Program-made: the position numbers and the translations under genes | Shown: positions 1-37,256 of the stretch, in pieces | Position numbering within the stretch: the first letter of the stretch is position 1 | Layout of the letters: each line of letters starts with the position of its first letter | From: a virus | Length of the DNA stretch: 37,256 nt | Reading direction: 5' to 3' (one strand) | Virus record (IMG/VR): IMGVR_UViG_3300023242_001468 | Span: 1-37,256 of that record | The notes under the pieces: model-generated | Told to the model about the DNA's origin: nothing | Databases searched by the model: none | Seen by the model: the letters and a program-made list of their open reading frames with translations, nothing else

Positions 1-1
1 G

Positions 2-325
2 ATGATGAAGGAGTTGGAGTCCGAAGAGGAGACATTTAAGGAGCCTGCAGATACCCAGGTGGAAACTCAAAATAAGTCTATAGGTTCAGTGGTGATAGAA
101 GCTACTGGTTTTGAGCCAATCAAAGTTAAGACTGTATCTCAGGTTATTAAATTGTCTCAAAATTCAAATGTAGCCGATGAGTTTATCATAGCTGCTATAT
201 TTAATGCAATTGTTCCTGATAGTGGTAAGCTTCAGCTTCAAAATGGTAAAACTCTAGAAGATGCAATTTTAAGTGGAGTGCGAGCTAAGGTCCTAGAGGA
301 CGACAGGTGGTTTTGGCAGAAATAG
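2..325 (+). CDS. Hypothetical protein, 5' end possibly cut by the window
   Basis: This open frame of up to 107 codons ends in TAG, overlapping the ribosome-binding site of the next gene. Two adjacent ATG codons lie at positions 2 and 5, but only one base precedes them, so no ribosome-binding site can be seen and the frame may be the C-terminal part of a longer gene. The first 25 residues are acidic and probably disordered. The rest looks like a small mixed alpha/beta domain with hydrophobic stretches around residues 60-70 and a Trp-rich end (DDRWFWQK). I do not recognise the family. The 11-base gap to the next gene suggests co-transcription with it. Confidence 0.6.
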   Translation: MMKELESEEETFKEPADTQVETQNKSIGSVVIEATGFEPIKVKTVSQVIKLSQNSNVADEFIIAAIFNAIVPDSGKLQLQNGKTLEDAILSGVRAKVLEDDRWFWQK

Positions 326-336
326 GAAGGTTGTAA

Positions 337-1443
337 ATGTTAGTAGGCTTGGCACTTAACCATATTTTTAAGAATTGGAAGCAATACCTCGTATTGCTTT
401 TAATTCTATGTAATGTTGCATTTGCAAGCACTGCTTATTTATTTTACGAATCTTATTCTAGCGCAAAATCTGAACTTAGTGAGTTAAAGGTTATTGACAA
501 TGCTCGTATCTCGGAAATACAAAATTTCAATAAGGAGCTTGGAAGAGCCAACTCTAGATTAGTTACTCAGGCGGAACTTGCTAGTAAGAATAAAATTGAG
601 ATTGATAATTTCAAAAAGGAGATTAAATCCCAAACAGATAAGATTAATGAGAAGGATTTAAAAATACGCAGTAGTGAGAAAACAATTGCCAGTCTCAAAG
701 GTACAACTTATGGTGGGAAATCTACTGTAACTATTGTTTCAGGAGGCGGTGATGATAGGAGTTCTTTTGAAACTGTAGTAGATGTTAGCGAGGTATGTGG
801 AGAGAAGTTAGCTTACCATTGGTCAGATGTTCATAATAGATTTGAATTATTTGATCCAGATATTGGAAATTCAAATGATGAGAAGTTTTCCTACAAGCAG
901 ATGATTAGAATAAAAGGAATAGTTCTAACGGACAGTACAGGTAAAGTTCAAGTTAAAAAGGTCACTGCTGAGGAAGTCGTTGAAATAGAGGGAGGCTCAG
1001 ATGGGCGGACCTTTATGAAAATAGACGGAGGCGAGGTAACACTTGTAGATAGTGAGTTTGAATACTCTATAGAGCCTGAAAAAAAAGAGCCGTTTAATTT
1101 GCTTGGCCCTATTACATTAAGACCAGTAGTTGGTTTTGATTTACCATATATGACTCCAAGTATCGGACTTGAAGTTTTAAACATAGGTCGATGGATCCCT
1201 TATGTTAACTTAGGTTTGGTGCCTAAGTTCTCCTTTGATATATCCAGTATTTCCAATGGAAGTTTCGAAAGTTTGAGAAAATCTCGTATTGGACTTGGCC
1301 TAGTGTATCAATTTATCCCACCTATGGTAGATACGAATATAGGTTTAGGGATATCGTTAGGGGCTCCGCTGGATGACATTTCATCTTTAATGTTATCAGT
1401 TGATTTGATTTTTTACCTTACGCAAGATTTATTTCCATTCTAG
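337..1443 (+). CDS. Membrane-anchored coiled-coil protein, possible envelope-spanning (spanin-like) or tail-associated protein
   Basis: 368 aa. The ATG at 337 follows AGGAAGG (324-330) by 6 bases. One strongly hydrophobic segment at residues about 16-38 is preceded by Lys/Trp and looks like an N-terminal membrane anchor. Residues about 39-115 form a long charged heptad-like coiled coil. The middle (120-245) is polar and beta-rich. The last 110 residues alternate polar and hydrophobic residues, are rich in Gly/Leu/Tyr and end in Phe, reminiscent of amphipathic beta strands. An inner-membrane anchor, periplasmic coiled coil and beta-rich C-terminus would suit a protein linking inner and outer membranes at lysis, but there is no lipobox and the protein is larger than classical spanins. 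The function is inference. It sits in tandem with the fibre genes and carries the strong hairpin at 371-407. Confidence 0.75.
   Translation: MLVGLALNHIFKNWKQYLVLLLILCNVAFASTAYLFYESYSSAKSELSELKVIDNARISEIQNFNKELGRANSRLVTQAELASKNKIEIDNFKKEIKSQTDKINEKDLKIRSSEKTIASLKGTTYGGKSTVTIVSGGGDDRSSFETVVDVSEVCGEKLAYHWSDVHNRFELFDPDIGNSNDEKFSYKQMIRIKGIVLTDSTGKVQVKKVTAEEVVEIEGGSDGRTFMKIDGGEVTLVDSEFEYSIEPEKKEPFNLLGPITLRPVVGFDLPYMTPSIGLEVLNIGRWIPYVNLGLVPKFSFDISSISNGSFESLRKSRIGLGLVYQFIPPMVDTNIGLGISLGAPLDDISSLMLSVDLIFYLTQDLFPF
371..407 (+). other. Long near-perfect RNA hairpin inside the start of the membrane-protein gene
   Basis: The left arm AGAATTGGAAGCAATAC (371-387) pairs along its whole length with GTATTGCTTTTAATTCT (391-407) around the triloop CTC. 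That gives 17 consecutive pairs, of which 15 are Watson-Crick and two are G-U. It begins 34 bases after the start codon, where a stable structure could slow early elongation, attenuate transcription or serve as a processing site. The pairing is seen directly; the function is inferred. Confidence 0.6.
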
Positions 1444-1452
1444 TGAGAACAT

Positions 1453-4400
1453 ATGTCAAATTACCCTACTAAAATAGATACTGATTTAGAACTGCCACTG
1501 GTCATTGATGGCGTTACTGAGAATGCAAGTTCCTTGATAAATGGCATTAGAGAGGCTGTCGTTGCGATTGAAACGGCTCTTGGCATAAACCCTCAGGGTT
1601 CTGAAAACGATCTGTCAACGCGCGTTGCTAATGCTTTGAATTCCGATGGAACTATAAAGTCAAGTGCACTACCTTCAACTTTAGTTGATCTACCACTTTC
1701 TAATTCTCAGATAGGTGCTAGTGCGGGTATCGTTGAATCTAAGCTTGACTTAGATGTAGGTACTCAGGTCTTGCAGAATCAAGTTAGCAGTAATGATGTA
1801 GATATTGCAAACTTACAACAGTCGCTGGCAGCTTTATTAACAAGGTACGGTCTTCACATAGGTGGAATTAGTGACAGACATGACTCCGATCATATTAATC
1901 ATATTTTAGCAGATGGTTATTCTTTTGGAATTGGAACTAATGTTGAAACTGCATTGGATTACTTATTTGGAAGGTTGAATGCTCATAGGGATGCTCAGGT
2001 TATTCGGGAACACTATGCTTCTGCTGTTGAGTATACCCCTTCCGCAGTCGTAGAAGGTATTCCAAATTTTATAACATCTACCAATGTTCAGGGCGCCATA
2101 GATGATGTTGAAATTGCTATAATTGAAGAAATTCGTCAACATAATGACCTGGCTCATAGTGATGGTGTGGGGAATGATGGATACCTGTTATTTGGTGGAC
2201 AAGCTGCTGTTAATGATGCAAGTTTGAAATTGACCAGATATCAGCCTAACTCTGGCACTGATATTGTTAAAATCGGATTATGTAATGCGGCTACGATTAA
2301 AACAAAAGGTTTTAGTCCTACTGAATTCTCATCTTTGAGTAATGCATTTGACATTACGATTGACATTGGTGGGAAAAGCAGAACCATCAACATTACTGGT
2401 TTGGATGGTTCTGAATATCCTGTTGGAGACGGTCGGGTCACATTATTAGGCGTTGTTGATTATTTGAATGCTGCATTTGCTGATACGTCCACCCCTGCGC
2501 ACTTTCCAGTTAGTGCCTTTGCCTCTGATGATGGTGAACTTGTACTTCAACTTAATGTGACTCGTGATGATGCAACTATTACTGTTACCAGCCCTGGTGC
2601 AAATTCTGCAATAGATGCATTGGGTTTAACTGACATAGCAGGGCAAGCAGTCTCAGTTTTTCAAAACTATGAATTTGTCATAAATGGAACTAGGTTCACG
2701 GAGTTGAAAACTCTTGCTAATACGGTTGGTACTCAGCTTAGTTTGAGTACCACAGTCGATCTTGGAATCACCATAGACTCATCAGGCATAGACCTGAAGG
2801 CCAATGATTTAATTCACATATATGATCACGATGTTACTTCGTCTATAGGTACGTATAGAGTGTCAAGTTTAGCTTCATCTACAGAGGTTCAGCTGTCTGA
2901 AAATCTTGTAGCTGGAGATTTTAGTTTCGTTATTTATAGAGACTCTTTTGATACTAATGCTATAACCTCCGACAGACGTGTTTTGGACTTCTACCTAGAT
3001 GCAAATAGAGAGCCTATTTTAAGTGAGCGAGGGACTGTCGTATTTGGCGGAGTCGAAGGCGTTCGTATATTGGAGGTTTCTCAAAACTTTGTGGCATTTT
3101 CTGGTTCATTTACGCTGGAAACAATTGGGGCTAAAAGGGCTTTGAAGCTGACAGACGGTGATGGATATCATGGCACTAGTACTTTCTTTGATACTGGTTA
3201 TATAGGCTATTTGCAAATAGCTAGTCCTGCAAATGATTCATTTGTGACCGGGTTTGTATTTGACGTAGCTCCTGTAAATGGAACTGATGCTATTACGATA
3301 ATCGATAGTGAAATTCAAGATGATAGACTTTTACTTGGAACTTCTCATCATGATGGTCTTTCTGGAATTGAAATTCCCCTCTCAAGAAGAAATGTAGGAC
3401 TGGTCGGAAATAGCGCCATTGGGAGCGAATTTAAAAAGAGTGTTATAGAAACAGACATTAATAATCTTCACACCTCTGGTTTCATTCGAGGTTTTGATAT
3501 AATCACATCAAATTCCACTCAAATTATAATCAGGGGTGGTGTTGCGTATATATCTGGTAAAAGGTTGGAATTCCCTACTAAGACAATTAGTGCACTAAAT
3601 GTAGCTAAATCTGATGGAACTTGGAACGTTGTTTTAAATGCCGATGGAAATATAGACTTATTCAAAGAAGGAGATGGTTCAACTTCTACTGAATACTCGG
3701 TTGCAGACATACTTTACCATGATAGTTTACTTATGGTTGCGCAAATTGTAGTATCTGGCGGGGCGATATCTTCCTATGTTGATGCTAGATTTTTCATCAA
3801 TGATTTAGAAACTCGTATACAGTTGACGGTTGATGATAGAGAGCTTGGGTCAGGATCCTTTAGAACACTGGAGGCAGCATCATTATATTCTAAGAGTGCG
3901 CCTAATGATACCAAACCGGAAATAACAATACTTTCTGACCTTACTTTTGCAAATGCACTTGTGATAGATTCAGGTGCTAGAATAATTGCATTTGGTGATT
4001 TAACTCTTAATGGTAATTTGACATTATCTTCAAATTCTTCATTAAAATGCTACGGTTCATTGACTGTTGCGGGAACTATAACGCTAAGCTCGTCTTCTAC
4101 ATTGGAGATATTGGGTGGCGGAGATATAGCGGAAGCTACATTGGGAGACGACTCAAGGCTAATGCTTGATGGATACCTTACGTCCAACACCATAACATCT
4201 AGTGGTGATAGAGTCTTTATATCTGGTAGTGGAGCTACATTCAATTCTACTGTTTTATTCGATGATACGGGTTTATCAATCACTGGTTCTAAGACGGTTG
4301 TTGAAAACCTTAAACTGACATCTCAGGGATTGAACACATGTGTTAGCATAGTTGGGGCTTCGGATTGTATATTACACAATTTGGATGTTCAACAGGGTAC

Positions 4401-6057
4401 CTTGACGCTTGCTCAATTATCTCAAACTGCAAGAACAGGTATATCCATTACAGGAACTTCTACTGGGATATTTGTATCTAATTCCTCCATATCAGAACTT
4501 GGAAGAGGGATTTACATCAGTGGGACTGTTTCTGATATCACTGTCTCAGATTGCATATTTACCAACATAGGTTCTCCGATCAGTGCAATTGGCACTAGTC
4601 GAATTTCAATTATAGATAACACCTTTAAGAATTTAGATATAACTGGAATATCTCTATCTTCAACTGTAGGCGAAGGTATTATTCGTGGCAACTTGTTTAA
4701 AGATACCTATGATGTGACTTCAACTCCAATTGGCATCTCGACCCAGGCGGACAGGACCGTGGTTGAAGGAAATATTTTTGATACCATTGATGGCACGGTA
4801 CTTTATGGTAGTTCCTCATCAGGTAGTGAGTCGTCTATATTTTCAAACAATTTGATCAAAGATTGTGTGACTAGTTCTTTTGCAATTACTCTTGCTGGAG
4901 TTTCAAGCTCAATTGTTAGTGGGAATGTGTTCGAAAATCATGATGGTGCATTGGTCTCTGAGGCGGGTTCTAATCAAATAAATTCAAATCATTTCGAGAC
5001 AACTGAGTCGGGAAATACTTTCACTATAGGTGCTTCTACATTTAATGATAATTATATCTCAGTTACTGGTGCGGGGACTATTTTAACTGATGGTTCAAAT
5101 GTAGTTGGAAATAACTTTATCTCAATCGGTAGTGCTGTTTTTAAAAACTCTGAAGTGCATGGAAACTATTTAATCTCTACTCAATCTACTGGAACTGTAT
5201 TTACATTCAGCGCGGATGCAGGCAATCATGTTGCTTCCGGCAACATGATTTCGACATCTGGTGTTACAAGTGGAGCTTATCTTTCAAATGTGAATAGTGG
5301 CAAGTTAACATTTTCCAGCAATCATGTCACGGGTTCCACTCCATTGAATGCGATTCAAGTTAGATCCAGTGGTGCCAGTTCATATACTAATGTCAATGAT
5401 AACTCGGTTGAAAATGGTGCGAATTACGGAATTTTGATAAATGGGAGCAATGTTTCAGTTCAAGGAAACGTTACTTATGGCGCAGTTAGCAATGGAGACA
5501 TAAGCGGTGGCACGAGTTATACCAATATGGTTATATCTAACAATTTTGTGAATGGTACGGGCGGAGATTCTAGAGGAGTTTATCACCAAGACGCTAACCC
5601 TACAGGTGTTTTCATATTTGGGAATAAAAATGCACTTGAGCAAAAAGCATTCTCAGTGTATGGCGCGACTGCTATTGACAATTGGGATTTTACATTATCG
5701 GGTGTTAAAAACATGGTAGCTACCAATAGTGTACAGAAGCTACTAATTCCTATGCACTTTGACACTGGACCTGAGTTGGAAAGTATCAATATTCAGATAA
5801 GTAATTCGTCGTCCGCAGGGGCTGCAACTGTAACAGTATATAGAAGAGATACTTCAGCAACTGCGTCAACTGCTATATCTACGGTAACTAGTGCTGCAAA
5901 CACTGCTGCTGGAACTTTTGCAAGTCTAAATGTTCCAATTACCTCTACAGAATACGTTAGAAATGGTTATGAATATTTTACCGTAGTTAATATACCAGCT
6001 AGTTTAGCTGACAATACTATAATTGTAGGTCAAGTGATAGCAAATTTGAGAATCTGA
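1453..6057 (+). CDS. Giant beta-helix tail fibre/spike-like protein 1
   Basis: 1534 aa. The ATG at 1453 follows a weak GAGA element. Residues 1-110 are an N-terminal module (MSNYPTKIDTDLELP...) shared with the next gene, including ESKLDLDV, and probably attach the protein to the virion. An LHIGGISDRHD motif lies at 134-144. Beta-rich modules follow, including a flagellar-hook-like region (about 300-395) and an IRGGVAYISGKR module near 690. From about residue 830 to 1400 there are many short Asn/Ser/Gly/Thr-rich rungs (GNxF, NNLI, GNxI) typical of a right-handed parallel beta-helix of pectin-lyase type. The last 115 residues form a separate beta-sandwich-like cap that is absent from the paralog. 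No catalytic acidic pair of a depolymerase can be assigned by eye. The likely role is host-surface recognition on the baseplate or tail side. Confidence 0.85.
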   Translation: MSNYPTKIDTDLELPLVIDGVTENASSLINGIREAVVAIETALGINPQGSENDLSTRVANALNSDGTIKSSALPSTLVDLPLSNSQIGASAGIVESKLDLDVGTQVLQNQVSSNDVDIANLQQSLAALLTRYGLHIGGISDRHDSDHINHILADGYSFGIGTNVETALDYLFGRLNAHRDAQVIREHYASAVEYTPSAVVEGIPNFITSTNVQGAIDDVEIAIIEEIRQHNDLAHSDGVGNDGYLLFGGQAAVNDASLKLTRYQPNSGTDIVKIGLCNAATIKTKGFSPTEFSSLSNAFDITIDIGGKSRTINITGLDGSEYPVGDGRVTLLGVVDYLNAAFADTSTPAHFPVSAFASDDGELVLQLNVTRDDATITVTSPGANSAIDALGLTDIAGQAVSVFQNYEFVINGTRFTELKTLANTVGTQLSLSTTVDLGITIDSSGIDLKANDLIHIYDHDVTSSIGTYRVSSLASSTEVQLSENLVAGDFSFVIYRDSFDTNAITSDRRVLDFYLDANREPILSERGTVVFGGVEGVRILEVSQNFVAFSGSFTLETIGAKRALKLTDGDGYHGTSTFFDTGYIGYLQIASPANDSFVTGFVFDVAPVNGTDAITIIDSEIQDDRLLLGTSHHDGLSGIEIPLSRRNVGLVGNSAIGSEFKKSVIETDINNLHTSGFIRGFDIITSNSTQIIIRGGVAYISGKRLEFPTKTISALNVAKSDGTWNVVLNADGNIDLFKEGDGSTSTEYSVADILYHDSLLMVAQIVVSGGAISSYVDARFFINDLETRIQLTVDDRELGSGSFRTLEAASLYSKSAPNDTKPEITILSDLTFANALVIDSGARIIAFGDLTLNGNLTLSSNSSLKCYGSLTVAGTITLSSSSTLEILGGGDIAEATLGDDSRLMLDGYLTSNTITSSGDRVFISGSGATFNSTVLFDDTGLSITGSKTVVENLKLTSQGLNTCVSIVGASDCILHNLDVQQGTLTLAQLSQTARTGISITGTSTGIFVSNSSISELGRGIYISGTVSDITVSDCIFTNIGSPISAIGTSRISIIDNTFKNLDITGISLSSTVGEGIIRGNLFKDTYDVTSTPIGISTQADRTVVEGNIFDTIDGTVLYGSSSSGSESSIFSNNLIKDCVTSSFAITLAGVSSSIVSGNVFENHDGALVSEAGSNQINSNHFETTESGNTFTIGASTFNDNYISVTGAGTILTDGSNVVGNNFISIGSAVFKNSEVHGNYLISTQSTGTVFTFSADAGNHVASGNMISTSGVTSGAYLSNVNSGKLTFSSNHVTGSTPLNAIQVRSSGASSYTNVNDNSVENGANYGILINGSNVSVQGNVTYGAVSNGDISGGTSYTNMVISNNFVNGTGGDSRGVYHQDANPTGVFIFGNKNALEQKAFSVYGATAIDNWDFTLSGVKNMVATNSVQKLLIPMHFDTGPELESINIQISNSSSAGAATVTVYRRDTSATASTAISTVTSAANTAAGTFASLNVPITSTEYVRNGYEYFTVVNIPASLADNTIIVGQVIANLRI
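5224..5250 (+). repeat. Perfect 11-bp inverted repeat with 5-base loop, inside fibre gene 1
   Basis: AATCATGTTGC (5224-5234) is the exact reverse complement of GCAACATGATT (5240-5250), separated by TTCCG. It lies in a beta-helix rung encoding NHVASGNMI. The stem is perfect and the loop short, so a stable RNA or DNA hairpin is plausible. No specific function is evident. Confidence 0.55.
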
Positions 6058-6066
6058 GGAAAATAA

Positions 6067-9000
6067 ATGAGCAATTATCCAGTAAAAATTGATACTGATG
6101 TTGAACTACCAAGAGTTGATGATGCTGCTACGGAGATAGCAGCTTCAGTCATTAATAAGATTCGTGAAGCTATCTTCTCGATTCAAACAACCCTTGGTAA
6201 AAGTCCTCAAGGATCTGCAACAGATCTTGTAACAAGGTTGTCTCAATCTATAAATGATGACGGAACTCTTAAGTCAACGGCCCTTGTCATTGATTCAATT
6301 GTCAATGCCCAGATAGCCTCAGGTGCAGCTATTCTAGAATCCAAGTTAGACTTGGATATCCCTACTCAGTCTCTTCAAGACCAGATTACAAGCAATGATA
6401 TCGATATAGCGGAGCTACAAAGGGCTCTTGCAGAGGTCATTAGGAATTTAGCTCTTCATGTATCTGGAGCTGGACTTAGACATGATACATTTGATATTGA
6501 TTTAAATAGCGCATATTTGATGAGTGCTCCGCCTGAGTTTACAGATATTGTTAGCACTGAACTTCATGGTGCACTGGTTGAAATGAATGATCGTTTCATA
6601 GATCATGCTTCAGATTCAAAAGTCGCTGCTCATAAAGCCTCTAGCATCTCTGTTGATGGCTCTAATTTTGATATCATTCCTATAACTGTGGATGATGTTC
6701 AAGAGGCCCTTGAGGCTCTTGATAGCTCCAGAGCTGTTGAACTAGTAGTACATAGAGACCACTTGCATGCAAACGGTTTCGACAACTGGGCGAATAACTC
6801 ACTTGGGTACAATCAAAACTTGCAATTGGTTCCATCTACATTTGGGCAAAAAGTAACTGCTCAGATGATATCAGGGACCAGGAATCAAATCCGGTTTGAT
6901 GGTATTGATCTAGCAGCCGAAGGTGTTAAGCAAGGTCATATAATAGTAATTGAAGATGGAGATGCTGCTGGACAGTATGTCATTGATGATATTGGCCCAA
7001 GATTGGCAGTTGGCTCTAAATCTCTTTTGAATTCAACTGATGCTGAAATTCAAAGTGTATTTATAAGAAGAAGCGAAATTGTTGATGGCTATGCTGATGT
7101 TGCAATCTATGGAGAGAGTAGCGATTTAACCTTCAAGGGCAATGTAGCTAGCGTAATTCATACAAACAGCTCTACATTGGACAGTCTTCAGATCTCTCGT
7201 CCTAATGCAGCTAGAGTTTTATCATTAGGGCTAAAGCCTAACCTGTTAGCAGGTGGCGAAACTCTTGATGTTGAGGTTGGCTTAAATGATGGAAGCACTA
7301 GATCTTCTACCATAACCTTGTCTGGTTCTGCAACTTTGGACTCGATAGTTTCCGACATAAATACTGAGTTTCATGGAACTTCTGCCTTTCCTGCTGCGGC
7401 GTATCGAGTTGGAGATGAGCTACTATTATCTCACAACTGGGATGGATATGTAGGTAATTACATTAAGATTCTCTCAACTGGGGATTCAAACAGTATTCTT
7501 GGGTTTGATGGTTATGGTTCTAATATAGTTAACCTTGCAATCCCTCCTACTGCTACATCTAAGTACTACGTTAATGGAGAGTTGTTAACAGGGTTTAAAA
7601 CGATTGCCTCAACTACTGCTTCTATTGCAGGTGCGGTTATAACTTTCACAGACTTCAATCCTGAGGATTCTGAGGTAAAACCTGGTAACTTGATTCATGT
7701 ATTAGATCACGCTACCGTTTCAGCTAGAGGGACTTATTTCATCACAGCCGTCTCTTCTACAACTGTGACTGTTCATACTTCTATAACTGGAAGTGCATCC
7801 GTATCTGTTGAAATTCAGCATGATGCAATCCCACTTGCAGAAATAGTAAACAGTGGTAATGCTCAAATAGTTGAGACGTTCTTAGATAGCTCAGGTAGAG
7901 CTAAATACAATTTACGTCTTGACTATGACAAATCAATCCCAAATCTAAATGTCTTAGACGTTAGTGATAACTTTATATCTGGAGAGTATCTACTCGTATC
8001 CACTGTTGTTACAGGCGGACATGAGTTAAACATAGGTGCATTAGGACTTAAGGTCTTGATTGAAACTGGATTCGTAGGTAGGAAGCGGATTTGGTCAGAC
8101 TCTAACATTGAATTTATAGAAGTTGAGATCACGGGTGCAATAAGTGCATCTCCCGCTTCAGTTGTCAATGTTTATGAACACATTAACGAGGAGGAAGTCT
8201 TAGAAGTAGCCTCTGTTAGAACTAATGGTTTAGAGTCTCTGTCGGATGTTAGAGATAAAAGATTATTTGGAACCATAGGTTTGGATGAATTGCGTGAAGA
8301 TGTAATTCAAACATACGTAGAGACGCCCTTGGCGGAATTGAGATCTGATGGTGTGATAAGAGGTCTTGACGTAATCACAGTGAATTACTTAGACTTTGCC
8401 TATCCTTCTAATAGCTCATTGCTCATTAGAGGTGGCACTGTTTATGTTGATGGAGTTCGATGTGATGTAAGAACTCAAACAGTTGTATTTCCAAATACTG
8501 CAGGAACATTCTTTGTGGTGTTGAACCCAATAGGTGTTTTTGAAATCATAAATGAGAGTGATTGGACTTTAAGTGAAATCTTGGAAAATGATGCTGGCAA
8601 CTTTGCTCTCGTTTGCAAAGTTGTTCACAATGGAACTATCCTGACTAGCTCTGAGGACTTGCGATTCTTCCTAGGTAATATCGATACGAAGTTGGACTTA
8701 ATCGTTGATGCGACTAATAATTTCACAGGTAATTTCTCCACATTTGAGGCAGCGTTGAATCATGCTAATAATATGCCTGCTTCTGAAAAACCTGTTATCA
8801 GAGTAGTTTCCAATTATCCTATTGATATAACTATTCCTAGCGGAAGTAGAGAATTAACTATTCAGATTGACGGCTATGTTGAAAGCATAACCAGCGCATC
8901 TCCATGTAGGATAGAGGGCAGAACTGTCTCAGATCGCACTCAGCCTCATGTGAATGGAACCCTTACTACAAGTGCAGGGTGTTCCAGTGTTGAAATATCT

Positions 9001-12000
9001 AATTTGAGCATTGGCGGCGTTTCTTCAATTACTAATACTGATAGAGCAATTATAAGAGACTCTCTTTTTGCTGGTAATCTTACATATACTCCTTCCGGAG
9101 TTGGGGTTATCAATGTTGATAATGTTTCATTTTCAGATGATGTTTCATTGTATACTTCTAGGGCTTATGTCTCCGGCTCTAGATTTTTAGGTGCTGGTAA
9201 TCGCCTGTATACAGCTGGCGATGTAACTATAACTGGCACAACATTTGACGAGGCTCGTTATACAGGTGAGGGCGGCACTGTAAATATATCCTCATGTATA
9301 TTTGAAAATCATAATGGAGTGACCACCATTATTTATAACGATGGTGGTCGTATCAATGTGGCAGATACATTGTTTCAAGATATAACTACTGATACAAGTG
9401 GAATTTTAGTAGATCTGTCTGCAAATGGCGGCACAATTAGTGATAGTACTTTTTCAAGTATAATCGTTACAGGTACTGCGCGTATTCTTTCGGCAAGTGT
9501 TTCCTCAAATGTATTGTTTGAAGGGAATACTTATACTTCTTCAAATGAGAATGTTGTAAGTACAATTTTCACTAATTGCGAAAATGCAACAGGAACTGGC
9601 GACTTACTAGTTAGCTCTAGTATATTCACATCTAATCGCAATGTAACTGCAGTTAAGCTCGGTGCAAATGGAGTCTGTGATAGCAACTATTTTGGTTCGA
9701 GTTCAACATTAGGTTACAATGTTGATGGCACTGGCTCTGCCAACGTTATAGTTTCAGGAAATCAGTTTTCCAGCATCATAGCGTCCGCCGTTGGAGTTGT
9801 ATTGAATTCCTCCTCAACTGGTGCGAATGTGTATGGAAACAACTTCACTGGAGCGGATGCTACAAGTATTGCCGTCAGCTTAACAAACTCTACAAAGGTA
9901 GTGATAGATTCCAATGTGTTCAATGCCTGCTCTCTTGCAAGTACCTCTGGTCAGCAGGATGACATCACTGTCAGAGATAATGTTCTGTCGGCTTTGGCTG
10001 AATCTATGACTGTTGGTAATAGGTTCGTCTTCAGTGGGAATAAGAAAGCCACTGAAACTATGACTTTGAACACTTCTTCATCTTCTGCATGGAAAGTTAT
10101 TGAAAATCAATTTAAGAGTGCTGGTGAGCTTAATTTTGCAGGAACTGATCTCTCTGATAGCGTTATCTCCAACAACACCGCTTCGAACATATCGTTTGGA
10201 ATAGGGTTAACCAGCAGCGTTATTGCAAACAACATCTCATTGATGGCTGCCCCTAATGCAGTTGACTTTATTGATGTAGTTTGTTCTCAGAACCACGGGC
10301 TTTGGAATTATGCAGATTCTGGAAATATCACTTGGTCACAAAGTATTGTTAATGAAAATATTTGGGACAATGGAGATGGCTATGTTGAATTTACGATAAA
10401 GAGTGATGGCTCCAATACGCCTTCGCTTGTAAATATCACTCAGAATACGTTTACCGACAATCACATTATTCTATCTGCTGTGAATCAGATAGATCAATTA
10501 TCTTTTGTTGATAATTTCTCTACAAACACCGGTACTCCAAGAATCTTGGATGTAAATGCGCACATTAATAATTCATACATTTCAAGAAATCTAAATTTTG
10601 GAATCAATGTAAATAGTGGCGCAGACAGTACTGTGATATCTTTAAATTCGCTAACGGACCAGGACCTTTTATTAAGTGGAACTGTCAATGGTACATCTAT
10701 TGATGGAAACTTTGTGAATAACTTAGTAGCTAATTGTTCGAGCAGCAATCTCAGTTTGTCGAATAATAAAATATTCAACGACCTCGAACTTTTCCAAGCT
10801 GGTGGAGATTACACTGTTAATAAGTCTAGTATTTCTAACAACTCAATTGTTGGAGATATGATTGTCGGTAGTGGGATATCTGGCACAGATACTCATGTGT
10901 TTACAAATAATGTAATTAATGGTAACTCCACAAATGCTATTCTGATTTTTGAAACAGATGTTGCCGCAGCCACTTATGAATTAAGTGGCAATACTATTTC
11001 AAATTCTCAAGTTAGCACTGATATTAGAATTTTGACAGCTTCTGGTAATTATGGTACTTCTGGTTTGACTATTAGTGGAAATACATTATCTAACAACAAG
11101 TCTGCTCAGATTCTTATTAGTGCAGGCGATGAAAATAAAGTTCCATATGAAAATACGGTCATTCAAGGTAATCTATCTCCTATCATTACAGTTGGTGAGG
11201 GAATTAGGTATACAAATCTGACTATCAACTCTAACACTGTTTCTAACTTAACTGTTGGAATTAACCCACGGGAAGGTGGTGGTGGAGGAACTGCATTTTT
11301 CACTAATCTCTCTATCTCAAATAACCAAATAGATGGCTACGTTGAGTTGCAGCTAGGGGATACTGGCGGGTTTTCTTATACAAAGAACGTATTAAATGGT
11401 ATCATTATATCTAATAACCTTGCAGCCGGAGTTGATTTAATATTTAGAAATGACTTCCAAACAAATGACGCACTATTGAAAGGATTCAATGTTTCAGGGA
11501 ATGCATGTCGTTCTTTCGCCATGCTTTGGGAGACAGGGTCTAGTTCTATAAATTCAGAAACGCTTTCTGTTATAGGTAATACTTTTAACGGAGTGACCGG
11601 CGGGCTGTGGGAGCCTGGCATATTTATGGACGTAGTTGATAGTGGCAATAAGTTCTACTACACTTCTTTTGATGGAAACGGAGTCGGGACTAATAATGAT
11701 GATCCTGACGTTGGTCCACCTATAGCTTCAAGTACTCATGAGATTCGTGTTACAAATAATACTTCAGCATTTATTAAGTTTTATGAAAGTTCAATCTCTG
11801 ATAACAAGGGTCTCCATATTGAGCTTGAGAATAATGGTGGTGATTTGAATTTTTCAGGAAGAATATCAAATAATTCATGGCTTCATCCTAGTAGCACTCA
11901 AGGAATCTCAATAAGCGGTACATCTACAAGTACGGATGTAGCTAATCTTATAATTTCAGGAAATCATGGAGCTCGTGCAAGCACTACCGGAAGTGGATTT

Positions 12001-12816
12001 ATTAATTTTCCCGACACTGCAACTATAGAAAACCTAACGATAGAGGGAAATCATTTCTTTGCAGATAATTTAGGAATTAATCTCAGTGGCTGTGGTGATT
12101 GCAGTAATGTTTCAATTTTAGACAACAGGATTGTAAATGGTAATGTTGATTTAAGTGATTCAAATCCATCGTACTTGACAGTTTCTGGTAATTTTATTGA
12201 AGGGTCTCCTGCTAATATTGGTTATGATTTAACTGGTCAAACCGGTGATATTGGTAACATATTATTTGCCGGAAATAATGGTCCTAGCATAGTTGATATA
12301 GATTCTACGGCGGCAGTATCGGGCTTTTCGTTTACAGGTAATAGTGGCCTTAGACTTAGATTTCAAAATGCAACGGGCATTGGATACTCAAATATTGTTG
12401 GAAATAGTCTTTCCGGATTATACATAGGAACTGCCGGGAATACTGTTGGCATTTTACACGCAGTCAATATTTCAAACAACTATATTGGTATCACGTTTGA
12501 TTATGAAAATATCGCAACATCATTGAGCTCAGTGATTGTGTCTAATAATATAGTGTATGGAGATATTCTTCTTCCTCCACTTGCGAAATACATTACAAAT
12601 GGGGGAAATTCTATTACTTTCAATTCTACTGATGTGGGGGGAATCGGTGCCTGGGAGTCAAATCTCGGAGCATTTGTAACTTTCGATTCAAATAGAGTGT
12701 TTGTATGGGGCAATCAAAGTGCGGCGACGACAACCACAAGCGTAGCATTCACAGGGGATACTGCTGTCGATCCAAGTACTGCAAATAATGTGTCTGGTGG
12801 TGGTATTACCAATTAA
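6067..12816 (+). CDS. Giant beta-helix tail fibre/spike-like protein 2, paralog of the preceding gene
   Basis: 2249 aa, one of the longest proteins likely in this genome. The ATG at 6067 lies behind GAGGA, which overlaps the TGA of the preceding gene. The first 110 residues match the upstream paralog closely (SNYPVKIDTDVELP, then ESKLDLDI), and the motif L-H-V-x-G-x-x-x-R-H-D recurs at 130-140. Matching modules continue to about residue 880: a VQEALEAL spacer motif, a flagellar-hook-like module (about 400-485), an NLIHVLDH module, and an IRGGTVYVDG module near 775. From about 900 to 2200 there are dozens of rungs of the type SNNxIxG, SGNTxSN or TNNVING, indicating a very long parallel beta-helix. 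The C-terminus is short and Thr/Ser/Gly-rich, without the beta-sandwich cap of protein 1. It probably builds a long fibre or spike for host contact. Trimerisation is inferred from family behaviour. Confidence 0.85.
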   Translation: MSNYPVKIDTDVELPRVDDAATEIAASVINKIREAIFSIQTTLGKSPQGSATDLVTRLSQSINDDGTLKSTALVIDSIVNAQIASGAAILESKLDLDIPTQSLQDQITSNDIDIAELQRALAEVIRNLALHVSGAGLRHDTFDIDLNSAYLMSAPPEFTDIVSTELHGALVEMNDRFIDHASDSKVAAHKASSISVDGSNFDIIPITVDDVQEALEALDSSRAVELVVHRDHLHANGFDNWANNSLGYNQNLQLVPSTFGQKVTAQMISGTRNQIRFDGIDLAAEGVKQGHIIVIEDGDAAGQYVIDDIGPRLAVGSKSLLNSTDAEIQSVFIRRSEIVDGYADVAIYGESSDLTFKGNVASVIHTNSSTLDSLQISRPNAARVLSLGLKPNLLAGGETLDVEVGLNDGSTRSSTITLSGSATLDSIVSDINTEFHGTSAFPAAAYRVGDELLLSHNWDGYVGNYIKILSTGDSNSILGFDGYGSNIVNLAIPPTATSKYYVNGELLTGFKTIASTTASIAGAVITFTDFNPEDSEVKPGNLIHVLDHATVSARGTYFITAVSSTTVTVHTSITGSASVSVEIQHDAIPLAEIVNSGNAQIVETFLDSSGRAKYNLRLDYDKSIPNLNVLDVSDNFISGEYLLVSTVVTGGHELNIGALGLKVLIETGFVGRKRIWSDSNIEFIEVEITGAISASPASVVNVYEHINEEEVLEVASVRTNGLESLSDVRDKRLFGTIGLDELREDVIQTYVETPLAELRSDGVIRGLDVITVNYLDFAYPSNSSLLIRGGTVYVDGVRCDVRTQTVVFPNTAGTFFVVLNPIGVFEIINESDWTLSEILENDAGNFALVCKVVHNGTILTSSEDLRFFLGNIDTKLDLIVDATNNFTGNFSTFEAALNHANNMPASEKPVIRVVSNYPIDITIPSGSRELTIQIDGYVESITSASPCRIEGRTVSDRTQPHVNGTLTTSAGCSSVEISNLSIGGVSSITNTDRAIIRDSLFAGNLTYTPSGVGVINVDNVSFSDDVSLYTSRAYVSGSRFLGAGNRLYTAGDVTITGTTFDEARYTGEGGTVNISSCIFENHNGVTTIIYNDGGRINVADTLFQDITTDTSGILVDLSANGGTISDSTFSSIIVTGTARILSASVSSNVLFEGNTYTSSNENVVSTIFTNCENATGTGDLLVSSSIFTSNRNVTAVKLGANGVCDSNYFGSSSTLGYNVDGTGSANVIVSGNQFSSIIASAVGVVLNSSSTGANVYGNNFTGADATSIAVSLTNSTKVVIDSNVFNACSLASTSGQQDDITVRDNVLSALAESMTVGNRFVFSGNKKATETMTLNTSSSSAWKVIENQFKSAGELNFAGTDLSDSVISNNTASNISFGIGLTSSVIANNISLMAAPNAVDFIDVVCSQNHGLWNYADSGNITWSQSIVNENIWDNGDGYVEFTIKSDGSNTPSLVNITQNTFTDNHIILSAVNQIDQLSFVDNFSTNTGTPRILDVNAHINNSYISRNLNFGINVNSGADSTVISLNSLTDQDLLLSGTVNGTSIDGNFVNNLVANCSSSNLSLSNNKIFNDLELFQAGGDYTVNKSSISNNSIVGDMIVGSGISGTDTHVFTNNVINGNSTNAILIFETDVAAATYELSGNTISNSQVSTDIRILTASGNYGTSGLTISGNTLSNNKSAQILISAGDENKVPYENTVIQGNLSPIITVGEGIRYTNLTINSNTVSNLTVGINPREGGGGGTAFFTNLSISNNQIDGYVELQLGDTGGFSYTKNVLNGIIISNNLAAGVDLIFRNDFQTNDALLKGFNVSGNACRSFAMLWETGSSSINSETLSVIGNTFNGVTGGLWEPGIFMDVVDSGNKFYYTSFDGNGVGTNNDDPDVGPPIASSTHEIRVTNNTSAFIKFYESSISDNKGLHIELENNGGDLNFSGRISNNSWLHPSSTQGISISGTSTSTDVANLIISGNHGARASTTGSGFINFPDTATIENLTIEGNHFFADNLGINLSGCGDCSNVSILDNRIVNGNVDLSDSNPSYLTVSGNFIEGSPANIGYDLTGQTGDIGNILFAGNNGPSIVDIDSTAAVSGFSFTGNSGLRLRFQNATGIGYSNIVGNSLSGLYIGTAGNTVGILHAVNISNNYIGITFDYENIATSLSSVIVSNNIVYGDILLPPLAKYITNGGNSITFNSTDVGGIGAWESNLGAFVTFDSNRVFVWGNQSAATTTTSVAFTGDTAVDPSTANNVSGGGITN

Positions 12817-12831
12817 TTTGGAGAAGTTTAA

Positions 12832-13356
12832 ATGAAAGAAGATGAAAGTATAATTGATGTAGTTTTTCAACTGCGTACTCTTTTATTAGAGCAAGCACAA
12901 CAAATTCAAATGTTGCAAGCTAGCATAAATCTAATAGGAGCTAAAGTGAATGATAAAATCTATCCGGACTTCTCAGCGCCAAAAGGAGTTGAATCTAAAC
13001 CAGCTAAAAGCTTAGCTAGCTTGTATCAGCCTGGAGAGACTATATCTGAAGTAACTCATCCGTCCGCTCCTGTTGCGAGTCCTCCCCCGGCTCCAAGTTC
13101 AATACCAACACAGCGAAAAAACGTAAAAGTTTTTGGTAATCTTGAAGATCAATCAAGAAAGGCTTTAAGTGGAGTGGTTGTAGAGATAACTGATGCTAAT
13201 AACAATGTAGTAAAACAAACTAAAACAAATAGAGGAGGACTTTGGATGTCATTTCTCCCGCCTGGAAGTTATAATGCTGAATTTTCAATACCAGGCATGC
13301 AATCAGAGGCTGTATCTTTTCAATTATTTGAAGGGCAGAAGGAAGTAGAAGTTTAA
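12832..13356 (+). CDS. Small protein with coiled coil, Pro-rich linker and carboxypeptidase-regulatory-like domain
   Basis: 174 aa. The ATG at 12832 follows GGAGAAG (12820-12826). Residues 1-40 are predicted helical and coiled-coil-like (acidic start, then Leu/Gln-rich heptads). Residues about 45-95 form a Ser/Pro/Ala-rich linker (VASPPPAPSS). Residues about 97-174 read as a transthyretin/CarboxypepD-regulatory-like or Cna-B-like beta-sandwich: a strand VFGNLED, then SGVVVEITDANN, TNRGGLWMSFLPPGSYNAEF and a final strand. Such domains are common on virion surface proteins. The placement directly after the fibres suggests a fibre-associated adaptor or a virion decoration protein. The exact role is unknown. 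Confidence 0.75.
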   Translation: MKEDESIIDVVFQLRTLLLEQAQQIQMLQASINLIGAKVNDKIYPDFSAPKGVESKPAKSLASLYQPGETISEVTHPSAPVASPPPAPSSIPTQRKNVKVFGNLEDQSRKALSGVVVEITDANNNVVKQTKTNRGGLWMSFLPPGSYNAEFSIPGMQSEAVSFQLFEGQKEVEV

Positions 13357-13366
13357 CAGAGGGTTT

Positions 13367-14140
13367 ATGGTTGTTGGCGCAGGAATGTTTGTGAATTCAG
13401 ATATTTACGAGCTTGATAATATCACAAGGCACGTAGGTATCGTCCATGGTCGCAATATACTTGTAGACACCATACGGGAAATATTTGCCAGAGATAGAGA
13501 ATACCATTATGCAACAGATGTTTTTGGTTTCCCAAAGACTCCAGATCATACAGGATTACCTCTAGAAGCTGGTATAAATGACAATGTTACAACTAGAGTC
13601 TTTATAGGAACCACCTTTCGATACGAAGGTGGTTTCCTGCCTGCGATTACAGTTCGACAAACTAGTTCGCAATACAAGCCTATATCATTTAATCAAAATA
13701 AGTTGACAATGGAATTTGAGAAACAACGTACTGAAGATGGGTACGGTAATGTTGATTTTGTTAGAGTTCCGAGCAGATATACATTTGCTGGGGCATGGGA
13801 TCAGACATTTGAAATAAAGGTAACAAGCAATAGTCAGGAAGACACTGCGGCTATTGCAGATGTATTACTGATATCTCTTCAGAGCACTTATAGAAGTATA
13901 ATGGAAAAAAATGGATTATTTGTCAAGACTGTCTCTGCTGGAAGTGAGTCATCAGAACAAGTTGGTGGAAATGATCCATTATTTTCAGTTGTAATTACAG
14001 CTAATACTTTCTCAGAATGGCGTAGGGAAATTCCAATTAGTAGCTTAATAGAAAGAATACAATTGTGTTTTAGTATAGATTTAGGTGTAGCTAATGATGT
14101 GCCAGCATCAGGGCTGACAATAAAACAGGTATTTGAGTAA
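13367..14140 (+). CDS. Candidate tail terminator / sheath-stabiliser protein
   Basis: 257 aa. The ATG at 13367 follows AGAGGG at a rather short spacing of 3 bases. A second ATG at codon 7 (13385) is an alternative start with no better ribosome-binding site. The protein is soluble, of mixed alpha/beta type, with an N-terminal helix (NILVDTIREIFARDREYHYA) and a two-part beta region. The call of tail completion or terminator protein rests mainly on position, immediately upstream of sheath and tube, where tail-terminator and neck genes are often encoded. I see no diagnostic motif, so it could equally be another neck or baseplate component. An 11-pair hairpin at 13607-13636 lies inside the gene. 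Confidence 0.6.
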   Translation: MVVGAGMFVNSDIYELDNITRHVGIVHGRNILVDTIREIFARDREYHYATDVFGFPKTPDHTGLPLEAGINDNVTTRVFIGTTFRYEGGFLPAITVRQTSSQYKPISFNQNKLTMEFEKQRTEDGYGNVDFVRVPSRYTFAGAWDQTFEIKVTSNSQEDTAAIADVLLISLQSTYRSIMEKNGLFVKTVSAGSESSEQVGGNDPLFSVVITANTFSEWRREIPISSLIERIQLCFSIDLGVANDVPASGLTIKQVFE

Positions 14141-14288
14141 ATCTCATTTGATTTTTCTCGGCATAAATATATATTATGTCGAAAGCATAAGTATATATGT
14201 CGACATAGTACTTTACAATAGTGTGTATTTGTAAATATATCAATAATCTTAATAGTTAACAGGTAAGCAAGTACTTATGAGGTAAATT
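14141..14288 (+). promoter_or_regulatory. AT-rich regulatory region upstream of the tail sheath gene
   Basis: This 148-base gap is one of only two long non-coding stretches in the window. It holds a sigma70-like candidate promoter, TTGATT (14148-14153), a 16-base spacer and TATATT (14170-14175). CATAAATA (14162-14169) differs by one base from the T4-type late promoter box. An imperfect direct repeat starts at 14161 and at 14185 (GCATAARTATATAT...ATGTCGA). The perfect 12-base palindrome TATGTCGACATA lies at 14196-14207 and could be an operator. The sheath ribosome-binding site GAGGT is at 14279-14283. Promoter activity is inferred; the repeats are seen directly. Confidence 0.45.
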
Positions 14289-16850
14289 ATGGCGATCATT
14301 CCAAATATTTTTGACCCAGTCCAGCCCGACATCTTCACTAGAGTTCGCACTCGTGAAAGAGTTAATGCGGTCTCTGGTGGGTCGCGCGTTTTAGCTATAG
14401 TCGGTGAAGGAGAAACTGAAGAAGATTTAGTTGTCTCTGCAAATGGTGGAGGTGCTGACGGGTGGAATTCTGATTTCTCTGGTACCAATAGTCCAGATGG
14501 TCGCCACTTTAAAATTTCCAAAATAGGTCTGATTGCCAATAGAACCAGCATCCTGAAAAATGGTATACCTCTTGCTGTGATAGAAGGGTCGATTACTTCG
14601 ACTGCTTTTGATAACAGGTATGATGCGAGAGTTGACCCACTCACTGGTCGAGTTGAGCTGCAAAGAGCCCATCTTGTGGATTTTGGATCTGATGCTAATG
14701 GAAATACTTTATATTATTCAGCTAGCACTTCAAACACTGGGACCGGTACAGTTGCGATTTCTCAAACATCATTGCTGGATGTTAATGCTCCGGCTGAAAC
14801 GTGGACTGCGAGAGTAGTTGGCGTGGTTAAGGACTCACTTGGAGATATTATCCCCGGTGAGGCTACAATCACAGTCACTGGATCAGAATCTGGTCAAGTA
14901 ATTGATTTAAATGGTAATGCGATTGTCTGGAAATCAGGCGGCGTTGTTACCAGCAATGGTATATTGAACATTGCCTTCACTGAAGGTGGAACACCATTCA
15001 ATGTTGGTGATAGATTCACCATGCAGACGGACAGTGGTGTTCTTTCTGCTAACGATGAGTTGAGCGCTAGATACATTGCTGCTTCAGATTTGAATACAGC
15101 TGAATCTTTCTTCTCTCCTTCTGATGCTTTTGCAGTTTATGGGCAACCGAGTGCTACAAACACTCTGTCGCTTGGTATGCAAATGGCGTTTGAGAACGGA
15201 GCGCCTCTTGTTACTGCAGTTATGGCGAAGCCACCTGTTCCAAGAAAGACTGATGAGTACCTTATAACTGCAGATAACCTTTTGACAGGTACTGTGGAAG
15301 GTGCTGCAGGAACATCCCTTCAAAAGGATACTATATTCCCACTGTCTATGAACGCTCTGCCGGACATTGATAGTAAGATCAATATCTTCGTAGTTAACAC
15401 AGATGGAACTGAGGAGCAACTTCTTTTGAACAAAGAAGACTTTTACGACACTGCATTGACCTCTGTTGCTTTAGGTTATAGCTCATTCGTGTCAGGACCT
15501 TTAACTGAATCGTACACTGTGTTCACTTCTCCTGAAGTTGAGCAGTCCTCCATTGATGGTTATGTTCAAATTAACAGCGGAAGTGAGATTTACTTCTCAT
15601 CTCCTACTGTTCAATTCTCTGCGGACAGATTAGCCACTGGTGAAGGTGATGTTGGCAAAGAGCTTGTTATTCTCTCTCCTACTGAGGTGGCGGGAACCTA
15701 CACGCTTGACAGTGTTGGCGATGGTTATGGCAATTTGAACGTTGCACTTGCTACAGGCTCTCCATCTGGAAGCCCTGGTGATATCTTTGACGGCTATGTC
15801 TCTTGGCAAATAGTTGATCCTAATGATACTGACCATGCTTACTTTGCAATCACAGATGATGTTGCAATTAGTAGCCTTACTGCAGGGAAAGGACTTCGAA
15901 TCTCTTATGTAGACACTCTTGATGCTGACTTCTTTGATACAAATTGGAGTGAAGCTAGCCAGGCTCTTGAGTTGGTAGATGTGCAATTGGTTTGCCCTCT
16001 TCCGATGCAAACTGTCAGTAGCATTCAGCAAGTGTTCAAAACTCACGTTGAGACTGAAAGTAATATTTTGAATCAGCATGAGAGAATCTTGCTGACAGGT
16101 GCATTGCTTGGTCTTACTGCAGATAATGTCATTGGTAATACTTTGGCTGCTGTTGAGGATGTTGGAGTACTTGAAGGTATTCAGGGTGATGATGCAGAAG
16201 AGGTTCTTCAAGGAAATATTGAAGATTTGGCTAACTACTCTGTTCCGGACGGATTTGGTAGCAGCTTTAGAACTGTCTACATGTATCCTGATGAAATTAC
16301 CAGAAACATTTCTGGACAGAACACTACTTTGCCAGGTTACTTCCAGGCTGCTGCATTTGGTGGATACCTTGGTGGTCAGCTTGATATAGCAAGACCTCCT
16401 ACATTTAACACATTAGGCGGATTCAATGTTCCTAATACCAAGCGTCTTAAGAAGCGTGTTAAAAATCAGCTTGCTGGTGCAGGTATTCTAGTTACAGAGC
16501 CGGTTGCTGGCGGTGCCAGAATGCTTTGGGGTAAAACTACAACACAAAGTGGGGCTCCTGAAGAGGAAGAGGTTTCCATCGTCTCGATTAGAGATCAGGT
16601 TGCCAGAACTGTTAGAGCTAGCTTGAGACCGTTCATTGGTCGTGTGCAAAGTCCTACAATAATTGCAGAGGTTAACGGAGCTATTGCGAAGTTACTGCGC
16701 TCTTTGGTTGGGCAAGGCTTGCTTTCAGGATTTGGTTCAATTACGGTTCAAAGAAACCCCATAGAACCTCGTCAAATTGACATAGGTATGGTAATCAATC
16801 CCACTGGACCGATAAATTGGATTTTCGTTGACCTGGTCGCTGAACTGTAA
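14289..16850 (+). CDS. Tail sheath protein
   Basis: 853 aa. The ATG at 14289 lies behind GAGGT. This is the contractile sheath subunit that polymerises around the tail tube. The C-terminal 150 residues carry the pattern best conserved in sheath proteins: GGFNVPNTKRLKKRVKNQL near 707, a GARMLWGKTT segment, SIVSIRDQVARTVRASLRPF, a long helix around GAIAKLLRSLVGQGLL, and a final beta region ending in WIFVDLVAEL. The N-terminus (PNIFDPVQPDIFTRVRTRER) resembles the strand-exchange arm. The length exceeds that of T4 gp18 (659 aa), so the middle must carry extra surface domains (Gly/Ser/Thr/Asp-rich beta regions, about 130-550). It is followed by the tube gene after 55 bases, a classic sheath-tube pair. 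Confidence 0.93.
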   Translation: MAIIPNIFDPVQPDIFTRVRTRERVNAVSGGSRVLAIVGEGETEEDLVVSANGGGADGWNSDFSGTNSPDGRHFKISKIGLIANRTSILKNGIPLAVIEGSITSTAFDNRYDARVDPLTGRVELQRAHLVDFGSDANGNTLYYSASTSNTGTGTVAISQTSLLDVNAPAETWTARVVGVVKDSLGDIIPGEATITVTGSESGQVIDLNGNAIVWKSGGVVTSNGILNIAFTEGGTPFNVGDRFTMQTDSGVLSANDELSARYIAASDLNTAESFFSPSDAFAVYGQPSATNTLSLGMQMAFENGAPLVTAVMAKPPVPRKTDEYLITADNLLTGTVEGAAGTSLQKDTIFPLSMNALPDIDSKINIFVVNTDGTEEQLLLNKEDFYDTALTSVALGYSSFVSGPLTESYTVFTSPEVEQSSIDGYVQINSGSEIYFSSPTVQFSADRLATGEGDVGKELVILSPTEVAGTYTLDSVGDGYGNLNVALATGSPSGSPGDIFDGYVSWQIVDPNDTDHAYFAITDDVAISSLTAGKGLRISYVDTLDADFFDTNWSEASQALELVDVQLVCPLPMQTVSSIQQVFKTHVETESNILNQHERILLTGALLGLTADNVIGNTLAAVEDVGVLEGIQGDDAEEVLQGNIEDLANYSVPDGFGSSFRTVYMYPDEITRNISGQNTTLPGYFQAAAFGGYLGGQLDIARPPTFNTLGGFNVPNTKRLKKRVKNQLAGAGILVTEPVAGGARMLWGKTTTQSGAPEEEEVSIVSIRDQVARTVRASLRPFIGRVQSPTIIAEVNGAIAKLLRSLVGQGLLSGFGSITVQRNPIEPRQIDIGMVINPTGPINWIFVDLVAEL

Positions 16851-16905
16851 GAGCATTTTAATTTGTTTAAAATTAAAGTATACGTAATATTAAGGAGAAT
16901 TTAAA
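16851..16905 (+). promoter_or_regulatory. Short AT-rich leader between sheath and tube
   Basis: The gap contains an all-AT inverted repeat, TTTAATTT (16857-16864) and AAATTAAA (16870-16877), around a 5-base loop. It also holds AAGTATACGTA (16876-16886) and a good ribosome-binding site AAGGAG (16892-16897), 8 bases before the tube start. The hairpin is weak. It might be an RNA-processing site or chance in an AT-rich spacer, and no convincing promoter is visible. Confidence 0.3.
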
Positions 16906-17583
16906 ATGTCTTATCTTTATACCGGCACATCACAGGGTGCTGCAACAGCCACTGGGCTTTCTACTCAGATTCTGATTCAGGTTGATGGTCAAGGTGTTGG
17001 AGCTATCCAGAACTTTACCGTTAATCAATCTAGAGCAAATAAGAGAATCACAGAAGTTGGAACTGACGGAACTATTGAGATAGTTCCGACCAGTGGAGCT
17101 GAAGTGAGTCTTGATGTCCAACGAATCGTGTTTGACAAGAAGAGGATTACAGAATCTTTTCAGCGTGGGTTTTTGAACATTCATGCTCAGCGCATTCCTT
17201 TTGACATATTTGTTTATGACTTTAGTGATGTTCCGAGTGATACCCCTCTTGACGCTGATCCTTCAGGCTTGGATGTTGCAAGTGCATTTGATGCGCCAGA
17301 CAGTTCAGAAGGTCTTGTTACAACGGTTTATGAAAACTGCTGGTTCAAGAGTCTTAACACCGCATATGGAAGTCAAGATTACATTATCACTGAACGAGCT
17401 GCTATTGATGTTGAATTTGTTCACAGCTTCAAGGATGGCAAAAGTAATGTTCCCGCAAGTAAGGGTCAACCTGCCTTTGTGGATAGTCTTGAATACCTGG
17501 CTGATACTGGCAGACGAGGAAGTTTGGACGCCAGAGGTTTGGGTCGCATTAGTGACAGCTTCTCTGGACTACTTTCACCCTAA
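16906..17583 (+). CDS. Tail tube protein
   Basis: 225 aa. The ATG at 16906 has AAGGAG at ideal spacing. This protein forms the inner tube through which DNA passes. Its identity rests on size, its position directly after the sheath and before the chaperone frameshift pair and tape measure, and a beta-sandwich-like pattern: an N-terminal flexible arm, ILIQVDGQGVGAIQNFTVNQ, VSLDVQRIVFDKK, IPFDIFVYDF and a C-terminal IDVEFVHSFKDG strand. An acidic loop rich in Asp/Pro/Ser (about residues 108-135) could be a surface loop. It ends in tandem stops TAA TAG, followed closely by a terminator-like hairpin. A 9-bp tetraloop hairpin lies at 17067-17088 within the gene. Confidence 0.85.
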   Translation: MSYLYTGTSQGAATATGLSTQILIQVDGQGVGAIQNFTVNQSRANKRITEVGTDGTIEIVPTSGAEVSLDVQRIVFDKKRITESFQRGFLNIHAQRIPFDIFVYDFSDVPSDTPLDADPSGLDVASAFDAPDSSEGLVTTVYENCWFKSLNTAYGSQDYIITERAAIDVEFVHSFKDGKSNVPASKGQPAFVDSLEYLADTGRRGSLDARGLGRISDSFSGLLSP

Positions 17584-17605
17584 TAGATTAGCGGTGGAGA
17601 TTTAA

Positions 17606-17654
17606 AATAAGGGCTACTTGGTAGGATATATTCCATAACCAGGTAGCCCTTATT
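17606..17654 (+). terminator. Intrinsic-terminator-like hairpin after the tail tube gene
   Basis: AATAAGGGCTACTTGGT (17606-17622) pairs with ACCAGGTAGCCCTTATT (17638-17654) over 17 positions with a single G-U, around a 15-base loop. The core GGGCTAC/GTAGCCC is GC-rich, and the A-side and U-side flanks (AATAA/TTATT) give a U-rich 3' side. It lies 23 bases after the tube stop codon and probably ends or reduces transcription out of the sheath-tube unit. Confidence 0.8.
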
Positions 17655-17745
17655 AAATTCGATGTTTTTAACCTAATGATGTATATATAGATAGAGCTTG
17701 AATTTTATCAATCAAGTTTCACCATATGACAAGGAGAAATTATAC
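17655..17745 (+). promoter_or_regulatory. Leader of the tail-chaperone gene
   Basis: This region after the terminator contains GTATATATAG (17681-17690), a possible -10-like element, but no convincing -35 partner. The strong ribosome-binding site AAGGAG (17731-17736) lies 9 bases before ATG 17746. Because a terminator precedes it, a promoter here is expected if the downstream baseplate genes are not read by read-through. Confidence 0.35.
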
Positions 17746-18321
17746 ATGGTATCCATAGAACATTCGATGACAAGTAACCAGAATGAGTTTAAAGTGCAAG
17801 CGCAGGAGACTAAAGAAGTAGTAGTTCGGCCTGCTGAAGATGAAGCTTTATTTCACCAGCAAATGGAAGAAATGAGTAAATTCGCTGTTGATGGCGAGGC
17901 GCCAGAATCATATGTAGATCCTGTATTGAATGTTGACTCTAAAAGGAAAACAGATGCGGAGAATTTCCTGCTTTATAACAAGCCTATAATTCATAAAGTC
18001 AAGATTAATGGTATGGTATTTTCTCTTAAAGTTTTAAATTCTCTAGATCATGATGAAATCTTCCATGAGGCTGTTAAGCTTTCCGCCTCTGAGCAGATGA
18101 CTAAGACTAGTCGGTTTATTCTTGCAGCTTGTTTGACTGATGTTGATAACGTTCCTGTTGAATTTGCATATTCTGGACCTGATTCTATTGAAAGTGTATT
18201 GCTTCGAAAATATGCGGTAGTAAGTATGTGGCCATCTACATTGGTTACAAGTTTGAACAAAGCTTATCAGGAAATTGTCAAGAAGTCTGAAGAGGAGTTT
18301 TCCTACGATTTTTTAGACTAA
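17746..18321 (+). CDS. Tail assembly chaperone, short form (G-like)
   Basis: 191 aa. I choose ATG 17746 because AAGGAG lies 9 bases upstream. An in-frame TTG at 17698 would add 16 residues but has no ribosome-binding site and lies in the leader. The N-terminal 75 residues are acidic and Gln/Glu-rich. Residues about 80-185 form a compact domain (KINGMVFSLKVLNSLDHDEI, then RFILAACLTDVDNVPVEF, then a helical end), similar in layout to G/E-type chaperones that bind the tape measure during tail assembly. The last codons GAT TTT TTA GAC TAA contain a perfect slippery heptamer. Position between tube and tape measure is the hallmark of this gene pair. Sequence similarity to named families cannot be tested here. 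Confidence 0.8.
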   Translation: MVSIEHSMTSNQNEFKVQAQETKEVVVRPAEDEALFHQQMEEMSKFAVDGEAPESYVDPVLNVDSKRKTDAENFLLYNKPIIHKVKINGMVFSLKVLNSLDHDEIFHEAVKLSASEQMTKTSRFILAACLTDVDNVPVEFAYSGPDSIESVLLRKYAVVSMWPSTLVTSLNKAYQEIVKKSEEEFSYDFLD

Positions 18322-18671
18322 TCGGTAATAATTCACTCCATCGATTAAGATGGAAGATTGCTAAAATGCTAAACAAGCCGGTTAATGATGAGTTTTTTAA
18401 TTTTCTTACGATTCATGATTGGAATTATTACTCAGCACAATTTAATTTAGATCAGGAAGAAGAGGTATTAAATCTAAGGAATGCAATAGAATACCATGCA
18501 ATGTTTATCAATCACGAAGGCGTAGATCATGTTAAAACAGCAAGGGCTCAGGCTGAATTAGAAAAAGAATTCGGTGAAAATAATATTGAAACTCAACGTT
18601 TCGGTGATGATGAGTTTGCTAAGTTTATATCAAGAGGAACTGGAAAGGCTCCTGTGTTTCAGAAGAGGTAA
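17746..18671 (+). CDS. Tail assembly chaperone, -1 frameshift fusion (GT-like)
   Basis: Predicted product of ribosomes shifting back one base at 18309-18315: codons 17746-18315 in frame 0 followed by 18315-18671 in the -1 frame, 308 aa in all. After the shift the frame reads RLIGNNSLHRLRWKIAK and then joins the ORF that begins at ATG 18366, with no stop codon in between. The segment RLRWKIAKMLNKPVNDEFFN matches the start of T-type chaperone domains (a helix with a W/L-x-x-A-K-x-L pattern, followed by a Trp-x-x-Tyr/Phe region), which argues that the domain begins upstream of ATG 18366. In lambda and P2 the fusion is made at a low ratio to the short form and recruits tube protein to the tape measure. 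Confidence 0.75.
18309..18354 (+). promoter_or_regulatory. Programmed -1 frameshift site with downstream hairpin candidates
   Basis: The heptamer T_TTT_TTA (18309-18315) is phased exactly as X_XXY_YYZ in the frame of the short chaperone (GAT TTT TTA). Two alternative stems follow. TAATCGGT (18319-18326) with ATCGATTA (18340-18347) gives 8 pairs including one G-U. TCCATC (18337-18342) with GATGGA (18349-18354) gives 6 perfect pairs. The frame-0 stop TAA (18319-18321) lies within 10 bases of the slip site. P2 uses a closely similar T_TTT_TTG site in its gene E. Confidence 0.8.
18366..18671 (+). CDS. T-part of the tail assembly chaperone, readable as a separate 101-aa ORF
   Basis: 101 aa from ATG 18366, mostly helical and acidic, with NFLTIHDWNYYSAQFNLDQE near the start and a basic C-terminus (GKAPVFQKR). 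Only a weak GGAAG (18352-18356) stands before the ATG. It is more likely expressed chiefly as the C-terminal part of the frameshift fusion, because the -1 frame is open from the slippery site and the conserved-looking helix starts before the ATG. It ends 2 bases before the tape-measure start, consistent with coupled translation. Confidence 0.7.
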   Translation: MLNKPVNDEFFNFLTIHDWNYYSAQFNLDQEEEVLNLRNAIEYHAMFINHEGVDHVKTARAQAELEKEFGENNIETQRFGDDEFAKFISRGTGKAPVFQKR

Positions 18672-18673
18672 AG

Positions 18674-20902
18674 ATGGTTGATATTGATTTAGGTATAACT
18701 CCAGAAACTGCATCGGCAACAGGGAACTTAATTGGATCCTCTGCAGGTGCGGCAATTGTTAAATCACTTTCTGAGAGTATACCTGGACTTGCAACAACTA
18801 CAGCTAAAGGCTTCATTGACATTATGGGCAAGGATGCATTTTCAGGTATGACTGCTACTGCAAAGGAAGCTGCAAATCATGTTAGTGCGGCTGGTGGCGA
18901 CCTTAAAGGTGCAATAGATAAATCTGCTGATAAACTTGCTTTCGAAGCTGAAAAGGCCGCGAAAGCGATATTTAAAGAGTTATCTGGTAAAGAATTAACG
19001 CTAGATGCATTAGTCGATCTTGATACATCTAAGTTGTTAGATAAAGCTAGAGGTTTGGGCGAAAATGCTATGGGCGATGTGCTTGTTGGCATCGGTATTG
19101 ATCCTGCATCTGTAGAAATGCTGAAAGGAAGCCTAGGTATAATTCAAGGTTTGATTGAACCTATGTTAAAACAAGAGGTATTTGTAGAAATTGCCGTTGG
19201 CAAAGGCATGAAGGCAATGGATAACATTCTATCCGGCGTATCTAAAACAATAGGAACTTTTGAAGCGCCGTTGCTTGCTGCTAATCGGGAAGCAGTTTCA
19301 TTGGCAATTCCTTTTATGAAATTGTCTGGCGCGGGTGGTGGGCTTAGAGATGTTAGCGATGCTTTAGTAGAGTATCGAGAAAGAATGGTTCAAGCTAGCA
19401 AACAAACTGGGTTGTCGGCAACTGAGTTAACAAAACTTGAACATGCGTTTGTCAGCAGTGGTGTTTCTGCAGAAGAGATGTCCGCCCGCACAAAGTTATC
19501 TTTTGACAATAATGCAGGTGATTTAACTGGCCTCGCTGCAGCTGCTGTCGCATTCAAAGGGGCTGGGCTTGATGCTGCGGATGGCGCCACCGAGATGTCA
19601 TTCGCTATGCGCAATTTAGGCCTCAGCTCTAATGAAGCGCTAGAACGCTTGGGCATTTTTGCAGAGGTGTCTAACAGGACCCCTGAATCAATGACAAAGG
19701 TCACTGAGACGATTACGCGTGGGGCTGCGTCATTAAAATATTACGGCGATACTACAAAGGGTGTTGCAGAAGTATATGATAAGTTCTTGAAAACTGTAGG
19801 TGAGGGAAAGGAAGGCTTGGCTGCTGACTTTGTTCAAACTATAGTCTCCGGTATTGGCGGCATGAATGAGGGACTTAAAGCATTTATAGGTCAAACTAGC
19901 GGATTAGGCGCAGGTCAAGGCGCTATAGGCGGCATGTTAGAGGTCGAAGAGCAAATTGCAGATGGAAATATACAAGGAGTTATGGATGCGCTTACTAAGC
20001 AGATAGAGACGATTAGTGGCACAAGTATACTTGGTAGGCAGGAAGCAATATCAACTGGCAGCCAAGAGCAGTTTTTCATTCAAAGAAAGTTACTACAAGA
20101 TTTCTTAAATGTTCAGGATCCTGAACAGGCCACAAGATTGATGGAAAATATATCTAGAGGTCAAGATGTAATGGCCTCAGATTTAAAAGCAGCTAGAGGT
20201 TTGGCTGGCGTAGGCTCTAGAGGTCAGCAGTCTGTTCAGGCTGAATTAGGAGTTTCCCAGAGACTTCAAAATGTGGCGGACGTTACACGTAATTTAGGTC
20301 TCACTCAATCTATTGCAAAGGCTTTACAGGAAAGCTCCGGTAACTTTAAGCCAGCTGCGGACACCTTATTGCAATCTGTTGAAGGATTACAGAGCCTTTT
20401 AAACAAGGATCTTTCCGAAGTTCTAATATCTGGCAGTCAGCTTGAAAGTAAAATGAATGTTCCTGTCGCTGACGCTGTTAGTGAGTTATCTTCCAAGGAT
20501 TCTAGTGGCATTACAACGTCAGGACTTGCCACTAATGTTAAACACACTGCCTTAGAAAATCAATACTTCACTGGAGACATTGGGGAATCTGGAAAGCGTG
20601 CATCTCTATTGGGAGGAATAAGCTTAAGTTCCCAAGCGGAGCTTGGAAAGAATAATTTTGATCAACTTACTATGACTGGCTTCAAAAGACAAAATTCAGA
20701 AAGGGAAAAGGAACTTTCTACCTTGGCCGGGCAAATTGCTGAACTGGCCAAATCAATGGATTCTTCAAGGGAATTCAAAGGGCAGAACCAGGATGAGCTT
20801 AAAGACATTGTGTTAAGAATAACTATTGATCCTACCAAGATGGAACAAGTGGTAAAGGGTCAAATTGAGAGGAAAGAAAAAGAGCAAGTTAATGGAAGAT
20901 GA
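18674..20902 (+). CDS. Tail tape measure protein
   Basis: 742 aa. The ATG at 18674 has AGAGG overlapping the end of the preceding ORF. Position directly after the chaperone pair and the composition support the call: almost entirely helical, rich in Ala, Gly, Ser and Lys, without Cys, and with long amphipathic stretches. Residues about 250-340 (ATELTKLEHAFVSSGVSAEE and following, Ala/Gly-rich) resemble the conserved core of tape measure proteins. The C-terminal 80 residues are a charged helix (ELSTLAGQIAELAKSMDSS). At roughly 0.15 nm per residue the tail would be about 110 nm long, a rough inference. No peptidase or lysozyme domain is apparent. The gene holds an 18-base perfect palindrome at 20110-20127. 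Confidence 0.85.
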   Translation: MVDIDLGITPETASATGNLIGSSAGAAIVKSLSESIPGLATTTAKGFIDIMGKDAFSGMTATAKEAANHVSAAGGDLKGAIDKSADKLAFEAEKAAKAIFKELSGKELTLDALVDLDTSKLLDKARGLGENAMGDVLVGIGIDPASVEMLKGSLGIIQGLIEPMLKQEVFVEIAVGKGMKAMDNILSGVSKTIGTFEAPLLAANREAVSLAIPFMKLSGAGGGLRDVSDALVEYRERMVQASKQTGLSATELTKLEHAFVSSGVSAEEMSARTKLSFDNNAGDLTGLAAAAVAFKGAGLDAADGATEMSFAMRNLGLSSNEALERLGIFAEVSNRTPESMTKVTETITRGAASLKYYGDTTKGVAEVYDKFLKTVGEGKEGLAADFVQTIVSGIGGMNEGLKAFIGQTSGLGAGQGAIGGMLEVEEQIADGNIQGVMDALTKQIETISGTSILGRQEAISTGSQEQFFIQRKLLQDFLNVQDPEQATRLMENISRGQDVMASDLKAARGLAGVGSRGQQSVQAELGVSQRLQNVADVTRNLGLTQSIAKALQESSGNFKPAADTLLQSVEGLQSLLNKDLSEVLISGSQLESKMNVPVADAVSELSSKDSSGITTSGLATNVKHTALENQYFTGDIGESGKRASLLGGISLSSQAELGKNNFDQLTMTGFKRQNSEREKELSTLAGQIAELAKSMDSSREFKGQNQDELKDIVLRITIDPTKMEQVVKGQIERKEKEQVNGR
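20110..20127. repeat. 18-base perfect palindrome inside the tape measure gene
   Basis: TGTTCAGGATCCTGAACA reads identically on both strands. It encodes VQDPEQ in context. It could bind a dimeric protein or simply be chance. A perfect dyad of 9 half-bases is expected less than once in a sequence of this length. Confidence 0.6.
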
Positions 20903-20912
20903 GGTAAATTAA

Positions 20913-21839
20913 ATGGCATTTTTTGATCCCAGGCCTGGTCTGAATGATTTATTATTCGGAAGTGTACCTGAAACTACAGATTCTCAGCAAGTTAATTCTG
21001 CTAACAATGTTCAGGATATAATTGACCCTCCAGAGCAAGGTTCTTACTCCAGACAAATGTTAAAGTGGAGAGTTCCAATGTTTGGTTGGATTACTATGTT
21101 TCTCAATCCCGAAAATATACAAATTCAGGAGGAAAAGGACATAGGAGCTAAGCGTACAAAGGCTGGCTTTATTATGCAATATGCGGGTGAGAAGCTCACT
21201 CAGATAACTTTAAGGGGCACAACTGGCTCCGCAGGTATGGAGGGAATAAATATACTTCGTACTATTTATAGGTCTGAACAAATTGCATTCGATCAGATTG
21301 CTAATGAGCTTGATAGGACAGGTCCATTGGCAGAATTCATGCAACTTACTCGTGGTACGACGGGCGCAGGGTTTATAAGTGAACAATTATTTGGAGATAG
21401 AACTTTTGATGTAGCTTTAAATGTTTTAAGTCAACCGTTTCCTACCTTGGCATCTCTTGCTGCAAACGTTGAGCTGTTCTTTCAAGGTGAGCTGTACAGA
21501 GGTTATTTTAAAAGCTTCTCTGTAGATGAAAATTCGTCTACGAATGGTATTTTCTCATATACTATAAATTTCACTGCGTATGCAAGGCAAGGCGTTAGGC
21601 GTAACTTTATGCCTTGGCATAGACAGCCTTTCAATCCGATGGGAGCTTCAGCAGGTAAAGCGAACCCTCTATCATACACTTCACCTCCGAGTGTCATTAC
21701 TAATGATTTAACTGGTATTTTGGAAAATGTCGTTGAGAAAGTTGACAGGGGCTCTGATAGGATTTTTGGAAACAGATCTACATCGACGGCTAGCGGTTCA
21801 CTTGGACGCAGTCTTGAAGAATATGATTTAAGAGGGTAG
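20913..21839 (+). CDS. Baseplate / tube-initiator-like protein
   Basis: 308 aa. The ATG at 20913 lies behind GAGGT. Residues about 45-130 (FGWITMFLNPENIQIQEEKD, then a GEKLTQITLRGTTGSAGMEG segment) recall the small hub or tube-initiator proteins encoded between tape measure and hub, such as gp53/gp48- or Mu gp43-region proteins: a beta domain describing a ring-forming tube-like fold. A second region (160-240) contains NVELFFQGELYRGYFKSFSV, a motif typical of phage baseplate proteins that sense a tube-like insertion, and ends in a flexible Ser/Gly tail. I infer a role in capping or nucleating the tube at the baseplate. It forms a tight operon with the hub (gap 11 bases). Confidence 0.65.
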   Translation: MAFFDPRPGLNDLLFGSVPETTDSQQVNSANNVQDIIDPPEQGSYSRQMLKWRVPMFGWITMFLNPENIQIQEEKDIGAKRTKAGFIMQYAGEKLTQITLRGTTGSAGMEGINILRTIYRSEQIAFDQIANELDRTGPLAEFMQLTRGTTGAGFISEQLFGDRTFDVALNVLSQPFPTLASLAANVELFFQGELYRGYFKSFSVDENSSTNGIFSYTINFTAYARQGVRRNFMPWHRQPFNPMGASAGKANPLSYTSPPSVITNDLTGILENVVEKVDRGSDRIFGNRSTSTASGSLGRSLEEYDLRG

Positions 21840-21850
21840 GAGAAGAAAGA

Positions 21851-24800
21851 ATGGCAATTTTAAGAGGTACTTCACAATCAAGATTTCCTCCGTTTGATGA
21901 TCCTAATACTGGAGCTGGATTTCTGATAGAGCGTGGTCAAAAAGCCGTATTGAGTTTTTTGAAAGGCGTTGATGATGGGCAGTTTGAAAGTAAATTCGTT
22001 GAAGATGGTGTTCAGAATATTCCTGGGTCCTCAACTATAGATAGAAGTTTCTCTCAGATTCAGCAGCCTTCTAGAAGGCAAATGTTAACGCAAGCTCCTC
22101 AGGCAACTGTTTTTGTCAAGAAGAAGATGTTCTCGGCCTTGCGATCAAACTATGATGTTAGATTTTTGGGACAGAAGGAAAAGATATTCCTTAGGGCTTC
22201 TAAACTACTATTTGAAAGAAAAGCTCAAACATTAAGTTTTTATGAAAGCCTTGTTAGAATTGAAGATGTTTTCGACAGCAGTGGATTCCTATCTATTGAT
22301 AAATCTTCTGACAAGGTACTGGGTTCATTATTTCAATTACTGGAACTCTCATTTGATGGACTTAGCGTTCTCGGAGGACGCCAATTTTCATTGAGTGAAA
22401 TCGTTGGACAAAGTTCTATCTTGTCGCCATTCGCAAAAATGACAGACGAGTTGTTAAAACTTCAGGATGTAAATCGGCGCTCTAAGGGCAATCAGCTGAC
22501 AAAGTGGATTACAGATCCTAGTAACCCTGATGTTACAGGCGTTGGAGCAGGCGTTGGAGTTATAGAATTAAATCTTGTAAGTAATTTTAATACAAATGTT
22601 TCTAAGGATTCTGGTGGTGGAGGTGCAAACTTTACAATAGAAGACCCTTATAAAATTTCAGTCATTACAGATTCAGATATTGAAATAGCTTTAGGCGAAG
22701 CTATAGCTCAACAGAATATTAAACGTGGGAGTGTTAGAACCATAGGCAATGATCTGCTGTTTAAGGCCGAAGCATTAGATAATCAGCTCAATGAGTTAAG
22801 AAGAAAAAATGGCAAGAGTTCTATTAACTTCGAGTTTGAGTTGGAAAGTGGGAAGGCGATAGGCACCATTATTGAAACATCTCAGAGCTTTGGACTTTAC
22901 TCCATAGGCCTAGTTAATGGGAAGCATGAGCTTAGTTCATTGGAAGCGGCGATGGCAAAAGAGATAATGGTTTTCATGGAAGGGTTTCACTTAACTGATC
23001 AGAATAATATAGATTTATTTCAAATCCTTAATGACCAATATAATGACGTACGTCAGAAGCTTCGGAATGAGTTTGTAGGGCATTCCATCATTCAGCAGAT
23101 GGATGTAGTGCATGTATTTATAAATGGCAAGACAAGGGATGTGACGCCTGGCAGTGAGCAAAATGTTGATAATGGCATCCTGTTAGGCAATTTGCAAATA
23201 CAAGGTGATATGCTTGACGTATCTGCTATTAAGACAGAATGGGAGCAAACTGCACCAGCATTGCCTTTTGAATTCTACCTTGCATTGAGAGATAGAACTC
23301 AATGGAGAAGTGATGGTTCTCAGATATTCTGTGGGCCTGTGGATAGTGTTGGAACTGAGTACAATGCCGATGATGGCTCGTTCTCTATAAATGTTTCTTG
23401 TAAAGATAATGTTGAATTTTTAAGAATTGGACGTTTTAATAAAAGTCCCAGTTTAGCTCAACCTGATGGATTGATAAACGATCCACTCACACCCTTTAAT
23501 TTAAATGTAGACTCTGCTACTGGTCTAATTTCATCAGAGCCGAAGCTTTCAGATGAGAACATTAGGCGATTACCTTATCTGAGATTTGATGATGGCATTA
23601 TGGCTGGTAAAAAGGTTACTGAAGATAATGTAATTCAGGATAAAAAGATTGGTGGACAGGTAGTTTCATTCCAACATGCTCCGGGACTCACATATAAGTG
23701 GAAAGATGGAATTATATCTGAAACTTTAAATGTGAGTACGAAGAAACCTTTGAATGGAAAGGGGTCTACAATCGCGGATGTGGTTGAGACGTATGGTGTT
23801 TCCACATTTGAAAATCCTTTTGCAGGTCTTGATGCCGCTGATGTAGTTAGTATACTTGTTACAGGCAGGCCTCACAATTACGCAACATTCTTGAGACACT
23901 CTCTCGACATCGGCACTTATACTATCGACAACACCAATCAGAATAAGTTCTATTTCAATTATTTATTTGACTTCTTTGAAAGGCAGTCGACGATTCTCGG
24001 AAACTTCGTCCCATCTAAGTCTTCAATAGTCTCTCCATCAGTTGCAGCATCTGCCTTTAGAGAGAAAAGTAAGATGGATGGATTGAATGGCGAGAGAATT
24101 AAACTCGAAAAACAAATTGCGGATATTGAGGATCAGCTAAAGGGAAGAAGTACATCTGGGAATGCTATCATTGACAGCAATCTTTTAAACCTTAAAGTGA
24201 AGAGGGGTAAGTTAGAGGCTGCTTTGACGGAAGCTATAAATGGTGCAAAAGAAGGGTTTAACTCTGATGGCGCTGATGCAGCTGCAGCTTCACTTTCAGT
24301 TGTTGGAAATGATCTTCTGCTTAGTTTCGATGATGTTGAAATTGAGGACAAGAATAGGACATTGAAATATCAGGTTCGAAAAAAGCCTGAAGATGTTAGA
24401 TATAATCTTGATAAAAACTTTCTTGTGGTTTCGGAACAGTATGATTCAGATCTTGACATACAGGCTTTTGCGAGAGAATTAAAATCTGGTAAACCTGATT
24501 TGTTCAAATCGACTTATCAATCTCCCTTAGACTTGTGTTCCACTGCAGCTCAAACCGTTGGATTTGAACTGTTTGCAGACAGTCAGGGTAACATCGTCTT
24601 TAGGCCCCCTGAATATAACAAGACGCCTTTGAGCTTACTCTTGAAGTTAATCTCTCTCAAGAGTACAGAGGGAGTCGGCTATGTTCCTGAATTTATTCAC
24701 AGTCTATTTAAGAGTAGGAGTGAATTAATTGAAGATCAGATTCTACTTACTGAATTACAGATTTTAGAAAACATTCTTCTACTTGGGCAGCCACTTGAAT

Positions 24801-26521
24801 CTACAATTGACGGAAGAGGTGTTAATGATCTTACCTTGTCAATAGATACTGCAGATGGAGGGGTAACCTGGGCATTGGATGTAGACTTACTACAATCTCA
24901 ATTAAAGAAATCCTCTCTTTTTGAATTCACAGAACAAAAAAAGTTGAGAAACAAATCTCAGGAATTCAATCCATCCGAATTTGCAGTATCATTGATCAAT
25001 GTTCGGAATAATATCAATCAATTGCTTGGAAGGACTGATAAAATTAAAAGGACTAATGACCTCACGAGCATTGACAATGCAAGAAAGGAAATTGCAAGAT
25101 CTAACGTTTCAACTAGTACTGTTGCTTCGATAACTCGTTTGAACATTGTTAACGAAATAGCTCAACTGGTCTCAAAAAGACAACTGGTTGGCAGAGCATA
25201 TTTGAAAATAATTGAGAATGCTAGAGATTTCAATCTACTGGAAGGTCAGACTGGTGGTCACTCTCAATCTGATGAACTTTTTATACCAAGTAGTGTTTCT
25301 GCACAATTGAGAGGAGTAAATAGAGATATTCCTGCATTTCCAAAATACATGGAAAGTCTTATTGAGAATGACTTAACTAATGAAGAAGGGTTTCGGTCTG
25401 GAAAAAGATTTATAATAATGGATGATGTTATCTTGCGTATGAGTTTGCGGGTAAACACTCCTGAATTTAACCAAATTGAGGTTGTTGGAAATCAGGACTT
25501 TCTCAGTGGCAGAGATGGATCTTTAGGAGGCGTTGCCAAAGTATTATGGGCAGGTTCTACAGATTTTGATTCATGGAGGCAGTTTGGATACCGAGCTGGT
25601 CAGCCCATATTTCGTCCAGATTTCACAAACCCAGAGAGTCAATGTGCGCCATATGCTATATTTAAATTACAGGAAGAGCGTAGAAAAATCCATCAAGGAA
25701 CTGTGACACTTGTTGGTAATGAGTTTTACCAGGTTGGAGATGTAGTATATTTGAACAATCGCAGTATGCTATACTATGTAACTAAAGTGTCTCATAACTT
25801 TGTATTTTCCAGTGGTAGTTTTACAACTACACTCACATTAGAATATGGACGAGCATTGGGAGAATATATTCCGACTACTCTTGACATAATTGGAAAGGGC
25901 TTATTGGCAAATCAGCGAAGAGCTTTTGGTAACATAGCTGTGAACAGGGCTTCAGTTTCCACTAACCATTCAGTATTCTTGGAGACATTGTTCTTACCAG
26001 AATATTCCAATGTATCATATTTCAATATGGGAGATATTAAATCTGAGTTTATAAAGAGACCTCAGAATTTGAATAAAGTTCAGAATGCGATACAGAAGGC
26101 TTCTGGTCGTATTAATAAAAAGAAACAAGGTGAAGTTAAAATTGAAGTTAGAACTTATTATGTAGATGGTTTGAATGACAGCTTTCAAAAGGCTAAGGAC
26201 ATTGGAAGCTGGGTTCAAGATATGCTAAGCGGGCAGATTACAGAACAAACTAGTGGAAACTTATCTGAGAGTCGTTTTAAGAAGTCTGATGTTATTTTAA
26301 TTCCGCCTATTAATATCAGTTCAACTAGCGAGTTATCTGAACGCGAGGAAAAATTAAGAAGATTTCCTTCAGCTCAAGCTTGGTCTGGACTAACTTCATT
26401 TGTAGATGGTGATGGTGTAGGTCTTCCGCTTAATGCTATTGATATATTCTTCGTTGCTGAGAAGTCTCGCTATGGAGATCAAGACCCTATAAAGTTGCAA
26501 GAGACCGGTAACAGTAGTTAA
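21851..26521 (+). CDS. Large baseplate hub protein (gp27/gpD-like)
   Basis: 1556 aa, about four times the length of T4 gp27 or P2 gpD. The ATG at 21851 lies behind AGGAGAAG. The hub signature is split. Residues about 420-540 include VVHVFINGKTRD, then FYLALRDRTQWRSDGSQIFC and a GPVDSVGTEYNADDGSFSIN segment. Residues about 890-925 contain LDLCSTAAQTVGFELFADSQ and GNIVFRPPEYNKTP, typical of hub and tail-base proteins. Residues about 1282-1335 carry GTVTLVGNEFYQVGDVVYLN and the strand-rich FTTTLTLEYGR end. A coiled coil lies at about 740-800. The first 400 and last 200 residues are extra and unrecognised. It should form the trimeric ring joining the tube to the spike encoded next. Confidence 0.8.
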   Translation: MAILRGTSQSRFPPFDDPNTGAGFLIERGQKAVLSFLKGVDDGQFESKFVEDGVQNIPGSSTIDRSFSQIQQPSRRQMLTQAPQATVFVKKKMFSALRSNYDVRFLGQKEKIFLRASKLLFERKAQTLSFYESLVRIEDVFDSSGFLSIDKSSDKVLGSLFQLLELSFDGLSVLGGRQFSLSEIVGQSSILSPFAKMTDELLKLQDVNRRSKGNQLTKWITDPSNPDVTGVGAGVGVIELNLVSNFNTNVSKDSGGGGANFTIEDPYKISVITDSDIEIALGEAIAQQNIKRGSVRTIGNDLLFKAEALDNQLNELRRKNGKSSINFEFELESGKAIGTIIETSQSFGLYSIGLVNGKHELSSLEAAMAKEIMVFMEGFHLTDQNNIDLFQILNDQYNDVRQKLRNEFVGHSIIQQMDVVHVFINGKTRDVTPGSEQNVDNGILLGNLQIQGDMLDVSAIKTEWEQTAPALPFEFYLALRDRTQWRSDGSQIFCGPVDSVGTEYNADDGSFSINVSCKDNVEFLRIGRFNKSPSLAQPDGLINDPLTPFNLNVDSATGLISSEPKLSDENIRRLPYLRFDDGIMAGKKVTEDNVIQDKKIGGQVVSFQHAPGLTYKWKDGIISETLNVSTKKPLNGKGSTIADVVETYGVSTFENPFAGLDAADVVSILVTGRPHNYATFLRHSLDIGTYTIDNTNQNKFYFNYLFDFFERQSTILGNFVPSKSSIVSPSVAASAFREKSKMDGLNGERIKLEKQIADIEDQLKGRSTSGNAIIDSNLLNLKVKRGKLEAALTEAINGAKEGFNSDGADAAAASLSVVGNDLLLSFDDVEIEDKNRTLKYQVRKKPEDVRYNLDKNFLVVSEQYDSDLDIQAFARELKSGKPDLFKSTYQSPLDLCSTAAQTVGFELFADSQGNIVFRPPEYNKTPLSLLLKLISLKSTEGVGYVPEFIHSLFKSRSELIEDQILLTELQILENILLLGQPLESTIDGRGVNDLTLSIDTADGGVTWALDVDLLQSQLKKSSLFEFTEQKKLRNKSQEFNPSEFAVSLINVRNNINQLLGRTDKIKRTNDLTSIDNARKEIARSNVSTSTVASITRLNIVNEIAQLVSKRQLVGRAYLKIIENARDFNLLEGQTGGHSQSDELFIPSSVSAQLRGVNRDIPAFPKYMESLIENDLTNEEGFRSGKRFIIMDDVILRMSLRVNTPEFNQIEVVGNQDFLSGRDGSLGGVAKVLWAGSTDFDSWRQFGYRAGQPIFRPDFTNPESQCAPYAIFKLQEERRKIHQGTVTLVGNEFYQVGDVVYLNNRSMLYYVTKVSHNFVFSSGSFTTTLTLEYGRALGEYIPTTLDIIGKGLLANQRRAFGNIAVNRASVSTNHSVFLETLFLPEYSNVSYFNMGDIKSEFIKRPQNLNKVQNAIQKASGRINKKKQGEVKIEVRTYYVDGLNDSFQKAKDIGSWVQDMLSGQITEQTSGNLSESRFKKSDVILIPPINISSTSELSEREEKLRRFPSAQAWSGLTSFVDGDGVGLPLNAIDIFFVAEKSRYGDQDPIKLQETGNSS

Positions 26522-26535
26522 GTGTATAGGAAAAT

Positions 26536-28740
26536 ATGAGTTACAATGGGACTTTTGAAAATCTTATTAGAGTTGGTATTATTGAAGCTGTTGACTATGC
26601 TCGACAGCAATGCACCATTAGGCTTTATGACAGAATAGATCAGCAGAGATTTAGCGTAGCTCTCCCGAATCCAAGTAGTGGCATGGATTCGGGAGTCTAT
26701 CATCATCCTGAGCCTGGAACTATGGTAGCAGTAGGCTGGTCTTATCGAGAACAGCCTGTCATCCTCACTACGCTCCCATCCTCTGCATTCTCTAAAGACT
26801 CCACTCTTGAAGGAAACAGCGAGGATATCTATGTCGGTACTTCCGGTTACCCTAAACTTGGAAGAGGAGAGGTTGCACTTTCTGGAATAGGTGGCACTGA
26901 AATAAGACTTGCGAATCTAGGTTGCATCAATATGAGTTTCGGAGATTCGTTCTTCGATCTAGATTGCAGTGATCGCTCTGTGTTAAGTGTAAAGGAAACG
27001 CTTCAGTCTACTGAGGCTGGATTTAAAGTGTCAGGAGTTATTCTAAGAGACTTGAGAAGCCTTACTAGCAAGGATGAAGCTCTTGAGAATAAGATAACGA
27101 ACTCATCTTATTTGAGAAATCTAACACCTATCTCAAGAGATCCTATATTTGCACCAGCTTCAATTACCAGTTCATTAAAAGATGGATTAAGTGAAGCTCA
27201 AAGAAATCCTCCTTTCATAGAAAACAAAAGTATAGTATATGAATTTGCAAAATCATATATGGTTGATACGTTGGATGAAGAAGCATCTAGACTTAATGAA
27301 GATGAAGAGCATGACTTCTTATTTCAGCCAAGTAACCGTAACAATACAAGATACAATATTCTAAATCTCAACACTGATAATCCTAATCTTTTGATAGAAA
27401 AGACTGAAGGAACTCTTGTCGACATTTATGGAAATATACTTGATTTAAATCGTAGTCCTATTTTGTTTCCTGGTGACACTGAGGGAAAAAAAAGCACCAA
27501 GGAAAGACTTCAAAAGTTAGAGACCCTAACTAGAAGAAGTGTTAAGCTTCATTATGAAATAAATTCCAGAAAGGCTTCTAAAGGTCAGGTTTCGACCACT
27601 ACCTTGGAAGGTGGTGATGACTTAGCGGTTGGACATACTCACTCAAGGTGGAGCTTCGATGTAGATGGTGAAGGACTTACCAAGATTAACATCCCTGCCT
27701 CTTCAAATGTGGGGAACATTCCACTTTTAACAAGGTATGTTACTGCTAATTTAAGGGCGAAAGATTCAACTGACGAATCTGCATCTCAGACGTCAGATTC
27801 AACTGGTAACGATTCTCAATTTAATGATATTTCTAATCCACGAGATATATTCTTCAGACCTACTAGTGTAGATGGTGTTGATACTAATCAGGATATATTT
27901 CACCTAGCTTATGGTGATTTGTCCAGTGATGGGATTCCTGTTCACTTAGCTCCAGGCAATATTGGGGAAAAAGGTGGACCTACTCTTGCATATAGGACTG
28001 CGTATCATGATATAGTTAATACTGCTCCTAAAGCGTTAGTTGGGCCTAATATACCTGGAACTCCTGGACAATCTGCATTTGTCCCTGATGGTTCTGCGGA
28101 TGCCTTTTCGAACTTATTTGATGACATAGTTGGAGCGGCGGCTTCTTCTTTACCTGTATCTTCGGCTGGTGCTTCAACTCCTGCAACACCTCCTACGGCA
28201 ATTAGAAACATATCTCTGAACAATGCATTTGCCGAAGAGGGAGCCCCTGTTCCAAATGTTGGTGGTAGAAGCATTTTTGCTAATTTGGACGGCAGCGTTG
28301 AGTTTAACATTGGTCGAGATTTCATTGATCATAAATCTATGGTCTTGGATACATCAGGTGGTATTATAAGTCGAATTGGAAAAACCAGAGCGGAGTCCAA
28401 TAATGCTAGTATCATTAGCCAGTTGGATGGAAGTGTATTTATACAAATTGGTGGTGATAGTATTGAAGGTGAGGAGAAGATTGCGGACCCAAAGGTTAAA
28501 TTGGTAGTTCAAGGTAGCAAGGGGACTGATGAGATATCTATTGATGCAAATGCTGTGCGAATTAAAACTGCGGCTTCGGGCAAGAATTTGATTCTTGAAA
28601 GCTCAAAAAACTTAATTCTCAAAGCAAATGGTGTTCTTATGCTTGCAGGTTCAACTGTAGCTGTACATGGTACAGTGGATGATACGGGAGATATTATAAG
28701 TCCCGCTAGGTTGATAAGTCAGACAGGTAAGGAGATATAA
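26536..28740 (+). CDS. Central spike / baseplate assembly protein V-like (gp5-like, no lysozyme seen)
   Basis: 734 aa. The ATG at 26536 follows AGGAAA. Residues 1-90 are an OB-fold of the gpV/gp5 type: GIIEAVDYARQQCTIRLYDR, the YHHPEPGT segment (55-62), then VAVGWSYREQPVIL. Residues about 100-570 are a long polar, apparently irregular region with an HTH tripeptide (H367, H369). From about 585 to 720 repeats such as LDGSVEFNIGRDF, SGGIISRIGKT, LDGSVFIQIGG and GKNLILESSKNLILKANG indicate a beta-prism or beta-helix spike of the kind found on membrane-piercing devices. The lysozyme domain of T4 gp5 is not present as far as can be seen. The stop overlaps the next ATG by one base (TAATG), implying translational coupling. 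Confidence 0.85.
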   Translation: MSYNGTFENLIRVGIIEAVDYARQQCTIRLYDRIDQQRFSVALPNPSSGMDSGVYHHPEPGTMVAVGWSYREQPVILTTLPSSAFSKDSTLEGNSEDIYVGTSGYPKLGRGEVALSGIGGTEIRLANLGCINMSFGDSFFDLDCSDRSVLSVKETLQSTEAGFKVSGVILRDLRSLTSKDEALENKITNSSYLRNLTPISRDPIFAPASITSSLKDGLSEAQRNPPFIENKSIVYEFAKSYMVDTLDEEASRLNEDEEHDFLFQPSNRNNTRYNILNLNTDNPNLLIEKTEGTLVDIYGNILDLNRSPILFPGDTEGKKSTKERLQKLETLTRRSVKLHYEINSRKASKGQVSTTTLEGGDDLAVGHTHSRWSFDVDGEGLTKINIPASSNVGNIPLLTRYVTANLRAKDSTDESASQTSDSTGNDSQFNDISNPRDIFFRPTSVDGVDTNQDIFHLAYGDLSSDGIPVHLAPGNIGEKGGPTLAYRTAYHDIVNTAPKALVGPNIPGTPGQSAFVPDGSADAFSNLFDDIVGAAASSLPVSSAGASTPATPPTAIRNISLNNAFAEEGAPVPNVGGRSIFANLDGSVEFNIGRDFIDHKSMVLDTSGGIISRIGKTRAESNNASIISQLDGSVFIQIGGDSIEGEEKIADPKVKLVVQGSKGTDEISIDANAVRIKTAASGKNLILESSKNLILKANGVLMLAGSTVAVHGTVDDTGDIISPARLISQTGKEI
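26662..26695 (+). repeat. Perfect 12-bp GC-rich inverted repeat inside the spike gene
   Basis: CTCCCGAATCCA (26662-26673) is exactly complementary to TGGATTCGGGAG (26684-26695) across a 10-base loop. The first arm begins 126 bases into the coding sequence of the spike protein, in the OB-fold. It is the most GC-rich long stem noticed inside a coding region in this window. Confidence 0.6.
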
Positions 28741-31379
28741 TGGGTTGTTCAATAGTTGGTCCTACTAATCCGATTAGTGATTTGATTGCAAGTTCTTTGG
28801 GAGCTAACTTCTCCCCTCCTTATGATTTGAACTTTCAACCTGTGGATCGAAGCAAGTTAACTGAAGAAAAGTTCTTAAAAATGAACACTCCTGGCGGCGG
28901 AAAAATAAAGCCAATTGGGGATCCTAAACATAAGCATATCACCGAATACATATCCCCTATAGCAGGAGTACTAGGAAGTGTGTTCGCTTTATTTGCACCT
29001 CTTTACATCATCTTGGATGTCATCCGAGCTTTGATTGATATTATTTGCTCGCTTTTCAACCCAGTTCCTCTTATTCTTACGGTGGTTGATTTATTTTTAA
29101 ATGTAGTTCCTCCACTTATAGCTCTCTATCCTCCTCTTTCAGCAATTCTTCATGCTATAAATGCAGCGAAATTAATCACTGCAATTGTAGGTGGTATTGT
29201 AAGTTCTCTGATCCCTATTATTGCAAACGTAGTAGAGTGCGGTCTATCTATAGAGACTTATTTATCAGAAGGTAATATCAGTGCTATTGACAATATAGGT
29301 GTTAAAATCTGTGAGCTGCTTCAAGATTTTGCAAATACAATTGCCGGTTTTGGCCCAATTAAATTTATACTAGATTTGCTTGAAATGTTCTTAGGTTTAG
29401 GTGCTAAGTTTTTCTGTATTGGCGCTCCTGCTGGAGATAGTCCGTGCTGTACTACTGAAAATTGTCCGCCGATGATTATCAACCCACCTGCCGGGAATGG
29501 TCTGATATTAAATACTGTTAAGAAATTTACATTAAAAGATCTTGCTACATACTTATTGGACGTCTTTAGCCCAGTGCTTGAAACTGTGACTGATGTTATG
29601 AATAGGGTTGTCGGTATAATTGAAGATCTTGTTGAGATAACTCTTTCCTCAATTATAGATGCTATTGTATTCCTTCTTGATGCTGTGAATGGTTCTCTCT
29701 TTGGAGCTCTTGATGATTTCATCGAGGATCTTAATTTAGATTCTGGTTCTGTCGGTGGCCTTAATATTCCTGATTTCACTGTACCCACGGCTCCTGATGA
29801 ATGGCAAGATGTAGTGTTTGTGCAACCTGCAATGTACTTGGAATATAAAACTGCATTTAGTCAACCGAATGAGAACGGCCTTGTTTCTCAGATTGGAGTT
29901 GGCCATGAATTCAGTGCATCTGAGTTATCTGAAATACAGAATTTCATTATACCTCCTGATGCCATACCTGTGCCGTTGCCTAAGTTGCCAAGCTTCTTAG
30001 GAGGCACGAGTGATAGTGAGGCGGGACAAGACCCGGCTACAATTAAAGTCAAAATCACAAGGCCGAGTGGTAGTTTGGTTGAAAGGACTGTCATTGCTGA
30101 AAGGAAAAGGTTCAGTTACAATACCGTTGGTATGGATTTCGATCCAATTGTAGTACCCGGAACCACTCAGACTGCATCTGGTGCTGCTGGATCGGTTGAG
30201 TTTAAACTTCCAAATGGAGGTTCTCATCCTTTATTTATAAACGAGATACCATTTGTTGCAGGTACATTGCCACAGAGTTTTGGTAACTACATGGTTGATT
30301 ATGAAAATGGTGCAGTTGTAATTTTTGTTGGTAATAACATTACTCCATTTACCGCAGACCAAGCCATTACGTACGATTCAAGCCGTGAAGTTATAATGAG
30401 CTATAGCTATAAAGACACTGCTAATGCACAATCTGTAATAGCAAGTGCAGTTTATGAATTCCCAACTTTGCCTCAAATGCTGGCTGGGCTAGGCCTTCCT
30501 AATACTACGGCATCTGAACAGATTGTTAGAGATTTATTTCAACTTCAAGGGCTTGGGTATATACCTCTGAGGTCCCTTGGTGTTATTCATGTATTTGATG
30601 ATACATTTGAAACTGGCGACGAAGTAGAATATGAAATACTCCCAGTTCAAACAGAGCTTCTTAAAAACAATTTGATTGGACTTGGGTGTCAGAATGATAT
30701 TCAATCTGCTGCTCAATCATTGACCTCTTTGATCAATGCAGATATAGGCTCTTTACCACCTGGGTTGAATGCATTGGATCCATTGAAGGAGAAAATTGGT
30801 CAAAGCTTTCCTCCACCTCCAGAGCAAGGTTTACAGGAGTTGTTAGATGAGCTTACAGAAGATCCTACAAAACCTGTGGATCCAATTCCTCTTCTAAACA
30901 ATTATTTGGAAGAAGTCGCTGAGTTTGCAGATCAAGTTCTTTGCGTTGGAGTTAGCTCTGTTACCAGTGTGTTTGAAGCATCTAAACCATTTGTTCTTGC
31001 AAATGGCAAAGACTTTTCAACCTTATCTTTAAGGATAAAGGATCAAGGTGGAAACGATCTACTTGTTGGAGGTTTACTTCCCAGTTCTAGCTTTAGGGCT
31101 GAATTTCTAACTACATTAGGAGATGTGGGAGAGGTAGAATTCGATCCAGATACTGGCTCGTTCTACGCTCCTATTTCAAGTGAAATTGTAGGTATAGCTG
31201 ACATTACTGCCAGGTTTATAGTTAGGGATAAAGTTTGCTCAACTATATCTGAGTTCTCAGATTTATCCGTTAAAGATCAGATTGTTAGGGTTGAGTTTGT
31301 CCCTGAGCGGACAATTGCGCCTCGCACCAGACGTCAGCCTCAATATGTCCAATCTAGAGGTGGCAGAGTAAGGAGATAA
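28740..31379 (+). CDS. Unknown baseplate-locus protein with hydrophobic N-terminal third
   Basis: 879 aa, ATG 28740 coupled to the spike stop codon. Residues about 69-175 are a dense series of hydrophobic helices (GVLGSVFALFAPLYIILDVI, VPLILTVVDLFLNVVPPLIA, LITAIVGGIVSSLIPIIANV). Amphipathic helices follow to about 320, among them a Cys-rich loop near 229-242 (CCTTENC). Residues about 340-640 are beta-rich. The C-terminal 170 residues resemble an Ig-like/invasin-like domain (PFVLANGKDFSTLSLRIKDQ) and end in a basic tail (RTRRQPQYVQSRGGRVRR). Position directly after the spike suggests a protein carried by the baseplate that touches or enters the membrane. I do not recognise a family, so this role is speculative. 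Confidence 0.7.
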   Translation: MGCSIVGPTNPISDLIASSLGANFSPPYDLNFQPVDRSKLTEEKFLKMNTPGGGKIKPIGDPKHKHITEYISPIAGVLGSVFALFAPLYIILDVIRALIDIICSLFNPVPLILTVVDLFLNVVPPLIALYPPLSAILHAINAAKLITAIVGGIVSSLIPIIANVVECGLSIETYLSEGNISAIDNIGVKICELLQDFANTIAGFGPIKFILDLLEMFLGLGAKFFCIGAPAGDSPCCTTENCPPMIINPPAGNGLILNTVKKFTLKDLATYLLDVFSPVLETVTDVMNRVVGIIEDLVEITLSSIIDAIVFLLDAVNGSLFGALDDFIEDLNLDSGSVGGLNIPDFTVPTAPDEWQDVVFVQPAMYLEYKTAFSQPNENGLVSQIGVGHEFSASELSEIQNFIIPPDAIPVPLPKLPSFLGGTSDSEAGQDPATIKVKITRPSGSLVERTVIAERKRFSYNTVGMDFDPIVVPGTTQTASGAAGSVEFKLPNGGSHPLFINEIPFVAGTLPQSFGNYMVDYENGAVVIFVGNNITPFTADQAITYDSSREVIMSYSYKDTANAQSVIASAVYEFPTLPQMLAGLGLPNTTASEQIVRDLFQLQGLGYIPLRSLGVIHVFDDTFETGDEVEYEILPVQTELLKNNLIGLGCQNDIQSAAQSLTSLINADIGSLPPGLNALDPLKEKIGQSFPPPPEQGLQELLDELTEDPTKPVDPIPLLNNYLEEVAEFADQVLCVGVSSVTSVFEASKPFVLANGKDFSTLSLRIKDQGGNDLLVGGLLPSSSFRAEFLTTLGDVGEVEFDPDTGSFYAPISSEIVGIADITARFIVRDKVCSTISEFSDLSVKDQIVRVEFVPERTIAPRTRRQPQYVQSRGGRVRR

Positions 31380-31380
31380 T

Positions 31381-33087
31381 ATGACAGCTTCTTCAGATGC
31401 AGTTAAACAACGAGACGTTCAAGGGGTCTCATTTGATCCCTCCCAATTCATGCGCAGCATCATCAGTAATATTGATGGCGCTCGGGGTGATATGGGACCT
31501 ATTCCTAACAAGATAGTTGAAAACATCATTACCGAGCCAGTTGGCGAAAGGGTTGAAAGTAGAGTTAATGCTTTCTTTCGACTCATAGGTCTCCCTGCAA
31601 CACGGGATGATTCCATTATCACAAGAAGAAGGGAAGATTTCGAATTAAATACTACAGAGTCTCAACTGAGTCAAACTAGCACATTGAATTATTTCGCACC
31701 AGGTAGTTTAAATATAAATGATCCGTCCATACCTGGTAAGTTCCTAACTGGAAATGAAGCGTCCAGAAGGATAGTTGGAAGAGAGCAAATTTTACAAAAG
31801 CCGATTAAAAATCAAACTATGGTTGATTTGCTCAATAAGCCTCTTCCTTTAGATTCATCCATTCTTCCAAATGTATCTAGAAGAACTTCTTTATTTCCCT
31901 TGTTAGTTGATGCATCTACTCCAATATATCCTTTGAAGAAAAGAACAGCTCCGTTATTCTATGATGGAGACTTTATATTATCTGGGGCAAGTAGCACCCG
32001 GTTGCCAAGACCATTTTTAGAGAGCGTAATTTATATGCGCACACAAGTTCTTCAAAGCGGAAGTACTGATAGCATGAAAAAGGATTTGGCAAAGAATATT
32101 AAGTCATTTGTTCTTGGAAACGCTCAGCCATTAACTTCGGAAGAATCTGATCAAACTGGAGAACAATTTGTTAGAAGCTTAGGGTTAGACAATCTTGACA
32201 ACCCAGCAGTTGATTCGCTTTCCAATTATAATTTATTGGAACTGAGAATGATTAATAAATTCGTACAGGCTCTTAGATCTAGTGCAATGAATTATAAATC
32301 TGCAGTATCTTCGGCGACCGAGTTTAAGAAAAGAGTGTCATTTTCCCCAGAGGTTAAGGACAACCCTGCCGAAAGAAGCGGTAATTCAACCGTAATTGTT
32401 AATGGCTTGATAAAAGGTTCCATTGATGATAAGATAGAATCTTTAGAAAGTCAACTTTCTGTATCTAACTCGTTCATAAGTTTGCTTCCAACTAATGAGG
32501 TTAAGCGTGCGGATACGAGTTATAGGGCAGAAGGGGATGAGGTAGTTAAAAGCATTATTCCAGATGTATTTATATCTGATTTTACAAATATTGTTACATT
32601 TGATCAGGAAAATATCCTCAGTCAGCTGTCGAGTGCAAAATCTCAAAGAGAAAGAGATATAAGAGAATACAATTTAATAAAAGAAAGGATACAGTACTTT
32701 AGCGGAGAAACTGTCGGTCTATCAATATTTGACATTCTATGTACATTCCTAGCTTTATTCACAGTTGATATTGAAACTTTAATTGGACTGTTAAATAAAG
32801 ACGCTAGGGCTAGATTGTTCAATAGTCCATTTTACTCATTTCAAAATAATGCCGAAAACAAAGGTAAGAATAAAACTCCCATCTTTGATCAAAATGCCGT
32901 CACAGATAGGATAGAAGCGGCCCTAATATCTAGCACTAATTCTTTAGATGTCCAAATTTCATTGAATGATCTAGAGGATAAAATTAGAGAGAACTTTAAA
33001 CTTTCAAGTGCTTTCTACAATGATGCTATTAAATCCTCACCTGGCTCACCTGGAGTAGTTGGAGTGGGCAGTAGAGTTGGACGCTAG
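31381..33087 (+). CDS. Unknown baseplate-locus protein
   Basis: 568 aa. The ATG at 31381 lies one base after the previous stop, with AAGGAGA inside the previous gene's end. The first 110 residues are Arg/Ser-rich and look partly disordered. The middle is mixed and helical. A hydrophobic segment lies at about residues 444-471 (TVGLSIFDILCTFLALFTVD), and the C-terminal 20 residues are Gly/Ser/Pro/Val-rich (SSPGSPGVVGVGSRVGR). No known family is recognised. Its place between the hydrophobic protein and the gp25-like gene and its tight spacing suggest a structural or accessory baseplate component. The hydrophobic segment makes a link with the preceding protein possible. Confidence 0.65.
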   Translation: MTASSDAVKQRDVQGVSFDPSQFMRSIISNIDGARGDMGPIPNKIVENIITEPVGERVESRVNAFFRLIGLPATRDDSIITRRREDFELNTTESQLSQTSTLNYFAPGSLNINDPSIPGKFLTGNEASRRIVGREQILQKPIKNQTMVDLLNKPLPLDSSILPNVSRRTSLFPLLVDASTPIYPLKKRTAPLFYDGDFILSGASSTRLPRPFLESVIYMRTQVLQSGSTDSMKKDLAKNIKSFVLGNAQPLTSEESDQTGEQFVRSLGLDNLDNPAVDSLSNYNLLELRMINKFVQALRSSAMNYKSAVSSATEFKKRVSFSPEVKDNPAERSGNSTVIVNGLIKGSIDDKIESLESQLSVSNSFISLLPTNEVKRADTSYRAEGDEVVKSIIPDVFISDFTNIVTFDQENILSQLSSAKSQRERDIREYNLIKERIQYFSGETVGLSIFDILCTFLALFTVDIETLIGLLNKDARARLFNSPFYSFQNNAENKGKNKTPIFDQNAVTDRIEAALISSTNSLDVQISLNDLEDKIRENFKLSSAFYNDAIKSSPGSPGVVGVGSRVGR

Positions 33088-33096
33088 GAGGTAGAT

Positions 33097-33525
33097 TTGT
33101 CATTCGGTCTTAAAATTACAAATGGCGACATAGAACTATCTGGTGGAAGTATCTCCTTATTGCAAAATAAGGATAAGCTTATTCAAGATGTTTTGAAAAT
33201 TCTATTTACCTCGACGGGTGAAAATAAGATTCACCCTTGGTATGGAACCCCTTTGCTTTCTAGAGTTGTCGGACAAAGTACCATTTCAGATGTTATTGAG
33301 AAAGAAGTCATTGACGCTATATCATATGGTCTTGGTAATTTAAAAACATTGCAACAGTTACAGGAGCAGGACAGTCAATTTGTGACACCTCAGGAAATGT
33401 TAGCAAGTGTTAAAAAGATAGGGGTGAAATTAAATGAGCAAGATAAACGTAAATTAGTTATAAGTATAGAAATAGTTGCACGAAGTAATGAGCTGATAAC
33501 GGAAAGCTTTATTGTAAATGTGTAA
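33097..33525 (+). CDS. Baseplate wedge protein, gp25/gpW-like
   Basis: 142 aa, starting with TTG at 33097. This start is favoured by a full AGGAGG (33086-33091) 5 bases upstream and by the typical N-terminus. The sequence shows the gp25/W pattern: a beta hairpin with GLKITNGDIELSGG, a helix DKLIQDVLKILFTSTGENKI, the conserved Pro-Trp-Tyr-Gly turn, and a C-terminal ISIEIVARSNELITESFIVN beta strand. The length matches T4 gp25 (132 aa). In T4 and P2 it joins the sheath start to the baseplate wedge. The next gene is the J-like wedge protein, the standard order W-J. Confidence 0.88.
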   Translation: MSFGLKITNGDIELSGGSISLLQNKDKLIQDVLKILFTSTGENKIHPWYGTPLLSRVVGQSTISDVIEKEVIDAISYGLGNLKTLQQLQEQDSQFVTPQEMLASVKKIGVKLNEQDKRKLVISIEIVARSNELITESFIVNV

Positions 33526-33539
33526 TTAGAGGGTTACAA

Positions 33540-36500
33540 ATGGTTGCATTTAAATCGTTAGATGAAATAGTCTTAGGTATGATAGATTTTCTCAGGCTTG
33601 TTCAGCCAGATCTGGATACTAAGCCTGGTTCTCCGTCTAGAGACTTGTTTGTAGAAGGCCCTGCTAGTGAGCTTTCAAAACTATACAGTGAACTTAGAAA
33701 TATTGCAAACTTGCAATCTTTATCCTCTGCAAGTGGCAGCAGTCTCGATAGATTGGCAAAGAACTGGGGCCTCATAAGAAGCAATGGTTCTGCTGCTAGT
33801 GGTACTGTTGTATTTACCACAAATGATTTATCTACTGATATATTTATCCCATCTAACACATTAATTACTGCATCAAATGGAGTGACCTTTAGAACGCTAT
33901 CAAGCGTGACAATGGAAGCTGCAAATTCTAATATATTCAGTGCAAATGCTCTTAGGATTCGATCTGAATTAGACCTCTCAGGTATTTCAGATAAATATTC
34001 TGTTGAAGTTGGTGCTGAGGCGATATCTCCAGGGTCTTCTGGGAACGTTGGGAGGTATCAACTTACTACTCAGTCGATCCCAGGTATATCTAACGTTACG
34101 AATGTAAGTAGTTTTACTGGCGGCTCTGCCAGTGAGACTGATGAGGTGTTTAGAGCTAGAGCCTTAGGTGTGTTTGCTGGTTCTAATATTGGCACTGCAT
34201 TGGGTTATAAGAATGCAGTCCTGGCAGACTCTAGAGTTCAAGATGCATTGACTGTTGAACCTGGGGACCCTTTAATGATTAGAGATGGCACTGACACGGG
34301 CATTGATGATGATGGTAATCCCATCATCATAGCCTCTGGAACTGGTGGCAAAGTTGATGTTTATATCCAAGGAACTGCAACTGAAAACTTCACAGAATCT
34401 TTAATTTGGAGAGATCAGGGTGGGCGAGGTGATGCGACCGACTCATCAAACGATATTATACTTGGTCAGAGAGATTTAAATCCCCTTTTAGACTTCCAAC
34501 AAAGGAAGTCTCTATCCATCAGTAGTGGGAAGCTTCCATACCAACCTGTAAATAGAATTATTTCTTTGTCGGGAAGTTCATCTGGTCCTAACTTTCTTGA
34601 AAAGTATGTTGACGAAAATGGTAAAACTCAGGGAAGTTTTGAACTAATTGAAGACACTGGAGTGTTTTCAGGAAGTCCTTTTGGGTTTGATAAGATTCAC
34701 TTCATATCCAATGAAATATCTTTGCCATCTGAGTATACTTCAAAAGGGCCTTTCAATAGCCAGGACCCTTTAGACTTCACAGAGGTGACTAGGGTAAATA
34801 GCGTCTCTCAGGATTTTAGTATAGTTAATGAAAATTCAACTGTGGATTCTACAGATAGATCTATTTTGACATTGAAGCATACTCCAGTTATTTCCACCAC
34901 CCGAGTTGAAAACCTCACCACTGGTGAGAGATATATTGTTGTTAATCAAAACCTCGATGGAGGCCTTAGCAATACAACTGGTAGAATTAAGATATCTGGC
35001 AGTACTTTGCCAACAAGCAATGATACCTTGCAGGTAAATTATCTATGGGGACTTGAGTATGATGACGAGATTGATTTTGACAATCTAGGTGAGCAATCTT
35101 TATTTACTCGTACGACTCAGGATTCTATTGACTGGGGTTTTGGAAATAAGGTTGATGCCGAAAATGAAACTGTTCTTTACTCTGCGATGGACGGATATCA
35201 TGTTATAGTTGAACACCCTGTGAGCAGAGTTGTTAATGTTAACAGTAGGCTTGAGGAAACAGTTGTTAATGCATCTGGTAAACTTGTTGTATCTACAAAT
35301 ATCCAGCGAATTAGATCCATCACTGATGATACTGGCCGTGAGGTTTTCAATACCAGTTTATTCAATGGTTCATTTAGTGCTAAGGAGATTACTCTTCCTA
35401 CGGACACTGTGTCATCTTCTGGAGATAATGCAACTGTTATATATAATTCGGTAGATTTGTACTCTCCTGATGGTTATGATAACGGTTCTTTCAGTGGTGC
35501 TGTAATTAGATTACCTGATGACGTGGCAATGGCTGGCGATTCTGTATATGTCGATTATGTTGCCAATGTGCCCACATTGGTGCCTACATCTGCCCTCTTG
35601 TCACTTCCGGCTGATGGTTATCAGAATAAGTTCATAGTAGGTGGAAACTCAATCGGAAATCAGCCTGTTAGTCATGATTACTCAGGTGGTTCTGAAGGAA
35701 GATTGTTAAGACTTTCTCCAAGTTACCTCAGGATGAATGTTCAAGGGATATCTGCGCAGGGCAGATTGACTATCAAAGGCACTGGATTTAAACGAGTTGA
35801 CTCCCTTATGACTGTAAGGCGTGATGGTCTGAAGGTAGATTTAGCTGAAGCTATAAGGTCCAAGATTGGAAGCTCCACCATACCTTCTACCGCATTCGTA
35901 GGTATGGTAACAGGAGTGAGTAAGGTTACTTTAACTGACGGACTTGTCTCAAGTACTGATTTCACTTTTGATTTATTGAATCATGAATTGATGACAAACT
36001 CTTACAGTGAAGATGCTCTTGAAGACTCTAGTCTTCAGAGAACTGAAGTGCAAATCTCATCCACCGAGCGTAATTTGGAATATGTTCCAATCACTGGTGA
36101 TACGTTACTTGTAACTTTCTTTATAATAGATACAAACACTGTTGAAAACATGACTGTTTCATCTTCTGGAATTAAAGTCAGTTCTAATAGATATTTCAAT
36201 GTCAGCCGAGTTGTTATTAGCAATGGGTTCGTAGGTTTATCTGGAAGTTTAGATGGAACTATAAGTATAGATTCTTTAACTCAACCTACTGCGGGCTCAA
36301 CTTATTTCATATCGTATGATTATACTGCTCCTAAGGAAGGAGAGAGATTAACTGTATCTTATGATTTTAATAGACTTGTTAATGATACTACTTTTGCAGT
36401 TGAATCTGTGAGACCTGTAACTGCAGATGTTTTAGTTAAATCGGCTTCAAGTATTGAGATAGATGTTTCGGTTGATGTAGTTAAAACCTCATCTGTTACA

Positions 36501-36749
36501 ATTGCAGATGAAACTTTACGTCAAAATGTAGAGGAAGCGATTTCGAGTCTTTTGACAAGTGGAGGTCTAGGTGTTTCTTTAGATTCCTCTGATGTTATAA
36601 ATGCAGCTTCATCTGTAAATGGAGTTGATAGAGTTATATTGACTAAGTTTAATCTATCTGGATTAACTGGATTGAAGAAAACCATTTCTGCAGGTAGGGA
36701 TTCTTACATTGCCGCTGGCACCGTTGTGACTACAATTGAGGAACGTTAA
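33540..36749 (+). CDS. Baseplate wedge protein J-like (gp6/gpJ/gp47-like), enlarged
   Basis: 1069 aa. The ATG at 33540 is preceded by AGAGGG. Residues 1-260 read as a typical Baseplate_J N-terminal part: LDTKPGSPSRDLFVEGPASE, then SGSSLDRLAKNWGLIRSNGS, SGTVVFTTNDL, a PGSSGNVGRYQLT motif, and GGSASETDEVFRARALGVFA, after which come ALGYKNAVLADSRVQDALTV and the metal-site-like GTDTGIDDDGNP segment. The C-terminus (about 960-1069) is also J-like (VTADVLVKSASSIEIDVSVD). The middle 600 residues are a large beta-rich insertion, much longer than in P2 gpJ (302 aa) or T4 gp6 (660 aa). It forms the wedge ring around the hub. A one-base overlap with the next ATG suggests coupling. Confidence 0.85.
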   Translation: MVAFKSLDEIVLGMIDFLRLVQPDLDTKPGSPSRDLFVEGPASELSKLYSELRNIANLQSLSSASGSSLDRLAKNWGLIRSNGSAASGTVVFTTNDLSTDIFIPSNTLITASNGVTFRTLSSVTMEAANSNIFSANALRIRSELDLSGISDKYSVEVGAEAISPGSSGNVGRYQLTTQSIPGISNVTNVSSFTGGSASETDEVFRARALGVFAGSNIGTALGYKNAVLADSRVQDALTVEPGDPLMIRDGTDTGIDDDGNPIIIASGTGGKVDVYIQGTATENFTESLIWRDQGGRGDATDSSNDIILGQRDLNPLLDFQQRKSLSISSGKLPYQPVNRIISLSGSSSGPNFLEKYVDENGKTQGSFELIEDTGVFSGSPFGFDKIHFISNEISLPSEYTSKGPFNSQDPLDFTEVTRVNSVSQDFSIVNENSTVDSTDRSILTLKHTPVISTTRVENLTTGERYIVVNQNLDGGLSNTTGRIKISGSTLPTSNDTLQVNYLWGLEYDDEIDFDNLGEQSLFTRTTQDSIDWGFGNKVDAENETVLYSAMDGYHVIVEHPVSRVVNVNSRLEETVVNASGKLVVSTNIQRIRSITDDTGREVFNTSLFNGSFSAKEITLPTDTVSSSGDNATVIYNSVDLYSPDGYDNGSFSGAVIRLPDDVAMAGDSVYVDYVANVPTLVPTSALLSLPADGYQNKFIVGGNSIGNQPVSHDYSGGSEGRLLRLSPSYLRMNVQGISAQGRLTIKGTGFKRVDSLMTVRRDGLKVDLAEAIRSKIGSSTIPSTAFVGMVTGVSKVTLTDGLVSSTDFTFDLLNHELMTNSYSEDALEDSSLQRTEVQISSTERNLEYVPITGDTLLVTFFIIDTNTVENMTVSSSGIKVSSNRYFNVSRVVISNGFVGLSGSLDGTISIDSLTQPTAGSTYFISYDYTAPKEGERLTVSYDFNRLVNDTTFAVESVRPVTADVLVKSASSIEIDVSVDVVKTSSVTIADETLRQNVEEAISSLLTSGGLGVSLDSSDVINAASSVNGVDRVILTKFNLSGLTGLKKTISAGRDSYIAAGTVVTTIEER

Positions 36750-37256
36750 TGTTTAGAATTTCTAAGTTTAATCACAAATCTGTTACTGAAATTCAATTAC
36801 AGTTTACTGAAAATCTGGATTTGAACATTGGTATTTCCAATGTTAAGGTGACATCTAATACGTCATCTACGCAGGATTTGAGCGTTAAATCTGTAGATGT
36901 TACAGGCAATGTTTTAACTATTGAGACATCTCCTCAAGCGGCACTTTCTACCTATGTAGTTCAATTGCTTTCAACTTCTTCTCAGTCGTTCTCAAGCGTT
37001 AGTGGAAGTGTTCTTCAAAGTCCGACTACTTTTAACTTTCTAGGTCAAGAACGTGCAAATGATATTAGAGATTTGATTTTAAATGACATGCCGAGCATTT
37101 ATGATGTTGATAATGACACTCTCATTAGAAAGCATGTGTCGAATGTATCTGAGCAACTTTTAAAATGCAGAACAGATATCAGAGGAACTGGTAATTCTAA
37201 TTATCTATCTGTAACTGTAAATAAAGATCTTCTCTCTTCTGGAGATTTGCCAGAAG
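36749..37256 (+). CDS. Tail protein I-like (baseplate), 3' end cut by the window
   Basis: ATG 36749 overlaps the J-like stop by one base (TAATG), and the frame stays open through the window end, giving at least 169 residues. The N-terminal 105 residues are beta-rich (VTEIQLQFTENLDLNIGISN). Then QERANDIRDLILNDMPSIYD and NDTLIRKHV (about 102-130) resemble the L-P-x-x-Y ... D ... L pattern of gpI-type tail proteins, which follow J in P2-like gene order. The call is therefore mainly positional, supported by this motif. Confidence 0.6.
   Translation, partial: MFRISKFNHKSVTEIQLQFTENLDLNIGISNVKVTSNTSSTQDLSVKSVDVTGNVLTIETSPQAALSTYVVQLLSTSSQSFSSVSGSVLQSPTTFNFLGQERANDIRDLILNDMPSIYDVDNDTLIRKHVSNVSEQLLKCRTDIRGTGNSNYLSVTVNKDLLSSGDLPE

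Follow-up and report, generated by a model that had tools for sequence, protein, structure and literature searches.

The stretch of viral DNA analyzed here (a virus record of 37,256 bases, hereafter the window) very probably carries a G/GT tail assembly chaperone module of a contractile-tailed phage, in which GT would be made by −1 slipping of the ribosome on the heptamer T_TTT_TTA. Judging from the nucleotide sequence, we assign this reading a probability of about 95%. The frameshifted G/GT device as such is already established: a homologous annotated pair is present in Bacillus phage G, and the arrangement is widespread in tailed phages. Specific to the window's clade is T_TTT_TTA, where most relatives have A_AAA_AAA, A_AAA_AAC or A_AAA_AAG, and most of the hairpin shared by the family is absent in the window.

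Slip site and genomic setting

Two overlapping open reading frames (ORFs), G and T, are situated between the tail tube gene and the gene at the tape-measure position. The features of the region are as follows.

14289–16850, + strand: tail sheath gene, upstream synteny (PHROG 2839, tail sheath, E = 8.6 × 10−9)
16906–17583, + strand: probable tail tube gene (phrog_985, virion structural protein, E = 3.7 × 10−6, together with position, from which the name tube is taken)
17731–17736, + strand: Shine-Dalgarno sequence AAGGAG of the G ORF, 9 nt before ATG 17746 (direct reading)
17746–18321, + strand: G, tail assembly chaperone, product of normal translation, 191 aa; 207 aa if an upstream TTG is the start (profiles of relatives, fold, hhalign)
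18292–18297, + strand: Shine-Dalgarno-like GAGGAG, candidate stimulator (suggestive only), 11 nt upstream of the slip site
18309–18315, + strand: slippery heptamer T_TTT_TTA (phase; position kept in 35 of 37 distinct loci)
18315–18671, + strand: T domain in the −1 frame, 118 residues and stop, C-terminal part of the predicted 308-aa GT fusion
18324–18362, + strand: predicted downstream RNA structure, candidate stimulator (outer stem 18324–18329/18357–18362, inner stem 18337–18342/18349–18354)
18674–20902, + strand: gene for a 742-aa protein at the tape-measure position (position only)

The 3′ end of the G ORF reads TCC TAC GAT TTT TTA GAC TAA, both by eye and by script. The heptamer is thus in the phase X_XXY_YYZ, with the single sense codon GAC before the stop codon TAA (18319–18321). 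The −1 frame contains no stop from 18288 to 18668, terminates at 18669–18671 and is in register with ATG 18366. Computed from these frames, a −1 slip at 18309–18315 yields a G+T fusion of 308 aa, for which the predicted junction peptide in the window's virus is ...SYDFLRLIGNNSLHR. Past the slip, reading resumes with AGA CTA ATC GGT ... (RLIGNNSLHRLRWKIAKMLNK...) and continues up to the stop at 18669–18671. A previous sequence-only reading had placed T_TTT_TTA in phase at the end of the 191-aa ORF, which was correct to the base, and had given the same fusion length. It had also described the −1 frame as open from 18315 to 18671 and joining ATG 18366; it is open from further upstream, starting at 18288.

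Approximately 61 in-phase XXXYYYZ heptamers occur in the ORFs of the window. Among them, T_TTT_TTA at 18309–18315 is followed by the longest open −1 frame (118 codons; next longest, 57) and is the only one located near the end of an ORF with a long −1 frame. Since this frame is uniquely long and the same place is kept in relatives of about 18–44% G+T identity, we do not regard the heptamer as a chance match.

The gene order sheath–tube–G–T–742-aa ORF is the same in the window and its relatives, the last gene being equated with the tape measure by position only; a profile search with the product of 18674–20902 returned no match naming a tape measure. Baseplate proteins are encoded downstream, including a gp25-like protein (33097–33525). 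The sheath of the window comprises 853 aa (up to ~1,100 aa in relatives). Known sheaths were matched only by its C-terminal ~170 residues, pointing to a large, divergent N-terminal part. When genome contigs were searched with the sheath, no relative was found, and no link to a host was obtained. Further observations in this neighborhood comprise (i) an 879-aa protein of the baseplate region (28740–31379) with weak matches to Invasin domain 3 and tape-measure profiles; (ii) two very long ORFs upstream of the tail genes (1453–6057, 1,534 aa; 6067–12816, 2,249 aa), the former with right-handed beta-helix domains; and (iii) an additional open frame of ~200–240 aa between tube and G in six relatives (L015, L016, L017, L020, L039, and L047), several of which lack an early ATG in this frame.

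Relatives and the start of the T domain

Relatives were collected by a search with the sheath protein, which yielded 54 loci on viral contigs, the longest of 335 kb, and further loci were added by tube searches. A profile of T was then run on the six frames of all loci, giving 37 distinct T domains, all of which were examined. In 35 of these, including Bacillus phage G, a slippery heptamer is located 0–2 codons before the G stop. The heptamers of the family are A_AAA_AAA, A_AAA_AAC, A_AAA_AAG (e.g. L036), T_TTA_AAA (L052), and T_TTT_TTA, with the first three accounting for most loci and the last being confined to the small clade of the window, L007/L010, and L061. Overall G+T identity of the relatives to the window is 18–44%, so recent common ancestry does not explain the persistence of the slip site. 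The two exceptions are SPO1, with an annotated +1 slip, and locus L006. Neither loss of the heptamer nor an independent start of the second ORF, which the sequence-only reading had named as contrary evidence, was seen as a pattern among the relatives; the check for a retained heptamer and an open −1 frame, proposed at the same time, was positive in the 35 loci.

In every viral-contig locus that holds the region, T occupies the −1 frame relative to G; the exception is the deletion variant L006. This locus (contig IMGVR_UViG_3300033153_008214, 62 kb) shares 99.8% identity with L007 and is missing 115 nt at 12640–12760. Compared with the near-identical L007/L010, the deletion removes the slip site and fuses G and T in a single open frame of 293 codons. 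L006 may represent a genuine variant that produces the fusion alone, or an assembly error at a short microhomology.

The start of the T profile coincides with the slip, HMM position 1 falling within 0–6 nt of it in nearly all loci. The conserved block xxEPxxRLRWKLCK starts at the slip point in the same 35 of 37 loci, and its core, EPxxRLRWKLCK, is the most conserved part of T (W13 is invariant; E6, L11, R12, and K17 are conserved to at least 90%). In the predicted model of T, this block forms the helix of residues 7–18 (pLDDT ~79–95). The suggestion that SLHRLRWKIAK, upstream of ATG 18366, is real protein was therefore well founded, its counterpart RLRWKLCK being among the most conserved parts of T and a confidently predicted helix.

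These data bear on the alternative that T is a separate protein, whose translation is initiated or reinitiated at ATG 18366, or coupled to the G stop, without any shift. ATG 18366 is indeed present, with GGAAG ~9 nt upstream, and a few relatives carry an ATG at the G stop (TAATG in L022 and L027). However, conservation of ATG 18366 is lacking, and most relatives have their first T-frame ATG 29–110 codons into the domain. In 29 of the 33 loci checked, as well as in the window, the T frame contains no ATG, GTG, or TTG before the conserved RLRW helix that could start a complete domain (27 loci by script; L073 and L074 are added, as their starts come only after FIY, the motif corresponding to RLRW). 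Translation of a complete T domain as a separate protein is thereby excluded for the majority of the family. In the window, a start at 18366 would lose 17 residues, including most of the conserved, confidently predicted helix, and the conserved heptamer would be left unexplained. We consider a separately translated T very improbable. An annotation of two separate ORFs would miss the beginning of T, as had been anticipated: the domain begins at 18315, and its conserved block precedes ATG 18366.

Slightly less probable still is that the two frames are joined by RNA polymerase slipping on the T6 (or A7) run and not by the ribosome. Homopolymer runs of 6–7 in most members could in principle permit this, but the run is short, the phase is always X_XXY_YYZ, a downstream hairpin covaries, and the heptamers of L052 and L036 agree better with tandem tRNA re-pairing. 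That the split reflects a sequencing error or gene decay, conceivable in principle at error-prone homopolymer runs, can be dismissed in view of the independent contigs: 35 distinct loci, drawn from many independent metagenomes and including phage G, share the split at the same place, and the region of the window recurs in L001 with no difference in the encoded proteins.

Candidate RNA signals around the slip site

In most relatives, a GGAGCC...GGCTCC hairpin follows a few nucleotides 3′ of the heptamer. Across the family, 92.9% of the alignment cells are paired at this hairpin and eight cells carry double changes, compared with a mean of 1.3 in shuffled alignments. The covariation score was 0.234, versus 0.122 for shuffles, none of which (0 of 500) scored as high. 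The corresponding pairs are GCGAC/GTCGT in phage G and GGATCC/GGATTC in L061. Counted from the alignment, only four of the six pairs are kept in the window and L007. The structure predicted for the window at 18324–18362 differs from the family hairpin; its outer stem begins 8 nt past the heptamer, and its folding energy of −10.1 kcal/mol corresponds to a modest z-score of −2.2, with 7 of 200 shuffled sequences folding as well. The structure of L007 has a z-score of −3.0. We do not claim base-pair covariation of the window's stem with that of L007, because the outer stem is out of register.

Upstream Shine-Dalgarno-like elements aid −1 slipping at other known sites (PMC10885494). The equivalent of the window's GAGGAG in L007 is GGGGAG, likewise 11 nt before the slip. 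In a conservation test within the gene, this site was stronger than most windows of G (mean rank 0.14; 0.5 expected). Codon shuffles matched the signal 16% of the time, and purine-rich Glu/Lys codons explain it in part. Because codon shuffles often do as well, we regard the element as suggestive.

We put forward tentatively, and at rather low odds, that the recoding signal was rebuilt within this phage group while the protein pair remained unchanged. Most members have A_AAA_AAN with the GGAGCC/GGCTCC hairpin, and the window, L007, and L061 have T_TTT_TTA. The window and L007, missing most of the old hairpin, may rely on the upstream Shine-Dalgarno-like element and a differently placed stem, and L006 would have dropped the shift through the 115-nt deletion that fuses G and T.

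Chaperone identity and comparison with known systems

The identity of the window's G and T as tail chaperones is supported by profiles, fold, and synteny, in line with the sequence-only reading, and this support runs through the relatives and the fold. Relatives of G matched PHROG tail assembly chaperone families (phrog_2792, phrog_2992, and phrog_344) with E-values down to 2.3 × 10−8. The suggested check against chaperone profiles was thus positive for relatives of G, but it was negative for the window's own G and T, whose profile search gave no match naming a function and no chaperone match. For G and T, neither tblastn against cultivated phages nor a PDB sequence search returned matches, and Pfam scans of members of both families gave scattered matches at chance level. 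With Foldseek alone, neither G (best E = 0.55) nor T had a significant match. In a second look, the G model was compared with 694 PDB chains using VIA-align. The top match was the HK97 tail assembly chaperone 2ob9 (Z = 7.0, a moderate value; 4.0 Å, 96 of 107 residues aligned), followed by YqbN 3klu (Z = 6.7), while from rank 5 onward Z was 3.6 or lower. Both proteins share the predicted fold of G residues 63–181, with ~10% identity and no match at the sequence level in the PDB. This second look, supported by the profile evidence, points to an HK97-type tail assembly chaperone fold for the modeled G protein.

The closest cultivated relative is the pair gp181/gp182 of phage G (NC_023719), annotated as a frameshifted tail assembly chaperone with a joined CDS. 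By hhalign, E-values were 1.8 × 10−14 for G versus gp181 and 1.2 × 10−13 for T versus the −1 frame of gp182. The two systems share the −1 direction, the heptamer directly before the G stop, and the order sheath ... G–T–tape measure, and the phage G sheath is the best cultivated match to that of the window. They differ in the slip site (A_AAA_AAC in phage G), in the longer T region of phage G (252 aa), and in its much larger tape measure. SPO1 gp10.2/gp11.1 (L063) has a related T domain at the same position of the locus (hhalign E = 1 × 10−6). Unlike the window's pair, it has an annotated +1 slip and no XXXYYYZ heptamer, and its G is not detectably similar by profile. Comparison of SPO1 with the family indicates that the shift direction or the G partner changed during evolution. 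A +1 arrangement of the SPO1 type was ruled out for the window, as T is in the −1 frame there and in the relatives. The gp181/gp182 pair has been discussed in the literature as tail assembly chaperones (PMC8570332, section 3.8); apart from this paper on phage G, our literature search for jumbo phages, tail assembly chaperones, and frameshifting in combination gave no paper.

Among classical systems, P2 E/E′ uses the heptamer T_TTT_TTG, which is T-rich and of the same kind as the window's and differs from it in the last base. Compared by description, this pair (reviewed in PMC5009743) resembles the window's in the contractile tail and differs in sequence family. Lambda G/GT likewise has the heptamer before the G stop, a low-level −1 shift into T, and a location before the tape measure gene (PMC5009743). 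The likeness to lambda is claimed without sequence similarity, and lambda differs in being a siphovirus in which shift rate and ratio were measured.

From the site, its phase, the open −1 frame, the conservation of both site and T frame, and the homology to annotated frameshifted chaperones, all of which can be read in the sequence, we infer that slipping occurs at some frequency and that GT is produced in some yield with a role in assembly. For most ribosomes, translation would end at TAA 18319, giving G (191 aa). A minority of them would slip back by one base on T_TTT_TTA, with tRNA-Phe and tRNA-Leu re-pairing with TTT TTT, and translation would continue from A18315 in the −1 frame to give GT (308 aa). 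The Shine-Dalgarno-like GAGGAG upstream and the RNA structure downstream may promote the slip. In the lambda model, G associates with the tape measure, and GT, through its T part, brings in the tube subunit (PMC5009743). By analogy, G of the window's virus would coat the tape-measure protein (probably 18674–20902), the T domain of GT would recruit tube subunits, and neither G nor GT would end up in the virion.

For annotation, the start of the T domain is corrected to 18315, reached via the frameshift, from ATG 18366. Remaining interest lies in the clade's change of heptamer and of candidate stimulatory structure and, if real, in the L006 fusion. The ~35 natural slip sites, with their swapped heptamers and covarying hairpins, constitute a usable data set on the evolution of recoding signals, and the G/GT device persists across a large set of contractile-tailed relatives of phage G, most of them uncultivated and some of jumbo size.
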